Of a stretch of 61,250 bases of DNA, positions 1-61,250 are shown one piece after another (the first letter of the stretch is position 1; the number at the start of each line of letters is the position of its first letter). The stretch is from Halodesulfovibrio sp. (GTDB taxonomy: Bacteria > Desulfobacterota > Desulfovibrionia > Desulfovibrionales > Desulfovibrionaceae): assembly GCF_015482765.1 (NCBI RefSeq), contig NZ_JADMLB010000053.1, forward strand, positions 1-61,250, in the 5' to 3' direction. Made by a program: the position numbers and the translations under genes. The notes under the pieces are model-generated. The model saw only the letters and a program-made list of their open reading frames with translations. It was not told the origin of the DNA and ran no database searches.

Positions 1-59
1 TGATGCAGTCACATGTTGTGATTAAATATACGAACCCGCCTGTTACATAGGTTTAATAT

Positions 60-818
60 ATGGATATTGCAACTCTTCTCGGGGTCGTTGTTGGTTTTGC
101 TCTTGTTGCTGGCGCAATTTTTATGGGGGGGAGTGTTGGCGATTTTATTAACGTGCCGGGAGCTATGATTGTATTCGGTGGCTCCGGTGCTGCTATTTTT
201 GTAACATTTCCATTGGAAGAAGTGGCGTTTGCTGTTGCAAGCGTTGTAAAAGTTTTTGCTTCCCGCCGTACAAAGATTCCGGAAGTAGTAAACACTATGG
301 TTCGTATCGCGGAAATCAGTCGCCGCGAAGGTCTTGTTGCTCTGGAAAATATCAAGACCGAAAGCCCGCTGCTCAAAAAGGCGTGTCAGCTTATTGCTGA
401 TAACGCAGATCCAGATATTATTCATGACACATTAAAAATTGAAATTCTGTCCATGAAACGAAGACAGAATATTGCAATTGCGGTATTTAACAGACTCGGC
501 GCTGTAGCTCCTGCTTTCGGTATGATCGGGACACTCATCGGTCTTGTTCAAATGCTTGCCCATCTGGATGACCCGTCCAGTATCGGTCCTGCAATGGCTA
601 TTGCGCTGCTTACAACATTCTACGGTGCCTTGCTGGCAAACCTGTTATTCCTGCCGATGGCCGGTAAATTAAAAGCCCGTACTTTGCAGGAAGAGGTTCA
701 GCTGAACATTATTTTTGAAGGTGCCAAGTGTATTCTGGAAAATAACAACCCTCGCCTTGTATACGAAAAATTGAGCTCATTCATCTCTCCAGAGGACAGA
801 AAAGATGTTCGAAGATAG
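60..818 (+). CDS. motA: Flagellar motor stator protein MotA
   Basis: This gene encodes the proton-channel stator subunit that pairs with MotB in the inner membrane and drives flagellar rotation. The 252-residue protein has the usual MotA/PomA length. Its N-terminus (MDIATLLGVVVG) is a first membrane segment followed by the GGS..DFINVPG stretch. A second pair of membrane segments lies near residues 145-205 (AFGMIGTLIGLVQML, then ALLTTFYGALLANLLFLP), with the long cytoplasmic domain for FliG contact between the pairs. The 3' end overlaps motB by 14 bases, so the two are translationally coupled. Identification rests on motifs and on the motAB order. Confidence 0.95.
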   Translation: MDIATLLGVVVGFALVAGAIFMGGSVGDFINVPGAMIVFGGSGAAIFVTFPLEEVAFAVASVVKVFASRRTKIPEVVNTMVRIAEISRREGLVALENIKTESPLLKKACQLIADNADPDIIHDTLKIEILSMKRRQNIAIAVFNRLGAVAPAFGMIGTLIGLVQMLAHLDDPSSIGPAMAIALLTTFYGALLANLLFLPMAGKLKARTLQEEVQLNIIFEGAKCILENNNPRLVYEKLSSFISPEDRKDVRR

Positions 819-1545
819 AGACGACTACGCATTAGTAGATGATATCGGGGATGAGTCAGATGAAGGTACATGGCTGACGACGTTTGCTGACATGGTAACT
901 CTGCTGCTGGCATTTTTTGTGCTGCTTTTTTCCATGTCGGTTATTGACCAGAAGCAATTTACTGATTCATTCCTTACAGTTCGGCAGGTGTTTGGCGGTG
1001 ATGACCAAAATCTGTTAACGTCGCCTGTACGTCAGGATGATACAGCTATTTTGGAATCAGTCCGTCTGCAAAAGCAACTTATTGAAGCACAACGTAAAGT
1101 TTATTCAGATATCCGTACCTACCTTAACCAGAAAGGTCTGGAGGGGCAGATAGGCGCGGTGTTTGATGAAGGTGTAATTACATTGCGGCTTCCTTCTGCT
1201 GCAATGTTTGAAAATGGAAAAGTAACCTTGAGCCGCAATGGCTTTGTGTTGCTTGAAGATATGCGCCAGTTGTTCCTTAAAAACAAAGCTCAGAGTATCA
1301 ACATTAAAGGATACACTGATGATTTGAAGCCAAGTGCCTCAAGTCGTTACACGGATAACTGGGAAATATCGGCATTGCGTGCGGTTAATGTTCTGCGTTA
1401 CTATATTGAACGAGGCATAGAGTCTCAGAGGCTTACAGCCACAGGACTTGGTGATCTTGACCCGATTATGCCCAATACAAATGAAGCAAACAGAGCGCAG
1501 AATAGACGAGTTGAATTTGTTTTAGAAAGACGGGTGGGCAAGTAG
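805..1545 (+). CDS. motB: Flagellar motor stator protein MotB
   Basis: MotB anchors the stator to peptidoglycan and supplies the proton-accepting aspartate. The protein has a short acidic N-terminus and then one membrane segment beginning WLTTFADMVTLLLAFFVLLF. Asp29 in that segment lies where the essential channel Asp of MotB sits. The C-terminal half is an OmpA/MotB peptidoglycan-binding domain (NIKGYTDD near 165-175, and LGDLDP..NTNEANRAQNRRVEFVLER at the end). An AGAGGACAG ribosome site lies inside the end of motA just before the ATG. Length (246 aa) and gene order are typical. Confidence 0.95.
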   Translation: MFEDRDDYALVDDIGDESDEGTWLTTFADMVTLLLAFFVLLFSMSVIDQKQFTDSFLTVRQVFGGDDQNLLTSPVRQDDTAILESVRLQKQLIEAQRKVYSDIRTYLNQKGLEGQIGAVFDEGVITLRLPSAAMFENGKVTLSRNGFVLLEDMRQLFLKNKAQSINIKGYTDDLKPSASSRYTDNWEISALRAVNVLRYYIERGIESQRLTATGLGDLDPIMPNTNEANRAQNRRVEFVLERRVGK

Positions 1546-1547
1546 CC

Positions 1548-1928
1548 ATGAGTAATCTTGAATTTACTATGCCGACGGGTAATGAGCGTCGTAGAGCTTT
1601 TAGAGCAAAGGCATACGGAATTTCCGTCACCTTTGAAGAGCAAAATGTGACTTGCGATATTCTGGACGTCAGTGTAACAGGGTTCGCGATAAAAAATGAG
1701 TCAGTATTATTAAAAGAGGGCGCTGAGTACTCTGTTTCTATTCTTGTTGCAGGAAAGACGTACCTTTCCGATTTGTCTTGCAGAGTAGTCAGAATACTTG
1801 ATAATGGGATAATTGGCTGCGATTTCCGCACTCTTGATCGCAGACAGGAAGCACGGCTCGACCGACTCGTGCTTGAGTTACAAAAGCGAATGATCGCTAA
1901 GAAAAGAGAAAAATCTGCAGCTGATTAG
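1548..1928 (+). CDS. PilZ domain protein (c-di-GMP binding)
   Basis: This 126-residue protein starts two bases after the motB stop. It carries the two PilZ signatures for cyclic di-GMP binding: an arginine-rich N-terminal RRRAFRAK (RxxxR type) and DVSVTGFAI (D/NxSxxG type) about 30 residues later. The rest is a beta-rich domain and a basic C-terminal helix (RLVLELQKRMIAKKREK). Placed directly after motAB, it probably adjusts motor output in response to c-di-GMP, as YcgR-type proteins do. That role is inferred from position. Confidence 0.85.
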   Translation: MSNLEFTMPTGNERRRAFRAKAYGISVTFEEQNVTCDILDVSVTGFAIKNESVLLKEGAEYSVSILVAGKTYLSDLSCRVVRILDNGIIGCDFRTLDRRQEARLDRLVLELQKRMIAKKREKSAAD

Positions 1929-1952
1929 GCTGCAAAAAATCGAGGGTAATAC

Positions 1953-3371
1953 GTGCAGAATACAAACCACAAGGTGCTGGTGGCGAACAGAGGGGAAATT
2001 GCCATCCGTATCATGCAGGCTTGTCAAAAGCTTGGTTTAGGTTTTGTCTGTGTTTACACTGCAGAAGATAGTGCTTCCGGCCATGTTCGTATGGCTAAAG
2101 AGCATGGAGGCGAAAAAAGCCTTTATCGTGTCTCTTCCTATCAGGATGCAAACGAACTCTTAGCTGTAGCGGATGAGTCAGGTGCGACTGCTATTCATCC
2201 GGGCTATGGTTTCTTTGCGGAAGACTATCGTTTTGCACGCCGTGTAACACAGCGTGAAAATAAGCTTATTTTTATCGGTCCTTCATGGAGAATTATTCGT
2301 GAACTGGGCGATAAAATTAATACTAAACGCCTCGCGCGTAGCTTGGAAGTACCAACCGTACCGGGCTCTGACCGCCCAGTGTACGACGAACTTGAAGCAG
2401 AAAAGATTGCCCGTCAGCTTTTCGAGTTTCAGGAAGAACAGGGCATTCGACGCCCAATGGTACTTGTAAAAGCTTCTGCCGGTGGTGGCGGCATGGGTAT
2501 TGAAGAGGTTTATGATATTGATCTCTTTAAATCCGTATACCGTCGTATCCGCAGCTATTCTCTTCGTCAGTTCAGTGACGAGGGTGTGCTTATTGAACAG
2601 CGCATCAAAGACTTCAACCACTTGGAAGTACAGATTGTGTCCGACCGTACAGGAAAAAATCCAGTACATTTCGGCACACGTAACTGCTCTATCCAGTCTA
2701 CCGGTCTCCAGAAACGCCTTGAAATTGCGCCGGGTTTCGACCCAAGCTCCATTAACTACACATTCGACGCCCAGAAAGTTCTGGACGATATTACCGAATA
2801 CTCTCTCGCTATGGCGCGCAAGGTGGGCTATGATAACGTAGGAACATGGGAATGGATTGTGACCCGTGACGGTCGTCCTTTCCTCATGGAAGTTAACACC
2901 CGTATTCAGGTTGAAAACGGTGTTTCTGCTATGATTTCCCGTGTTAACGGTAAAGCTGGTGTCGACCTTATCGCAGAGCAGATTCGAGTAGGTTTAGGGG
3001 AACCTCTTGGATACAGTCAGGAGAACATCACATTTGATGGTGTCGGTATCGAATACCGTCTTATTGCGGAAAATCCGGAGATGAAATTTACTCCGTGGGT
3101 TGGTCGCATTGAGGACTTCGGTTGGGATAAACACGACTGGCTTCAGATGCATTCACACGTTCCGACGGATGTTGCATACGATATTCCGACTGAGTTTGAC
3201 CCGAACCTTGCCCTTGCTATTATCTGGGGTAAAGACCTGTCTGAGGTAAAAGTACACGGCAAGGAATTCTTGAATGAACTTCGTCTTACCGGCCAGAACC
3301 AGGGCGGCGAGTCACTTAAGTCCAACGTGAATTTCCTGCGCACTAAAACCGACGAGATTCTGAAGTTTTAG
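1953..3371 (+). CDS. Biotin carboxylase subunit of an acyl-CoA carboxylase (divergent AccC)
   Basis: Biotin carboxylases carboxylate the biotin of a carrier protein using ATP and bicarbonate. The 472-residue protein starts at GTG and has the N-terminal VLVANRGEIAIRIMQACQ motif, the glycine-rich ATP-grasp loop KASAGGGGMGIEEV and the substrate-site stretch FLMEVNTRIQVE. Two normally conserved blocks differ from textbook AccC: the usual ERDCS.QRRHQK region reads TRNCSIQSTGLQK, and the EHPVTE block reads ENGVSAMI. It is followed by the carboxyltransferase and carrier genes, so it most likely forms one acetyl- or propionyl-CoA carboxylase with them. Substrate cannot be decided from sequence. Confidence 0.87.
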   Translation: MQNTNHKVLVANRGEIAIRIMQACQKLGLGFVCVYTAEDSASGHVRMAKEHGGEKSLYRVSSYQDANELLAVADESGATAIHPGYGFFAEDYRFARRVTQRENKLIFIGPSWRIIRELGDKINTKRLARSLEVPTVPGSDRPVYDELEAEKIARQLFEFQEEQGIRRPMVLVKASAGGGGMGIEEVYDIDLFKSVYRRIRSYSLRQFSDEGVLIEQRIKDFNHLEVQIVSDRTGKNPVHFGTRNCSIQSTGLQKRLEIAPGFDPSSINYTFDAQKVLDDITEYSLAMARKVGYDNVGTWEWIVTRDGRPFLMEVNTRIQVENGVSAMISRVNGKAGVDLIAEQIRVGLGEPLGYSQENITFDGVGIEYRLIAENPEMKFTPWVGRIEDFGWDKHDWLQMHSHVPTDVAYDIPTEFDPNLALAIIWGKDLSEVKVHGKEFLNELRLTGQNQGGESLKSNVNFLRTKTDEILKF

Positions 3372-3435
3372 TCCGGCTGCCGGAACCGTTCAGTAATGCA
3401 TTATCAACCCCGCCTAGCGGCGCGGGGGAGAGTAT

Positions 3436-5697
3436 ATGGATACCGAAAAGAGAACACAGCATTTAACCGAACGTCTTACGTACATCAAAGACATCTTCGG
3501 TGATAAGCAGCAGGAAAATATCCGTCTGCTTGAAACAAAACTCGAAGAGTTCATCCAGCGTGAGAACGGACTGTCTGTTGAGGACAAGTTCGCAGCTCTC
3601 TCTACGCTCGAAGATCTTTTTGGTTTTGTAGAACGCAATCTTGAAAATGAACTTACCGCGATGGACAAGGTACGCATTGTGCGTCATTCGCAGCGTATCT
3701 GCCTTCGTGATATCTTAGAAAATGTATACGATAACTACACCGAAATCGGTGGTAAAGACGAAAACAGCATTGACCCGTCCATGCTGATTGCCCGTGCGTA
3801 CATTACTCGTCGCAGCGGCAAACGCGTTTATCACCAGCCGGTTATGGTTATCGGTCAGGAAAAAGGGCACGGCGAAGAATTCCGTAACGGCGGCTCAGTT
3901 AAGCCTTGGGGTAACGCAAAAGCGTTGCACTACATGCGAGTTGCTGAAACTGAAAACATTCCTGTGCACACCTTTGTCTTCACTCCGGGGTCTTTCCCTG
4001 TTGAAGATGCTCCGGGCGCTGCTCAGCAGATCGCTAAAAACCTGTATGAAATGGCAGCACTCAGTGTGCCTGTTGTAGCAGTCTTCTCCGAAGGCGGCTC
4101 CGGCGGTGCTGAAGCTATCGGCCTTGCTGATAGTCGTTTGATGCTTTCACACGGTTACTATTCTGTAATTTCACCGGAAGGTGCGGCTGCTATTGAAGGC
4201 CGTGTCCGCGGTGGTGACAGAGCCGGTGCTGAACTTGTTGAAAAGTGTGCACATCAGCTTAAGATTACTGCTGATGATAACGTGCGCATGGGTTACATCG
4301 ACCACAAGATTCAGGAACCGGCACTTGGTGCCCGCCCTTACCATTACGAATTCTTCCGCAGTCTGCGTCAGGAAGTTATCCGCGCAACTGATGAAGTTGT
4401 ACTGAACGTAAAAGGATTCTCTCCTTTCCGTGCTATGGCACTGCGTCGTCGTAAAGGTAAGTCTATCGAAGATCTTGATCTTGAAAATATCCATGTACGC
4501 TGGAGCTTGAGCAGAAAGGCTCGTGCTCGTCTTATCGCCAAGCGTCATGCGAAGTTTAATAAACTCTCCAAATCTGCTTTCATCGACCGTCGCCCGATTC
4601 ATCGTCGTGTGGCAGCATGGTTCGTAGAAAAAGGTTGGGATACCTATTCCTACTTTAAATACGACCTGTGGCGTTCTCATCAGAAGAAACTGATGTACGC
4701 AGTGGAAGAAGTGGATGCGGAAGCCCGTGTTCTGATGGACAAGGTTAAAGGCCCTTGGAAAAAAATTACCAAGGCTATTCCTGCCAACACTTCTAAAGCC
4801 GACAAAGAGAAAGAGCTTACAATGCTTTCTCAGTGGGATGAAGAAGATCAGGGCAAAGGCCAGTGGAGTTACATTTCTCCACGCGCTAAAGAAGACCGTG
4901 CGATCACATGTCCAAACGCAGAAACTCATGGCTGTCAGGACCTTTGGGCTCCGGATCTCTTTGGTGAGTATGCTGGTGTTTGTAACAGCTGTGGCCACCA
5001 CTTCCCTATGGAATACCAGTGGTACATGCACAACATCTTCGATCCGGGTTCCATTTTTGAGTTTAATACAGAAGTAGAATCTGCTAACCCGCTCGGTTTT
5101 GAAGGCTTTGACCTTAAGCTTGAGCAGGCTAAGAATAAAACCGGTCTTAAATCTTCCTGCACCACTTTTGAGGCACGCATTAACAACGTAAAAGTTGTTG
5201 TTGCAACCCTCATCGCTCCGTTCCGCGGTGGTACTGTTGGTGCGGCAGAAGGTGAAAAGTTTGTTCAGGCTGCAGAACGTGCGAAGAAAAAACGCTTCCC
5301 GTTCATCAGTTATGTTCATGGTACTGCCGGTATTCGTATTCAGGAAGGCGTTAACGGTGTAATCCAGATGCCTCGTTGTACAATGGCTGTTCGTCGTTAC
5401 ATCGATGCCGGTGGTTTGTACCTCGTATTGTACGATACCAACTCTTATGCAGGTCCGCTTGCAAGTTTCCTTGGTTGTTCTCCTTACCAGTTCGCAATCC
5501 GTTCTTCTAACATCGGTTTTGCGGGGCCTGGCGTAATCAAAGAGACAACCGGTATGGATATCCCACCTGATTACCACCGTGCCCAGAAGGCTCTCAGCCG
5601 TGGTCACATTCAGGGTATCTGGGATCGTCGTGATGCACGACATAATTTATCTCAGGCGCTTATGACTATGGGCGGCCGTAACCTTTACTACAGATAG
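3436..5697 (+). CDS. Fused acetyl-CoA carboxylase carboxyltransferase (alpha-beta order)
   Basis: The 753-residue protein joins the two carboxyltransferase subunits that E. coli makes separately. The first half is AccA-like, with the crotonase-fold glycine loops FSEGGSGGAEAIGLAD and SPEGAAAIEG near residues 215-255. After a basic linker, an AccD-like half begins near residue 490 with a zinc-ribbon region (TCPNAETHGC, then GVCNSCGHHFPM). The beta domain follows (PFRGGTVGAAEGEKF, GTAGIRIQEG). AccA before AccD is the reverse of the order expected from an accD-accA fusion. It transfers the carboxyl group from biotin to the acyl-CoA. A GGGGGAGAG ribosome site precedes the ATG. A long open frame on the opposite strand here is only a shadow. 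Confidence 0.9.
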   Translation: MDTEKRTQHLTERLTYIKDIFGDKQQENIRLLETKLEEFIQRENGLSVEDKFAALSTLEDLFGFVERNLENELTAMDKVRIVRHSQRICLRDILENVYDNYTEIGGKDENSIDPSMLIARAYITRRSGKRVYHQPVMVIGQEKGHGEEFRNGGSVKPWGNAKALHYMRVAETENIPVHTFVFTPGSFPVEDAPGAAQQIAKNLYEMAALSVPVVAVFSEGGSGGAEAIGLADSRLMLSHGYYSVISPEGAAAIEGRVRGGDRAGAELVEKCAHQLKITADDNVRMGYIDHKIQEPALGARPYHYEFFRSLRQEVIRATDEVVLNVKGFSPFRAMALRRRKGKSIEDLDLENIHVRWSLSRKARARLIAKRHAKFNKLSKSAFIDRRPIHRRVAAWFVEKGWDTYSYFKYDLWRSHQKKLMYAVEEVDAEARVLMDKVKGPWKKITKAIPANTSKADKEKELTMLSQWDEEDQGKGQWSYISPRAKEDRAITCPNAETHGCQDLWAPDLFGEYAGVCNSCGHHFPMEYQWYMHNIFDPGSIFEFNTEVESANPLGFEGFDLKLEQAKNKTGLKSSCTTFEARINNVKVVVATLIAPFRGGTVGAAEGEKFVQAAERAKKKRFPFISYVHGTAGIRIQEGVNGVIQMPRCTMAVRRYIDAGGLYLVLYDTNSYAGPLASFLGCSPYQFAIRSSNIGFAGPGVIKETTGMDIPPDYHRAQKALSRGHIQGIWDRRDARHNLSQALMTMGGRNLYYR

Positions 5698-5709
5698 TGG
5701 AGGCTTTAT

Positions 5710-6360
5710 ATGCTCGACATTTCTAAACTTCTTGAAGAGATTAAAGCTTCTCCGTACGAAGAGCTGGTTATTACTGCTCCTCATACCGGTGTAGTATCCT
5801 TTGGCTCCATTAAAGTAGGCGACCGTGTTATCGGTGCGACCGGTACATGGGGAGAAATCCCCGGTACTCCGCTTGCAACATTGCAGCGTGAGCGTAACGA
5901 TAAAATTATTCGTGCTACACAAAAGGGTGTTGTTGAGAAAATTCATACAGAATTGGAAGGTACTTTTGTAGAAGCAGGCACAGAGCTTGTTCGTCTGCGT
6001 CACTTCCTTTCCAAGGATGAAGTACTCGGCATTATTCTTAAAAAAGCTCTGTACTTGTTCGAAGCTCCGGAACGTGCAAAGTACTACTTTGCTCCGGATA
6101 TCGACAGCAAGATTAAAAGTTCCGGCTCCCAGAGTGTCACAGTGCACGATGGTATGGAACTGTTCATCATGTCCCGTATGAAGCGTGAAGCACCGCTTAA
6201 TTATTCTGGACCGGATGGCGTAATTTACGCTGTGTACTTCCAGCATAACGAGAACATTGATTCTGGTGCACCACTTATCGGTGTGTGCCCTCCAGATCAG
6301 CTTTCGCTTATCGAGGATGTTGTTGTCCGCGTACAGACTGAATGGACTGAACAGGAGTAA
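5710..6360 (+). CDS. Biotin attachment (biotin carboxyl carrier) protein
   Basis: The 216-residue product has an N-terminal biotinyl/lipoyl-like half (ITAPHTGVVSFGSIKVGDRV) and a C-terminal half that aligns with the classical biotinyl domain: SRMKREAPLNYSGPDGVIYA followed by NENIDSGAPLIGV. This matches the family pattern xMKxE...G.I..V....N..I..G.PLI.V. The biotin-accepting lysine would be Lys158, with the usual AMKM motif changed to SRMKR. It is the last member of the carboxylase operon, 12 bases after the carboxyltransferase stop. The neighbours support a carrier role; biotinylation at Lys158 is inferred. Confidence 0.75.
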   Translation: MLDISKLLEEIKASPYEELVITAPHTGVVSFGSIKVGDRVIGATGTWGEIPGTPLATLQRERNDKIIRATQKGVVEKIHTELEGTFVEAGTELVRLRHFLSKDEVLGIILKKALYLFEAPERAKYYFAPDIDSKIKSSGSQSVTVHDGMELFIMSRMKREAPLNYSGPDGVIYAVYFQHNENIDSGAPLIGVCPPDQLSLIEDVVVRVQTEWTEQE

Positions 6361-6362
6361 GC

Positions 6363-6710
6363 ATGGGTAAAGTTCTGCAGGTTCGTGTTTGGGCGTCTAC
6401 GTATTCAGAAGATGAAGTTCAGCGGGAATGGCCTCGGTTATACGAGTTGGCTTTTCCTAGAGAGCAGCAGCGCTATGTAGCTAAAACCGGTGTTGTCGAA
6501 ATGATTGAAACACTGGTTGATGCATGTCGTTTTGCAGATTGGTCTGATGAGTTGAAGGCGTATGCCAAAGAACCGCTTGATGCTCTTTTTTCGCTCCGGC
6601 AGGAGCTTGAAGAGGCGTTAAGTGAGTGGAATCCGCAGAAAGCTAACCAGCTTACGGATAAAATAGAAGATGCATTATCAGACCTTGAAAAAGATTTACC
6701 GAACGAGTAA
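6363..6710 (+). CDS. Small helical hypothetical protein of the carboxylase operon
   Basis: I do not recognise this 115-residue protein. It starts two bases after the carrier stop and is therefore cotranscribed with the carboxylase genes. It has a short beta-like N-terminus (KVLQVRVWAST) and a mostly helical, acidic remainder (LFSLRQELEEALSEW, DKIEDALSDLEKDL). There is no signal peptide or membrane segment. Its position suggests an accessory role to the carboxylase, but nothing in the sequence proves it. Confidence 0.7.
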   Translation: MGKVLQVRVWASTYSEDEVQREWPRLYELAFPREQQRYVAKTGVVEMIETLVDACRFADWSDELKAYAKEPLDALFSLRQELEEALSEWNPQKANQLTDKIEDALSDLEKDLPNE

Positions 6711-6748
6711 GAATCGTGGATAAGATTAATTTTTAAGGAGCCCTAATA

Positions 6749-7246
6749 ATGCTGAATAAAGTGATGATCATCGGTCGTCTTGGTGCAGATCCCGAGTTGC
6801 GTTACGCGGGTAATGGTACGCCTATCGCTAACTTCAACGTTGCGACAGACGAATCCTACACAGACCGTGAAGGCAACAAACAGGAACGTACTGAATGGCA
6901 CCGCGTGGTTGTCTTCCAGCGTGTGGCTGAGAACTGCGCAAACTACCTTGGCAAAGGCAGCCTTGTGTATGTTGAAGGTAGTCTTCAGACCCGCCAGTGG
7001 CAAGACCAGCAAGGTCAGACCCGTTATACTACGGAAATTAAAGCACAGCGTGTGCAGTTCCTTGATCGCAAAGGCGATGCAATGCAGCAGGGCGGCGAAC
7101 GTCGTTCCTTCCAGCAGAACAACGCTCCGCGTCCACAGCAGAACAACAATTTCCAGCCGCAACAGCAGCAGTATAATTCTGGCAATGAAGACTTAGGTCC
7201 AGCATTCCCATCTGAAGCTAGCGGAATGGACGATGTGCCGTTCTGA
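6749..7246 (+). CDS. ssb: Single-stranded DNA-binding protein
   Basis: SSB coats single-stranded DNA in replication, recombination and repair. The first 105 residues are the OB fold ([19 protein letters not shown], then [18 protein letters not shown] and [15 protein letters not shown]). A Gln/Asn-rich disordered linker follows, and the acidic partner-binding tip reads MDDVPF at the C-terminus. The 165-residue length is normal. A TAAGGAG ribosome site precedes the ATG. A strong terminator lies 33 bases after the stop, and the mobile element begins directly beyond it. Confidence 0.97.
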
Positions 7247-7278
7247 TGTAGGGACAGCTCGTCACTGTAAATAGAATT

Positions 7279-7309
7279 AGCGAAGTCATTGATTTGACTT
7301 CGCTTTTTT
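7279..7309 (+). terminator. Rho-independent terminator of ssb
   Basis: AGCGAAGTCA and TGACTTCGCT form a perfect 10-bp stem around a 6-base loop, followed by a run of T. It separates ssb from the left end of the inserted element. Confidence 0.9.
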
Positions 7310-7310
7310 A

Positions 7311-7376
7311 TTTGTTTACGCTTTTTACAATTGTAAATATTTTTGCGACCTGTAGGTAAGAAAAAGTGTAAACAAA
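7311..7376. repeat. Left-end inverted pair of the 16-bp element motif
   Basis: TTTGTTTACGCTTTTT (7311-7326) and AAAAAGTGTAAACAAA (7361-7376) are inverted copies of one 16-bp motif with one mismatch, separated by 34 bases. The inner copy ends directly before the ATG of the first recombinase, so a bound recombinase could also block that gene's expression. A perfect 14-bp palindrome, TTTACAATTGTAAA, lies at 7324-7337. These look like recombinase binding sites; function is inferred. Confidence 0.75.
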
Positions 7377-8621
7377 ATGAATAGATATAAAGTTAAAACA
7401 CTAGTTTTTCCAGATGGCGAACGGCTTCCTATATTAATCAATAGGACAAGTGGAATACCTGAATTCTACCCTAATCTTTTTGCTATCACCCAACTGCGTC
7501 AGATAAACTGTGCTTCGAATACGATTGAACGGGGCTTAAGGGATCTTGCTGTGCTGTTGGACTATTTTGGTGATTTGCAGATAGACGCCGTGAAACGTGT
7601 TTGGGATGGTGAGCTGTTTACATTTGGTGAAATCGATGGATTAGCTAGATACTGCCAAAAAGCACTAAAAAAAATGAATAAGAAACAAGCCAAAAAAGTT
7701 CATTTTTTAGACCCAAAAGGTGCTAAAGCTGTTCCACTGGTTAACAAGCATACTACTGCAATTCGATTGCGTACAATCCATAGATTTTTAAAATGGCTAA
7801 TTGACTTAAGGCGCACACAATATGACATAGATCCCAAACTGCGGAAAAAGTTAGATAGGGATCATACAACTGTGCTTGAGCATCTTGCGTCACGAATTCC
7901 CAAGGGAACTAGACGTAATGTCCTAAGGACAAAAGAAGCGCTTTCACCAGAACAGCTTGAATTTTTAAAGGATGTTATATCCCCTGATTCGCCTTGTAAT
8001 CCATGGAAAAGCGATATCGTTAGGCATCGCAATTCATTAATTATTCATATGTTATTACGAACTGGATTACGATGCGGTGAACTTTTAGGCTTAAAAATTG
8101 ACGACATAGTCTTTGAAGATAATTTTTTTGAAGTAGCCCGCCGCCCAGATGATCCTGATGACCCAAGGCGCAAGGAACCCAACGCAAAAACGCTGGATCG
8201 TCCAAAGGCTTTATCAGGTGAACTAACTGATTCTTTGTATGATTATATTATTAATATACGAAGCAAAATTCATGGGGCAAATACGCATACCTTCTTGATT
8301 GTGTCTAGTAAGGATGGTGCTCCACTAAGCCGACATGCACTTTATGATATTTTTACGACAGTTCGTGAACATGTCGAAAAATTGCCAAGTGATTTTTCAA
8401 GTCATATTTGCCGCCACACTTTTAGTACAATGTTTGCTAGGGCACTAAAAGAAAGCGGGCATGATGAAGAATCTTCACATCAAGCATTATGTGAAGAAAA
8501 TGGATGGGTAACTGGTTCTGATATGCCTGCTCATTATACTAAGCCATTTATAAGAGAACAGGCGCGCGAAGCATCATTAAGCGTACAAGAAAAGTTTACA
8601 CAGGAGGACTGCGGTGAATAA
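7377..8621 (+). CDS. Tyrosine recombinase/integrase 1 of the element
   Basis: This 414-residue protein is a site-specific recombinase of the tyrosine (phage integrase) family. The C-terminal catalytic domain has the full residue set: Arg232 in LLRTGLRCGELLGL, His343 and Arg346 in SSHICRHTFSTMF, and the nucleophile Tyr387 in PAHYTKPF. The N-terminal part should be the SAM-like core-binding domain. No good ribosome site is visible, because the element's inner repeat lies directly upstream of the ATG. The 3' end overlaps the next recombinase gene by 8 bases. It probably acts with the two following recombinases in excision and integration. Confidence 0.9.
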   Translation: MNRYKVKTLVFPDGERLPILINRTSGIPEFYPNLFAITQLRQINCASNTIERGLRDLAVLLDYFGDLQIDAVKRVWDGELFTFGEIDGLARYCQKALKKMNKKQAKKVHFLDPKGAKAVPLVNKHTTAIRLRTIHRFLKWLIDLRRTQYDIDPKLRKKLDRDHTTVLEHLASRIPKGTRRNVLRTKEALSPEQLEFLKDVISPDSPCNPWKSDIVRHRNSLIIHMLLRTGLRCGELLGLKIDDIVFEDNFFEVARRPDDPDDPRRKEPNAKTLDRPKALSGELTDSLYDYIINIRSKIHGANTHTFLIVSSKDGAPLSRHALYDIFTTVREHVEKLPSDFSSHICRHTFSTMFARALKESGHDEESSHQALCEENGWVTGSDMPAHYTKPFIREQAREASLSVQEKFTQEDCGE

Positions 8622-10149
8622 TACAAAATTTTACTCAGAAGGAATAAATGAAGAACTACTACCTGAAGCCGCAGTAACCCAAAGTGGTGTGACATTTTAC
8701 CCGCGTGAGTCTGTGTGGAAATATCGCGACGGCGTAAGAAATGTAAAACTTGATTTTAGAAGAATAGAAAATGCAAGCGCAGATATTTTGTTAGGTTTTA
8801 AATTTGCTTTAATATGGCTAGCTGAAAATAGTTCCCCTTACACTGTAGGGAATATGTTTTCGGGAGTGCAGCGCTTAGTTGGAGCAGTGTCTGACGATAA
8901 GGTTTTATTGGAAATTACAGATAAACATTTAATGAATTATCATGCATCGCTTGGAAAAAAGCACGAATATAAGTTGGGGCAATTATCTGGTTTTTTGAAA
9001 CAATGGTACGCGCTTAGTGGTTTTGGTATTGCAAAAGAAGCTGTGGACTACCTAGACGAAATAAAGCTTTCAGGAAATGAAAAAGGGGTTGCAACAGCAA
9101 CGTTAGATCCTGTGAAAGGTCCTTTTTCGCTCATTGAGCGCAATGCTCTTCGTACAGCTTTGGATCAGGCGTATGCTGATGGAAGTGTGGCGACTAGTGA
9201 TTACCTACTCTGCTTGATATTTATGTTTTTTGGTCCACGTCCAGTTCAGGTCGCAGCATTGAAGGTTTGCGATATTAGCGTAATTGAAAAAAATGATGAT
9301 TCGTTAGTCTACCTGTTAAGAATTCCATCTGCGAAAAAACGGCAAGGAATCCGTGAGCTGTCCCGTCAGTGGAAGATTGGCAGTTCATACATTGGACAGT
9401 TGTTATATCAATACGCACAGGAAATAAGGAATAACTTTGATGGCAAATTGAAAGACTTGGAACAAGCTCCACTTTTCCCCAGTGAAAAGAAAGGTGATAT
9501 TTCTTCAGGGTTACTTGCATATCATAGGACAGCTAATAGCATAGGTAGCGTGCCCAAGAGGGTGTGGAAAAAACTAAATGTGAGGTCTGAACGAACAGGC
9601 TCTTTTATTCATGCTACACCTTCACGGTTTCGCGATACGGTAGGAACCGTTGCGGCAAGTGAAGGGTGGGGAGAATTTGTTATTGCTGAACTGTTAGACC
9701 ATGCAGACACGCAAAATGTTGGGAATTATGTTGGTAATTCTCCTGAAATAATAAAGAGCATCGATAAAAAAATGGCTATGAAGCTTGCTCCACTTGCTCA
9801 GGCATTTGCAGGAAACCTTGCAAAGAAAGAAGACTTGCAAGGAAACAGTGATATTCAGCATGTGATTGCACCACAATATACAAAAGATTTTTCTTCAGTG
9901 GGAAAATGTGGGCAGTACAGCCATTGTTCATTTTCTGTGCCACTTGGTTGCTATACTTGTAAATTGTTTACCGCATGGTTGGACGGACCCCATGAACAGA
10001 TATTGGATGAGCTGATAGCTGAACGCAAGCGGTTAGGCGAAGTGAATAATAGGGTGGCATCAGTAAACGACATTACAATTCTAGCTATTGCAGATGTCGT
10101 CGAGCAGTGTGAGCAGATTAAAAAATCTTCCGGGTGCATTGATGCCTAA
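8614..10149 (+). CDS. Tyrosine recombinase 2 of the element (Ser in place of the HxxR histidine)
   Basis: This 511-residue protein starts at GTG, with an AGGAGG site inside the end of the preceding gene, and overlaps it by 8 bases. Its C-terminal catalytic domain has Arg209 (FFGPRPVQVAALK), Arg340, His363 (LLDHADTQNV) and Tyr372 (VGNYVGN). The motif usually written TPHxFRHT reads ATPSRFRDTVGT, so the HxxR histidine appears to be Ser337. It may be weakly active, or may use His333 a few residues earlier. After the catalytic domain comes a Cys-rich stretch (CGQYSHCSFSVPLGCYTC) that could bind zinc. It is part of a three-recombinase operon. Confidence 0.87.
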   Translation: MNNTKFYSEGINEELLPEAAVTQSGVTFYPRESVWKYRDGVRNVKLDFRRIENASADILLGFKFALIWLAENSSPYTVGNMFSGVQRLVGAVSDDKVLLEITDKHLMNYHASLGKKHEYKLGQLSGFLKQWYALSGFGIAKEAVDYLDEIKLSGNEKGVATATLDPVKGPFSLIERNALRTALDQAYADGSVATSDYLLCLIFMFFGPRPVQVAALKVCDISVIEKNDDSLVYLLRIPSAKKRQGIRELSRQWKIGSSYIGQLLYQYAQEIRNNFDGKLKDLEQAPLFPSEKKGDISSGLLAYHRTANSIGSVPKRVWKKLNVRSERTGSFIHATPSRFRDTVGTVAASEGWGEFVIAELLDHADTQNVGNYVGNSPEIIKSIDKKMAMKLAPLAQAFAGNLAKKEDLQGNSDIQHVIAPQYTKDFSSVGKCGQYSHCSFSVPLGCYTCKLFTAWLDGPHEQILDELIAERKRLGEVNNRVASVNDITILAIADVVEQCEQIKKSSGCIDA

Positions 10150-12214
10150 AATTCTACTATTTAAACCACGCCACGAATTAGGTGCCCAAGGTAATCTTGA
10201 TGCTTTTATTGCTTTCGCACGCAACGACTTAACAGCATTTGGTTCTGATTTAGATTTTGATTCATATGTTTGGGATATTACCAAGGATATTGAAATAAAA
10301 GGGAAAGGGAACCAAGTACACAGGATCTATTTTACAAAACATCACTTAGTATTGAAGAAAAAGAACGATAAGGTACCTTTTTCAAAATTTTATCTTTCCT
10401 TTGCCCAAGCTTACCTTAGAAGTTTTTACACTAAGTATAAGGTACAAAGTTTTGCTCGACAGCTTGAGGCGTTACGCATGCTTGAAATAGCGTTAACTGA
10501 GAATGGTCATGACGTGCCTATAATAAAAATTAATGCAGATATCTTGAACAGAACTGCGCAACTTTTGAAGCAAAACTACTCTCCAAAACCGGCGTATGGT
10601 GCGGGAAAACAACTTAAGTTACTTGCTGATTTTTTAGTAAAGAAGCAAATGTTACTTGTGCCATTAGATTGGAAGTCCCCAATAAAGCGCCCTGTCGAAG
10701 TCATTAGTCGCTGTAGTAAGGAAGCGGAACAACGCAGAAAGGAAAAAATGCCTTCTGAACAGTTATTGGAAGCTCTTTCGTATGTCTATGTTAATGCAAC
10801 CACTGACCGTCAGATTTTGATATCATCAATTGCCGCACTTTTGTGTTCAGCACCAGATCGCATTAATGAGGTTCTTATTCTTCATAAAAATTGTGAAGTT
10901 GATGGCTTCGAAGGTGACCAAGATGTCTATGGTCACAGTTGGCGACCTGCAAAAGGTGCCAAGCCCATGGTGAAGTGGAAAATTAACACGATGATTGATA
11001 CCGCGAAGGAGGCCATTGAAAATATTCGCCAGATAACAGATCCCGCACGACAAGTGGCTGAATGGTATTATGATCACCCTGATAAGATATACCTTTTGCC
11101 TGAATTTGAATATTTGAGGAATAAAGAAAAGCTAACGTTCAAAGATGTTGCTCATATTTTGTGGGGAAAGGATGGGCGTGCTGGTTCTGCTCGTGACTGG
11201 TGTGTATCCCAAAAAATAGCAAGAAGCAAAGTAGGTAATCAATTCTATGTATGTTTTGCGGATGTTGAAAAGCATATATTAGAAATGATGCTCGTTCATT
11301 TTCCTTATGTAGACAATACAAAGTTGTTATTGATGCATGAAGCAATGATGCTTTGTTTTAAAGGTACATTCGGTAAGCGTGCAAAATATGTTTGTTTAGT
11401 CGAACCTATTACAATTGGACAGGTTAATGATGGTCTAGGTATTCGCTCTAAGCATGGTAAAAAATCAATATTCGATGAGTTTGATTTGAAAGAACTTGAC
11501 GGAAGCCCATTGGTTGCAACTACTCATACATTTAGACATTACCTCAATACAGTAGCAAAAACATGCGGTGTAGGGGAACTTAGAATAGCAAAATGGAGTG
11601 GACGAAAAAACCTACGACAGAATGCTGATTATGATCATAGTTTGAGAGAAGATGAATTAGCAAAGATTCGGAATGCCGTTGGTAATCTTGATAAGGCCAT
11701 GGGACCCATTGCTGCTGCACCAAAAAAGAAAAATCTGATTACACGCAGTGAATTTTCAGAATTGGAAATTGCTACAGCACATACAACAGCTATTGGGTAT
11801 TGTGTGCGAAATTTTGTGATGTCACCATGCACAAAGTTTATGGATTGTATTAATTGCAATGAGCATGTTTGTATTAAAGGTGACATAGAAAAGACAGCAC
11901 GAATTCGACAACAGTTGCAGGAAGCAGAAGGTATGCTTCAGCTAGCTATCAAGGAAGTTGAATACAGAAAAGGTAGCCCAACGTACTGTAATGACAAAAT
12001 TGACCGCTGGCTTGATCATCATAGTCAAACTGTGATGTTGTTAACAAAGCTTGTTGAAATAATGGATGATCCAAATGTTCCTTTGGGAACGGTGATTCAG
12101 CTGAGTGACGCTAAGCCTGCTTCTCGTATCGAACAGGCCACTAATGAAAAAAAAGCACTTGAAGAATCTGAAAAGAAGCCTCGTCGAGTATTGAAGCGGG
12201 GTTTAGCTTTATAG
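10142..12214 (+). CDS. Tyrosine recombinase 3 of the element (large)
   Basis: The start at ATG 10142 overlaps the previous stop by 8 bases, like the other junctions of this operon, and gives a 690-residue protein beginning MPKILLFKPRHELG. A longer upstream reading frame exists but lies inside recombinase 2. Catalytic residues are Arg240 (APDRINEVLIL), His462 and Arg465 (TTHTFRHYLNT) and Tyr497 (NADYDH). A Cys cluster follows the domain (CTKFMDCINCNEHVC), then a helical tail. The large size and Cys-bearing tail recall the bigger partner recombinases of Tn554-like and GMT-like multi-recombinase modules; that is a comparison from memory, not a search result. Confidence 0.87.
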   Translation: MPKILLFKPRHELGAQGNLDAFIAFARNDLTAFGSDLDFDSYVWDITKDIEIKGKGNQVHRIYFTKHHLVLKKKNDKVPFSKFYLSFAQAYLRSFYTKYKVQSFARQLEALRMLEIALTENGHDVPIIKINADILNRTAQLLKQNYSPKPAYGAGKQLKLLADFLVKKQMLLVPLDWKSPIKRPVEVISRCSKEAEQRRKEKMPSEQLLEALSYVYVNATTDRQILISSIAALLCSAPDRINEVLILHKNCEVDGFEGDQDVYGHSWRPAKGAKPMVKWKINTMIDTAKEAIENIRQITDPARQVAEWYYDHPDKIYLLPEFEYLRNKEKLTFKDVAHILWGKDGRAGSARDWCVSQKIARSKVGNQFYVCFADVEKHILEMMLVHFPYVDNTKLLLMHEAMMLCFKGTFGKRAKYVCLVEPITIGQVNDGLGIRSKHGKKSIFDEFDLKELDGSPLVATTHTFRHYLNTVAKTCGVGELRIAKWSGRKNLRQNADYDHSLREDELAKIRNAVGNLDKAMGPIAAAPKKKNLITRSEFSELEIATAHTTAIGYCVRNFVMSPCTKFMDCINCNEHVCIKGDIEKTARIRQQLQEAEGMLQLAIKEVEYRKGSPTYCNDKIDRWLDHHSQTVMLLTKLVEIMDDPNVPLGTVIQLSDAKPASRIEQATNEKKALEESEKKPRRVLKRGLAL

Positions 12215-12224
12215 GGTGAAGGTT

Positions 12225-12671
12225 ATGCGCAGTAATCGTTCAATTAATATTACAGAAGAATACCGAAATAAAATTATTTGGATAATTGATGGGTGGCAGG
12301 GGAAATTAACATGGGATCTGTTACTTACAAAAATTAAAAGACAAACAGGTCTGAAGTATACCCGACAAGCCTTAAGTAAGCACCCGCAAATAATTGATGC
12401 ATATCAAAGGCGAAAAAAGGTAGTTACAAAAACTAAGCTAGTTGAAGAGCGAAGTGCCGCTAGCTATTCTCAGGCAGAAATCCAAGCCATTGTTTCTCGT
12501 AATAATCAGTTAAAGATAGAAAACGAACAGTTGCGTGCTCAAAATGAACGCTTAATGCTCAAGTTTGTTGTCTGGTCTACTAATGCCCATACTCGTGGCC
12601 TAACGGAAGAATTCTTGAACCGGCCTTTGAATAGTATTGATCGTGACGCAACTAAGTCCAAAGCTTCATAA
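12225..12671 (+). CDS. Small HTH/coiled-coil protein of the recombinase operon (first)
   Basis: The 148-residue product begins MRSNRSINITEEY at ATG 12225; a GTG nine bases upstream is an alternative start. The N-terminal 60 residues look like a helix-turn-helix (WDLLLTKIKRQTGLKYTRQA). A predicted coiled coil follows (NNQLKIENEQLRAQNERLML). It follows recombinase 3 within a few bases and is certainly cotranscribed. Tn554 encodes a small accessory protein (TnpC) in the same position, and GMT islands encode GmtX. A directionality or assembly role is inferred. Confidence 0.75.
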   Translation: MRSNRSINITEEYRNKIIWIIDGWQGKLTWDLLLTKIKRQTGLKYTRQALSKHPQIIDAYQRRKKVVTKTKLVEERSAASYSQAEIQAIVSRNNQLKIENEQLRAQNERLMLKFVVWSTNAHTRGLTEEFLNRPLNSIDRDATKSKAS

Positions 12672-12691
12672 TATCAGTAGCTGGAGGGGAA

Positions 12692-13153
12692 ATGGGACAA
12701 AGCGGCAAAGTTCTGAGCAAGCAGTATTTGCAGGCGTTACAAAGCTATCTTTCCAGTACATCGAAGTTGCCTATTAATGCTGATGGTACAATAAATGTTA
12801 CCAAGCTTGCTGAAGAAGCAAGTGTCCCTCGGCAGTCGTTATACAAGAATCCCAAAATGAAGGCTGCACTAGAAGAAGCCCGTAAAGTCCATGGCGTTTT
12901 GAAGCGGGCTGAAGTGCAAAGTACTTCTACTAAGGCTTCCCGTAAAAAAGATAAGAAATTGTCTCTTAAGGCTGATAAGCAGGGAAGAGCATTGGAGCGT
13001 CGTGTTGAAAAATTGGAACAACAGAACGCCGTTTTAGTTGCAGAAAATTCAGACCTTCGAAAAAAGCTTGCCAATCTTCGTCAACAGCTTGGTCGTGAAG
13101 ATATGACGATTGAAACAGGGCGCAGGATCCCAGTTCCTTTTGACCATGCATAA
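12692..13153 (+). CDS. Small HTH/coiled-coil protein of the recombinase operon (second)
   Basis: This 153-residue protein has the same architecture as its upstream neighbour. An N-terminal helix-turn-helix-like segment (NVTKLAEEASVPRQSLYKNP) is followed by a basic linker and a strong C-terminal coiled coil (RVEKLEQQNAVLVAENSDLR). A GGAGGGG ribosome site precedes the ATG. Its stop overlaps the start of the helicase gene (ATGCATAA). The two small proteins may be an ancient duplication and may form a heterodimer; this is inferred from shape only. Confidence 0.75.
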   Translation: MGQSGKVLSKQYLQALQSYLSSTSKLPINADGTINVTKLAEEASVPRQSLYKNPKMKAALEEARKVHGVLKRAEVQSTSTKASRKKDKKLSLKADKQGRALERRVEKLEQQNAVLVAENSDLRKKLANLRQQLGREDMTIETGRRIPVPFDHA

Positions 13154-15251
13154 TACAGTTTCACTAACAGTTCATTCGTTACTCTTTCAGGCGGTTGATG
13201 GTACAGCAATTTTTTCTGGGCATCTAGAAGACGGTAAGTCTATTCGTGTAGTTGCTCGAAGTGGCGTACTGCCGAGACAGCCTGTTGTTGGTGAACTATG
13301 GGAAATTGCCGGGCATTATCGTGAGCATCAGATTTATGGACAGCAGTTGTATGCCAGCAGTGGAAAGAATGTAGTGCCTAAAGGGGCGTTGCTCATTCAA
13401 TACCTAGCAGCTCATCCAGAATTTGCTGGTGTTGGAAAAACTAAAGCTAAAGCGCTTTATGATGTGTTTGGCGACCAGCTGGTTGATATACTCAATGCCG
13501 GTGATGCAGATACTTTGACCTGTGTTGTGACCAGCAGTCTCGCTGACAGAATTATTAGCGTGTGGGCCGAACAGCAAGAAGATACGGCAGTCATAGCATT
13601 TTTAGACAAGTACGGATTTGAAGCGAATTTAGCGAATAAGCTTAAGAAGGTATGGGGTGCTAATGCCATAGCGATGCTGGAGCGCAATCCGTATTACATG
13701 TTGGCATTTTCTTCATGGAAACGTGTTGATGCTGCTGCAATGAAGATGAACATACCTATTGATGATAGCCGTCGGTTAGTAGGTGCCGTTGAAGCTGTTT
13801 TGTATGATCGATTACAAGACGGTCATACGCTGACCCCATCTCAAATGCTCCAGAACAGGCTGACGGATTTTCTTGGCAGATGGATTGATCTTGATGTCAA
13901 AACGTACGCCATTGCGTTAGCGTTAGAAGAAAATGCAATAGTTGGTGATAAAAATTTTGGATACCAGCCTGTGGGCGCTGCTGCGTTAGAACAGCGTATT
14001 GCTGGACGCATTCAGAACATGGTTCAAAAGGGGTGCTCCCCCCATTTCATGCGGGGTGCTCCAGAAAAGAAAAAGCAGATCTTAGAAGAAGTTGTTGCTA
14101 AGTGTGAAAGTGCTCAAGGCTTTCAGTTAAATCTACAGCAACAGCAAGCGTTGCATCTAGTTTTCGGTAATGCTTTTTCTGTTGTCACAGGGGGCGCAGG
14201 CGTCGGAAAGACAACGGTGCTCCGTGTCGTAAACGCTGTTGCAAAGAGGTTGGGCATTAGTGTTATTCAAATGGCACTTGCAGGTCGTGCCGCAAAACGG
14301 ATGACAGAAGTTACCAAACATGACGCAATAACTATTGCCCGATTTCTACATCAAATTAAATCCAGTGAATTTGAAATACCGTCTGGTTCTCTTATCATAA
14401 TAGATGAAGCATCAATGCTTGATCTACCGTCCACCTTCAGAATCCTTTCAAGTCTTCCTGACAATGTTCACGTTGTGTTCGTTGGGGATGCTGCCCAGCT
14501 TCCGCCTGTTGGCTTTGGCCTAGTGTTTCATCAGTTAGTGAAAAGTGACGTTATCCCCCGTGTTGAATTAACAGAAGTTCATCGCCAAGCAGCCGAAACT
14601 GGAATTCCCCAAATAGCAGCGTCTGTCCGGGACTCAATCGTTCCCGATCTTCCTTCATATGCCGGTAAGTCGTTAGGTGTTTCCTTTGTTGATTGTGATC
14701 AGAAAGATATTCTGTCTGTGTTGGAACGTCTGTCTACTGATTGGAATGGGAAAGAATTTCAAATTTTGGCTGCCACACGGCAAGGTGAAGCGGGTATCGA
14801 AAGAATTAATACTCATTTTTACCGTCAAAACATGGGCAAAAAGATCGTTTTTGGACAACTAAAGGTAAATGATCCTGTTATTCATTTACGCAACGATTAT
14901 GATCGAAATCTAATGAATGGAACGCTTGGTCATATAGTGTCTTTCGACGGCCAAGGTGACATAGACGTGAAAGTGGATTTTGAAGGTGTAATCCACTCGT
15001 TTTCCATAGAAGAAGTATTGGAAGTTGTGGAGCTGGCCTACGCAGTCTCAGTGCATAAAGCACAGGGGAGTCAATTCCAGCGTGTTATAGTGGTTGTTAC
15101 GAAGTCTAGACTGTTTGATCATGCACTTGTTTATACTGCACTTACGCGTGGTGTTGAACAGGTGGTTTTTGTAGGGGATAAGGGGGCTTTTGAAATGGCG
15201 GTGCGAAATTGTGCGCTAAGCAGTCGTCGTCAGATCGGCGAGGTTTGCTAG
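13146..15251 (+). CDS. RecD2-like SF1 helicase of the element
   Basis: The start at ATG 13146 (MHNTVSLTVHSLLF) overlaps the preceding stop by 8 bases and gives 701 residues. The N-terminal part resembles the OB and helix-hairpin-helix region of RecD2 (HPEFAGVGKTKAKALYDVFG). The motor core has Walker A TGGAGVGKTT (Lys355), Walker B LIIIDEASMLDLP, motif III VFVGDAAQLPPVG and the C-terminal AYAVSVHKAQGSQFQRVIVV. It should unwind DNA 5' to 3'. Its place as the last gene of the recombinase operon suggests it processes recombination intermediates or helps copy the element. It is not the RecBCD subunit, since recB and recC are absent. Confidence 0.85.
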   Translation: MHNTVSLTVHSLLFQAVDGTAIFSGHLEDGKSIRVVARSGVLPRQPVVGELWEIAGHYREHQIYGQQLYASSGKNVVPKGALLIQYLAAHPEFAGVGKTKAKALYDVFGDQLVDILNAGDADTLTCVVTSSLADRIISVWAEQQEDTAVIAFLDKYGFEANLANKLKKVWGANAIAMLERNPYYMLAFSSWKRVDAAAMKMNIPIDDSRRLVGAVEAVLYDRLQDGHTLTPSQMLQNRLTDFLGRWIDLDVKTYAIALALEENAIVGDKNFGYQPVGAAALEQRIAGRIQNMVQKGCSPHFMRGAPEKKKQILEEVVAKCESAQGFQLNLQQQQALHLVFGNAFSVVTGGAGVGKTTVLRVVNAVAKRLGISVIQMALAGRAAKRMTEVTKHDAITIARFLHQIKSSEFEIPSGSLIIIDEASMLDLPSTFRILSSLPDNVHVVFVGDAAQLPPVGFGLVFHQLVKSDVIPRVELTEVHRQAAETGIPQIAASVRDSIVPDLPSYAGKSLGVSFVDCDQKDILSVLERLSTDWNGKEFQILAATRQGEAGIERINTHFYRQNMGKKIVFGQLKVNDPVIHLRNDYDRNLMNGTLGHIVSFDGQGDIDVKVDFEGVIHSFSIEEVLEVVELAYAVSVHKAQGSQFQRVIVVVTKSRLFDHALVYTALTRGVEQVVFVGDKGAFEMAVRNCALSSRRQIGEVC

Positions 15252-15365
15252 CAGTCAAAATTTTCTATCTAACATCTTGATAAGTTATATTACTTGGTAA
15301 TACGTTGTTCGTTGTAAGTGCTTGCTGACGATTGGTCTAGACTAAAATCAAGGTGATAGTGGGAT

Positions 15366-16613
15366 ATGCATTATAAGAAATTAGAGCTAAATCACTGGCA
15401 ACAGTTTGAGAATGTTAAACTAGATTTTCATGAACGTTTAACTGTTTTGACTGGTGCAAATGGAAGTGGAAAAACCACTATCCTAAGTTTATTTGCTCGA
15501 CACGTTGGCTGGACAATTTCATCTCTTTCTACGCCTAAGCAAGATATAAAAACGAAAGCGATTCGATTTTGTACACGCTTATTTAAGGGCGAGGATAGAA
15601 GTCAAACACCGTCTATTGGAAACATTATTTATTCAAATGGTGTAGTTAGCAACTTAGTGATACCAACTCAAGACAGGGCACAGTATCAAATTCAAATACA
15701 AAATCAGCAAAGTGTTGACTGTATCTATATTCCTTCTCATAGATCTGCTTTTAGGTATCAGGCTGTAGGAAATATTCCGACTGCTAAGAAGACTAAGCAT
15801 AATGCTTTTACAGAAGTTTCTAATGTATATAGGCAACAATATTTGGGTAATGGCACTCAACCTTGCAGCTTTATGATGAAAAATGCTTTGATTGGGTGGG
15901 CCATTAATGGATATGGGGTTACCAATACAAATAACAAAGTAATAATGGCTCGAGATGTTGAGCAAATAAGTTTTTTCGAGGGCTTCCAAAATATATTAAG
16001 AAAAATTCTTCCACCATCATTGGGTTTTAAGGAAATAGAAATTCGAAATATGGAAATCGTTTTTGTTTGTAATGACGGAAATGATGAATTTTTATTAGAA
16101 ACAGCATCAGGTGGAATTAGTGCACTAATTGATATTGCATGGCAAATTTACATGTATGCCACTAAGGAACACTCAGATTTTACAGTAATAATAGATGAGG
16201 TTGAAAACCATCTACACCCGACAATGCAGCGTTCAATTCTGCAAAATTTGCTTGATGCGTTTCCCCAAGCAAGGTTTATTGTATCAACCCATAGTCCGCT
16301 TATCGTAGGATCTGTTAGGGATTCTGCTGTTTACGTTCTTAAGTATAATGAAGGTAAAAAAATAGAATCAACTCGATTGGATCTTGTTGGGCAGGCAAAG
16401 ACTGCTAGCGAAATTCTTGACGAAGTTTTAGGGGTGTCATTTACAATGCCTGTATGGGCTGAGAATAATCTAACTAGTATTATTGAAAAATATATTTCTG
16501 CACCAATAACGAAATCAAGTCTTTCAGATTTAAGAAAAGAATTAACTGAATCTGGTCTTGGGAAATTACTGCCATATGCGATTCAAGAAATAGCGGAGAA
16601 AGGCGATGATTAA
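15366..16613 (+). CDS. PtuA-like AAA ATPase (Septu-type defence)
   Basis: The 415-residue protein is an ABC/SMC-like ATPase of the AAA_15/OLD type. It has Walker A TGANGSGKTT (Lys36), an ABC-signature-like TASGGISALIDIAW, Walker B VIIDEVENHLHP (Asp277, Glu278) and the switch VSTHSPLIVGS. It overlaps the HNH gene by 8 bases. An ATPase of this class coupled to a small HNH nuclease is the composition of the Septu system (PtuA/PtuB) and of the effector of some retrons (Ec78/Ec83/Vc95 group). It probably senses infection and gates the nuclease. Base composition is clearly AT-rich. Confidence 0.8.
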   Translation: MHYKKLELNHWQQFENVKLDFHERLTVLTGANGSGKTTILSLFARHVGWTISSLSTPKQDIKTKAIRFCTRLFKGEDRSQTPSIGNIIYSNGVVSNLVIPTQDRAQYQIQIQNQQSVDCIYIPSHRSAFRYQAVGNIPTAKKTKHNAFTEVSNVYRQQYLGNGTQPCSFMMKNALIGWAINGYGVTNTNNKVIMARDVEQISFFEGFQNILRKILPPSLGFKEIEIRNMEIVFVCNDGNDEFLLETASGGISALIDIAWQIYMYATKEHSDFTVIIDEVENHLHPTMQRSILQNLLDAFPQARFIVSTHSPLIVGSVRDSAVYVLKYNEGKKIESTRLDLVGQAKTASEILDEVLGVSFTMPVWAENNLTSIIEKYISAPITKSSLSDLRKELTESGLGKLLPYAIQEIAEKGDD

Positions 16614-17187
16614 GTTAAATAGACCCGCTTGTCCTTACCCAGCTGCATTGGAAAATGGAAACTATAAGCATCCGAGAAATAAGGAAGCGTTGAAGAACGC
16701 AAGTTTTGATAAGTGCATGTATTGTGAAAGCAAAATTTCTCATATTGACTTTGCGCATGTGGAACACATTAAGCCGAAAGCTGACGGTAAATTTCCTGAA
16801 TTGGAATTTGATTGGGACAATCTGGGATATGCTTGTCCAAAATGTAATAATGCAAAGTCTGATAAATATTATGCTGAATGTCCGTACATCAATCCTTATC
16901 GGGATGATCCTGACGAACATTTCTTTGCTGCGGGGACATTTTTATTTATAAAAAATGGTTCAGAAAGCGCTGATTTAACTATCCGGGATATAAAATTAAA
17001 TAGACCAGAATTATTAGAAGTACGCTTTACTCGTATAAATGAAATTCAGAAAACATTGAACGCTTGTCATCGATGCACATCTCCTGTGCTAAAACAGCTT
17101 TTGTTAGATGAATTAGAATCAGAAGCTAGTGAAGATAAAGAATTTTCTTTTTTTGTGAAAGCGATTCTTGCGGCACATGCCGCATAG
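16606..17187 (+). CDS. PtuB-like HNH endonuclease
   Basis: This 193-residue protein carries a zinc-supported HNH nuclease: Cys37-xx-Cys40 (KCMYCESK), the HVEHIKPK block (His51, Glu53, His54), Asn72 (DWDNLGYAC), and Cys77-xx-Cys80 followed by NNAKSDKY. The layout matches PtuB-type nucleases. The start overlaps the ATPase gene by 8 bases, so the two are translationally coupled and probably form one complex that cuts DNA or RNA on activation. It could be a stand-alone Septu system or be functionally joined to the retron 60 bases downstream. Confidence 0.8.
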   Translation: MIKLNRPACPYPAALENGNYKHPRNKEALKNASFDKCMYCESKISHIDFAHVEHIKPKADGKFPELEFDWDNLGYACPKCNNAKSDKYYAECPYINPYRDDPDEHFFAAGTFLFIKNGSESADLTIRDIKLNRPELLEVRFTRINEIQKTLNACHRCTSPVLKQLLLDELESEASEDKEFSFFVKAILAAHAA

Positions 17188-17249
17188 TTGATTTTTCCAT
17201 ATAAACCTTTTTTGCTACGATTTGTTATTAACACCCTATGTAAGGTGGA

Positions 17250-18128
17250 ATGATGTCGCTTAATGGTAATACCGCAGCTAGATTAAAAGTAATACTTGAG
17301 AAGGTAATTGACCCGCATTTTCCCATAGGTGAGGGTGAGGTTGGTTACGAGGCATTTGAAAAGGGTTGTGATCTACTTGCGAAATTGGATGAGACTCAAC
17401 AGAATTTAATATTAACATTGCTTGAGAACTATCAGTTTATCAACGTTCTTGAGTATAGTTCTTTATGTACTCAAGCAATAAAGAATATAGACTTTGGAAG
17501 ATTCAGCGATATTGAATCAATAAGTATTGTTCCCTGTATTACTAAAAAAGATCATGATGCTGGTAACTATAAGAGTGGACTGGGAATCGTAAATAATTAT
17601 CGCACAAAGAACTTTAAGGTGCTTATTGGAAAAAAACTTGGTTCAAAATGCGATTTAAGCCCCAAGTGTTTCTCTTCTCCTTTTAGTTATTCAAATCCTC
17701 GGAATAAGCGTGATCTGTTAATTTTTGTGGATGACTTTGTTGGAACAGGAAAAACAGCAACTAAAGCAATCGATGATTTTTTCTCAAATTCTTCAAGAAA
17801 AAAAGAAAATTTTTGTCTAACTGTTTTGGGTAGTATGCAGGACGGATACAATGTGCTTCAGAAAAAGGACTATCCATTTTATACAGTAAAGAAGTTTAAT
17901 CGTGGTATTACGGATTGCCCTATTTTTAAAAAGAAAAAAGAAACGATTGAACTTATGAAGTCTATTGAAGAAAATCTGAAAAATTGTCCTAAATATTCTC
18001 TTGGATATGAGAAGTCTGAAGCATTAGTTACAATGCAGCGGACACCTAATAATACATTTCCAGTCTTTTGGGATTCAGAAACTAAAGGAGGTTTAGAATG
18101 GCCGGCACCTTTTCCTCGATTTCTGTAA
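17250..18128 (+). CDS. Phosphoribosyltransferase-like retron accessory protein (putative effector)
   Basis: The 292-residue protein contains a PRPP-binding signature of phosphoribosyltransferases, LLIFVDDFVGTGKTA (Asp161-Asp162, then Gly-Thr-Gly-Lys-Thr to Thr169). Its tail includes the distinctive LVTMQRTPNNTFPVFW stretch seen in PRTase-CE-like conflict proteins. An AAGGTGG site lies just before two consecutive ATGs (17250 and 17253). The next gene starts inside its 3' end. PRTase plus a small winged-helix protein plus a retron RT is, as I recall, the composition of type III retrons. The PRTase would be the toxic effector, probably modifying a nucleotide or nucleic acid. Substrate unknown. 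Confidence 0.75.
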   Translation: MMSLNGNTAARLKVILEKVIDPHFPIGEGEVGYEAFEKGCDLLAKLDETQQNLILTLLENYQFINVLEYSSLCTQAIKNIDFGRFSDIESISIVPCITKKDHDAGNYKSGLGIVNNYRTKNFKVLIGKKLGSKCDLSPKCFSSPFSYSNPRNKRDLLIFVDDFVGTGKTATKAIDDFFSNSSRKKENFCLTVLGSMQDGYNVLQKKDYPFYTVKKFNRGITDCPIFKKKKETIELMKSIEENLKNCPKYSLGYEKSEALVTMQRTPNNTFPVFWDSETKGGLEWPAPFPRFL

Positions 18129-18445
18129 CTTCTTCTCCGTATTTTGTTATGCTACTTCGCCTTATAAAAGGTCATAACGATATAAGTTTTCTTACTCAAA
18201 AAGGTATTACTTACTCGGATATTTTCCATATGTTATCGGAAGGAGAAACTGAAGGTTATCTTAAACGTTCTATGAGGACTTTGATCTTGACAGAAAAGGG
18301 TGAAGAACTCATAACCAAGCTTCCAGTTTCTGGTATGAAGTCAAGTGGTTGGATAGAAGGCCCTTCAGAAGATGTTTTTTGTGAACAGATAAGCCTTACT
18401 GATGTGTTTCTTCCAACTGCAGATGATATTAAAAAATTTCCATAG
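18098..18445 (+). CDS. Small winged-helix-like retron accessory protein
   Basis: This 115-residue product starts inside the PRTase gene, overlapping it by 31 bases. A perfect AAAGGAGG site six bases before the ATG (18087-18094) supports that start. The central segment (DIFHMLSEGETEGYLKRSMR, then LILTEKGEELI) has the shape of a winged helix-turn-helix ending in the TEKG wing common to such regulators. It probably binds the msDNA or regulates the PRTase. Its stop codon's last base is the first base of the retron RNA's a1 repeat. Confidence 0.7.
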   Translation: MAGTFSSISVTSSPYFVMLLRLIKGHNDISFLTQKGITYSDIFHMLSEGETEGYLKRSMRTLILTEKGEELITKLPVSGMKSSGWIEGPSEDVFCEQISLTDVFLPTADDIKKFP

Positions 18446-18692
18446 GCATGACTTCTCTATTAGCCGATGCAAAGTAAAGCATGCTTTACCTAGCATGAAT
18501 GGCGATTCGCCATTCTCGAACGAACAAGCTTTCAAGCCACCCACTAGGCATATTTAAAACATTCAAGGATTCACGTTTTAAACATGCCTAGTGCACGGCA
18601 GAGCCGTACAAATACATAAGTAAAATCGCCAAGGCCCGATTTCACTTATGTATTTGCCAGATCTGTCATGATAGTAATGGAGAAGTCATGCC
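18445..18692 (+). ncRNA. Retron msr-msd RNA
   Basis: The 17-base a1 (18445-18461, GGCATGACTTCTCTATT) pairs with a2 (18676-18692, AATGGAGAAGTCATGCC) with one G-U pair. Directly after a1 comes AGC, the position of the branching guanosine in known retrons, here G18463. The msr part then shows a palindromic hairpin at 18474-18489 and a stem-loop GAATGGCG/CGCCATTC at 18497-18515. Two long stems follow, each with a single A-C mismatch: 18542-18560 with 18575-18593 (19 bp), and 18609-18628 with 18637-18656 (20 bp, loop CCAAGGCC). The last stem, nearest a2, is the likely msd template. The a2 repeat contains the RT's GGAG site and start codon. Confidence 0.85.
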
Positions 18693-19728
18693 TGATTTAA
18701 ATTGGGATAAATATTTAGCTGATTTTACAAACCAAGCTAAAGACGCTCAGATGACTGATTGGGGCATCGAGCGATCAATAGCCTATGCTCATAGGTTATA
18801 TTCACAGGATCTTCCGATCATTTATTCGCCAAAACATTTAAGTAGTCTTCTGGGGTATGATCTTGAATATCTACTAGGTGTTTCTAACGCTCCCCAAGTT
18901 TTTTACCGTTCGTTTTCAATTCCCAAAAGAACGAAAGGGAAACGCAGAATATCTGAACCGTTGCCGGGGCTTAAAGATATTCAATATTGGCTCGCTAATA
19001 ATTTTTTTTCTTGTTTTCCTGTAAGTAAATACGCAAAGGCTTATTTGAAAAAAAGTTCTATTAAGGCCAACGCACGCTTTCACAGAAGACAACCTTGCGT
19101 AATGCGTTTGGACATCAAAAATTTTTTTCCGTCTATTAATACAAATAAGATTTTTAGACAGTTACTTGCTCATGGCTACACAACTAGTGTGTCGATGTTA
19201 ATAGCGAAGTTGTGTACGCTTTATAATGAGCTGCCTCAAGGTGCTCCTACAAGTCCTGTTTTGTCTAATTTACTTATGTATAAAGCTGATAACAGGCTTG
19301 GTGCTTTTGCCCAGTATAATGGTTATCGATACACACGTTACGCGGATGACTTGTTTTTTTCCGGTCGAATAAATATTGGTAATGTTGTTCAATTTACCAA
19401 AAATGTTTTGATGTACGAAGGGTTTAATTTAAATGAAGAGAAAACCCGTGTGTATCGAAAAGGTCAGCAGCAAAGGGTGACAGGAATTGTTGTTAATGAA
19501 AAATTGCAAGCTACGCGAAAATATAGACGGCAGTTACGGCAAGACATTCATTACATAGAACGTAATGGTTTGATGGGGCATATGCTCAAGAAGAATATTA
19601 CGCAGAATAATTACCCAGAACACTTAGCAGGCAAGGCGCATTTTATACTTCAGATTAATCCAAACGATAAGGATGCGAAACATGCTTTAAAAGTTTTGGA
19701 GCCTATTTTGAAACGCACTACAGGGTAA
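18688..19728 (+). CDS. Retron reverse transcriptase
   Basis: This is a retron-class reverse transcriptase of 346 residues that should make msDNA from the RNA encoded directly upstream. Retron hallmarks are all visible. The NAxxH motif of region X is NARFH (residues 128-132). Motif A is RLDIKNFF (Asp142), and the PQGAPTSP motif starts near residue 183. The catalytic YADD is at 218-221, and the VTG of region Y is at 264-266 (VTGIVVN). The ATG and its GGAG site lie inside the a2 repeat of the msr-msd RNA, so translation and RNA folding compete. Group II intron maturase features are missing. Confidence 0.92.
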   Translation: MPDLNWDKYLADFTNQAKDAQMTDWGIERSIAYAHRLYSQDLPIIYSPKHLSSLLGYDLEYLLGVSNAPQVFYRSFSIPKRTKGKRRISEPLPGLKDIQYWLANNFFSCFPVSKYAKAYLKKSSIKANARFHRRQPCVMRLDIKNFFPSINTNKIFRQLLAHGYTTSVSMLIAKLCTLYNELPQGAPTSPVLSNLLMYKADNRLGAFAQYNGYRYTRYADDLFFSGRINIGNVVQFTKNVLMYEGFNLNEEKTRVYRKGQQQRVTGIVVNEKLQATRKYRRQLRQDIHYIERNGLMGHMLKKNITQNNYPEHLAGKAHFILQINPNDKDAKHALKVLEPILKRTTG

Positions 19729-19763
19729 TTCTCAGACGGGTCGCATTTTAATTTTGGTTTTAT

Positions 19764-19812
19764 AAAAAGTGTAAATAAAATAGCTAATAAACGTGTTTTG
19801 TTTACACTTTTT
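19764..19812. repeat. Right-end inverted pair of the 16-bp element motif
   Basis: AAAAAGTGTAAATAAA (19764-19779) and TTTGTTTACACTTTTT (19797-19812) repeat the left-end motif. The spacer is 17 bases here versus 34 at the left. The inner copies at the two ends are direct repeats over 18 bases with one difference (7361-7378 and 19764-19781), and so are the outer copies over 16 bases (7311-7326 and 19797-19812). They mark the probable right boundary of the element. Confidence 0.75.
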
Positions 19813-20120
19813 TTGAGGGTGTCTTATGAAAGCCTTATTTTACATACACATACACCCTTGTTTGCAGTTTTTTACCTACATAACCCTTTTAACCAACGCA
19901 GGTTTTAGAAAAATATACAAACCCTCCATGAGTGTTACTCATGGAGGGTTATTTTTTTGCATAAAAAAGAACAGCATAGATTTTGTGCTGTACTTGACAT
20001 GGTATATTTTGGGCGGTACTGAATTAAGGACACCTTTTGGACACGACCATAATCTATGTTGAGTTTTCAAATTATTCAAGCCGGATGTGCTGAGGGTGTG
20101 CACCTGAAATTGGAAAATAT
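19813..20120 (+). other. Intergenic region between element end and regulator gene
   Basis: No convincing gene is seen in these 308 bases. An open frame that begins at 19826 runs straight through a strong terminator and has no ribosome site. The region holds that terminator (19920-19958) and a possible promoter for the downstream regulator, TTGACA at 19994 with TACTGA at 20017. Two GGACAC copies follow at about 20028-20043; they resemble the GGACA core of the palindrome found downstream of the regulator gene. Confidence 0.5.
19920..19958 (+). terminator. Rho-independent terminator right of the element
   Basis: AACCCTCCATGAG and CTCATGGAGGGTT form a perfect 13-bp stem with a TGTTA loop, followed by ATTTTTTT. 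It insulates the element from the regulator gene downstream. Confidence 0.9.
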
Positions 20121-21410
20121 ATGAAACAGACCATTGCCCTTATAGGTCCTTCCGACTCCGTGAAGGTTATGAAAGATTCCGTAATACGGTTCTTTCCTAA
20201 TCTTGCGTTCAAGACCTATATTCGAGAACGAACTGAAGATTCGCATGAGGTGCTTGAGTTAAGCCAGAGCGAATGCGATGGTTTGTTGTTTTCCGGTATT
20301 GGGGTTCAGGAAGCGTGTAAGGCACGAGGTGTTATTACTAAGCCGTATGCGCAGATTGAACGTGGTGCGTATAGTCTCATGCGTGTGTTTTCTGAAATTC
20401 AACACAGCGGGTTGCCGTTGGGGCGAATCAGCATTGATGTTGTGAAAGAGAGTGTTCTGCGCGAAGTTTTGCGTGAGTTCGGTGTGAGTTTTGAAAAGGT
20501 CTATTCTATGCCTTTTTCTGTACAGCACCGCGAACAGGAGTTTCATGACTGGCATAGAGACTTACTGGACTCCGATGAAGTTGATGTTACTGTGACAGGC
20601 TTCGGTTCAGTATATCAACAGTTGATAGAAGCAGGACATCCTGTATTTCGCATGTTGCCAAGCGCCTTGCAGGTTCGTGAGACAATAACCCATTTACTTG
20701 GAGATATTTCGGCACGTGATCTGCGTTCTGCCGGCATTGCTATCCAAATTATCGGGCTTTGCCGTAACGAAGAACACGCCATCAACCAGTATGACCGAAT
20801 GAAAGATGAAGGGCGTTTCTTTTTGGAGATGCTTGATTATGTTCGGGCAGTGCAGGGCAGTTTATTTTCGATTGGTAAACGGGAATATGTAATATTTTCT
20901 ACTCGAGGCGTTATTGAAGCGCCTGAACATCTTGAGATGTTTAAGCACCTTCTTGATTGGGGGCGCGGGAATAATATTCGTGTAATCTCTGGAATCGGAA
21001 TCGGAGCAACAGCATTTGAAGCAGAAAAGTCTGCGCAAAAAGCATTGGCTAACAGCCGTAAGTTGCCAGATGGTGGGGTTTTTCTTGTCCACGATGATCA
21101 TATTCAAGGACCATTGGGGGAGCAGGATGAACTTCAATATCGGACACGTATTGAGGACACGACTCTTTTACGGATGGCAAAAGAGATAGGTATCAGTCCA
21201 AGCTACCTCGATAGAATACGAGCTATTATGGACAAGACAGGGAAGAGCACCTTTGATGCGGATGACCTTGCAGCATGTTTAAGTATTGGTGAACGCAGCG
21301 CGCGCAGAGTGCTTAAGAAATTTTTAGATAGTGGACATGCTAAATTAGTGGGCAAAGAAAATTCACATCAAGTTGGTCGTCCAAAAAATATGATAAAAAT
21401 TACCATTTAA
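20121..21410 (+). CDS. GGDEF-like/HTH transcriptional regulator
   Basis: The 429-residue protein looks like a transcription factor. It has an N-terminal sensor-like region (IALIGPSDSVKVMKDSVIRF), a central degenerate GGDEF/CdaR-like segment (RVISGIGIGATAFEAEKSAQ) and a C-terminal helix-turn-helix (LAACLSIGERSARRVLKKFL) ending in a basic arm. It lies directly upstream of the DUF3100/amidohydrolase operon on the same strand. A perfect 13-bp palindrome sits between them, so it most likely controls that operon and perhaps itself. I cannot name its ligand. Confidence 0.7.
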   Translation: MKQTIALIGPSDSVKVMKDSVIRFFPNLAFKTYIRERTEDSHEVLELSQSECDGLLFSGIGVQEACKARGVITKPYAQIERGAYSLMRVFSEIQHSGLPLGRISIDVVKESVLREVLREFGVSFEKVYSMPFSVQHREQEFHDWHRDLLDSDEVDVTVTGFGSVYQQLIEAGHPVFRMLPSALQVRETITHLLGDISARDLRSAGIAIQIIGLCRNEEHAINQYDRMKDEGRFFLEMLDYVRAVQGSLFSIGKREYVIFSTRGVIEAPEHLEMFKHLLDWGRGNNIRVISGIGIGATAFEAEKSAQKALANSRKLPDGGVFLVHDDHIQGPLGEQDELQYRTRIEDTTLLRMAKEIGISPSYLDRIRAIMDKTGKSTFDADDLAACLSIGERSARRVLKKFLDSGHAKLVGKENSHQVGRPKNMIKITI

Positions 21411-21425
21411 TATTTTTATGGGTTA

Positions 21426-21456
21426 ATTTCGGACATGTTTTTGACATGTCCGAAAT
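21426..21456. promoter_or_regulatory. Perfect palindrome between regulator and transport operon
   Basis: ATTTCGGACATGT (21426-21438) and ACATGTCCGAAAT (21444-21456) are perfect inverted arms around TTTTG. There is no T run after the hairpin, so an operator for the preceding regulator is at least as likely as a terminator. Confidence 0.5.
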
Positions 21457-21596
21457 ATATGAACGTTTGTTACCATCAAATGAGGAGGGCTATATCAGAA
21501 GACAGAGAGGGGTTGTGTAGACCTGTTGTTTTGAAGGAGGCCGCATCAGCTTATCGTATATGCTGGTGCCAATACACAGGGTTTTAACGTTAGGAA

Positions 21597-22403
21597 ATGA
21601 GTATGTTAGAAGCAATTAAGAACGTAAAAGTACACCTGCTTGTTCTTGCGCTGGTGGTTGGCGCAGAATTCATAGGTATTCTTAAATTTGATGTGGGACC
21701 GGGTAAACTTGTACTGCTGCCAATGTTGTATGCTGTTTTCCTTGGTACCTTTTTAGGACCAAAATTTCTTAAGGTCGTTAATGACAAAGATATGGACAAC
21801 GCGAGTGCCTTAGTAAGCTTGACTCTTATGCTGCTTATGGCTCGTTACGGTACGCTGGTTGGCCCTAAATTCTTTGAAATTTTGAAAGCTGGTCCGGCTC
21901 TTATCTTACAGGAATTCGGTAACATCGGTACGCTGCTTATCGGTATTCCAATTGCGATGTTCCTTGGCCTTAAGCGTGAAGCTGTGGGGGCGGCTCACTC
22001 TATTGCCCGTGAGCCGAACGTAGCATTGATCGGTGATATTTATGGCTTAGACTCTGCTGAAGGCCGCGGTGTAATGGGTGTATACATTTGCGGTACAGTG
22101 TTCGGCACTATTTTCTTTGGTCTGGCTGCATCTATGTTGAGCATATTAAACTGGTTCCATCCATATGCATTAGCAATGGCTTCCGGTGTTGGTTCTGCAA
22201 GTATGATGACTGCTACCGTGGGCAGCCTTTCTGCAATCTACCCAGAAATGGCAGACAAAATCCAGGCATTCGGTGTCGCAAGTAACACACTTTCCGGTCT
22301 GGATGGTGTATACATGTCAATGATCATTGCTTTGCCGATGTCTAACAAGCTTTACAAGATTCTGTACCGCATTAAGTTCGGTACCCCGCAGGAGGGCAAG
22401 TAA
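21597..22403 (+). CDS. DUF3100 family membrane protein (putative transporter subunit)
   Basis: This 268-residue protein is strongly hydrophobic, with about eight predicted membrane segments (for example VHLLVLALVVGAEFIGI and GTLLIGIPIAMFLGL), and matches my recollection of the DUF3100 family. A second ATG six bases in fits the GTTAGGA site slightly better. Its stop overlaps the ATG of the next gene (TAATG). Together with the next membrane protein and an M20 amidohydrolase, it probably imports an N-acylated amino acid or peptide-like substrate; that is context inference. Confidence 0.7.
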   Translation: MSMLEAIKNVKVHLLVLALVVGAEFIGILKFDVGPGKLVLLPMLYAVFLGTFLGPKFLKVVNDKDMDNASALVSLTLMLLMARYGTLVGPKFFEILKAGPALILQEFGNIGTLLIGIPIAMFLGLKREAVGAAHSIAREPNVALIGDIYGLDSAEGRGVMGVYICGTVFGTIFFGLAASMLSILNWFHPYALAMASGVGSASMMTATVGSLSAIYPEMADKIQAFGVASNTLSGLDGVYMSMIIALPMSNKLYKILYRIKFGTPQEGK

Positions 22404-22849
22404 TGAATAAAGTCACTGAATCTGCAATTGTACTCCTGATCGTTGGTGCTATTACACTGATCGGTAACTGGATAGGCTACGGTTTCGGTATCATGGAAGC
22501 TCTTCCCGGCATGGCGGTGCTTGTAGGGATCTGCATTCTTGGTGTGCTTGCAAACAAGTACATCTATAACCTGCCGACAGTGTTATATGTTATTACGTTC
22601 GGTATGATCATTACCATGCCTGGCGTTCCCGGACACGAGATGTTTGCCGGATGGGTTGCGAAAGTAAACTTTCTGGCTTTAACCACTCCAATCCTTGCCT
22701 ATGCCGGTGTCGGTATCGGGAAGGACTTGCCTGCACTGAAAAAAACAGGATGGCGTATCGTGGTTGTCAGCCTGTTTGTTATGACTGGCACATATGTCGC
22801 TTCTGCCGGTATTGCCCACGTTGTTTTGAAATTCCTTGGAGAAATCTAA
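22403..22849 (+). CDS. Small membrane protein, partner of the DUF3100 protein
   Basis: The 148-residue protein has four to five membrane segments (SAIVLLIVGAITLIGNWIGY, AVLVGICILGVLANKY, IVVVSLFVMTGTYVASAGIA) and no recognisable soluble domain. Start and stop are fused to its neighbours: the ATG overlaps the upstream stop, and the next gene begins one base after its stop. It is almost certainly the second subunit of a two-component transporter with the DUF3100 protein. Confidence 0.7.
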   Translation: MNKVTESAIVLLIVGAITLIGNWIGYGFGIMEALPGMAVLVGICILGVLANKYIYNLPTVLYVITFGMIITMPGVPGHEMFAGWVAKVNFLALTTPILAYAGVGIGKDLPALKKTGWRIVVVSLFVMTGTYVASAGIAHVVLKFLGEI

Positions 22850-24004
22850 ATGATTTTGAAGCCTGAAATAGAGGTTTATTTTGAGGAACTAAAAAGTATC
22901 CGACAACACCTGCACTCCTGTCCGGAGGTAGGGCTGGAAACGAGCGAAACAGTAGCTTTTATTAAAGGCAAACTGGATGAGTTTGGTGTCGGGTATGAAG
23001 ACATCGGCGTAAATTCGCTGTTGGCTAAGATTGAAGGACGGGGGGCGGGTAAAACTGTTGCTTTTCGTTCTGACATGGATGCTCTTGAAACTGTGGAGGA
23101 AACTGGACTTCCCTACCAGTCTACAGTCAAAGGGCGCATGCATGCCTGTGGGCATGACGGGCACACAACAACAATGTTGGCGTTTGCCCGCTATCTGGCA
23201 GAACATGGCGAGTTCGAGGGGACCGTACTCCTTCTTTTCCAGTCAGGAGAAGAAGGATACGGTGGGGCATTAAAGGTTATTGAAGACAACCTGTTTGAAA
23301 AATACAGTATTGATTATATGTTCGGTCTTCATAACTGGCCGGGGTATGCAGAAGATCAGGTTGTGGTTCATTTCGGTGCCTGTATGGCATCTGAGGATCG
23401 TTTTGATCTTGTAATCCGCGGTAAAAGCGGGCACGCCTCGGTACCTCATTTGTGTGTAGAGCCGTTTGCGGCTGTTGCAGACTTTGTTAAAGGTGCACAG
23501 ACCATTATTCCACGCAGGATTTCTGCACACGATAAAGCTGTAATCAGCATCACTCAGGTTCATGGCGGCAGTGCATATAATGTCATTCCGGATGAAGTCA
23601 TTATTCGTGGTAACGTGCGTACCACAGACGATGACGTTCAGGATCTCATTGAGGAATCTCTCGGAAAATTGGCGGATGGTATTGCTGAAATGTATCAGGT
23701 GGAAACACTCTTTACGTATAATCGAAAACATCCAGTGTTGATGAATTCAACACCGGAGTTGGCAGTTAATGCCGCTGCACGGGTTGTGGGTAAGGAGAAT
23801 GTTTTGACACAGGAGCTTCCTGCAATGGGAAGTGAAGACTACGCGTTCTACATGCAGAAAACAAAAGGATGTTTTGTGTGGGTAGGGAATGGTGTAGATT
23901 CGCCTGTGATCCATAACAGTAAATACGACTTTAACGATACAGCAATACTTGTCGGAAGCTCTGTTTTTGTAGAGCTACTGAATGAGGTCATGCAGCTGCC
24001 GTAG
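22850..24004 (+). CDS. M20 family metallo-amidohydrolase
   Basis: The 384-residue enzyme belongs to the M20D group (hippurate hydrolase, N-acyl-amino-acid amidohydrolase). The metal-site motifs are DMDALE, ACGHDGHTT, SGEEGYGGA and GLHNWPG, with IHNSKYDFND near the C-terminus. The lid-domain segment GKSGHASVPH is present. It should cleave an amide bond of an N-acyl amino acid in the cytoplasm. It is the last gene of the operon with the two membrane proteins, suggesting hydrolysis of the substrate they import. GGAG in the end of the preceding gene serves as ribosome site. Confidence 0.88.
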   Translation: MILKPEIEVYFEELKSIRQHLHSCPEVGLETSETVAFIKGKLDEFGVGYEDIGVNSLLAKIEGRGAGKTVAFRSDMDALETVEETGLPYQSTVKGRMHACGHDGHTTTMLAFARYLAEHGEFEGTVLLLFQSGEEGYGGALKVIEDNLFEKYSIDYMFGLHNWPGYAEDQVVVHFGACMASEDRFDLVIRGKSGHASVPHLCVEPFAAVADFVKGAQTIIPRRISAHDKAVISITQVHGGSAYNVIPDEVIIRGNVRTTDDDVQDLIEESLGKLADGIAEMYQVETLFTYNRKHPVLMNSTPELAVNAAARVVGKENVLTQELPAMGSEDYAFYMQKTKGCFVWVGNGVDSPVIHNSKYDFNDTAILVGSSVFVELLNEVMQLP

Positions 24005-24069
24005 TGCATGCTGAATAACCGCTTCGCTAAACGCTAAACGTTAACAGACGTCAAACAACCGTACTTTTG

Positions 24070-24116
24070 AGGCTGTCCGGCGCTCTGAGCTTTTCAGAGT
24101 CTGGGCAGCCTTATTT
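24070..24116 (+). terminator. Hairpin terminator after the amidohydrolase
   Basis: AGGCTGTCC (24070-24078) pairs with GGGCAGCCT (24103-24111), with an inner stem CTCTGA/TCAGAG, followed by a T-rich tract. It ends 17 bases before the serine dehydratase ATG, so it could also act as an attenuator for that gene. Confidence 0.65.
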
Positions 24117-24132
24117 TATAGAAGGTGATAGT

Positions 24133-25353
24133 ATGGATTCTTTAAAAGAACTCTATAAAATTGGTAATGGTCCCTCAAGCAGCCACACAATGGGACCGCA
24201 GAAAGCTGCTGAAATTTTTTTAAAACGCTGTCCGAATGCTTCAGGATACCGAGTCACCTTGCTTGGTAGCCTTGCGGCCACGGGCAAAGGGCATTTGACA
24301 GATTGGATTATTGAAAAAACACTCGGGGCACAGCGCACAGAAATAGTGTGGCGTGCAGACGAGGTTCGTCCATTTCATACTAACGGTATGGTGTTTGAAG
24401 CACTAAATGAACAGGGTGTCGTGAGTTGTGAGTGGGAAGTGTACAGCGTTGGTGGAGGTACAATTGCCGAGGCAGGTGCTTCCAACAGGGGGGCAGACGC
24501 TCTGTATCCTCATACAACATTTGCTGAGATTATGTCGTATTGCCGTACTCATGATTTAGAATTGTGGCAGTACGTTGAAGAACAGGAAGGGCCTGAAATA
24601 TGGTCGTTTCTTGAATTGATATGGGAAGCAATGCTGACATCCATTGAGAGGGGATTGAATCGTACAGGAGTGTTGCCTGGTGAGCTTCGATATCCACGTA
24701 AAGCCAATACGTTTTTTAAAAAAGCACGTACTCATTCTGGACGATTGAATGGTACGGGTAAAATTTTTGCTTACGCGCTTGCTGTCTCAGAAGAAAATGC
24801 TTCTGGCGGCAAGGTGGTAACGGCTCCTACATGCGGCTCTTCAGGTGTAGTTCCTGCTGTACTTCGCTCTTTGCAGGAAGAATATGGTTTGGACAAGCAG
24901 GAGCTTTTGCGCACCTTGGCTGTCGGGGGACTTATTGGAAACCTTGTGAAGGAAAATGCTTCCATTTCCGGCGCAGAAGTCGGCTGTCAGGGCGAAGTCG
25001 GTACTGCTTGTGCCATGGCAGGTGCAATGACTGCGTATGTTTTTGGTGGTACTCTGATGCAGATAGATTACGCTGCTGAAATGTCGCTTGAGCATCATCT
25101 CGGCATGACCTGTGATCCGATAGATGGTTATGTTCAGGTTCCATGTATTGAGCGGAATGCCGTTTCAGCTGTGCGGGCAATTAATGCTGCTGAATATACA
25201 ATGTTGACGGATGGAGAGCACCGGATAAGCTTTGATCAGGTCGTGCTTACCATGGCCGAAACAGGACGTGATTTGAAATGCGGGTATCGAGAAACTTCGT
25301 TAGCAGGATTGGCGAAATACGGTTGCAAGGGAAATTGCGGCGGTGGTTGTTAG
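24133..25353 (+). CDS. L-serine ammonia-lyase (iron-sulfur, single chain)
   Basis: This enzyme deaminates L-serine to pyruvate and ammonia using a [4Fe-4S] cluster. The start at ATG 24133 follows a GAAGGTGA site and gives 406 residues beginning MDSLKELYKIGNGPSSSHTMG, typical of the beta domain. A longer frame upstream passes through the terminator hairpin and is not used. Cluster cysteines lie in APTCGSSG, VGCQGEVGTAC and MTCDPIDG. The alpha domain ends in KGNCGGGC. Beta and alpha domains are fused as in SdaA-type enzymes. It probably supplies pyruvate for energy metabolism. Confidence 0.88.
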   Translation: MDSLKELYKIGNGPSSSHTMGPQKAAEIFLKRCPNASGYRVTLLGSLAATGKGHLTDWIIEKTLGAQRTEIVWRADEVRPFHTNGMVFEALNEQGVVSCEWEVYSVGGGTIAEAGASNRGADALYPHTTFAEIMSYCRTHDLELWQYVEEQEGPEIWSFLELIWEAMLTSIERGLNRTGVLPGELRYPRKANTFFKKARTHSGRLNGTGKIFAYALAVSEENASGGKVVTAPTCGSSGVVPAVLRSLQEEYGLDKQELLRTLAVGGLIGNLVKENASISGAEVGCQGEVGTACAMAGAMTAYVFGGTLMQIDYAAEMSLEHHLGMTCDPIDGYVQVPCIERNAVSAVRAINAAEYTMLTDGEHRISFDQVVLTMAETGRDLKCGYRETSLAGLAKYGCKGNCGGGC

Positions 25354-25528
25354 TTGAGTTTCTAACGTTTGCGGCAGGCCAAACAGATTTACCATGAAAT
25401 AGACTGAGATTGATGTCCTGACAAGATGAAGAGTTATCTCTTTAAGGTTGTCGTTGTTTCATTTATGTAGGGAACAGAGGCGGCTTTTGCCTTTGTTTTT
25501 ATATCAATGGATTCTAAAAAGGATATTT

Positions 25529-26032
25529 ATGTTCGATCGAGCATTACTGTTTGACTGGGGTGGGACTCTTATGGAGACCATGCCTGTATATCTTGGTGAA
25601 GAGCAAGGTTGGTCAACTGTTCCACCCGTTGAAGGGGCAGTAGAAGCCGTAAAAAAAATGAGTGCAAGCTGGCGGGTTGCTCTTGCGACAAATGCTTCAG
25701 AGTCCGGTGATGAGGCTATGCTTGCGGCATTTGCGCCGCTTGGCATCCGTGAGTGTTTTGAATCTGTGTACAGCTTCGGCAGGGCTGGCCGTCCTAAGCC
25801 ATGGGCAGAGTTTTGGCGATACGCACTGCATGATCTTCAGTTGCCGCCAGAGCGGGTCGTCATGATCGGTGACAGCTATATGGATGATATCTGGGGAGCT
25901 ACAGAAGTGGGTATAAACGGAATCTGGTTTAATCAGCATTCTAGCGAGTGCAAAGAAAAGAAAAATATTCGCACCATACATTCATACGCACAGCTTGATG
26001 ACGCTCTAATGTCTTTGGGCTTTACCGTGTAA
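25529..26032 (+). CDS. HAD superfamily hydrolase
   Basis: The start at ATG 25529 follows AAAAGGA and gives 167 residues (MFDRALLFDWGGTLMET). HAD motif I is FDWGGT, in which the second aspartate of the usual DxDGT is replaced by Gly. Motif II is LATNAS, the motif III lysine lies in GRPKPWAEFW, and motif IV is VVMIGDSYMDDIWGA. It is a small-cap phosphatase-like enzyme of unknown substrate. The DWGGT variant is common in this superfamily and does not by itself mean loss of activity. Confidence 0.8.
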   Translation: MFDRALLFDWGGTLMETMPVYLGEEQGWSTVPPVEGAVEAVKKMSASWRVALATNASESGDEAMLAAFAPLGIRECFESVYSFGRAGRPKPWAEFWRYALHDLQLPPERVVMIGDSYMDDIWGATEVGINGIWFNQHSSECKEKKNIRTIHSYAQLDDALMSLGFTV

Positions 26033-26064
26033 TCATAGATAGTTTTGATCTTGCAAAGATCGAT

Positions 26065-26098
26065 AAAAAAGCCAAAGGATAGATCCTTTGGCTTTTTT
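26065..26098. terminator. Bidirectional terminator
   Basis: GCCAAAGGAT and ATCCTTTGGC form a perfect stem flanked by A and T runs on both sides. It serves the HAD gene on the plus strand and the small SAM-regulated gene on the minus strand. Confidence 0.9.
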
Positions 26099-26107
26099 GT
26101 AGGGAGG

Positions 26108-26377
26108 TTACACAATCTGACCAAGAGAATGAATCAGGTTTTTCCTCAACGCTCTATGACGCCATATTTCATGCTCGTCGCCAGTGACAAGATCGTTCTG
26201 AAGTTTCGTTCGCAATTCGTCTTTCTGTTCCGGCGTAAGGTGAAGCATTCGAATGTCGCCCAGTAGTTCCAAAGGGTCAGTATACTGCGCAGGGACTGGC
26301 AATACAGTGGAATCGTGGTACAAAAACACAATGTCTGCTTTAGGTGCTTTTGCAAATTGTGATAAAAAGGCTAACAT
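26108..26377 (-). CDS. Small orphan protein under a SAM-I riboswitch
   Basis: I do not recognise this 89-residue protein. The ATG at 26377 follows an AAGGAG site; an in-frame TTG two codons upstream is less likely. It begins MLAFLSQFAKAPKADIVFLY and contains a charged helical middle (LTPEQKDELRTKLQN) and a basic C-terminus (EIWRHRALRKNLIHSLGQIV). There is no clear membrane segment and there are no cysteines. It is the only gene between the riboswitch and the bidirectional terminator, so it must be the regulated product. A role in methionine or SAM homeostasis is inferred solely from the switch. Confidence 0.75.
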   Translation of the reverse strand: MLAFLSQFAKAPKADIVFLYHDSTVLPVPAQYTDPLELLGDIRMLHLTPEQKDELRTKLQNDLVTGDEHEIWRHRALRKNLIHSLGQIV

Positions 26378-26464
26378 GAACAATCTCCTTTTATCCGGAA
26401 GTCCGGAAAGCTCTTAGCTGAATTCTTTAATCGGGCGCGCAATCGCTAAAAATCCGCCCTGTAG

Positions 26465-26619
26465 TAATAAAAAAAGCCTCTCACGGAGGAGAGGCTGAAA
26501 ATGCTAACACAGCCTCATGGTTCCGCTTCTCGCGGGGTGGCTTAGCACCTTGCACTACTGTTGGTAGTATAGGTTGCCGGACAGTCATTGGGCCAGATCC
26601 CTCGTGTCCTCTTCATGAG
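26465..26619 (-). promoter_or_regulatory. SAM-I (S-box) riboswitch with expression-platform terminator
   Basis: Read on the minus strand, the conserved S-box core is clear: GAGGGATCTGGCCCAATGA, then CCGGCAACC, then AAGGTGCTAAGCC. The P1 helix is CTCATG (26614-26619) with CATGAG (26514-26519). A terminator follows: AGCCTCTC/GAGAGGCT at 26475-26496, then a T run. The GAGGCTG of the 3' P1 flank can pair with the CAGCCTC of the terminator's first arm, forming an antiterminator. Ligand binding should therefore switch expression off. This arrangement is typical of SAM-I switches, but the regulated gene is not a methionine enzyme. Confidence 0.92.
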
Positions 26620-26628
26620 ATAAGTACT

Positions 26629-26656
26629 AGTATGGTTCAATGCAAGATAAAGTCAA
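26629..26656 (-). promoter_or_regulatory. Promoter of the SAM riboswitch transcript
   Basis: On the minus strand TTGACT (26651-26656) and CATACT (26629-26634) are separated by 16 bases, a good sigma-70 match placed just upstream of the riboswitch. Confidence 0.6.
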
Positions 26657-26911
26657 GCAATAAATTTGCAAAAAGTGATATTGTTGTTATTATAGGTTGT
26701 TATAGATTAGATTGCGGTTATATAACAAAAAAACTAGATTGTTATTTTTTGAACAATTAACTTTATTGTGTTTTTCGATAAATATGCAAACAAAGCATAA
26801 GTAGTCTTTCGAACCTTGTTAAGGTAGATAGAGTTAATTGTTGTATGAGCAGATAGAGCATGGATAATAAGTCTCTATTTCAGGGTTTTTATGTAAGGAG
26901 TTAACGCGCAC
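26657..26911. other. AT-rich intergenic region upstream of murJ
   Basis: These 255 bases between the riboswitch promoter and murJ are very AT-rich (runs such as TTATTATAGG, GTTATATAAC). I see no open frame with a ribosome site. Promoter elements for murJ are expected here but none is convincing. Confidence 0.4.
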
Positions 26912-28474
26912 ATGGCGTTTTTAACCGGCAAACAGCATATGGGTCTTGCGGCAGTAATCATGGCTGTCAGCATTTTCCTGTCACGATTCATGGGACTAAT
27001 CCGCGATAAAGTAATTTCTTTTTATTACGGTGCATCTATTGAATCAGATATTTATTTCGCTTCATTTGTTATTCCGGATTTTTTGAATTACCTGCTTGCA
27101 GGCGGATACTTTTCTATTACGCTCATCCCGTTATTGGCAGAGTATTTTAGTAAAAATGATGAGGAAGGTTGGTCATTTTTTTCCAGCGTTCTTTTGTGGG
27201 TCTGCATTGCCATCACAGCAGGAACTTGTGTTGCATGGATCGGAGCACCGTATCTTGCCAAAGTTGCCGCACCGGGGTTCGATGAGCCATCCTTGGCAAG
27301 GCTGACATACTTCCTTCGTATTATTCTTCCTGCACAGATTTTCTTTTTGCTCGGCTCGTGTTTCTCTGGCGTACTTTATATGCGTAAGCAGTTTCTAGTG
27401 CCTGCATTTGTACCGCTTGTGTACAATGCCAGCATTATTCTCGGCGGGCTGTTTATGATCGACAAAGGTATGGAAGGTTTTTGCTGGGGAGTCTTGTTCG
27501 GCGCTGCTTCCGGAAGTTTTATGTTGCCATATCTTGCGGTGCGGAGTGGCGGATTTCAGTGGAAGTACACGCTGCGTCACCCCGGAGTGAAGCGCTTTGT
27601 TTTGCTTGCCCTGCCTCTGATGATTGGACAGTCTATTGTAGTTTTAGATGAGCAGTTTGTTCGTATCTTTGGTTCTCTGACTGGTGACGGAGCTGTCAGT
27701 CTGCTGAACTATTCCCGAAGAATTATGCTTGTTCCAGTCGGTGTTGTTGCGCAGGCAGCGGGTGTTGCATCATATCCGTTTCTTGCAGCGTTAGTTGCTA
27801 AGGGGGATACGAAAGAATTTAACACAACCCTCAGCAGAGCGTTGCGCAATACCATGCTCTTTATAGTTCCACTTTCTTTTTGGATGATCAGTGCAGCAGA
27901 GCCGACACTTCGTCTTATTTTCCAACAGGGAAGTTTTGGAGCTTCGGAAACGCTGGGTGCGACACCACTTTTGCAGATTATGCTTGCCTCAGTCGCTTTC
28001 TGGGGCGTTCAGCAGATGATAGGCCGTGCTTTTTATGCACATAAAGATACGTTGACTCCAGCTATTGTAGGAACGCTCGTTTCTGTTCTTGCTATTCCAG
28101 TGTACTGGTTTTTAGGAAAGACAATCGGAGTCATGGGAGTTGCATTGGCGGGGACGCTTTCTGTTGTTCTTTACACTCTTACTCTTTCTGCTGTTTGGGC
28201 TCGTAAGCATGGCACAGGTGCTTTTGATGGTGTTATTCGAATGTTTTTGTTGTCGGCTGTTCTTTGTGTACCGGCAATGGGGGCTTCGGTCTATGTTGTT
28301 AGTAACGTTACAATATTGTTGGAAGGTGAGCCGTTGCTTGGTGCCTTTGCATCTCTGGCAGCTAGTGGAACGCTTTTCTGTGTGTTGTATGCCTGTACCA
28401 GTTGGTTGATCGCTCCAAAGGCGATAGAGCCGATTATTACGTTTGTGCGTGGACGGGTTCTACGTCGAGCTTAG
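26912..28474 (+). CDS. murJ: Lipid II flippase MurJ (MviN)
   Basis: MurJ flips lipid-linked peptidoglycan precursor across the inner membrane. The 520-residue protein is of family length with about 14 membrane segments. The family signatures near the start are SRFMGLIRDKVISFYYGAS and FVIPDFLNYLLAGGYFS. Further along come QIFFLLGSCFSGVLYMRKQF and QGSFG, and the FYAHKDTLTPAIVGT motif near residue 378. An AAGGAG site precedes the ATG. It is a single-gene unit closed by a terminator. Confidence 0.93.
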   Translation: MAFLTGKQHMGLAAVIMAVSIFLSRFMGLIRDKVISFYYGASIESDIYFASFVIPDFLNYLLAGGYFSITLIPLLAEYFSKNDEEGWSFFSSVLLWVCIAITAGTCVAWIGAPYLAKVAAPGFDEPSLARLTYFLRIILPAQIFFLLGSCFSGVLYMRKQFLVPAFVPLVYNASIILGGLFMIDKGMEGFCWGVLFGAASGSFMLPYLAVRSGGFQWKYTLRHPGVKRFVLLALPLMIGQSIVVLDEQFVRIFGSLTGDGAVSLLNYSRRIMLVPVGVVAQAAGVASYPFLAALVAKGDTKEFNTTLSRALRNTMLFIVPLSFWMISAAEPTLRLIFQQGSFGASETLGATPLLQIMLASVAFWGVQQMIGRAFYAHKDTLTPAIVGTLVSVLAIPVYWFLGKTIGVMGVALAGTLSVVLYTLTLSAVWARKHGTGAFDGVIRMFLLSAVLCVPAMGASVYVVSNVTILLEGEPLLGAFASLAASGTLFCVLYACTSWLIAPKAIEPIITFVRGRVLRRA

Positions 28475-28493
28475 TTATTTCAAAGGATGCCGT

Positions 28494-28530
28494 AAAAAGC
28501 CTCATTCCAATTTTAGGAGTGAGGCTTTTT
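28494..28530 (+). terminator. Terminator of murJ
   Basis: AAAAAGCCTCATTCC pairs with GGAGTGAGGCTTTTT (one G-U pair) around a short loop; the T run follows. Confidence 0.9.
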
Positions 28531-28737
28531 TGCTTGTTAAGGGCGAGCTTCTAAAAGGGGACGAAGGTCTGGGTGAGTATGGTCGTTAACATAGAGAGTT
28601 TAATGATGCTCGTTGTAGGCGTGCGAACCATGACAAACTCGTAATGATGCCCGACAAATAACATGTATGATAGATGAGTTGTGTTTAACTATTACTGAGA
28701 AGAGGCACCGTTATGAACTGAGATTGTCGGAGCAGAG

Positions 28738-30972
28738 ATGGAACTGATAGCATCATTGAAGCAGCGATTTGAAGCGTGGGGCGAGGGCTCATTGTCACAC
28801 GATTTTCAATTGCGCGTTATTGATTCCATAAAACCTGCTCTTTCAATGAGCATTGTCATTGCGTTGGCATTTTATCTGGACTTAAAGCAACCGTACTGGG
28901 CTGCCTTTGCAGTGTTGATGATGAGCTTTTCGACATCCGGTCAGGCTTTCAGGCGGGCTTTGATTGGGATACCGGGCACACTTATAGGCGGTCTTGCAGC
29001 GCTCACTATTTTCTCTATTTTTCCACAGCAACCCATCTTCTTGTTTCCTGTATTGATTCTATATTGCGGTGTCTGCATGTATTTTTTACAGGCATGCAAG
29101 GTGAATGGATATTTCTTTTTCACAATATCGTTTGTGTGCCTAATCGTCATTACAACTGCCATCCCTTATAGTAACGAGGTGTTTGTATACGCTCTTGCAC
29201 GATTGGAAGAAACATGTCTGGGGATGACAGTGTATGCCGCAGTGACGTTGCTTTTATGGCGTCGTAGTGCATGGCCTGTTTTACAGAAGAAAGTAAGCGA
29301 AATGACAGACCTGCACGTAGAGTTATTTAAAGGCCAAATGCGGCGGGTACAGACAAAGAGCAAAAAAGAAGTGTTTTCTCTTCAGAGAAAAGCATTCCGT
29401 TTGCTTGATAAAATAGAGGAGCTCGTCGGGTTTGCTGTAACTGATTCTTACCCTGTGTGGGAAAAGAGAAACGACTGGCACTCGTTTATTATTCATTCCA
29501 GAGAGTTGGTCAGAGCACAGTTGCGGTGGGGGTGGGTGGTACCGGAATTACGTAAAGGGTACATGAAAAGGTGCCTCCCGGAACTTGATGTGAAAGTTAG
29601 GCAAATGGAAGCCCGTTTGAGTGGATTGAAATATGGTTTTCATGCGGAGCATGTAAAAAATATGCCGGACCCAATTCAACTTGATCATGATAAAGAAGCT
29701 CTGGGGCGTTTACCCTACTACTTGCAGGCTCAGGTCATAGTCGTTCAAGAAGCATTCAATGAAATGGGAAAGCTTGTGCATGCGATACTGCGTTATCATT
29801 GTTTTTTTCACGATGATTCACTGGAGCCGCCAAAGCCGTTTATACATAAAACAGTATGGGAGCTGCCACTGGATTTTGACTATCTTGTGAGAGCTTTCCA
29901 AAGTGTTGTCATTTTTTCAATGGCGGCAATTTTGTGGTTCTTTTTGTATCCTCCTGGATTAGATAACGCACAATTTATTCAGCTTGGCGGGGCGTTTTCC
30001 CTAATTTCTGTCTTTGTAAAAACGCATGAGCCGTTGCGGGACGGTACATTCTATGTGTCTGCAGCGCTCATTGCCATCGTTATTTATGTGCTTACACTTC
30101 AGCATCTGACAACGTATTTCGGGCTTGGGATTCTTATTTTTTGTGTCACGTTTACAACCTACTTTGTGTTGATAAAGCCTGATCAAGTTTTGTTTAAGTT
30201 GGCCATTATGCTTGCGTGGCTTTCATTGCCTAAATTTTCAAACGTCCAAATTTATGATTTTACCACGGTGCTAAACAGTGGAATGTCGATGGGGTTAGCG
30301 GGAATTCTTGCCAGCGTCGGTTTGTATATTACTTCATATCCAATTCCTGAAAGGCATTTTTTGCAGACGAGAAGACGTTTTTTTAACAGTGCCATTTTTT
30401 TGCTCCAGATTATGCCGAGGGCTGTTAGCGGTAAAACCTCATTGTTTGAGAGAATACGTATTCGGGCTTGCTTGCAGAACTTTGTTCGTCTTCCGCAAAC
30501 TATGTTGAGTATTGCTGAACGAATGGATGATTCACGACTTCAAATTTCACGGAATCAGGTGGGAGAGGTAATCTTTTCATTTGAGTTGTTAGGAGAGGCA
30601 CTTTTTTACTTATTCAAAACTCATATGGTAGAGCGTGACGTTGTTATCGCAAAAGAGCTTTCAACACTTTTTGATGACTGGCGCGCTGCTAAGATTTCAG
30701 TGTTTAAAGAGATGGAGCGTAATGTTGCCTCTCCGGATTTTGATCTTGCTCAGATTCAAACAAACATCCAGCGCAGGCTGGAAGGGATACAGGAAGCAAT
30801 TGAGCGTTCGAATGAAAAGGCAGAACAGGCCGGTCATGCTTTTAATCAGCAGGAGAACAAAGTTCTCTACTTACTGCTTGAGCGCAACCGAGGACTATCA
30901 AATGCAATCGTTGAATATTTACAGGCATCGACTTCCATTGATTGGGAAGAGTGGGCACAAGCTCGCTTTTAG
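28738..30972 (+). CDS. FUSC/AaeB-like aromatic acid efflux permease
   Basis: The 744-residue protein has two blocks of hydrophobic segments: residues about 35-180 (ALSMSIVIALAFYLDLKQPYWAAFAVLMM) and 390-550 (FQSVVIFSMAAILWFFLYPP). Each is followed by a long cytoplasmic helical region. This is the layout of the FUSC/aromatic acid exporter family, and the PYWA...V motif is characteristic. With the DUF1656 protein and membrane fusion protein that follow, it forms an AaeB-AaeX-AaeA-like efflux set for aromatic carboxylic acids or similar compounds. Substrate is inferred from the family. Confidence 0.85.
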   Translation: MELIASLKQRFEAWGEGSLSHDFQLRVIDSIKPALSMSIVIALAFYLDLKQPYWAAFAVLMMSFSTSGQAFRRALIGIPGTLIGGLAALTIFSIFPQQPIFLFPVLILYCGVCMYFLQACKVNGYFFFTISFVCLIVITTAIPYSNEVFVYALARLEETCLGMTVYAAVTLLLWRRSAWPVLQKKVSEMTDLHVELFKGQMRRVQTKSKKEVFSLQRKAFRLLDKIEELVGFAVTDSYPVWEKRNDWHSFIIHSRELVRAQLRWGWVVPELRKGYMKRCLPELDVKVRQMEARLSGLKYGFHAEHVKNMPDPIQLDHDKEALGRLPYYLQAQVIVVQEAFNEMGKLVHAILRYHCFFHDDSLEPPKPFIHKTVWELPLDFDYLVRAFQSVVIFSMAAILWFFLYPPGLDNAQFIQLGGAFSLISVFVKTHEPLRDGTFYVSAALIAIVIYVLTLQHLTTYFGLGILIFCVTFTTYFVLIKPDQVLFKLAIMLAWLSLPKFSNVQIYDFTTVLNSGMSMGLAGILASVGLYITSYPIPERHFLQTRRRFFNSAIFLLQIMPRAVSGKTSLFERIRIRACLQNFVRLPQTMLSIAERMDDSRLQISRNQVGEVIFSFELLGEALFYLFKTHMVERDVVIAKELSTLFDDWRAAKISVFKEMERNVASPDFDLAQIQTNIQRRLEGIQEAIERSNEKAEQAGHAFNQQENKVLYLLLERNRGLSNAIVEYLQASTSIDWEEWAQARF

Positions 30973-30980
30973 GAGAAAAT

Positions 30981-31184
30981 ATGCCACATGAACTTTCAAT
31001 TATCGGGATCTACTTTTCCCCGCTACTGGCTAACTTTGCTTTGGGGCTTACGCTTGCTCTTGGTACTGCTTTTGTTTTGAATTATTTTCGATTGTCACGA
31101 ATCTTTATCTATCCTCCCTTGGTGTTTATTGCATTGGTGGTTTTGTATACTTGTTTGCTTAGTAAATACGTTATTCCAGCATAA
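30981..31184 (+). CDS. DUF1656/AaeX-like small membrane protein
   Basis: Sixty-seven residues, starting at ATG 30981 eight bases after the permease stop, with an AGGAGAA site. It has two membrane segments (LANFALGLTLALGTAFVLNY, and YPPLVFIALVVLYTCLL) and the family start HELSIIGIYFSP. DUF1656 proteins accompany FUSC permeases and HlyD-type fusion proteins in aae operons; their exact role is not established. Confidence 0.85.
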   Translation: MPHELSIIGIYFSPLLANFALGLTLALGTAFVLNYFRLSRIFIYPPLVFIALVVLYTCLLSKYVIPA

Positions 31185-31196
31185 GGGTTGGTAACT

Positions 31197-32168
31197 ATGA
31201 AACGGCTTTTTCAATGGTTCATCACATGCGCAGTTGTAGCAACAGCAGTTGTTGTTTTGCTTGTGCGCTATGAAGACTTTTTGATTAAGCCGTGGACACG
31301 GGACGGACAGGTTCAAGCCGATATTATTACTATTGCCTCAAGGGTGACTGGGCCTGTGACCTTTGTAGGATTTAAAGATAACCAATACGTAGAAAAGGGT
31401 GAGCTTCTTTTTACAATAGAGAAAAGCACGTTTATCGCTGCCGTGAATCAGGCAAAGGGGCAGTTGCTTGTAGATCAGGCAAACGCTGCTGAGGCGCTTG
31501 ATGTTTTGAAGAGGTCGCGAAAATTGGTTGCAGAGGATGTTGATGCGATAGCACGTCAGGCTCTTGTTCAATATGAATATGCGTGGCAGGCGGCAGATGC
31601 AAAGGTGAAAGAATCAAAAGCTAGACTAGAGGCTGCCGAGTTGAATTTGACCTTCACAGATGTCTATGCACCTGTTTCCGGCTATATTACAAACTACAGC
31701 ATGTATACGGGAACTATGTCTGTTGCGGATACCCCGCTATTTTCAATTGTTGATGCATCCTCTTACTGGATTTATGCATACTTTAGAGAAACTGAGGTGC
31801 GTAACATACGAAGAGGGGATAAAGCTGTCATTACGCTCATGGGGTATCCTGAGACACCTATTCATGGTGTGGTACAAAGCTTGGGGTGGGGCATCTATCA
31901 ATCAAACAGTACACTCGGGCAAAATCTGTTGCCGGAGGTGGAAGCAACCTTTGAATGGATACGCCTTGCCCAGCGTATTCCAATCAGAATTTATTTGACC
32001 CATATTCCGCCCAATGTTCAACTTCGAGTGGGAACCACTGCTTCAATTCTTGTTGATACAGCCGCTCGGGGAGAGGTGTACCGGGAAGATGGCGAAGTTC
32101 GGCAAAGTGTTCGTAAAGACAGTCTGCCAGGTGTCCCTCCTCGGAGTAGGTTTAACCGTGAACCGTAG
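31197..32168 (+). CDS. HlyD-type membrane fusion protein (AaeA-like)
   Basis: The ATG at 31197 follows an AAGGG site; an in-frame TTG three codons upstream is an alternative. The 323-residue protein has one N-terminal membrane anchor (FITCAVVATAVVVLLVRYE), the RDGQVQADIITIASRVTGPV lipoyl-half motif, a helical hairpin near residues 75-145, and the second lipoyl half AAELNLTFTDVYAPVSGYIT. It bridges the inner-membrane permease to an outer-membrane channel, which must be encoded elsewhere. Confidence 0.88.
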   Translation: MKRLFQWFITCAVVATAVVVLLVRYEDFLIKPWTRDGQVQADIITIASRVTGPVTFVGFKDNQYVEKGELLFTIEKSTFIAAVNQAKGQLLVDQANAAEALDVLKRSRKLVAEDVDAIARQALVQYEYAWQAADAKVKESKARLEAAELNLTFTDVYAPVSGYITNYSMYTGTMSVADTPLFSIVDASSYWIYAYFRETEVRNIRRGDKAVITLMGYPETPIHGVVQSLGWGIYQSNSTLGQNLLPEVEATFEWIRLAQRIPIRIYLTHIPPNVQLRVGTTASILVDTAARGEVYREDGEVRQSVRKDSLPGVPPRSRFNREP

Positions 32169-32280
32169 CTGAATAGAATGTTGGACGGCGTTGTTTGCTG
32201 TTGTAATATTTTGAAATTATTAAATAGTTGTTTTGAGTGATGGCGAAGGATGTTGTTTCCGTGAGATATGCAGAAAGAAA

Positions 32281-32310
32281 AAAGACCGACGGATAGGCCG
32301 GTCTTTTTTT
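32281..32310. terminator. Terminator between efflux operon and small minus-strand gene
   Basis: AAAGACCG pairs with CGGTCTTT and is followed by T7. The A run on the other side allows use by the minus-strand gene ending at 32329. Confidence 0.85.
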
Positions 32311-32328
32311 ACGTTTTGACATGGTTGG

Positions 32329-32712
32329 CTACTGTTCGAGGCCACCTTCAGGCTCACTGAAGAAAACTTCGGTAAGATCTGTTTCTTCAGTTTCAATTGC
32401 TGAAAGCTTTTCATCAAGCCACTGACGTAACGCCTGTGCGGTGTGGTAGTTCATGACAATGCGGGAATGAACATCGCGTACAAGTGTTTTTTCATCTGTC
32501 TGAACAATAAGTTCAGGTCCTAATGTACCATCAGGGTTTATAGCACGTTCAGAAAAAGCCGGAAGCTTGTCGGATTCAGTATAGAAATTCATTTCAATTT
32601 CACCCTGTGAATTCACGCCGCCCCATACACCATGGGTATACTGTTGTTTGATTCCTTCGCGGATATCGTATTCGAAGCGGATTTTAGATGGAAGTTTGAA
32701 ATTACGGGGCAT
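32329..32712 (-). CDS. Hypothetical protein, DUF3467-like
   Basis: This 127-residue protein has an N-terminal beta-rich half (IRFEYDIREGIKQQYTHGVW) and the segment VHSRIVMNYHTAQALRQWLD. The latter resembles the RIVMSPxHAKAL block of DUF3467 proteins. There is no signal peptide or membrane segment. It is a single gene with its own terminator. Function unknown; the family match is tentative. Confidence 0.65.
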   Translation of the reverse strand: MPRNFKLPSKIRFEYDIREGIKQQYTHGVWGGVNSQGEIEMNFYTESDKLPAFSERAINPDGTLGPELIVQTDEKTLVRDVHSRIVMNYHTAQALRQWLDEKLSAIETEETDLTEVFFSEPEGGLEQ

Positions 32713-32903
32713 GACTTCTCCTGAAGAACGTGTTTTTTATTTCATTGAATGCATTTGTGAAGGAATTAGCTAGGCAATATCCCTAGCAATATACACGGCA
32801 GTAAATGAGTTGGCAAAGGCTTCTCCCGACTGTGGGGCTTGACTGATTTGCGGTTATACAGCACAGTCACAGCTCACGAAATCAACCATCCCGGGAGAGG
32901 ATT

Positions 32904-33467
32904 ATGGCTGACTATACAAGCGAAAATCTCGACGCTAAACCGTATTTTGATATTGAATTATTGTTGCAGCTGAGTCAGGAGACTCGTATCGACGGCGCTT
33001 TGATGGATAAGATGTCTACTTTATGGGAAAAGTGGCTGAACCACCTGACCGTAAAGAAAATCAAAGTGGGTAAAATTCAGTACCTTGCTGTTTGGCTTGA
33101 TGAAGATGCAGAAAAAGATACAGACGATGCATGGGATGACTCTCCGTCTGATGCATACATGATTACAAACCTTGCACAGGCTTTCATCATGAGCAGTATC
33201 TATTCTATTCTTCCTGATGTAGAAACTGCTGGTTGTGCTCCAGCACCAAAACCAACTGACGGACTTGTTGAAGCAATGGAAGGTATTGGTTGTCCTTACA
33301 ACAACAATGCCTCTGCACTTTCCCGTCGTTTTGCAGTTCTTACTTTTTACCCATTTAAGGGTGCATGTGACATTTGTTACCTGCAGCCGGACTGTCCAAA
33401 GGGTAACGGACAGGATCAGGGAAGTGGTAGCCTTACCATTCCTGGTTTTGAGTCTGACCCGCAGTAA
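32904..33467 (+). CDS. Hypothetical cysteine-containing protein
   Basis: I do not recognise this 187-residue acidic protein. The N-terminal part is helical (FDIELLLQLSQETRIDGALM). The C-terminal part carries six cysteines, including GACDICYLQPDCPKG, spaced like a metal or Fe-S site. The ATG follows GGGAGAGG. It ends in a terminator that overlaps the 3' coding end of the converging gene. Confidence 0.7.
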   Translation: MADYTSENLDAKPYFDIELLLQLSQETRIDGALMDKMSTLWEKWLNHLTVKKIKVGKIQYLAVWLDEDAEKDTDDAWDDSPSDAYMITNLAQAFIMSSIYSILPDVETAGCAPAPKPTDGLVEAMEGIGCPYNNNASALSRRFAVLTFYPFKGACDICYLQPDCPKGNGQDQGSGSLTIPGFESDPQ

Positions 33468-33479
33468 CAGTTCATTGTT

Positions 33480-34070
33480 TTATGAAGCTGAATTAACCCG
33501 TAGTTGCACTTGCGACTGCGGGTTTTTTCGTACCCACTCTAAGAGCTCTTCTGATGTGATTTTTTCGTCATTTAACGATGCAGAGCGAATTTCTTCTGCG
33601 GTTTGCGTAATCGCAGACTCTAATTTTGATGCAGGTATTGCGATGCCCTTTTGAAGAACCTGCAATCCCTTATCTTCCATAACGGCATTAAACAGAAGCA
33701 GAGTAACAGTTCCTTCTGTGATGTGCTGGTCTGTCTGTTCATTATGAAACGTAATACCGCTGCGCATACTGGAAATAGGGCTGTTACGACACATGGTCAT
33801 TCCCGCTACGCCCGGTGCAACAGCACCGAGCGCAATACGGGCATTTTCTGGTATTTTTGCTGTGGTCAAATCGTCCACTGGCTTGCCGTCAATGAAGATA
33901 GTTTTAATCTGTGAATCAATATAGTTTTCATCAAACTCAAGACGCTTTGTTAAAAAATGGAGCATAGTGTCGCCAATGTCAGCTGTAACTTCTGAAGGCG
34001 ATTGCATGAGATAGCGCCAAGTAGCGTGAGATTTTTCTGAGCTTTCTATATCAATAACAAGATTTTTCAT
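33480..34070 (-). CDS. Hypothetical protein
   Basis: A 196-residue protein starting at ATG 34070 after an AAAGGTG site (MKNLVIDIESSEKSHATWRY). The centre (IFIDGKPVDDLTTAKI, followed by ARIALGAVAPGVAGMTM) looks like a small beta-grasp or MoaD-like fold, and the C-terminus is helical (SEELLEWVRKNPQS). There is no membrane segment. I do not recognise the family. It may be cotranscribed with the upstream AI-2E family permease gene, which ends 24 bases before this start. Confidence 0.65.
   Translation of the reverse strand: MKNLVIDIESSEKSHATWRYLMQSPSEVTADIGDTMLHFLTKRLEFDENYIDSQIKTIFIDGKPVDDLTTAKIPENARIALGAVAPGVAGMTMCRNSPISSMRSGITFHNEQTDQHITEGTVTLLLFNAVMEDKGLQVLQKGIAIPASKLESAITQTAEEIRSASLNDEKITSEELLEWVRKNPQSQVQLRVNSAS
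33495..33528 (+). terminator. Terminator inside the converging gene's 3' end
   Basis: AACCCGTAGTTGCA pairs with TGCGACTGCGGGTT (two G-U pairs) and is followed by T6. It serves the gene ending at 33467 but lies within codons of the minus-strand gene ending at 33480. Confidence 0.8.
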
Positions 34071-34094
34071 TGCGGCACCTTTCAATATCATATG

Positions 34095-35237
34095 TTAGTG
34101 GCGGGAGTTTTCCGACAAAACGTAATGGTATTCTTCACCATAAATTTTGAGCATTACCATCACGAAGCTCAAAATAAGCGGTCCGTAAAGAATGCCGAGC
34201 ATGCCGAATGTTTTCAATCCGCCGAGAATGGAGAGGAAAATGAAAAATACGGACACGCCGGAACTTTCACGCATGAAATACGGACGTAGAAAACTGTCTA
34301 TAGCTGCAACAGGGATTGCCCCCCAGAGCACCATAAATAATGCAGATTGCCATCCTGAAGTGAAGAACAGGTAAAGACTGGCAGGAATCCATACAATACC
34401 AGTACCTGCAATCGGGATAAGTGAGCAAAAACTCATCACAGTTCCCCAGAATAGTGGAGTGATGCCTACAAAAGCCAGTCCTATACCGCCTACAACTCCC
34501 TGAATGATTGCTACAAGTAGACCACCCACAAGCACAGAGCGTGATGTGGAACGCAAGGAGTGGAGAAGAGCGTCTTCCTGTGATTCACGCATTGGCCATA
34601 AGTATTTAAGGCCTTCAATCATTTTACTTCCATCTTTGAGTAAGAAGAAGACGATAAGCAGCATGAGTAAAAATTTGGCAACAAAGTTGAATGTGTCACC
34701 AAGAGCTGAGGTACCAAAAGCAACAAGCTGTTGTCCCACTGCTTTAGAAATTGTTGCCAGATATGACTTTATTGCGGTTTCATTTATGTCAAAAAAAGGG
34801 AGTTTTTCATGGAACCACTGTAATGTCTGGTTATGTTGGATTTCAGAAAGAAAAGATTCAGACTGAGATTGTTGAAGCCATGTAGTAACGGCATGAACAC
34901 TGTCTACTGCTTGTGGAATAAGGCTTGTGATGAAAAGTGTTAATGGCACTGCAATGCAAAGTACAAGAAGCAGCATTGCAATTGTTGATGCCCATATTTC
35001 ACGACCGTTAACCCAATTGAGAATGCGTTTGTAGGCAGGATAACAACATGCTGCAATAACAATAGAGATGATTATTGTATGTAAAAACGGTGCAGCAATA
35101 AGGTATGCAAGGTAAAGTGAAAAAATGAGTAGGAGAATAGTAAAGTAGCGGAACAGATTGTTACGCGGAAATTTGAGTGTCGGCCCAGTATGGTCGGGCT
35201 TACATTCCGTGGAGTTGTTCTTTGTTTCTTCTGTCAT
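34095..35237 (-). CDS. AI-2E family transporter (PerM/YdiK-like)
   Basis: This 380-residue membrane protein has the AI-2EP/PerM layout: two N-terminal membrane segments (YFTILLLIFSLYLAYLIAAPFL), a large soluble loop containing the conserved WFHEKLP and ATISKAVGQQ stretch, then five to six C-terminal segments. The signature PLFWGTVMSFCSLIPIAGTG is present, as is SGVSVFFIFLSILGGLKTFG. Despite the family name, most members are exporters or channels of unknown substrate. Confidence 0.88.
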   Translation of the reverse strand: MTEETKNNSTECKPDHTGPTLKFPRNNLFRYFTILLLIFSLYLAYLIAAPFLHTIIISIVIAACCYPAYKRILNWVNGREIWASTIAMLLLVLCIAVPLTLFITSLIPQAVDSVHAVTTWLQQSQSESFLSEIQHNQTLQWFHEKLPFFDINETAIKSYLATISKAVGQQLVAFGTSALGDTFNFVAKFLLMLLIVFFLLKDGSKMIEGLKYLWPMRESQEDALLHSLRSTSRSVLVGGLLVAIIQGVVGGIGLAFVGITPLFWGTVMSFCSLIPIAGTGIVWIPASLYLFFTSGWQSALFMVLWGAIPVAAIDSFLRPYFMRESSGVSVFFIFLSILGGLKTFGMLGILYGPLILSFVMVMLKIYGEEYHYVLSENSRH

Positions 35238-35396
35238 AATCAGAGCATTTTTCCATATATAGTTTCATACGCTTAGGCAGGATGCCTGTGTGTAGTAATA
35301 AACATTGTGTGGCATTGTATCCGTAATAGAACATATCTGCCAATGAAAAATGCTGGTTTATACTTTGGTACTGAATAGTTGTGAATGCCTGTTTAT

Positions 35397-36311
35397 TTAT
35401 GATTCAGGGAGATTAGGGAGGAGGCGGGCGTGCTTCCGATAGTCGAAGTAATCTCCCCATCCTCTGTCTTCAAGCTCTTCAATAGCCCCTACATTTTCTT
35501 GAAAGAGTGCAATGGATAGGCGGTCAATGATGCGTATTTCCATTCGTGCTTCATCAATATTTATAGCAGGTGGAACTTCGCCGGACATCATGAGTGTTTC
35601 CATGTTGAACCGCTGAAGTTTTCTTGCAAATTCATTAGCATCAAAAATAGCTTTGTATAACCGCCTGCGGCGTTTTTCCAATTGTTTTTTTAAAACAGCT
35701 GTTGTGGCAGATTCGTCCTGTGGAAGGGACGTCAACGCTGCAACCCACGTTTTAAGCATGTCAGTATGAACTGAATCGTGAGGCAGAGTGTTTGTAAAGA
35801 ACAACAGCAAGGCGTCGCGGATTTCTTTTGAGTCCTTGAGTGCTGCTGTGCGTAAATAGATACGCGTGGTGTCGGGGAGTGTATTTTTTAAGCAGGGGGC
35901 GGTTGATATGAGAAAAGGTACTGTCTCATCATCAAGGTGAAGTCGAGTAAGAAAACTTTCCCACATCCAGTCAGGAATAGAAAAAGAACATGACTGGTTC
36001 GCTTCATGGAGTGTAATCGTAGCATGTTCGGTAATAAGCAGGTTTGCGAGTTTTTCTATGCCCTTTTTGGGGAGTGGGGCTGTGAGAATTTTTTCCAGTG
36101 AGAGGAGCAATGTTTTGTCTGGAAAGATGATGTATTCAAAAAAGGGTTCCAGGTCAGGATTGTCGCCATCTTCAATGAGTGGTTTCAGTTCAGAAAGCGT
36201 GCAGACGCCAAGGACTGTTTCTGCATAGTCCTTAGCGTCTGCTGTAAATGCTTGACCCGTTCGCAACCAGTTGTTGAGAACAGCGTAAATGTTTTCAATA
36301 GTAGTGAGCAT
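35397..36311 (-). CDS. Hypothetical helical protein downstream of mazG
   Basis: The 304-residue protein is almost entirely helical and HEAT-like in appearance, with a charged segment near residue 215 (LKKQLEKRRRRLYKAIFDAN). There are no known catalytic motifs and no membrane segment. It lies 26 bases after the mazG stop and is probably cotranscribed. Function unknown. Confidence 0.7.
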   Translation of the reverse strand: MLTTIENIYAVLNNWLRTGQAFTADAKDYAETVLGVCTLSELKPLIEDGDNPDLEPFFEYIIFPDKTLLLSLEKILTAPLPKKGIEKLANLLITEHATITLHEANQSCSFSIPDWMWESFLTRLHLDDETVPFLISTAPCLKNTLPDTTRIYLRTAALKDSKEIRDALLLFFTNTLPHDSVHTDMLKTWVAALTSLPQDESATTAVLKKQLEKRRRRLYKAIFDANEFARKLQRFNMETLMMSGEVPPAINIDEARMEIRIIDRLSIALFQENVGAIEELEDRGWGDYFDYRKHARLLPNLPES

Positions 36312-36337
36312 AAAATGCTAGAACTCAATGCGTCGTT

Positions 36338-37126
36338 CTACTTTTTGATTTCATTCCAAAGTGCGTCTTTTTCTTCGAAAGAAAGGTCAGCGAACACTAA
36401 ACCTCTTTCGTGCGCAAGTGCTTCCATTTTTTCAAAGCGATCAAGGAACTTGAGATTTGTTCTGTCTAGAGCGGCATTGGCTTTAATGCCCTTACGGCGA
36501 CCAAACTCTACAAGGGTAAACAGTACATCACCGAACTCAGCTTCGATGGCATCGGTATCACCTGACTCCAGAGCAGCAGCAAATTCTTTCCATTCTGCCT
36601 GATATTGTTTTTCTACATCGGCATCGCTATCCCATGTAAAGCCGACACGGGCAGCTTTGGAATTCAAGCGGTAGGCTTTGAGCAGAGATGGAAGTCCTTT
36701 AGGAAGACTGTCAAAAGTGCCTTTAGGCTTGCCGTCTTCGGTCCCTTTTTTCTCTGTACGCTTAATTTTTTCCCAATTAGACCAAATTTCTTCAACATTC
36801 TGTACATCAAGTTCGCCAAAGACATGAGGGTGACGGCGAATCATTTTAGCAGCATTTTCCTGCATGGAATCTGCAAGTGTGAAACCTTCGCATTCGTACT
36901 TGCTGCTGATGAAAAGAATGAGGAACATAACGTCGCCCATTTCTTCGCGCACATCTACATTTTTACCACTGCGAATGGCGTCCACCAATTCGTAGGTCTC
37001 TTCAAGCAAGTAATCACATAGTGTTTGCGGAGTTTGCTCTTTGTCCCATGCACATCCGTTTTCACCGAGGAGCTCGTCAATAACGTTACGCAGGGCAATA
37101 AGGGATTCAGTAGTACTTTTGTTCAT
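36338..37126 (-). CDS. mazG: Nucleoside triphosphate pyrophosphohydrolase MazG
   Basis: MazG hydrolyses (d)NTPs to NMP and pyrophosphate and cleans the nucleotide pool. Two MazG domains are present in 262 residues. The first has CAWDKEQTPQTLCDYLLEET and the metal-binding REEMGDVMFLILF; the second has EAEFGDVLFTLVEFGRRKG. This is the double-domain form found in most bacteria. Clear ATG start; it lies 98 bases downstream of cvpA's terminal region reading in the same direction. Confidence 0.92.
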   Translation of the reverse strand: MNKSTTESLIALRNVIDELLGENGCAWDKEQTPQTLCDYLLEETYELVDAIRSGKNVDVREEMGDVMFLILFISSKYECEGFTLADSMQENAAKMIRRHPHVFGELDVQNVEEIWSNWEKIKRTEKKGTEDGKPKGTFDSLPKGLPSLLKAYRLNSKAARVGFTWDSDADVEKQYQAEWKEFAAALESGDTDAIEAEFGDVLFTLVEFGRRKGIKANAALDRTNLKFLDRFEKMEALAHERGLVFADLSFEEKDALWNEIKK

Positions 37127-37180
37127 TGTTTCGCTCTTCGTTTTATTAGTTACGGTATGGTCTTAATTAAAGGCACACAC

Positions 37181-37207
37181 AAAAAAGCCCTTGTCTAAGC
37201 AAGGGCA
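37181..37207 (-). terminator. Terminator of cvpA
   Basis: On the minus strand GCCCTTG/CAAGGGC (37187-37206) is followed by T6. Confidence 0.85.
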
Positions 37208-37224
37208 GTATTAGCGTTCTGGTG

Positions 37225-37689
37225 TTACAAGGTAGCGGGAATAAACTGCCGGAGTATATCTGTGACAATGCTCAAATGGGGAACGATTGCAGAGGTCTGT
37301 ACAACCTGTGCGTTGGGGAAGAAATGTAAAGCAAAGGCAAGAATGATGCAGCAAAGGAGTGCACCTTTGGCAAGGCCGAGAATGCCGCCAAGGGTGTAAT
37401 CTAACAGTGCTGCGCCCGCTGCACCGATAATTTTTCGAAGCAACCCACCGATTATGGCAACAGCAATGAGTACACCGATAAAGATAAGGGCATAGGAGGC
37501 AACGCCTGCCCATTTCGGATCAATTAACGGTTCGAGGTGAATTGAGAGTTGCTCGTAATAATTGTTGGCTAAAATAAATCCGCCAACAACACCTGCAATG
37601 GAAGTTGTTTCCAGGATGAGTCCTCTAAAGAAGCCTCTGATGCAGAAAAATCCAGCAATGACAATAAATATGAGATCAAGATAGTTCAT
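37225..37689 (-). CDS. cvpA: CvpA family inner-membrane protein
   Basis: The 154-residue protein has four membrane segments and the CvpA family start NYLDLIFIVIAGFFCIRGFFRG. It continues with ILANNYYEQL and the glycine-rich LLRKIIGAAGAALLDYTLGGILGLAKGA block. CvpA was named for colicin V export but acts more broadly in envelope homeostasis. Single gene with its own terminator. Confidence 0.88.
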   Translation of the reverse strand: MNYLDLIFIVIAGFFCIRGFFRGLILETTSIAGVVGGFILANNYYEQLSIHLEPLIDPKWAGVASYALIFIGVLIAVAIIGGLLRKIIGAAGAALLDYTLGGILGLAKGALLCCIILAFALHFFPNAQVVQTSAIVPHLSIVTDILRQFIPATL

Positions 37690-37876
37690 GTACTGCCTAC
37701 AAAAAAGTAAAATCGGTTGTGAATCTTTGCGAGTAGTAGCATAAAATAATTCGTTGGAAAAGACAGCTATTTACACAATTGCATTTGCGTTTGTGGGTAA
37801 CTATAGATAGTTGTTATCAAAATGAATCGTATTACTTTATTGTTTGCTTGTTGTTATGAGGGGAAAATAAAATACC

Positions 37877-39106
37877 ATGACGATTTTTAGTCTTGAAGTA
37901 GGACAAGTTCTATCGGGTGATGTGCATGTTGCTAACGGAAGAAGATTGTTTTCATCTGGGCATGTAATCACTGAGCAAACATTGCGGGTGTTAAAAATCT
38001 GGGGAGTACAGAATGTTCCTCTGCATGGGGAAGCAAAAAAGAATGCCGCAGCATCAAGCGGTGAAACTCGTGCTGTTGTAGCGTGCAGCACTTCTCCTTC
38101 TGTGCAGTTGTTGTATCGAGGCAGCTCTATGACAAGCTTTCCTGTTTCTTGTTTGTTTCAGGAGAGTAAAAAGTTGGCTGAAGAGTGTGTTGAGCCGTGT
38201 GAAGGTTTTTTTTCATATCTTTATACACCTTCAATTCCAGAGCTAAAGGTTTTCACATCTGAAGACTGTGTTCTGAATATAGATAAAGCCGGACTTGGGT
38301 CTTATTATAGCAGTTTTCCTAAAGAGTTTTTTGTATTTACTAGGATGTTGAATGATGTCTATGTAACAACAGAAGCTGTTGTAGAAGCTGTAGAGAGCGA
38401 TGAAAAGGTAAAGAATAAGTTATTATTGATATGTGAATCGCTTGTTCACGTTTCAAATTGTAGAGTAAAAACTGTCAATGCTTGCACTGCTTTTTTAGGA
38501 AACAGGACTGTATTGTATTTGGCAATTATGCTAGTTTATATTCATCATGTTCAAGAGAACTTTAATTCGAATGTAATAATGCATTATGGAAGAGCAGCAA
38601 TGACTACTGGAATTGCTGCACGCTACATAGCATCTGCAGTGGGTGTGTATGGAAGAGAATGTTTTTTTTCAAGTGGAGCACTTCGGGATATAGGATATTT
38701 ATTTTATAGCCGGACACAGTCAGCCATATATGAAAAAGTACGTCAAAAAGTGATCAATGATGGTCACGATCTTTGCGCAGTAGAAGAAAAGTATATGGGA
38801 AAGAATCATGCTGATGTTGGAGCCTATATATTAAAGATTTTAGGTTTTCCTACATCTATGGAAAAAACTGTAGAAGAGCATCATACTGAATTCAATACTT
38901 CTGCAACAAAGGAAAGTGCAGTAATGCATGTAGCAGAGTGTATTGCAAAGGCTCTTACTTTTAATCCTGTATACGACGTTCCTCCTCCTACTGTGGATGT
39001 TGCCGCCTGGCGCATGTTACATATTTCAGAAGCTAATCTTACCGAGCTTGTTAGGATGATTTACCTGAAGTCTAAAGAAATTACACGGTTGGCATATGGA
39101 GAATAA
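37877..39106 (+). CDS. HDOD domain signalling protein
   Basis: The 409-residue protein has an N-terminal domain like that found before HD-GYP domains (FSLEVGQVLSGDVHVANGRR). It ends in an HDOD-type domain: ALRDIGYLF, EEKYMGKNHADVGAYILKIL and TVEEHH. The metal-binding HD pair is absent (RD in its place), so it is probably a non-catalytic regulator. Its stop overlaps the start of the GAF-PAS gene by 11 bases, implying joint expression and function. The target is unknown. Confidence 0.78.
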   Translation: MTIFSLEVGQVLSGDVHVANGRRLFSSGHVITEQTLRVLKIWGVQNVPLHGEAKKNAAASSGETRAVVACSTSPSVQLLYRGSSMTSFPVSCLFQESKKLAEECVEPCEGFFSYLYTPSIPELKVFTSEDCVLNIDKAGLGSYYSSFPKEFFVFTRMLNDVYVTTEAVVEAVESDEKVKNKLLLICESLVHVSNCRVKTVNACTAFLGNRTVLYLAIMLVYIHHVQENFNSNVIMHYGRAAMTTGIAARYIASAVGVYGRECFFSSGALRDIGYLFYSRTQSAIYEKVRQKVINDGHDLCAVEEKYMGKNHADVGAYILKILGFPTSMEKTVEEHHTEFNTSATKESAVMHVAECIAKALTFNPVYDVPPPTVDVAAWRMLHISEANLTELVRMIYLKSKEITRLAYGE

Positions 39107-40070
39107 AACAGCATCCGCCGGCGTTGAGTATCTGGAAGATAGAGTGTCGCGACTGGAAGATCAGGCGCGATTCACCTTAGATGCTCTTGAGTTGGCCGCA
39201 TCACTTGGAGATTGTCAGGTGAGTATCAGCTCTCTGCATGAACCAACGCTGCTGTTGCGCGAAGCAGCCTCACGCGTAGCAATGATCACCCCCTTTTCAG
39301 CTTCTGCCGTGTACTTGGTAGACGAGGGAACCTCAGATTTTTATCTGGCTTACTCGGATCAGCAGGAGTGGAATGAAAAGATAGAGGCAGCAACGAATTC
39401 ATTTATTGATAGCGGTATGTTCTCCTTTGCTTTGAGAGAGGGGCGCCCTGTTGTTGTTCATGCTGTTGAGTTGCAACGCAGAGTATTGTTACATGTTTTG
39501 GAAACATCTTCACGAGTGCGTGGCATGTTTGTTGGAGTTTTTCCAGAGGGTGCTAAAAACTTGACCGCAGTGGAAATGGCGTTACTTTCTATTGTCTGTA
39601 AAAACTGCGCTTCAGCCATTGAAGTCTTTGAGCTTTATAAGTGTTTTAGAAGTGGCGGTGAGGAAGTTGTAGCTTTTTCTGACTCTCTTCCTGTTGGAGT
39701 TTTAGATATAGGCGATAATGGGCGAATATTATTTACAAATAAAAGAGCAGGCAAGCTATTGGGGAGCATCGCTTCTCCAGAAAAGCAGAGTATAATCGAT
39801 TTTCTTGTCCCCGAGGAACGAGACCGTGTTGAATCATTGTTGATAAGCTGTCTCGCTCTTGGTGTTTCTGCTTCAGATTACCAGACAGAGGCACTGGCAA
39901 CGCCTCAGAATACTATGCGGATTCATACTGCTCTTGAAACACAGAATGAACCGCAAGCTGTTAGTCTTCACGTAACTCCATTACGGCGTAACGGCGTTGT
40001 TGTGTTGCGGGGGGTTGTGGCACCGGTTGACGATGTTGTGACGAGAGCCGCGCGAGCAGAGGGAGCATAG
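39096..40070 (+). CDS. GAF-PAS sensor protein without output domain
   Basis: The 324-residue product starts inside the HDOD gene. It has an N-terminal coiled coil (YLEDRVSRLEDQARFTLDAL), a GAF-like domain at about 60-180 (ASRVAMITPFSASAVYLVDE) and a PAS-like domain at about 195-300 (SLPVGVLDIGDNGRILFTNK). No kinase, GGDEF or DNA-binding domain follows. It probably senses a signal and passes it to its HDOD partner by direct contact. Confidence 0.75.
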   Translation: MENKTASAGVEYLEDRVSRLEDQARFTLDALELAASLGDCQVSISSLHEPTLLLREAASRVAMITPFSASAVYLVDEGTSDFYLAYSDQQEWNEKIEAATNSFIDSGMFSFALREGRPVVVHAVELQRRVLLHVLETSSRVRGMFVGVFPEGAKNLTAVEMALLSIVCKNCASAIEVFELYKCFRSGGEEVVAFSDSLPVGVLDIGDNGRILFTNKRAGKLLGSIASPEKQSIIDFLVPEERDRVESLLISCLALGVSASDYQTEALATPQNTMRIHTALETQNEPQAVSLHVTPLRRNGVVVLRGVVAPVDDVVTRAARAEGA

Positions 40071-40164
40071 TTTGAAAGCATGTCTGGATGATGTTTCTAC
40101 TGCTTGTATTCCTATTTTTTTTCTCTTATTGTTTATGTTGGAATCGTAAATAAAGGGACGCACA

Positions 40165-40389
40165 ATGCAGATTGAGATTAAATGTTTTGCCACACTTTCT
40201 GAATTTACCCCGAAAGGGAATGTGCTGGATGTTAAAGAAGGCACGACTATTCAACAAGTCATAGAGTCTCTCGGAATAGCTATTGAAGACGTGAAAATTA
40301 TGTTTATCAACGGTAAACATGAATCACTGGAAAGCGTGTTGACAGAAGGGGATCGCTTAGGATTGTTCCCTGCTGTTGGCGGCGGTTAA
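40165..40389 (+). CDS. MoaD/ThiS family sulfur carrier-like protein
   Basis: This 74-residue ubiquitin-fold protein begins MQIEIKCFATLSEF and ends GDRLGLFPAVGGG. The C-terminal Gly-Gly is needed for adenylylation and thiocarboxylate formation in MoaD (molybdopterin synthesis) or ThiS-like carriers. No MoaE or ThiG partner lies nearby, so the pathway is open; tungsten/molybdenum cofactor supply is the first guess. RBS AAAGGGA precedes the ATG. Confidence 0.85.
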   Translation: MQIEIKCFATLSEFTPKGNVLDVKEGTTIQQVIESLGIAIEDVKIMFINGKHESLESVLTEGDRLGLFPAVGGG

Positions 40390-40410
40390 TCTGAGTGGCT
40401 GAAGTAAACA

Positions 40411-40448
40411 AAAAAAGCCGTCATGTTTTTAAACATGACGGCTTTTTT
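40411..40448. terminator. Bidirectional terminator between moaD-like gene and recQ
   Basis: GCCGTCATGTTT and AAACATGACGGC form a perfect stem bordered by A6 and T6, serving both converging genes. Confidence 0.95.
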
Positions 40449-40449
40449 A

Positions 40450-42666
40450 TTACCAATCATCTGAGCTTCCATTTTTTAAATCAACGGCAATGCACCTAAG
40501 CAGTCCATAGTCATATTTTCCGTGTAGCGCTGTATGCGCGCCTTTTATGCCTGTTCCTGTACCAATTGCAGCGGCTACTTCAGCGCGTACTGCTTCGATT
40601 TCTTCTGCAGTAAGTTGAGCCGTTACGGCCGCGAGTTCGATTTCACCCAATTCTACAGCCGTCGCTAAATGACCATATATTGTTCCAGTTACCAAACTGC
40701 GTTCAGATGCTACACTTTGTACATCGCCATGTGTTTTGAAGAGATCTATTGATTTTTGAACAGTGCCAGTAATGGTCTTTCCGGCGTCTTTCTTTTTCTG
40801 TTTAGCTGCCGCCCGCTGCGGAAGAGGTGGAAGTTCCTCTGGTCTGCCATGCTCAACTTCGAAGTTCTGAAGAATAGAGAGTACGAGATCCCCGTACATG
40901 GCGAGTTTTGTCTGCCCAATCCCGTGGATGTTACAAAGGTCATCACGTTCTGTTGGGCGATAAGCAACGAGCTCAAGTAATGTTTTGTCTGGAAGTACAG
41001 AGTATGGCGGAATGTTTTGTTCGCGTGAAATTCGTGTGCGTTCCATTTTTAAGAGATCCAGCAACAGGTTTGCATCTGGCAAATGTAAGGCTGCCTGCAT
41101 GGCTGCATCAGATTCTTTTTTGCTGACATGTTTTACAGCGGTCGCTGAGAGCGATTCTCTACGAAGCGAAACACTTTTCTCGCCACGAAGGATTTGCCAG
41201 CTTAAGTCGTTAAGCCGCAGACTTCCGTTTTCGGGATCTGAGCCAAGAAATTGTAAAGCAACAAGTTGTCTGAACACACCTTTCCACGTTTCTTTTCCAA
41301 GCTCTTTTCCGCATGCAAATGTTTTAATCAGGTTGTGCTCATGCTCAGAGACACGTTTAGTAAGGTTGCCTATTAAAATATCTGCGAGATGTGTAGCACC
41401 GAAGCGTTGCCCTGTTCTGTAAACGCACGATAATGCTTTTTGTGCTGCAATTGTTCCGTCCCACGTTTCAACAGGGAACAGGCATGTGTCGCAATTGCCG
41501 CATTTCTCGGTTCGATGTTCTCCAAAGTAAGAAAGAATAACGTTGCGGCGGCATTCTGTTGTTTCAACAAATCCAAGAAGGGCATTAAATTTGTGTTGCT
41601 CAATGATAGCCCGGTTTGCTGAAGACCGTGTTATCATGCGTCGTGCAAGCACAATATCTTGCAAGTTATAAAGCAGTAGCGCGTCGGCAGGAAGGCCGTC
41701 TCGACCGGCGCGTCCAGTCTCCTGATGGTAGGCTTCCAGGCTTTTGGGTAACCCAAGGTGGACTACAAATCGTACGTTGGGTTTGTTGACTCCCATGCCG
41801 AAGGCAATTGTTGCAACCATAATGACGTTTTCTTCCATCATAAATCTTGATTGATTGTGGTTGCGTTGAATTGCACTCATACCTGCGTGGTAGGGAAGAG
41901 CATTAAATCCGGCATCTACAAGTTTAGTTGCAATGTCGTCTACTTTTTTTCGAGACTGACAGTATACAATACCGGATTCATCTTTGTAAGTGGAGCGTAT
42001 GAAAGAGAAGAGTTGCTCGTTACCGCGTTCTCTATTCTGAATTGTGTATGTTATATTGGGACGATCAAACCCTGTAGCAAAGACAGGTGCCTGCTGAATG
42101 TGCAACTGTTCAGCAATATCTTTACGAGTAGGACTGTCTGCTGTTGCTGTCAGGGCAATTACAGGAACTTGCGGAAAGCGTTCTCTAAGTATTGAAAGAC
42201 GTGTGTATTCCGGTCTGAAGTCATGCCCCCATTGCGAAACGCAGTGAGCTTCATCAATGGTAAAAAGTGCGGGGGTGACAGTTTCGAGTAACGCTAGAAA
42301 TACAGGTGTGACTAGACGTTCTGGAGCGACATAAAGCATGTCTAGCTCACCGTTCCGTAGCTGTTGTTCAACAGCACTTTGTTCCTGAGGAGTTTGACTG
42401 GAGTTGAGGAAGGCTGCCCGAATGCCCATTTGAACCAGCTCGTTCACCTGATCTTGCATGAGCGCAATCAGCGGTGAAACAATTATGCCTGTACCGTTGC
42501 GAAGGATAGAAGGGAGTTGGTAGCAGAGTGATTTTCCGCTGCCCGTAGGCATAATAACAAGAGCATCACCACCATCAATCATGTGGTTAATGATGTCTTC
42601 CTGTTTCCCTCTAAAATCTCTAAAGCCGTATGTCGTACGAAGAATATCTAGTGCAGTCTGGTTCAT
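40450..42666 (-). CDS. recQ: ATP-dependent DNA helicase RecQ
   Basis: RecQ unwinds DNA 3' to 5' in recombinational repair. The 738-residue protein has motif I MPTGSGKSLCYQLP, the DEAH box (TIDEAHCVSQWGHDFRPEY), and the helicase C-terminal QETGRAGRDGLPADALLLY. The zinc site follows (CRRNVILSYFGEH then CGNCDTC). A winged helix comes next, then an HRDC domain near residues 540-615 (ELVAYRPTERDDLCNIHGIG). The extra C-terminal tail carries an HTH-like segment (DLFKTHGDVQSVASERSLVT), seen in a subset of RecQ proteins. Confidence 0.95.
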   Translation of the reverse strand: MNQTALDILRTTYGFRDFRGKQEDIINHMIDGGDALVIMPTGSGKSLCYQLPSILRNGTGIIVSPLIALMQDQVNELVQMGIRAAFLNSSQTPQEQSAVEQQLRNGELDMLYVAPERLVTPVFLALLETVTPALFTIDEAHCVSQWGHDFRPEYTRLSILRERFPQVPVIALTATADSPTRKDIAEQLHIQQAPVFATGFDRPNITYTIQNRERGNEQLFSFIRSTYKDESGIVYCQSRKKVDDIATKLVDAGFNALPYHAGMSAIQRNHNQSRFMMEENVIMVATIAFGMGVNKPNVRFVVHLGLPKSLEAYHQETGRAGRDGLPADALLLYNLQDIVLARRMITRSSANRAIIEQHKFNALLGFVETTECRRNVILSYFGEHRTEKCGNCDTCLFPVETWDGTIAAQKALSCVYRTGQRFGATHLADILIGNLTKRVSEHEHNLIKTFACGKELGKETWKGVFRQLVALQFLGSDPENGSLRLNDLSWQILRGEKSVSLRRESLSATAVKHVSKKESDAAMQAALHLPDANLLLDLLKMERTRISREQNIPPYSVLPDKTLLELVAYRPTERDDLCNIHGIGQTKLAMYGDLVLSILQNFEVEHGRPEELPPLPQRAAAKQKKKDAGKTITGTVQKSIDLFKTHGDVQSVASERSLVTGTIYGHLATAVELGEIELAAVTAQLTAEEIEAVRAEVAAAIGTGTGIKGAHTALHGKYDYGLLRCIAVDLKNGSSDDW

Positions 42667-42890
42667 TGTTCCCTCTTGTGTGCGGGAAGATAGCGTATGA
42701 ATGTGTGGTTAGCAAAGTATTTGCAAAAAGATCGAGCTCAAGATTTTTAGTGGCATTTGTTTTTGTATTGCAATCTACTGCTGCTTACCTGATGGGGGAT
42801 TTTGTTTTAGAAGGAGCTTTTTCTTAGTAAGGAGGAGATCACTTGTCGTTGGCAAAAATTCACTTGTGACTTTAAATTTTGGTGCTGTAA

Positions 42891-43376
42891 TTATGTTGCC
42901 GTAGGCGTTTTTTCTGCCCAAGGATAGTTAAGAAACCATCCGGTTTGACACATGAAAGAGTGTTTGGGACATTCATCCTTGGAAAGAAATTGAGGATTTT
43001 CGGGTAACTCTTTTTTTGTAATTATTTTTCCACGGCAGCGACATCCTAGTGAGTATGGAGGGAGCATCGAAATAAGCTCTGGGTGGGAAGCAGGGATAAT
43101 TTTTCCCTTCAGCGCCTCACATGTTTTGCAGGCTTCTTGGTCTACAGGGATATCTCCGATGTGATCGACAGTTATTTGCAGATAGCGGGAGTTGTCTTCA
43201 AGAAGTTCACGCATGATTTTCAGGTGGGCAGAACGCCATGCCATAACATTGTCCATAAATGCGTTTACATCTTCTGAAGAAGCATCATGTTCTTCCATGA
43301 GCAGCCACACAACTTGACCGGAAAGGCGTGTGAAAAGAGGATGTAGATTGGAAAGAGTTGTGTCATCAGTCTGCAT
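42891..43376 (-). CDS. Hypothetical protein with a phage F-like cysteine motif
   Basis: The 161-residue protein has a helical N-terminal half and a C-terminal Cys-rich part: CKTCEALKGKIIP, then PPYSLGCRCRGKI, then CPKHSFMCQTGWF. The first two blocks resemble the C..C..L.G...P.H..CRC pattern near the end of phage Mu gpF-like head proteins, but no other phage gene is near. It is probably a metal-binding protein of unknown role. Confidence 0.6.
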   Translation of the reverse strand: MQTDDTTLSNLHPLFTRLSGQVVWLLMEEHDASSEDVNAFMDNVMAWRSAHLKIMRELLEDNSRYLQITVDHIGDIPVDQEACKTCEALKGKIIPASHPELISMLPPYSLGCRCRGKIITKKELPENPQFLSKDECPKHSFMCQTGWFLNYPWAEKTPTAT

Positions 43377-43396
43377 TATGAAAATCCTTTTAACAA

Positions 43397-43432
43397 AATT
43401 GAGGCGGTGAATTTTTATTCACCGCCTCAATT
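43397..43432 (-). terminator. Hairpin downstream of lon
   Basis: AATTGAGGCGGTGAAT and ATTCACCGCCTCAATT form a perfect 16-bp stem with a 4-base loop. On the minus strand a moderately T-rich stretch follows, consistent with a lon terminator. Confidence 0.75.
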
Positions 43433-43528
43433 GCTTATGTGATCAGTGGACGTTTTGGGGCTATCAAAAGATACCGGTTGCGTCCAGTAGGATGTCAACG
43501 TGTTGCTGACAATAATGTAATCGCTGCT

Positions 43529-45937
43529 TTATTTGTTAGTAAACGCAAGCGGAATGATGTCCTTAATATGTGAGGCTGTGTGTACATCAATTTTTTTGAG
43601 CAGATCAGCAGGAACATCTTCCAGATCTTTTTCATTTTGTTTTGGAATACAAACATGATGAAGACCGCGTGCAACGCCGGCGAGAATTTTTTCTTTAATA
43701 CCGCCTACTGGAAGAACCCGACCTCGTAAGGTGATTTCTCCGGTCATGCAAAGATCCTGATTTACAGGTTTTCCTGTAAGGGCAGAGATAAGTGCAATAA
43801 GTAGAGTAACACCAGCAGACGGACCATCTTTAGGTGTTGCACCTGCCGGAACGTGAATGTGGATGTCGTGCTTATCAAGGAAGTCGGCATCAATGTTCAG
43901 TTCTTCAGCGTTTGCTCTTGCATAACTTAATGCGGCCTGCGCAGATTCTTTCATAACATCGCCGAGCTGACCGGTAAGAGTCAGTTTGCCCTTACCTTTC
44001 ATGAGAGTCACTTCGATGTTAAGAATGACACCACCATATGGAGTCCATGCGAGTCCCTGTGCAACGCCCGGGATTGTTTCAGTATCCTTTTCCTCATCGA
44101 TAAAGCGAGGAATGCCCAGAAGTTTTTGCAAGGTTTTAGCCGTTACTTTGTAAGGTCCTGCGGTTCCTTCTGCTTTTTGACGTGCGAGTTTACGGCAGAC
44201 CGAACCAATTTCACGTTCAAGACTACGCAAACCTGCTTCTCGAGTGTATTCCTGAATAATTTTTGAGAGTACACTGTCTGCAATGGTTACTTCATCTTTC
44301 TTTAAGCCGTTTTCTTCAGCCTGACGTGGCAGCAAGTAACGGCGGGCAATACGAGTTTTTTCCTGCATGGTGTATCCAGGAATCTGGATTATTTCCATGC
44401 GGTCACGTAATGGACCCGGAATAGTGTCTAGTTGGTTCGCTGTGCAGATAAACATAACTTTTGACAGATCAAAAGGCACGTTCAGGTAGTGGTCAGAGAA
44501 GTTACTGTTCTGTTCTGGATCAAGCACTTCAAGCAAAGCAGATGATGGGTCACCACGGAAGTCTGAGCCGAGCTTGTCGATTTCGTCCAGCATGATGACA
44601 GGGTTTCGAGTCCCCATAAGTTTCATGGTCTGGATGATACGCCCCGGCATGGCACCAACATATGTGCGGCGATGGCCGCGAATTTCAGCTTCATCACGCA
44701 TGCCGCCAAGAGAGATACGTTGGAATTTGCGTCCGAGGGATCGGGCAATAGAACGTCCCAAGGAAGTTTTACCAACCCCCGGAGGGCCCGCGAAGCAAAG
44801 GATAGGTCCTTTTGATTTCGGGTTGAGCTTGCGTACAGAAAGATATTCAAGAATACGGTCTTTTACTTTTTCCAGACCATAGTGATCTTCATCAAGAATT
44901 TCCTGAGCTTTCAGGATATCAAGACGATCACGAGAAAGTTTCTTCCAAGGAAGTTCTGACAACCATTCAAGGTAGCTGCGAACAACACTTGCTTCAGAAG
45001 ATTCAGGATGCATGCTTGTGAGACGACGCAGTTGTTTTGTTGCTTCTTTACGTACGTCTTTAGGAAGCCCTGCTTTGTTTAACGCTTCTGCAAGCTCTTC
45101 TGCTTCTTCTTCCGCGCCTTCGCCTTCACCAAGCTCTGTACGAATAGCCTTAAGCTGTTCACGGAGGTAGTAGTCGCGCTGTGCCTTGTCCATACCTTCT
45201 CGAGCCATGGACTGAATGCGTGCCTGTACGTTTGCAACTTCAGACTCTTTCTGGAGTTGCTTGTTTACGAGGTCGAGACGTTCAAGAGGGTCGTTGCATT
45301 CAAGGATTGACTGAGCATCAGGAACTTTCATACGCAGATTCGCTGCAATCAAGTCAGCAAGACGACCCGGGTCATGTACGGTGTTGAGAACAGACATAAT
45401 TTCTGATGTCGCAACACCGCGTAAAGAGAGAATTTCTTCGCTCTGTTCGCGTACGGCACGCATCATAGCTTCAGTTTCAACAGAAACTTCTTCAATTTCT
45501 ATTTCTTCCAACCCGTTAACTTCTGCCATGAGGTACGGGTCAGTACTGGTAAAGCGTTCAACTTTTGCACGGCTTACACCTTGTACGAGCACTTTCAAGC
45601 GACCGTCAGGCATTTTTAGCATACGCATAATCATTACAACAGTACCAGTAGTGTGCAGGTCTTCAGGAGAAGGGTTTTCTGTTCCCTCATCCTTTTGTGT
45701 TGTAATCATCATGTAGCGGCTGCCGTTAAGAGCTGCGTCAACAGCCTGAATTGATTTTTCACGCCCGACAAAAAGCGGAAGAATCATGTAGTTAAAGACG
45801 ACGATATCGCGAACCGGAAGAACTGGAAGTTCTGCAGGAAATTCCGGCAGAGTTCCATCGGCATCGTGCTCTAAGGCGCCGGAAAGAACTTCTTCTTCGG
45901 TTATGATCGGTGTGCTGTTCATCATATCTTCGGTCAT
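43529..45937 (-). CDS. lon: ATP-dependent protease Lon
   Basis: Lon degrades damaged and regulatory proteins in the cytoplasm. The 802-residue chain has the N-terminal substrate domain ([20 protein letters not shown]), the AAA+ module with Walker [12 protein letters not shown] and Walker [10 protein letters not shown], and the Ser-Lys protease domain with [12 protein letters not shown] and [17 protein letters not shown] precedes the ATG. Family length and architecture are normal. Confidence 0.97.
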
Positions 45938-46004
45938 CGGTGCCCTCCAAGCTGGGCAGAAACGGTGTTATATTTTGTCGCCATCGCTGTGGCTGTATAA
46001 ACAG

Positions 46005-46274
46005 TTATAGCATTGAAAACCCTGAAAGGGATTCTTGTAAATTTGTCTCACATGGTTTTACTTCAGTTACGTTGCTACGTATGGGGCCACGCCAAAGTTC
46101 TTTTTCGAATTGACGAAGGGTAGTTAGGTCACCTTCCGCAACCAGTTCAACATTTCCATCTGGAAGATTACGTACCCAGCCATGCAGTCCGAACGAAGAT
46201 GCTGTGTGGTGTGTCCAATATCGGAAACCGATCCCTTGCACTTTCCCCGTTACAATATATCGCTGTCTGGCCAT
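46005..46274 (-). CDS. acyP: Acylphosphatase
   Basis: This 89-residue enzyme hydrolyses acyl phosphates. The signatures are GKVQGIGFRYWTHHTA (phosphate loop with the catalytic Arg) and GWVRNLPDGNVELVAEG (catalytic Asn). The canonical V-G-F-R reads I-G-F-R, a conservative change. Short and single-domain as usual. It follows radC on the same strand with a 27-base gap. Confidence 0.93.
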   Translation of the reverse strand: MARQRYIVTGKVQGIGFRYWTHHTASSFGLHGWVRNLPDGNVELVAEGDLTTLRQFEKELWRGPIRSNVTEVKPCETNLQESLSGFSML

Positions 46275-46301
46275 GATACGCCTCCTTTTGGATTTGGAAG
46301 G

Positions 46302-46979
46302 TTATATATGTCCTTCGTCCTTCAGGCTGTAGTAGGTGTCAGCTGTGATAATTAGGTGATCGAGCAACCTGATGCCTAGTATGCGTCCAGCCTGAACAAT
46401 GTGCCGTGTGACCTCAATGTCCGGTGAAGACGGAGTTACGTTTCCACCAGGGTGGTTGTGAACAATCACTAAAGAACTAGCCTTACGTTGCAGTGCCTGC
46501 TCCATGAGTTCTCGAGGGTAAATCATGGTAGAGTTGATTGTTCCGGTTGAAATTCGTTCCCATGAGAGCAGTCTGTTTTGGTTATCCAAAAAAGCAGCCC
46601 AAAATTCTTCTTTTTCTTTTCGTCCTAATCGAATTCGAGCCATTTCTGCTACTTCGGCCGGACTTGAAAGAGTTTTCTTTTGTGAAATCCCAGATTCCAT
46701 GTATCTGGAAAAAAGTTCTCGCATCAGCTTCCAATGACTTAATAGAGAGTTTCCAAAGCCTTTAAGTTGAAGCAGGTCTTCATCTGGTGCATCCAGAACG
46801 CCTCGCAGCGTACCAAAACGGTTAAGTAGGTCTTTTGCGAGCGGTTTTGTATCGGATCGCAAAATAACTGTACCAAGCACTAGTTCAAGAATTTCATAAT
46901 CCGCCAGCGACTGCTCGTTCTTGTGTAATTTTTCGCGCAGACGCTTTCTGTGTCCATGATAGTGAGCTTTTTCTGTCAT
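46302..46979 (-). CDS. radC: RadC family JAB/MPN domain protein
   Basis: The 225-residue protein has an N-terminal helix-hairpin-helix part (LLQLKGFGNSLLSHWKLM) and the C-terminal JAB metalloprotease-like domain with the zinc motif VHNHPGGNVTPSSPD. RadC proteins were linked to DNA repair, but their activity is unsettled. Length and motif positions are typical. Confidence 0.92.
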   Translation of the reverse strand: MTEKAHYHGHRKRLREKLHKNEQSLADYEILELVLGTVILRSDTKPLAKDLLNRFGTLRGVLDAPDEDLLQLKGFGNSLLSHWKLMRELFSRYMESGISQKKTLSSPAEVAEMARIRLGRKEKEEFWAAFLDNQNRLLSWERISTGTINSTMIYPRELMEQALQRKASSLVIVHNHPGGNVTPSSPDIEVTRHIVQAGRILGIRLLDHLIITADTYYSLKDEGHI

Positions 46980-47097
46980 AATAAACAGGAATTGCGCCGT
47001 GGCAAGCGGTAACAGGTGAATTTTGATTATATTTCAACAAAAAAGGGCATCAGGTCGAATAAATTTGGTCTGCGGGCAGGTGAATTGCGTAAAAAAG

Positions 47098-48069
47098 CTA
47101 TTTTTTCGGACTGAAAAGTGCGAGAAGCCCTGCAACTAAAATTTCCATTGCTTGTTCTGGTTTTCGTTCACCGGTTTTAATTCCCATTTCAGCCTCAAGC
47201 GCAAGATCCCAAATTTTAGAGAGTCGAACTGGACCGAGGTTGGTTGCCAGTCGTTTTTTTTGTTGGGTGACGCCTGAAGGAAGCCGAACCATTTCTCCTG
47301 CATAGAGTTGCCAAAGAATACGGGCTTCTCTCAACAGCATGGCAAGGAAGGAAAAGATCATAGCTTCTCCTGCTTCTTGGCTGGAAATTACTTTTTTCCA
47401 AACTTTTTCCGGAGCATTGCCGGATTGGAGAGCATTTATGAATGCGAATATATCTATATCAGCATCATGGGAAATATCTTTAATATGCTCTTCAGTTATA
47501 GACTGGGACTCTCCTCTGAGTAATGCCAGTTTATCCAGTTCGTTTTTAGCGGCTGAAGCATCTAGCGGTAGCACCTGAGATAACGCATGAACGATTTTGG
47601 GTTCAATCTGGATATTATTCTGTATTGCCCATTGTTCAATGAATCCACGCATTGCACGTTCTGTGAGCCCTGCGGACTGCCATATCCAGCCTTTGTTTTC
47701 TGCCAGTTTCCAGCACGGAAGTTTTTTTACCGCAGCTGGGATTTTGGGTTTACCTCTGTCGTAAGGTGCTTCAAGGCAAATGATTACCCATGCAAGAGGA
47801 TTAAATTGCCCGAGGCTAGTGCTTAGCTTCCTCCATGCATCAATAGGGAGATTGTGTGCATTACGGATAATGAGGACTTTAGGAGAGGCAAAAAGGCCTT
47901 GGAGGGTAAGGTTTTCCCAAAAAATAGGTGGTAAGCCTTCATCACTCCAATAGACATGTTTTTCCCATGAGCCTTCAGGTGCAGGAAAATCCTGTAACTG
48001 GCTTTCAATAGTGTTTTTTGTCAACTGGATGTCTGGGCAGACACATATGGAAAATCCGGGTCTAGGCAT
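47098..48069 (-). CDS. holA: DNA polymerase III delta subunit
   Basis: HolA is the clamp-loader subunit that opens the sliding clamp. ATG 48069 follows a CAGGA site and gives 323 residues (MPRPGFSICVCPDIQL). A TTG two codons upstream is a weaker alternative. The family order is visible: a degenerate AAA+ domain (FASPKVLIIRNAHNLP), WVIICLEAP, and the helical collar with ALSQVLPLDASAAKNELDKL and FSFLAMLLREARILWQLY. It follows lptE, as in many proteobacteria. Confidence 0.85.
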   Translation of the reverse strand: MPRPGFSICVCPDIQLTKNTIESQLQDFPAPEGSWEKHVYWSDEGLPPIFWENLTLQGLFASPKVLIIRNAHNLPIDAWRKLSTSLGQFNPLAWVIICLEAPYDRGKPKIPAAVKKLPCWKLAENKGWIWQSAGLTERAMRGFIEQWAIQNNIQIEPKIVHALSQVLPLDASAAKNELDKLALLRGESQSITEEHIKDISHDADIDIFAFINALQSGNAPEKVWKKVISSQEAGEAMIFSFLAMLLREARILWQLYAGEMVRLPSGVTQQKKRLATNLGPVRLSKIWDLALEAEMGIKTGERKPEQAMEILVAGLLALFSPKK

Positions 48070-48241
48070 AGTCAATCCTGTTCCTCAAGTTCTGTTGGTA
48101 GCAAGCACCAATAGTAGGCTTTAGTTTGTATAAAAATGATATTCGTACGGCTCAGTTACCAATATAAAAGGCTCGAAGTAATAACTCCGAGCCTCTTTAT
48201 ATACAATGGAATCGTGTTGGTCTACGGTCTGTGTCGTGCAG

Positions 48242-48757
48242 CTAGAATTGGTCACGCATTTTGTCGACCATTCTTTCAATAATCAGCCTTGAGATTTGAG
48301 TACCGGCAAAGCGGGCATCAGAGGTTGGATAGGAGCGAGATAAACTTGTGCTGCCGGAAGTCCAAATCTGCTGATTTTGATCGTCATAAACAATGGTGTT
48401 GAAGGTCAAATCAATCGTGTATTCAAGAGTTTCGTCTTTTGTGCCATTGATTCGGCTATTGATAGTGAACTTAGTAATATCAATAACCATGCTATAGTCA
48501 GAAGATTCAGACGCTGTCATGATGGCGATATTACGTTTTGTAATTTCATCATACATGCTGGAACGAACCACTTGGTTAATCCAAGGGTAAATTGTTGAGT
48601 TTTTAACTTCTCTGATACGCACGGTCGAGGAACCAGTACCAAGAACGCTTGGCTGATTGTTTGTAAGAGTGTATCCGCATCCAGTAAGAGTTACTGTGGC
48701 GAGCAGACAACAGATTGTGATGATTCGGGATATAGAAGAAAATCGAGGAAGCGTCAT
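48242..48757 (-). CDS. lptE: LPS-assembly lipoprotein LptE
   Basis: LptE plugs the LptD outer-membrane translocon for lipopolysaccharide. The start at ATG 48757 (AGGAA site) gives 171 residues with a lipoprotein signal peptide and the lipobox LTGC (Cys27). Then comes the family's GYTLTNNQPS...IRIREVKNSTIYPWINQVV. Conserved location between leuS and holA supports the call, although two genes now separate it from leuS. Confidence 0.85.
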   Translation of the reverse strand: MTLPRFSSISRIITICCLLATVTLTGCGYTLTNNQPSVLGTGSSTVRIREVKNSTIYPWINQVVRSSMYDEITKRNIAIMTASESSDYSMVIDITKFTINSRINGTKDETLEYTIDLTFNTIVYDDQNQQIWTSGSTSLSRSYPTSDARFAGTQISRLIIERMVDKMRDQF

Positions 48758-48954
48758 ACCAAGGTTCCTGTGTTTTTGATGTCTAAAGGTAAAAGTGATG
48801 TTGGTTGGTTGCAGTATAAGCAAAGTGATACCAACACGCTACGTGATAGCAGATGAAGTGTGATTACGTCTAGCTTCGTCTAGGGATAACAGGTAATAGA
48901 TTAATAGTGGTGAAAATGCATATCCGGCGCAACGCTGTGTGTACAGGAGCATAT

Positions 48955-49419
48955 ATGCAGATATGGGTAGATGCGGATGCGTGTCCGAAAGTGATAAAAG
49001 AAGTATTGTTCACTGTGGCCGGACGTAGGAAGATAAAGACAACGTTTGTGGCGAACAGTCATTTATCTATTCCGATGTCTCAGTATATAGATTTTATTCG
49101 CGTGGATGCTGGTTTTGACGTTGCGGATAATAAAATCGTTGAGCTTGCATGTGAAGGGGATTTGGTAATTACAGCAGATGTGCCGCTTGCAGATAAGGTT
49201 GTTGAAAAAGGAGCTACTGCCTTGAATCCAAGGGGGCAGTTATATACAGAAGATAATATAAAAGGGCTACTTAGGATGCGTCATCTGATGGAAGAACTGC
49301 GAAGTGGAGGGATGGTGTCCGGTGGGCCGGCGCCGCTTGGAGCACGCGATAAACAAGAATTTACAAATCAGCTGGATAAGTATGTAACTCGAAGGTTGAA
49401 AGAAGAACAAGCGTTGTAG
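48955..49419 (+). CDS. YaiI/YqxD family protein (DUF188)
   Basis: The start at ATG 48955 follows CAGGAG and gives 154 residues (MQIWVDADACPKVIKEVLF). The PIN-like acidic residues are visible in VDADACP, RVDAGFDVADNKIVE and DLVITADVPLADKV, with NPRGQLYT further on. The family is probably a nuclease-like fold of unknown role. It is the only plus-strand gene in this stretch and is closed by its own terminator. Confidence 0.9.
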   Translation: MQIWVDADACPKVIKEVLFTVAGRRKIKTTFVANSHLSIPMSQYIDFIRVDAGFDVADNKIVELACEGDLVITADVPLADKVVEKGATALNPRGQLYTEDNIKGLLRMRHLMEELRSGGMVSGGPAPLGARDKQEFTNQLDKYVTRRLKEEQAL

Positions 49420-49539
49420 CCCATTAAATTAGAACTATTTGGTGCTGAACTAGATTTTATTTTTTTTGTTTTATTTCAAGATATTATATGTATTGTGTTA
49501 ACGGATTTTATCTACAGCATAAGTTTTTGTTTTTATAAA

Positions 49540-49582
49540 AATGCTCCCCGGCTTTTAGAGAAAAAGGCTGGGGAGCATTCCT
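49540..49582. terminator. Terminator of the yaiI-like gene
   Basis: AATGCTCCCCGGCTTTT pairs imperfectly with AAAAAGGCTGGGGAGCATT and is followed by a T-rich stretch. The remainder of the 49420-49678 gap shows no gene with a ribosome site. Confidence 0.8.
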
Positions 49583-49678
49583 TTATATGTCAGTTGAACA
49601 GCTTTATTGGCTGTATAAATGAGTGTTTTTTCTGTGCAACAGATCTCTTTTTTTGTGTTTTCAGTTGGCAACAGATAC

Positions 49679-51808
49679 TTATTGAGCCTCTGTTTCTTGT
49701 TTTTTCTTGCGTAAAAAAGGTTTTTTCAGAACTTTTTTAGCTTTACTTGCTGCAGAAAAAATTTTCTTTCCAGATTTTTTGATTCCTCGTTTTACAGAAG
49801 CGTCAGTTTTGGAAACAACATAGGCTGTCTTTTTTCCTACGGTATGTACTCCTGCGGTTGTAGAAGATGCAGCGGAACTTATACCATTTGCTGCGGCTGC
49901 TGCTCCTCCTTTGGCTGCCGTAGAGGCGACTTTAGTCACTCCTTCTGTTGCGGAAAACGCCGCGTTAGCTACGCCTTCGGTCGTGGAGGACTCCGCGTTA
50001 GCTCCACCTTCAGTTGGGGAGGACGCTGCTTTAGCTCCGCCCTTGGTTGCAGAAGACGCCATTTGGGTTACGCCCTTGGTTGCAGACGTGGTAGCGGTTG
50101 TTACTCCGGAAGCAACGCCTGAAGCAGCATTTTTTGAAACTGTAGAGATCGTTTTCCCTGTAGTTGCGGCACCGTAAGCTATTTTTTCCGCTGTGTTGGA
50201 AACGCCTTTAGTTGCTGAGGACGCCGCTTTAGCTCCGCCTTCAGCTGTGGAGGACGCCGCCTTAGCTCCGCCTTTGCGTGCAGAAGACGCCACTTTGGTT
50301 ACGCCCCTGGTTGCAGACGTGGTAGCGGTTGTTACTCCGGAAGCAACGCCTGAAGCAGCATTTTTTGAAACTGTAGAGATTGTTTTCCCTGTAGTTGCGG
50401 CACCGTAAGCTATTTTTTCCGCTATGTTGGAAACGCCTTTAGTTGCTGAGGACGCCGCTTTAGCTACGCCTTCAGTCGTGGAGGACGCCGCCTTAGCTAC
50501 GCCCTTGCGTGCAGAAGACGCCACTTTGGTTACGCCCTTGGTTGCAGAGGTGGTAACGGTTGTTACTCCGGAAGCAACGCCTGAAGCAGCATTTTTTGAA
50601 ACTGTAGATATTGTTTTCCCTGTAGTTGCGGCACCGTAAGCTATTTTTCCCGCTGTGTTGGAAACACCTTTAGTTGCGGAGGACGCCGCTTTAGCTACGC
50701 CTTCAGTTGTGGAGGACGCCGCCTTAGCTACGCCCTTGGTTGCAGAAGACGCCATTTGGGTTACGCCCTTGCGTGCAGAGTGGAGCCTTGTTTTTTTCTC
50801 AGACTTGTCACTCGCGGTAGAATGATCTTCTTCTACACAGTCGTTTTTCGAGGAAGGGCCGATATTTCGCACAGCATCCCATGCTCGAGTCATACCGCGT
50901 TTGACGGTTTTTGAAGCGCCGGAAATAAGAAGCTGGGCAACCGTTGCAATGGTGTCACCTGAAGTACGCATGAACATGGCGGCGGCTTCTCTTGTGGCAG
51001 ATCTGCGTAATTCTTTTCGGCTCATCAGATCCTTATCAGTGTAGATGCTCATATAGTTTCGAGCGATAATTCCACAACGCATTGTCAGGAGTGAATTCAT
51101 AGAGCCATCAAGGATGGACGAGGTTACCACAGAAGCTACAGCCTGTGCTCCCGGGATGCTCCCTATGACAGAGGTTGCAACGAGCGGTCCCACTATTTGC
51201 TGAGTGTATTCTTCGACAACAATGTCTTCCATTGCTCCAGCGAAGAACGCTGTTGCAGCAACGTTTTTATAAAGCGTGATTAGATCATTCACATGAGGAC
51301 GTTGGGCATACAGCTTTGTGATTTTATAAATAAGATGCGTGATGAGCGCGAAGACAATGAGCGTATCCAATCTGCCGTTCTGCGCTGTGGCTGTCCCGAT
51401 GAATACACGTTTTGCTGATTCATCAATAAGTCTGTTTGCCTCTGTTTCAAGCGCAGCAATACTGTTTTCTATTTCCTGTTCTGTTTTACAGGAGACTTTT
51501 TGGCTTTTGAGGAAAGGATTGCGTTGAAGGCGGTCTACGTATGCTTTGCGATACTCTTGAATCTGTTCTTCTGACGGATCTTCAGGAAGCAACAGCGGTT
51601 TTGGAAAGATAAAGAGAGTTAGCGCGGCGTAGCCTAACAGCCCGCAGCCTGCGATGGTGAGTGTCCAGAAAACTACGGGAACGTAGGTCGGGTCAATGTA
51701 ACCGGCAATGTCCGCCAGTACCCGAATGCCGGAAAGCAATAAGGAACCGAGAGCAATGGCAATAATTCCGCCAAGGAGATAAAGAATAATTTTTATTTTT
51801 GAATGCAT
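49679..51808 (-). CDS. DUF697-like membrane protein with 11-residue repeat tail
   Basis: Start is taken at ATG 51808 (MHSKIKIILYLLGGIIAIAL, a membrane segment); the frame upstream of it has no ribosome site. The 709-residue product has two N-terminal membrane segments, a helical region, and a DUF697-like domain (SIPGAQAVASVVTSSILDGS and MRCGIIARNYMS). From about residue 350 to 660 it consists of 11-residue repeats of the type SSATKGVAKAA/SSTTEGVAKAA, grouped in a 77-residue (231-bp) unit present about three times. It ends in a basic tail. The repeats predict long amphipathic helices. Function unknown. Confidence 0.75.
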   Translation of the reverse strand: MHSKIKIILYLLGGIIAIALGSLLLSGIRVLADIAGYIDPTYVPVVFWTLTIAGCGLLGYAALTLFIFPKPLLLPEDPSEEQIQEYRKAYVDRLQRNPFLKSQKVSCKTEQEIENSIAALETEANRLIDESAKRVFIGTATAQNGRLDTLIVFALITHLIYKITKLYAQRPHVNDLITLYKNVAATAFFAGAMEDIVVEEYTQQIVGPLVATSVIGSIPGAQAVASVVTSSILDGSMNSLLTMRCGIIARNYMSIYTDKDLMSRKELRRSATREAAAMFMRTSGDTIATVAQLLISGASKTVKRGMTRAWDAVRNIGPSSKNDCVEEDHSTASDKSEKKTRLHSARKGVTQMASSATKGVAKAASSTTEGVAKAASSATKGVSNTAGKIAYGAATTGKTISTVSKNAASGVASGVTTVTTSATKGVTKVASSARKGVAKAASSTTEGVAKAASSATKGVSNIAEKIAYGAATTGKTISTVSKNAASGVASGVTTATTSATRGVTKVASSARKGGAKAASSTAEGGAKAASSATKGVSNTAEKIAYGAATTGKTISTVSKNAASGVASGVTTATTSATKGVTQMASSATKGGAKAASSPTEGGANAESSTTEGVANAAFSATEGVTKVASTAAKGGAAAAANGISSAASSTTAGVHTVGKKTAYVVSKTDASVKRGIKKSGKKIFSAASKAKKVLKKPFLRKKKQETEAQ
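50108..50800. repeat. Three tandem 231-bp units within the DUF697-like gene
   Basis: GGAAGCAACGCCTGAAGCAGC begins at 50108, 50339 and 50570, exactly 231 bases apart, and the sequence between is nearly identical. Each unit encodes 77 residues, seven 11-mers. High identity at the DNA level suggests recent expansion, and copy number may vary between strains. Confidence 0.9.
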
Positions 51809-52124
51809 GTGAATCCAGAGAATGTCCGTGCACCAAAGCACGGAGATGAAGTTGTGCGTTCTATCTCTAATTCCTCGCGCATTGTTTTCAGAAAGTGAAG
51901 TTATTTTTTTGTTAGAATTGAGATGACAGGTTTGAAAGAATTGTCTTTGAAACAATCACCGAAGCGGTGTGTTTTACCAAGAGCGCCCTTTGAATGCGTG
52001 TTAAAACAGGCGGTACCAAGTTTAGCTGGATTCTTCAAATATCGATGGCTTAGAGACACAAGCAATAAAAAAGGACTGCCCAGCATTGCTGGACAGTCCT
52101 TTGTATTTTTGGAACGTCGTTGGA
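51809..52124. other. Intergenic region between leuS and the repeat protein gene
   Basis: These 316 bases contain the leuS terminator (52071-52101) and the putative promoter region of the repeat-protein gene. An open frame runs on into the repeat gene but lacks a ribosome site. No RNA gene was seen. Confidence 0.5.
52071..52101 (-). terminator. Terminator of leuS
   Basis: AAGGACTGCCCAGC and GCTGGACAGTCCTT form a stem with an ATT loop; on the minus strand a T run follows. Confidence 0.88.
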
Positions 52125-54614
52125 CTAGTTCGCTACGATGTTAACAAGCTTACCAGGAACAACAATCACTTTACGGATAGTTTTTCCTTCAACGTGCTTA
52201 AGAACGTTCGCATCGTTTTTAGCAAGTTCTTCAACTTCATCTTTGCTTGCAGAAGCAGGAACTTCGAGACGTGCCCGAACTTTACCGTTTACCTGAACTA
52301 CAACGGTAAGCACATCTTTAACCATGGCTTCTTCGCTGTAGGTCGGCCACAGAGCGTGAACGAGACGGTCTTTGTGTCCAAGCATTTCCCAAATCTCTTC
52401 ACACAGGTGAGGAGTGAATGGAGACATGAGGTTGATAACTGTGCTGATGGCAGAAGAAAGAACCTTACGTCCTTTTTCGTCGCCTTTAAGTGCATCTTTA
52501 GCAAGGTACAGCTCGTTAACCAGTTCCATAACAGCTGCAATTGCAGTGTTGAACTGGAAGCGCTGTTCAATGTCGTCACCGGCTTTCTTAACTGTTTCAT
52601 GCTCTTTAAGACGGATGCCTTTTGCTTCTTTGCAAGTGCAGTCGTCAGCAGTGGAAGAACAAGGCTCAACAGTAAGGAGCTCGCCTTCAAGTTCTTCAAT
52701 GAGACGCCAGATGCGGTTTACGAAGCGGAAAGAACCGTCAATGCCGGTTTCTGACCATTCGAAGTCGCGTTCCGGTGGTGCAGCAAAGAGGCAGAACAAA
52801 CGTACAGTATCTGCACCGTAGCGTGCGATCATGTCAGTCGGATCAACTACGTTGCCTTTAGATTTGGACATTTTAGAACCGTCCATAAGTACCATGCCCT
52901 GAGTGAGCAGGTTCTTGAATGGTTCATCAAAGTTCATGTAACCGCAGTCACGCAGAGCTTTAGTAAAGAAGCGTGCGTAAAGCAGGTGGAGAATTGCGTG
53001 CTCAACACCGCCGATGTACTGATCTACAGGCGCCCAGTAGTTAAGCGCTTCAGGAGTGAACGGTGCTTCGTGGTTCTGTGCGTCTGTGTAGCGTGCGAAG
53101 TACCATGAAGATTCAACGAAAGTATCCATGGTGTCTGTTTCGCGGCGTGCAGGCTTGCCACACTTAGGGCATGTGCAGTTTACAAACTCAGGGGTGTCAG
53201 GAAGCGGAGAGCGACCATCTGCGTGAGTCTGAACGTTCAGCGGCAATTCGATAGGAAGATTTTCTTCTTTTTCCGGAACGATTCCGCACTCGTCACAGTA
53301 CACTACAGGGATTGGAGCACCCCAGTAGCGCTGACGGGAGATGTTCCAGTCACGGAGACGGTAGTTGATGGTTTTTTCGCCGCAGTTGTTTTCCTGCAAC
53401 CAAACAGCAACCTTATCTTTACCTTCTTCGTTAGATAGACCGGAGAATTCGCCGGAATTTACCATTTTACCCGGAGCAGAAATTGCTTCAGTCATGGTTG
53501 CCGGATCGAGTTCGTCACCTTCCGGCTGAATAACAACCTGAAGTGGAAGATCGTATTTGCGGGCAAATTCAAAGTCACGCTGGTCGTGTGCAGGTACTGC
53601 CATAACAGCGCCTGTACCGTAATCAACGAGAACAAAGTTTGCTACGTAAACAGGAACTTTTGCACCGTTTACAGGGTTGATGCAGTAAGCACCGGTGAAG
53701 ATACCTTCTTTTTCAAGGTTGTCAGAAGTACGTTCGATACGATCCATGTTGGTAATACGTTTTACAAACGCACGAACGTCTTCAGCCTGCTCTTTGCCTT
53801 CAATAAGTTTTTCAACCATTGGGTGCTCAGGAGCAAGACTCATGAAAGATACACCGAATACGGTATCTGGACGGGTGGTGAAGACCGGAATTACTTCTTC
53901 AGAATCTTCAACTTTAAACTGAATTTCAGCACCTACAGATTTACCGATCCAGTTCTCCTGCATGGAGATAACGCGATCAGGCCAGCCGCCTTTGAGTTTA
54001 TCAAGGTCAGCAAGAAGCTCTTCTGCGTAGTCGGTAATTCTAAGGAACCACTGAGCAAGGTCACGCTGTTCAACAACAGTGTCACAACGCCAGCAAAGAC
54101 CGTCTTCAACCTGTTCGTTAGCAAGAACAGTGTTACAAGTAGGGCACCAGTTCTGAGCCTGACGCTTACGGTAGAGCAGACCTTTTTCAAGAAATTTGAG
54201 GAAGAAAAGCTGTTCCCAGCGGTAGTATTCTTTATCGCAGGTAGCAAGTTCACGACGCCAGTCAAAGGAGTAACCGAGGCGTGAAAGCTGGTTCCGCATG
54301 TTGTCGATGTTTGAATGAGTCCACTTTGCCGGGTGGATGTTGTTTTTAATAGCTGCGTTTTCTGCAGGAAGACCAAAAGCGTCCCAACCCATTGGGTGCA
54401 TAACGTTTTTGCCTTTCATGCGCATAAAGCGTGCTACAACATCGCCTAGGGAGTAGTTACGAACATGACCCATGTGAATGTTGCCGGAAGGATACGGGAA
54501 CATTTCCAGCACATAGTGTTTAGGTTTGTCTGATTTGTGATCAGTGTGGAAATCGCCGTTGGTAGCCCAAGTTTCCTGCCACTTTGTTTCTATGGCTTGC
54601 GGATCATATTTCAT
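52125..54614 (-). CDS. leuS: Leucyl-tRNA synthetase
   Basis: LeuRS charges tRNA-Leu. ATG 54614 after AAAGGAA gives 829 residues (MKYDPQAIETKWQETWATNG). Class I motifs are HMGHVRNYSLGDVVARFMRM (HIGH region) and MSKSKGNVVDP (KMSKS). The CP1 editing domain is present (FTTRPDTVFGVSFMSLAPEH), with a zinc-finger-like ribbon near residue 155 (WCPTCNTVLANEQV) and another further on (YCDECGIVPEKEE, FVNCTCPKCGKPA). The C-terminal tRNA-binding domain is intact. Confidence 0.97.
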   Translation of the reverse strand: MKYDPQAIETKWQETWATNGDFHTDHKSDKPKHYVLEMFPYPSGNIHMGHVRNYSLGDVVARFMRMKGKNVMHPMGWDAFGLPAENAAIKNNIHPAKWTHSNIDNMRNQLSRLGYSFDWRRELATCDKEYYRWEQLFFLKFLEKGLLYRKRQAQNWCPTCNTVLANEQVEDGLCWRCDTVVEQRDLAQWFLRITDYAEELLADLDKLKGGWPDRVISMQENWIGKSVGAEIQFKVEDSEEVIPVFTTRPDTVFGVSFMSLAPEHPMVEKLIEGKEQAEDVRAFVKRITNMDRIERTSDNLEKEGIFTGAYCINPVNGAKVPVYVANFVLVDYGTGAVMAVPAHDQRDFEFARKYDLPLQVVIQPEGDELDPATMTEAISAPGKMVNSGEFSGLSNEEGKDKVAVWLQENNCGEKTINYRLRDWNISRQRYWGAPIPVVYCDECGIVPEKEENLPIELPLNVQTHADGRSPLPDTPEFVNCTCPKCGKPARRETDTMDTFVESSWYFARYTDAQNHEAPFTPEALNYWAPVDQYIGGVEHAILHLLYARFFTKALRDCGYMNFDEPFKNLLTQGMVLMDGSKMSKSKGNVVDPTDMIARYGADTVRLFCLFAAPPERDFEWSETGIDGSFRFVNRIWRLIEELEGELLTVEPCSSTADDCTCKEAKGIRLKEHETVKKAGDDIEQRFQFNTAIAAVMELVNELYLAKDALKGDEKGRKVLSSAISTVINLMSPFTPHLCEEIWEMLGHKDRLVHALWPTYSEEAMVKDVLTVVVQVNGKVRARLEVPASASKDEVEELAKNDANVLKHVEGKTIRKVIVVPGKLVNIVAN

Positions 54615-55154
54615 TGCCGACAGTTCCTTTAATCTTTCGCTCATTAAAAAAGTCTGCTGAAAAGAGTCATAAAACGGTACCTGATGACGGAGAGTCTTTT
54701 CTCGATGCCGTTGCGGAGCGTTTTGTGACGATGCTTTCACCCGTTTTTTTACGAAGTCGCGATAAAAAGAAAACGGGTGTCTACAGCAGTTTTTTGATTC
54801 TTTATAAAATATACATGGTTACGCAGAAACTTTTTGCTTAGCAGATGCAGTATAAAGGTTCTGGAACATCATATTTATTTTTAATGCCTTGCAATACAAA
54901 ACAACCTGTTCTTCGGCAAGAGAAGGGGGCTTGTTTTGTGCAAAAATGTTATTTTAACGGGATATGCCCGGACTCCTTTTTCAAGGAGTCCGGGCACAAA
55001 AAAACGCTATATATGAAGGCGACTGAAAGAGGTACAGTAAGAAGCCTGTGCGTAACTGGTGAGAAAATTTGTTTCTTCCACTTTTTGCGAGGGCGGAAAC
55101 TTCACGTATTGAGCAAAGTGAAGTGCCGACCAAGGCGTTCTCTTGTATTACTTG
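54615..55154. other. Intergenic region between nusB and leuS
   Basis: These 540 bases contain no supported gene; plus-strand open frames here have no ribosome sites or recognisable products. The main feature is a perfect 14-bp inverted repeat, TGCCCGGACTCCTT/AAGGAGTCCGGGCA (54965-54996), with no T run on either side. The leuS promoter should lie near 54640-54850. A GGTACC in the leader is not enough to call a T-box. Confidence 0.5.
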
Positions 55155-55622
55155 TTAGTACTTCAGTTCCAGTTTGCCTTCTTCGAGAGCTTTTGCTGCA
55201 GCATCTAGTAGACCGTTAACGAATGGACGGGAACGGTCATCACCAAACTGCTTTGCAAGTTCGATTGCTTCGTTGATTGCAACTTTTGGCGGAATGTCTT
55301 CACGGTAGAGCATTTCGAAAACTGCAAGACGGAGCAGAGTGATTTCGATTTTGCCGATACGTTCCACTTTCCAGTGGCGGGAAAATTGAGAAATCACATC
55401 GTCGAGAGCGCGGTAGTTACTCCATACGCCTTCGATGAGGTCCCAAGTGAAGCCTTCCGGCTGGCACTGGGCTTCCGGCTTGTCCGCATTGTCAGGAGAG
55501 GTCATGTATGCTTCCTGCAGTGCTTCAATAGTCATAGCCGGAGAGAAGTTTAAGCCGTACAGAAACTGGAATGCTTGTGCACGTGCCAACTTGCGTGGTG
55601 TTTTTTTAGGTTTGTTAGCCAT
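55155..55622 (-). CDS. nusB: Transcription antitermination factor NusB
   Basis: NusB joins NusE (S10) in ribosomal RNA antitermination. The 155-residue all-helical protein has the N-terminal RKLARAQAFQFLYGLNFS, then RIGKIEITLLRLAVFEML and IPPKVAINEAIELAKQFG, ending FVNGLLDAAAKALEE. It starts three bases after ribH and is cotranscribed with the riboflavin genes, an arrangement common in proteobacteria. Confidence 0.95.
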   Translation of the reverse strand: MANKPKKTPRKLARAQAFQFLYGLNFSPAMTIEALQEAYMTSPDNADKPEAQCQPEGFTWDLIEGVWSNYRALDDVISQFSRHWKVERIGKIEITLLRLAVFEMLYREDIPPKVAINEAIELAKQFGDDRSRPFVNGLLDAAAKALEEGKLELKY

Positions 55623-55625
55623 ATA

Positions 55626-56096
55626 TTACAATTGCTCCAGAACACGGTATGTTTCAAGCATGGCGGAAGCGGCTTCAACGCCTTTGTTGCCACCTTTGGA
55701 GCCAGCGCGTTCAATTGCTTGTTCAAGGGAATCACAAGTGAGCAGACCGAAACCAACAGGAATGCCGGAATCAAGACTTACCTGAGCAAGACCCTTTGCA
55801 CATTCATTACATACAAAATCAAAGTGAGGAGTAGCGCCGCGAATAACCGCGCCAAGTGCTACGATGCCGTCATACTTACCGCTTTCTGCCAGTTTTTTAG
55901 CAGCGATTGGCATTTCAAATGCGCCAGGAAGTTTAACAATAGTCATGTCTTCGCGGTCACCGCCGTTGCGAGCCAAGTAGTCTACTGCGCCGCCGACAAG
56001 ACGATCTACAACGAAATCGTTAAAGCGGGTTGCAATGATAGCAATTTTGAGACCTTTAGCGTCGAACTGACCTTCGATAGTTTTGATATGCAGCAT
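55626..56096 (-). CDS. ribH: 6,7-dimethyl-8-ribityllumazine synthase
   Basis: RibH condenses the ribityl-uracil with 3,4-dihydroxybutanone phosphate in riboflavin synthesis. The 156-residue protein has the family motifs [48 protein letters not shown] and [19 protein letters not shown]. An AAGGAG site precedes the ATG. A leader hairpin lies between it and ribBA. Confidence 0.95.
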
Positions 56097-56122
56097 GGTA
56101 TAATCTCCTTCTTGAAACCTGC

Positions 56123-56206
56123 TTTTGCTCCAACAGCAAAAGTGGGTCGGTAAGTATAGAACAAGCCCCCTAGCCCTGAAAAGAACTATTTTTAGGGTTA
56201 GGGAGC
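56123..56206 (-). promoter_or_regulatory. Hairpins in the ribBA-ribH gap
   Basis: Two hairpins lie in the 135-base gap: a 13-bp stem at 56165-56206 (one mismatch) and TTTTGCT/AGCAAAA at 56123-56141. Neither matches an FMN riboswitch. They could be a partial terminator or attenuator before ribH. Confidence 0.45.
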
Positions 56207-56231
56207 GTATTGTCAGCTAATCGTATGGTTA

Positions 56232-57449
56232 CTACTTGGAATCATTAAGATGTTCCAGCATGTGTCCCATTTTTTCTTTTTTAGTGCGCAGGTAATCCTC
56301 ATTGAATTCGCATGCGTTCATTTCGATAGGAACGCGTTCTACAACTTCAATGCCGTACCCTTCGATACCAACAATTTTCTTAGGGTTGTTGGTCATCATG
56401 CGCATCTGGCGTACGCCAAGGTCCACAAGCATCTGTGCGCCGATACCGTAGTCACGAAGGTCTGCTTTAAAGCCGAGCTTTTCGTTTGCTTCCACTGTAT
56501 CGTAGCCTTGATCCTGAAGATTGTATGCTTTGATTTTGTTAGCAAGACCGATACCGCGGCCTTCTTGGCGCATGTACAGGATAATGCCCTGATCTTCTGC
56601 CTGAACTTTACACATTGCGTTTGCAAGCTGGTCGCCGCAATCACAACGCATGGAGCCGAGCACGTCACCTGTGAGGCATTCGCTGTGAACGCGGACAAGG
56701 ACTGGCTTACTGGAATCAATTGGGCCTTTTACAAGGGCAATATGAGTTTCCGGCTCAAGCTCGTTTTCGTATGCGATGATTTTGAATTCACCGTATTTGG
56801 TCGGCATTTCTGCTTCCGCAACACGGGTGACTGAAAGTTCGTCAGGGCGCATGCGGTAGCGGATAAGATCGCGGATAGTTGCGATTTTCATGTCATGCTT
56901 TTCAGCAAATTCAACGAGATCCGGCATGCGTGCCATTTCACCGTCGTCTTTCATGATTTCGCAGATTACTGCTGCACCTTTCAGACCGGCGAGTTTTGCA
57001 AGGTCTACAGAGCCTTCTGTCTGACCTGCACGAACCAGAACGCCGCCACGCTGTGCGCGCAGTGGGAAAATATGACCCGGGGTAACAATATCGTCCGGCT
57101 GTACGTTATCTGCAATAGCTGCAAGGATTGTTGTTGCACGGTCTTTTGCAGAAATACCGGTTGTTACGCCAGTGCGGGCTTCGATAGAAACCGTAAAGTT
57201 GGTGCCGAATTTGGAACCGTTGCGCTGGGTCATCATAGGCAACTCAAGCTTGTCTACTCCTTCCGGAGCGAGCGCTAGACAAATAAGTCCGCGACCGTAT
57301 GTTGCCATAAAGTTAATAACTTCTGGTGTTACATGCTCAGCAGCAATAGTAAGGTCACCTTCGTTCTCGCGATCCTCGTCATCTACGAGAATTACCATCC
57401 GACCTTTTTTAATCTCTTCAATGGCCTCTTCGGCCGTACACATTGGCAT
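56232..57449 (-). CDS. ribBA: Bifunctional RibBA: DHBP synthase and GTP cyclohydrolase II
   Basis: ATG 57449 after GAGGTG gives 405 residues ([16 protein letters not shown]); the track-length frame starts 11 codons earlier without a ribosome site. The RibB half has the acidic loop [17 protein letters not shown] and THG-like GHIFPLRA. The RibA half has [19 protein letters not shown] (zinc cysteines) and [18 protein letters not shown]. It supplies both branches of riboflavin synthesis and lies in the riboflavin operon. Confidence 0.95.
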
Positions 57450-57513
57450 TGTCGCACCTCGTTGTATGTTCTTAAACTGCATGTCCCACGAAGCAGATTA
57501 ATGAATGCGAAAA

Positions 57514-58176
57514 TTAGAATCCATTTTTTCTGAGAAACTCTTCAGTAATAGAGCTGGGAGCAGATTTCTCCTGCGATGCGTTGGGCTGCCATGCACCAAG
57601 CATACGCTGAACGTATTTTCCGATAACGTCAGTCTCTATATTCACACTGTAACCCGGATTCCATTGGGCAATTGTAGTAATTTTCTGAGTTTCAGGAATT
57701 ATGTTTACTTCCAGAAAACTGTTTCCACAAGCATTAACTGTAAGGCTGATTCCGTCCAGAGTCACAGAACCCTTAGGGATAACCTGTGCTTCAAACTCCT
57801 GCGGGAAAGAAATTCTGTAGATTTTTGAAAGCCCTGCAGGGCGGACTGAATCTACAGAGCCGATACAGTCAACGTGTCCGCTTACAATGTGGCCGCCTAA
57901 GCGGTCACCCATGGCAAGTGCACGCTCTAAGTTTACTGTGCTGCCGGACTTGAGTTTACCAAGGTTGGTAAGTCCCATGGTCTCGGCTGAAGCGTAAACA
58001 GTAAACCAGTCAGCGCCGAAGTCTTCAACGGTAAGACACACGCCGTTTGTTGCAATTGATTCACCCAGTACAAAGTCAGTCAATTCGCAGCGTGGCTTGA
58101 TTGTAAGGCGGGTTTCTTTACCCATGTTCTGAACAGAGCGTATTTCACCCTGCCCGAGAATGATTCCTGTGAACAT
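57514..58176 (-). CDS. ribE: Riboflavin synthase alpha chain
   Basis: This 220-residue enzyme converts two lumazines to riboflavin. It has two homologous barrels: the first with MFTGIILGQGEIRSV and SIATNGVCLTVEDF, the second with HIVSGHVDCIGSV and KGSVTLDGISLTVNAC. It starts one base after the ribD stop. The C-terminal 20 residues are polar and probably disordered. Confidence 0.95.
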   Translation of the reverse strand: MFTGIILGQGEIRSVQNMGKETRLTIKPRCELTDFVLGESIATNGVCLTVEDFGADWFTVYASAETMGLTNLGKLKSGSTVNLERALAMGDRLGGHIVSGHVDCIGSVDSVRPAGLSKIYRISFPQEFEAQVIPKGSVTLDGISLTVNACGNSFLEVNIIPETQKITTIAQWNPGYSVNIETDVIGKYVQRMLGAWQPNASQEKSAPSSITEEFLRKNGF

Positions 58177-58177
58177 G

Positions 58178-59293
58178 CTACATTTCCTGTCGGCGTAATG
58201 TTACAATAACATCCTCGCCGCTAAGTTCCGTTTTGATAATTCGTAAGCGTAGCGCTTCGTCCATAGTTGCAATGCTTCTACCGGAAAAGATATCGGGCGC
58301 GCTTTGATCTCCGACAATTTTCGGTGCCATGTGCAACTGGAATTCGTTTACCAAATTCTTTTCAAGAAGTGATAATGCCAATTTTCCTCCGCCTTCGCAA
58401 AGGGTGTAGAGGCAGTTTTTTTCCTGACGCAGCCATGCAAGTCCTGCTGCAATGTCCAGTTTACCGTTTTCTTCCGGCAGAGTGTGAACAGTGCTGCCTG
58501 CTTTTTGAAGCTTACTTGCTGCATCAGTTAAGGCTGATTTTTCATTTGTCCAGAAAATAACTTGCTCCGGACGTTCCTGTAACAGCGTAAACTCTTCCGG
58601 ATTTTCCGGCAGGTGGCTTGTGACAATGACAGCAAGCGGTTGTCGCTCAACGCCTTCAAGCCGACAGGTCAGTTGCGGGTTGTCTGCATAGAAGGTTCCG
58701 CCGCCAACAATTACGGCATCAACTTTTTTTCTAAGCTCGTGGACTTTTTTGCGGGACTCTTCTCCGCTGATCCACTGGGAGTGTCCTGTTCTGGTGGCAA
58801 TTTTTCCATCCAGAGTTGAGGCGAGTTTGAGCGTTGTATACGGATACGGTGTTTGAATCCATGTAAGGAAGTCTGCAACCAAAGCGCGGCATTCGTCTTC
58901 CAGCATGCCTGTTTCTACATACACGCCGTTTTCCCGCAAGAACTCAGCGCCGCCTTTTGCTTTCGGGTTTGGGTCTTCCAATCCGATAACCACTCGTTTG
59001 ATACCTGCATCCAAAATTGCTTTAGAGCAGGGAGGCGTTTTACCGTAGTGGTTGCATGGCTCAAGCGTTACGTACATGGAGCAGTCTTTAGGCGAAATTC
59101 CTTTTTCCGCTGCATCACGAAGGCATTCTATTTCAGCATGGGGCTTACCGCATGCGGTATGGAAGCCTTCAGCCACGATTTGTCCATGTTGTACGAGCAC
59201 CGCTCCTACTGTCGGGTTCGGGGCGGCTGTGCCGCGTCCTTGTTCAGCAAGTGCGATTGCCCGACGCATAAAATGGGCATTAGGATGCGGCAT
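58178..59293 (-). CDS. ribD: Bifunctional RibD: pyrimidine deaminase/reductase
   Basis: RibD deaminates and reduces the GTP cyclohydrolase product. The 371-residue protein has the deaminase zinc site HAEIECL and [14 protein letters not shown], then the reductase domain ([20 protein letters not shown], and [18 protein letters not shown]). Its 5' end overlaps the dCMP deaminase gene by 14 bases. Confidence 0.95.
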
Positions 59294-59756
59294 TTGCGCC
59301 TCTGACTACATGGTCGATTTTGATAAAAGGAACACCGGCTTCTTCCACCATACCGGCGGCAAGTTCATCGTTGTACCCTTCAACATAGTAGACAGCAGTA
59401 ATGCCGCAGTTAAGAAGCATTTTTGTACAGATGAGGCATGGCATGGTTGTGCAGTAAATTTCTGCACCTGCAAGCGATACTCCGTGAACAGCAGCTTGAA
59501 TGATGACATTCTGCTCTGCATGGAGTCCGCGGCACATTTCATGGCGTTGACCGGAAGGAATGCCGAGTTCTGCACGTAAGCATCCTATATCAAGGCAGTG
59601 GGATGTGTTTGCAGGAGCACCGTTGTAGCCTGTTGCAAGGATGCGTTTGTCTTTTACTGCAATTGCGCCGACTTTGCGACGGGTACAGGTAGAGCGTTCT
59701 GCAACCATGTAAGTGATGTCCATGAAATATTGAGGCCAAGGAAGTCTCTGCTGCAT
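59280..59756 (-). CDS. dCMP/cytidine deaminase family protein
   Basis: The 158-residue protein has the zinc site [13 protein letters not shown] and [13 protein letters not shown], and the N-terminal [19 protein letters not shown] typical of ComEB/dCMP deaminases. GGAG precedes the ATG. It overlaps ribD by 14 bases and heads the riboflavin operon. dCMP is the likely substrate, feeding dUMP for thymidylate. Confidence 0.88.
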
Positions 59757-60080
59757 TGGTTTAACTCCAACAGGGATGTGTTTCTACTATGATAGTATGT
59801 AAAAAATTCTTAAAGGACATATACGATATGTGTGTGACATGTCGCAGTCAAGGAACCATATATAATTTAGAAATCCACCCAAAGTATAAAAGTATATCAT
59901 GCTGAAATTTTAAAAATATTCATAGCTTTGTGTGGAAACGCAGAGCAGTGTTTTGCGTAAAAGAAAAGCCAAGCTCGAGCCGTTTAGGACGGTGAGTTTG
60001 GCTTTTTTGTCGTGACAATGCAAGGTGCTGAATTGTCAGCTAACAGAGGCCGGAGATATCTCTCCGGCCTCATGCTTATG
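59757..60080. other. Intergenic region between glyA and the deaminase gene
   Basis: The 324 bases hold two hairpins and the promoter region for the riboflavin operon, but no gene. GAGGCCGGAGA/TCTCCGGCCTC lies at about 60045-60071 next to the glyA stop. AAGCCAAGCTC pairs with GAGTTTGGCTT at about 59966-60007, flanked by T runs on both sides. Both can terminate glyA. Confidence 0.6.
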
Positions 60081-61250
60081 TTACCAAGCAAAAAGCGGGA
60101 ACTGGCGTGCGAACGCTGTTACCTGCTTGTGGATGTCAGCAAGGTAGGTGTCGTTGTCGATGTTTTTGAGTGCATCGACCATCCATGCTGCTACTTGCTG
60201 CATGTCTGCTTCTTTCATGCCGCGGCTTGTAAGTGCCGGTGTTCCGATACGAATACCGGAGGTAACGAACGGGCTGCGGGTTTCAAAAGGAACAGTGTTT
60301 TTGTTGGTGGTGATGCCGGCTTTATCAAGAGCAAGCTGAGCATCTTTACCAGTGATATCTTTGTTGGTGAGGTCGATAAGAAGGAGGTGGTTGTCTGTAC
60401 CGCCGGAAACCAGATCAAAACCTTCATCAAGAAGAGACTGACCGAGGGTTTTAGCGTTAGCAAGCACCTGTTTCTGATAAACCTTGTACTCTGGACGTAA
60501 TGCTTCGCCAAAAGCAACAGCTTTCGCTGCAATAACGTGCATGAGTGGACCACCCTGAATTCCCGGGAAGATCTGGCTGTTTAATTTCTTGCCCATATCT
60601 TCTGTGGAAAGGATCATACCGCCGCGTGGACCACGCAGGGTTTTGTGGGTGGTGGTTGTTGTAACATGAGCATGTGGAACCGGGGAATTATGCAAGCCGG
60701 CTGCAACCAGACCTGCAATGTGAGCCATGTCCACAAAAAGTTTTGCGCCTACTTCATCTGCAATCGCACGGAACTTCGCAAAGTCAATTTCTCTTGGGTA
60801 AGCACTTGCTCCTGCGATGATAACAGCAGGTTTGTGCTCTTTAGCGAGTTCAAGAACGTTATCGTAGTCAATACGACCGGTCTCACGGTTTACGCCGTAA
60901 GCCTTAACGTCAAAGAATTTACCGGAGAAGTTGACAGGACTGCCGTGGGTAAGGTGTCCCCCGTGGGAGAGATCCATACCGAGCACAGTATCGCCTGCAT
61001 TGGCGATGGCATAGTAGGCTGCCATGTTAGCCTGGCTGCCGGAGTGCGGCTGCACGTTAACATACTCAGCACCGAAAATCTCTTTTGCACGCTCAATAGC
61101 AATAGTTTCTGTTACGTCAACGTATTCACAGCCACCGTAGTAGCGTTTGCCAGGGTAGCCTTCTGCGTACTTGTGGGTAAGTACGGAACCCTGTGTCTGA
61201 CGAACTGCTGTTGAAACAAAGTTTTCAGATGCAATTAATTCAAGACCACC
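60081..61250 (-). CDS. glyA: Serine hydroxymethyltransferase (5' end beyond window)
   Basis: GlyA interconverts serine and glycine with tetrahydrofolate. The reading frame continues to the window edge: upstream of the first in-frame start codon the protein reads [18 protein letters not shown] and [19 protein letters not shown], so the N-terminus is cut off by the window and the gene is not broken. The PLP-lysine region is [20 protein letters not shown], and [12 protein letters not shown] follows. It ends [10 protein letters not shown]. Confidence 0.95.

Follow-up and report, generated by a model that had tools for sequence, protein, structure and literature searches.

Two type III-A retrons, Bpu1 and Ppe1, were studied in 2025 (PMC12548924). 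Bpu1 formed RT-DNA in E. coli yet gave no defence against a panel of 12 phages; for Ppe1, transformation of E. coli did not succeed. The passages on them give no target for the PRTase, which accords with the statement in a first-pass annotation of the present DNA that type III retrons are few in experimental work and that their PRTase target is unknown. Literature searches combining retron with PRTase or type III returned passages with no report of such a target for III-A retrons. In PMC9122126, PRTases are described as probable retron effectors whose action is unknown. A literature search for retron, Desulfovibrio and defense led to passages in which the RTs were described as DGRs.

The window, the whole stretch of 61,250 nucleotides analysed here, originated from Halodesulfovibrio sp. 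(contig NZ_JADMLB010000053.1). Judged from its sequence, the locus at 17250-19728 is a type III-A retron, a new member and not a new kind. The types were defined by PADLOC names and PMC12548924. The locus combined an RT of the III-A group with an intact YADD motif, a PRTase gene, a WH partner and an RNA with a1/a2 arms and the branch-G context.

Gene content and kinship of the locus

Three open frames, for PRTase, WH and RT, lay in series on the forward strand, the first two overlapping by 31 bases:

17250-18128, + strand: PRTase gene, 292 aa, presumed effector (PADLOC PRTase_III-A 3.1e-62; Pfam PRTase-CE 5.2e-21)
18098-18445, + strand: WH gene, 115 aa, small partner assigned by profile to the winged-helix class (PADLOC WH_III-A 2.5e-14)
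18688-19728, + strand: retron reverse transcriptase (RT) gene, 346 aa (PADLOC RT_III-A; RT tree; YADD intact)

The motifs NARFH, YADD and VTG are hallmarks of retron RTs. The first-pass annotation had reported all three in the RT and had described a type III-like locus in which PRTase and winged-helix genes precede the RNA. The motifs were present at residues 128, 218 and 264, the accessory genes were confirmed by PRTase_III-A and WH_III-A, and the type was upheld by III-A matches for all three proteins and by the grouping of the RT with III-A loci. The PADLOC profile marks the small protein as the predicted WH partner of a III-A retron; no Pfam or NCBIfam match was found for it at E <= 0.01.

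Among the best 25 of 80 PADLOC models, RT_III-A ranked first for the RT with 436.6 bits (1.4e-131), and the best model of a different name was Ec107-like (1.4e-89). NCBIfam retron_St85_RT matched at 240.1 bits, over its cut-off of 235, and Pfam RVT_1 at 1.9e-20. The best sequence relatives in the PDB were retron RTs, led by Ec86 (2.4e-36). That the RT belongs to another class, such as group II introns, DGRs or DRTs, can practically be discounted. The matches on that side were weak and family-wide, the group II RT model and Drt3a reaching 57.4 bits each against NCBIfam cut-offs of 300 and 200, and they are opposed by the RT_III-A score, by retron_St85_RT above its cut-off and by the PDB relatives headed by Ec86. 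On profile scores, the refuting condition named in the first-pass annotation, an RT that groups with group II introns or DGRs, was not borne out, and a DRT identity was refuted as well.

The 111 rows of the RT tree were all retron-like RTs, and none from group II introns or DGRs had been added deliberately. The window was placed inside an 18-row set (SH-aLRT 96), ten rows of which had a PRTase neighbour, and its nearest RT was the III-A RT of G179, a genome of the same family. The other eight rows were labelled 'none' for PRTase and included L024, with only 418 bases upstream of the match, and L016, with HipA_2 and DUF3037 genes as neighbours. Across the tree, the PRTase label changed nine times compared with about 28 times in shuffles, so that it was clustered on the RT tree without forming one clade. 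L016 (positions 2119-3743), from a Tritonibacter plasmid, carried its III-A1-branch RT with HipA_2 and DUF3037 in the Sda1 arrangement, and the Salipiger RT L035 was its near twin in the tree.

In the PRTase, the PRPP-loop motif VDDFVGTGKT was intact at residues 160-169. D161, G165, G167 and G252 were invariant in 31 aligned PRTases including that of the window, and S109, P266, N267, W274 and R290 were nearly invariant. An AlphaFold2 model from 20 alignment rows had a mean pLDDT of 88.6 and likely contains a type I PRTase core. Foldseek against the PDB ranked uracil PRTases first (best E 2.3e-5), followed by nicotinamide, purine and orotate PRTases. TM-scores by query length were low: the listed uracil PRTases reached 0.25-0.33 and nicotinamide PRTases scored below them, so the substrate is not readable from the fold matches. 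A sequence search of the PDB returned no PRTase, its two matches having E values of 0.053 and 0.069.

PRTase matches were detected in 36 of the 182 records scanned. The locus set held 31 members including the window, after removal of L001 (a copy of the window), L105 and L106 (repeats of L104), L165 and L023, the last as a weak, distant match. A separate WH gene was found by profile in 25 of the 31, again counting the window, and the plasmid relatives L014, L015, L017 and L018 shared the order PRTase, WH, gap, RT. In L036, L064, L083 and L110, the PRTase frame was 385-435 aa long and extended at its C-terminus; the extension in L036 matched the WH profile, and the four are probable PRTase-WH fusions. 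The Rhizobium frame L040 (positions 3497-4255) stopped before the conserved C-terminal NN..FW region and is possibly broken; its RNA helix was strong.

Within the order, RT matches at E <= 1e-30 occurred in 13 of 297 genomes, the window's own included. Matches more significant than 1e-60 came only from the window and G179, which agrees with the earlier description of the host group as little sampled for retrons. The RT of G179 was 48-49% identical to that of the window (1.0e-101). PRTase, WH and RT stood in the same order there, with identities of 31% for PRTase and 34% for WH, and the retron adjoined the P2-like phage tail genes GpU and GPD baseplate hub. A scan of 395 genomes of the phylum, partly overlapping the order set, returned the window itself as the only match passing 1e-55 for the RT. 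Single-protein scans of genome contigs and viral contigs revealed no close RT relatives; alignment-based scans of the same sets did find RT relatives among the best 80 of each.

The retron RNA and the codons in its stem

The RNA was divided into the following features:

18443-18694, + strand: retron noncoding RNA (msr-msd), from a1 to a2 (fold statistics; folds of relatives)
18443-18462, + strand: a1 arm, the WH stop codon being its first three bases (inverted-repeat and helix scans)
18463, + strand: predicted branch G in TTAGCC (sequence; directly 3' of the a1/a2 duplex)
18497-18538, + strand: msr block, a hairpin plus CGAACGAACA..CTTTCAAGCC (conserved in G179)
18542-18670, + strand: probable msd template, two long hairpins at 18542-18593 and 18594-18670 (folds, inverted repeats)
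18675-18694, + strand: a2 arm with GGAG at 18679-18682 and the RT start codon at 18688

The region 18440-18700 folded at -103.1 kcal/mol, compared with a shuffle mean of -53.1 (sd 4.6, z -10.95), and none of 200 shuffles was as low. Positions 18444-18462 paired with 18675-18693 over 19 nt at 95% complementarity, the whole a1/a2 duplex being 19-20 nt long. When helices were sought within the gap region only, this one scored 44.0, the highest value among the 31 loci; of 40 dinucleotide shuffles, the best reached 25.5. Seventeen of the 31 beat all 40 shuffles and many loci stayed at chance level; L029, L064 and L083, among the 17, were not trusted, their 3' arms lying past the first RT starts. 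A count made without a shuffle control showed a1 ending in TA, a G directly after it and a2 beginning with TA in 13 of 31 loci, and TAG within six bases after a1 in five further loci (L002, L014, L032, L107 and L108). The a1 sequence differed between loci with its a2 partner following, which is covariation in kind, unscored. The msr block was kept in G179 at 37 of 42 bases, and the sequence beyond aligned poorly. When the RNA of the window was aligned with those of three relatives, the sequences were too divergent outside this block to support a covariance model.

According to the relevant passages of the review PMC6868368, the priming G most often occurs in TAGC, and the stem, with 8-30 complementary bases, contains this G or ends just before it. 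The RNA of the window fits this description in its TAGC, in its stem end and in the length of complementarity. The first-pass annotation had placed an RNA with a1/a2 repeats and an AGC context directly upstream of the RT. The repeats and the context proved real; the position needed correction, as a2 reaches 18694, seven bases into the RT gene. At gathering scores, Rfam gave no retron RNA match in the whole window. The sole Rfam match there at these scores was a SAM riboswitch at 26512-26621 on the reverse strand (63.1 bits).

The WH stop codon (18443-18445) opened a1, and a2 included the ribosome site and start codon of the RT. G179 was built likewise, with the WH stop codon in a1 and the RT start codon and most of GGAG in a2. 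Folding of the RNA and translation of the RT may therefore compete. Fifteen loci had a usable helix and an RT start chosen from annotation, homology or the first start (L030, with an unclear start, was omitted); in these, the gaps from a2 to the RT start were -17, -8, -7 (window), 4, 4, 4, 4, 5, 5, 6, 12, 20, 22, 23 and 27 bases. Ten of these were at most six bases and three were overlaps; the helix with gap 23, that of L015, was equalled by one of 40 shuffles. Computed openness of the region -18 to +6, without a shuffled control, was 0.50 without a1 and 0.13 with a1 in the window; the corresponding values for G179 were 0.36 and 0.11. In the same uncontrolled comparison, openness decreased on inclusion of a1 in ten of the 15 loci, did not change in one and increased in four. 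An RT start at 18751 instead would void the overlap of a2 with the start codon; counter to this downstream start, the RTs of the window and G179 aligned in their first residues.

One conjecture is that the RNA of this III-A branch is a translation-coupled switch, in which ribosomes ending the WH gene would cover a1 and those starting the RT would cover a2, so that any one transcript either serves RT translation or folds into the retron RNA. A phage that slows translation would then alter how much RNA there is relative to RT, and in this way arm or release the PRTase. This reading as a whole is improbable. A literature search on stop and start codons in the stem gave no title on the subject among the matches listed. 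The overlap of a2 with the start codon offers a direct test of whether folding of a retron RNA controls RT synthesis.

The mobile element and its defence cargo

Comparison of insertion sites indicates that a recombinase/helicase element, inserted after ssb, carries the retron and a neighbouring Septu pair as cargo. Its features outside the retron were:

7361-7378, + strand: left terminal repeat of the element (direct repeat D1; similar at both ends in G238)
7377-15251, + strand: mobility module with two tyrosine recombinases, a 708-aa protein, two small genes and a RecD2-like helicase
15366-16613, + strand: PtuA, Septu ATPase, neighbouring cargo (PADLOC PtuA 2.5e-162)
16606-17187, + strand: PtuB, Septu HNH nuclease, neighbouring cargo (PADLOC PtuB 3.1e-64)
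19764-19891, + strand: right end of the element, with the second repeat copy at 19764-19781 (direct repeat; match to G238)

The repeat AAAAAGTGTAAAYAAAAT was located near both ends, at 7361 and 19764, and G238 had similar repeats. In G160 and G131, the bases matching window positions 7244 and 25445 were directly joined. G129 was nearly joined there, with 79 unmatched bases, and G145 held about 3 kb of other DNA. Nothing matching the right flank was found in the sequence compared around ssb in G143 and G171, and the comparison left out G076 and G285. In G238, the site downstream of ssb was occupied by relatives of the recombinase module, the two small genes and the RecD2-like helicase in the same order with 48-59% amino acid identity. 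Its right end was 74% identical to 19765-19891 and ran straight into the 25445 flank. The slot occupied by Septu and the retron in the window held Hachiman and PDC-S19 in this sister element (L198, G238:C10:34000-51700), with PADLOC matches to HamB (2.8e-74), HamA (4.5e-6) and PDC-S19 (3.3e-139). One cargo slot in two ssb-linked elements was filled by different defence systems. The layout of stop and start codons in the stem and this exchangeable cargo are parts worth following.

A second segment, 19892-25444, lay between the right end of the element and the old flank downstream of ssb. Its genes, named by eye, were regulator-like (20121-21410), membrane genes, an M20-like peptidase (22850-24004) and a serine dehydratase-like gene (24067-25353). 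The segment was absent at that site in G160, G131 and G238 and was partly matched elsewhere in G238 and G171.

Gamma-mobile-trio, Tn554-like and recombinase-in-trio elements are known for recombinases in a row with small genes. The element of the window, at most a candidate for this group, resembles them in its serial recombinases and small genes, and differs in the 708-aa protein, which had no match to a Pfam, NCBIfam or PADLOC model and is taken as a third recombinase. Counting the window's own, eight of the 297 genomes from the order encoded relatives of this protein; among 72,556 plasmid records, 54 did so. A 153-aa protein matched VPA1267_fam at 38.5 bits, below the cut-off of 90, and DUF6262 at 33.1 bits (cut-off 29). 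No Gmt-named model occurred among the E <= 1 matches of five genes, from a library that may hold no such models.

The position of the Septu pair raised the alternative that PtuAB is a second effector, the type III retron gaining or changing its effector as proposed in print for II-A1/I-A (Septu) and Sda1 (HipA/DUF3037). The pair shared the strand of the PRTase gene and ended 62 bases upstream of it, and PtuA and PtuB matched ATPase_I-A (126.8 bits) and HNH_I-A (63.7 bits); their best profiles, however, were those of stand-alone PtuA (539 bits) and PtuB (214.8 bits). The III-A retron L015 of a Priestia plasmid also adjoined an AAA ATPase and a 'retron system putative HNH endonuclease', but in a gene order and strand that differed from the window. 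Among the ORFs of 182 records, many of them short-flanked (phmmer 1e-5), PtuA was found beside PRTase or RT only in the window, L015 and L064, and PtuB only in the window and L015. With PRTase and WH intact in the window, a role of PtuAB as effector is very unlikely, and since the element carries defence genes, Septu-type neighbours are expected. A Septu-type (I-A) retron was likewise rejected, as the RT scored III-A first among the best 25 of 80 models and the best profiles of PtuAB were stand-alone Septu. In L015 itself (positions 5210-8151, Priestia megaterium), the AAA ATPase and retron-type HNH pair was convergent.

Slightly less probable still is that the retron is a decayed or silent passenger, no longer making msDNA or providing defence. 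The retron genes had a GC content of 34-37% compared with 45-47% in the flanks, which suggests import, and promoter-like sites were at chance level, with 13 found and 16.3 expected. Against decay, all three ORFs were open with YADD and the PRPP loop intact, the a1/a2 score was the top of the 31 loci, and in all three genes third codon positions differed most from G179 (0.63-0.71 versus 0.31-0.57 at the first and second positions).

Proposed action and comparison with known systems

The gene content, intact motifs, RNA anatomy, kinship, mobile context and predicted PRTase-like fold are, very probably, jointly explained by a III-A retron in which the RT makes msDNA and the PRTase is restrained until a phage releases it and growth stops. 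By analogy with other retrons, the RT would copy part of the RNA at 18443-18694 into msDNA branched from G18463. A particle of RT, RNA and msDNA, probably with WH as adaptor, would keep the PRTase effector inactive. A phage disturbing the particle or the msDNA would free the PRTase, which would act on PRPP together with a base, nucleotide or nucleic acid; that it uses PRPP and depletes a nucleotide pool is a guess. This action would halt growth before phage release, as abortive infection. We infer msDNA synthesis, toxin restraint, triggering and abortive infection at this locus from such analogy.

The DprA-PRTase defence pair of P2-like phages (PMC9122126) is likened to the locus by description, the PRTase being thought the effector in both; unlike the window, the passage on the pair names no RT or RNA. 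The Retron-Sda1 type, described in PMC12548924 with a III-A1-like RT, a HipA-like kinase and DUF3037, shares an RT branch with the window through L016, and differs in that the window keeps PRTase and WH. The type III-A retrons as named by PADLOC and in PMC12548924, with Bpu1 and Ppe1, share with the locus the content of PRTase, WH, ncRNA and RT and the RT and PRTase families. Unlike these known III-A retrons, the locus belongs to a host order with two such loci in 297 genomes, its a2 overlaps the RT start, and a recombinase/helicase element with Septu carries it. A complete-looking III-A retron from a thinly sampled order, together with its distant sister of the same family, adds a further pair for finding the PRTase target.
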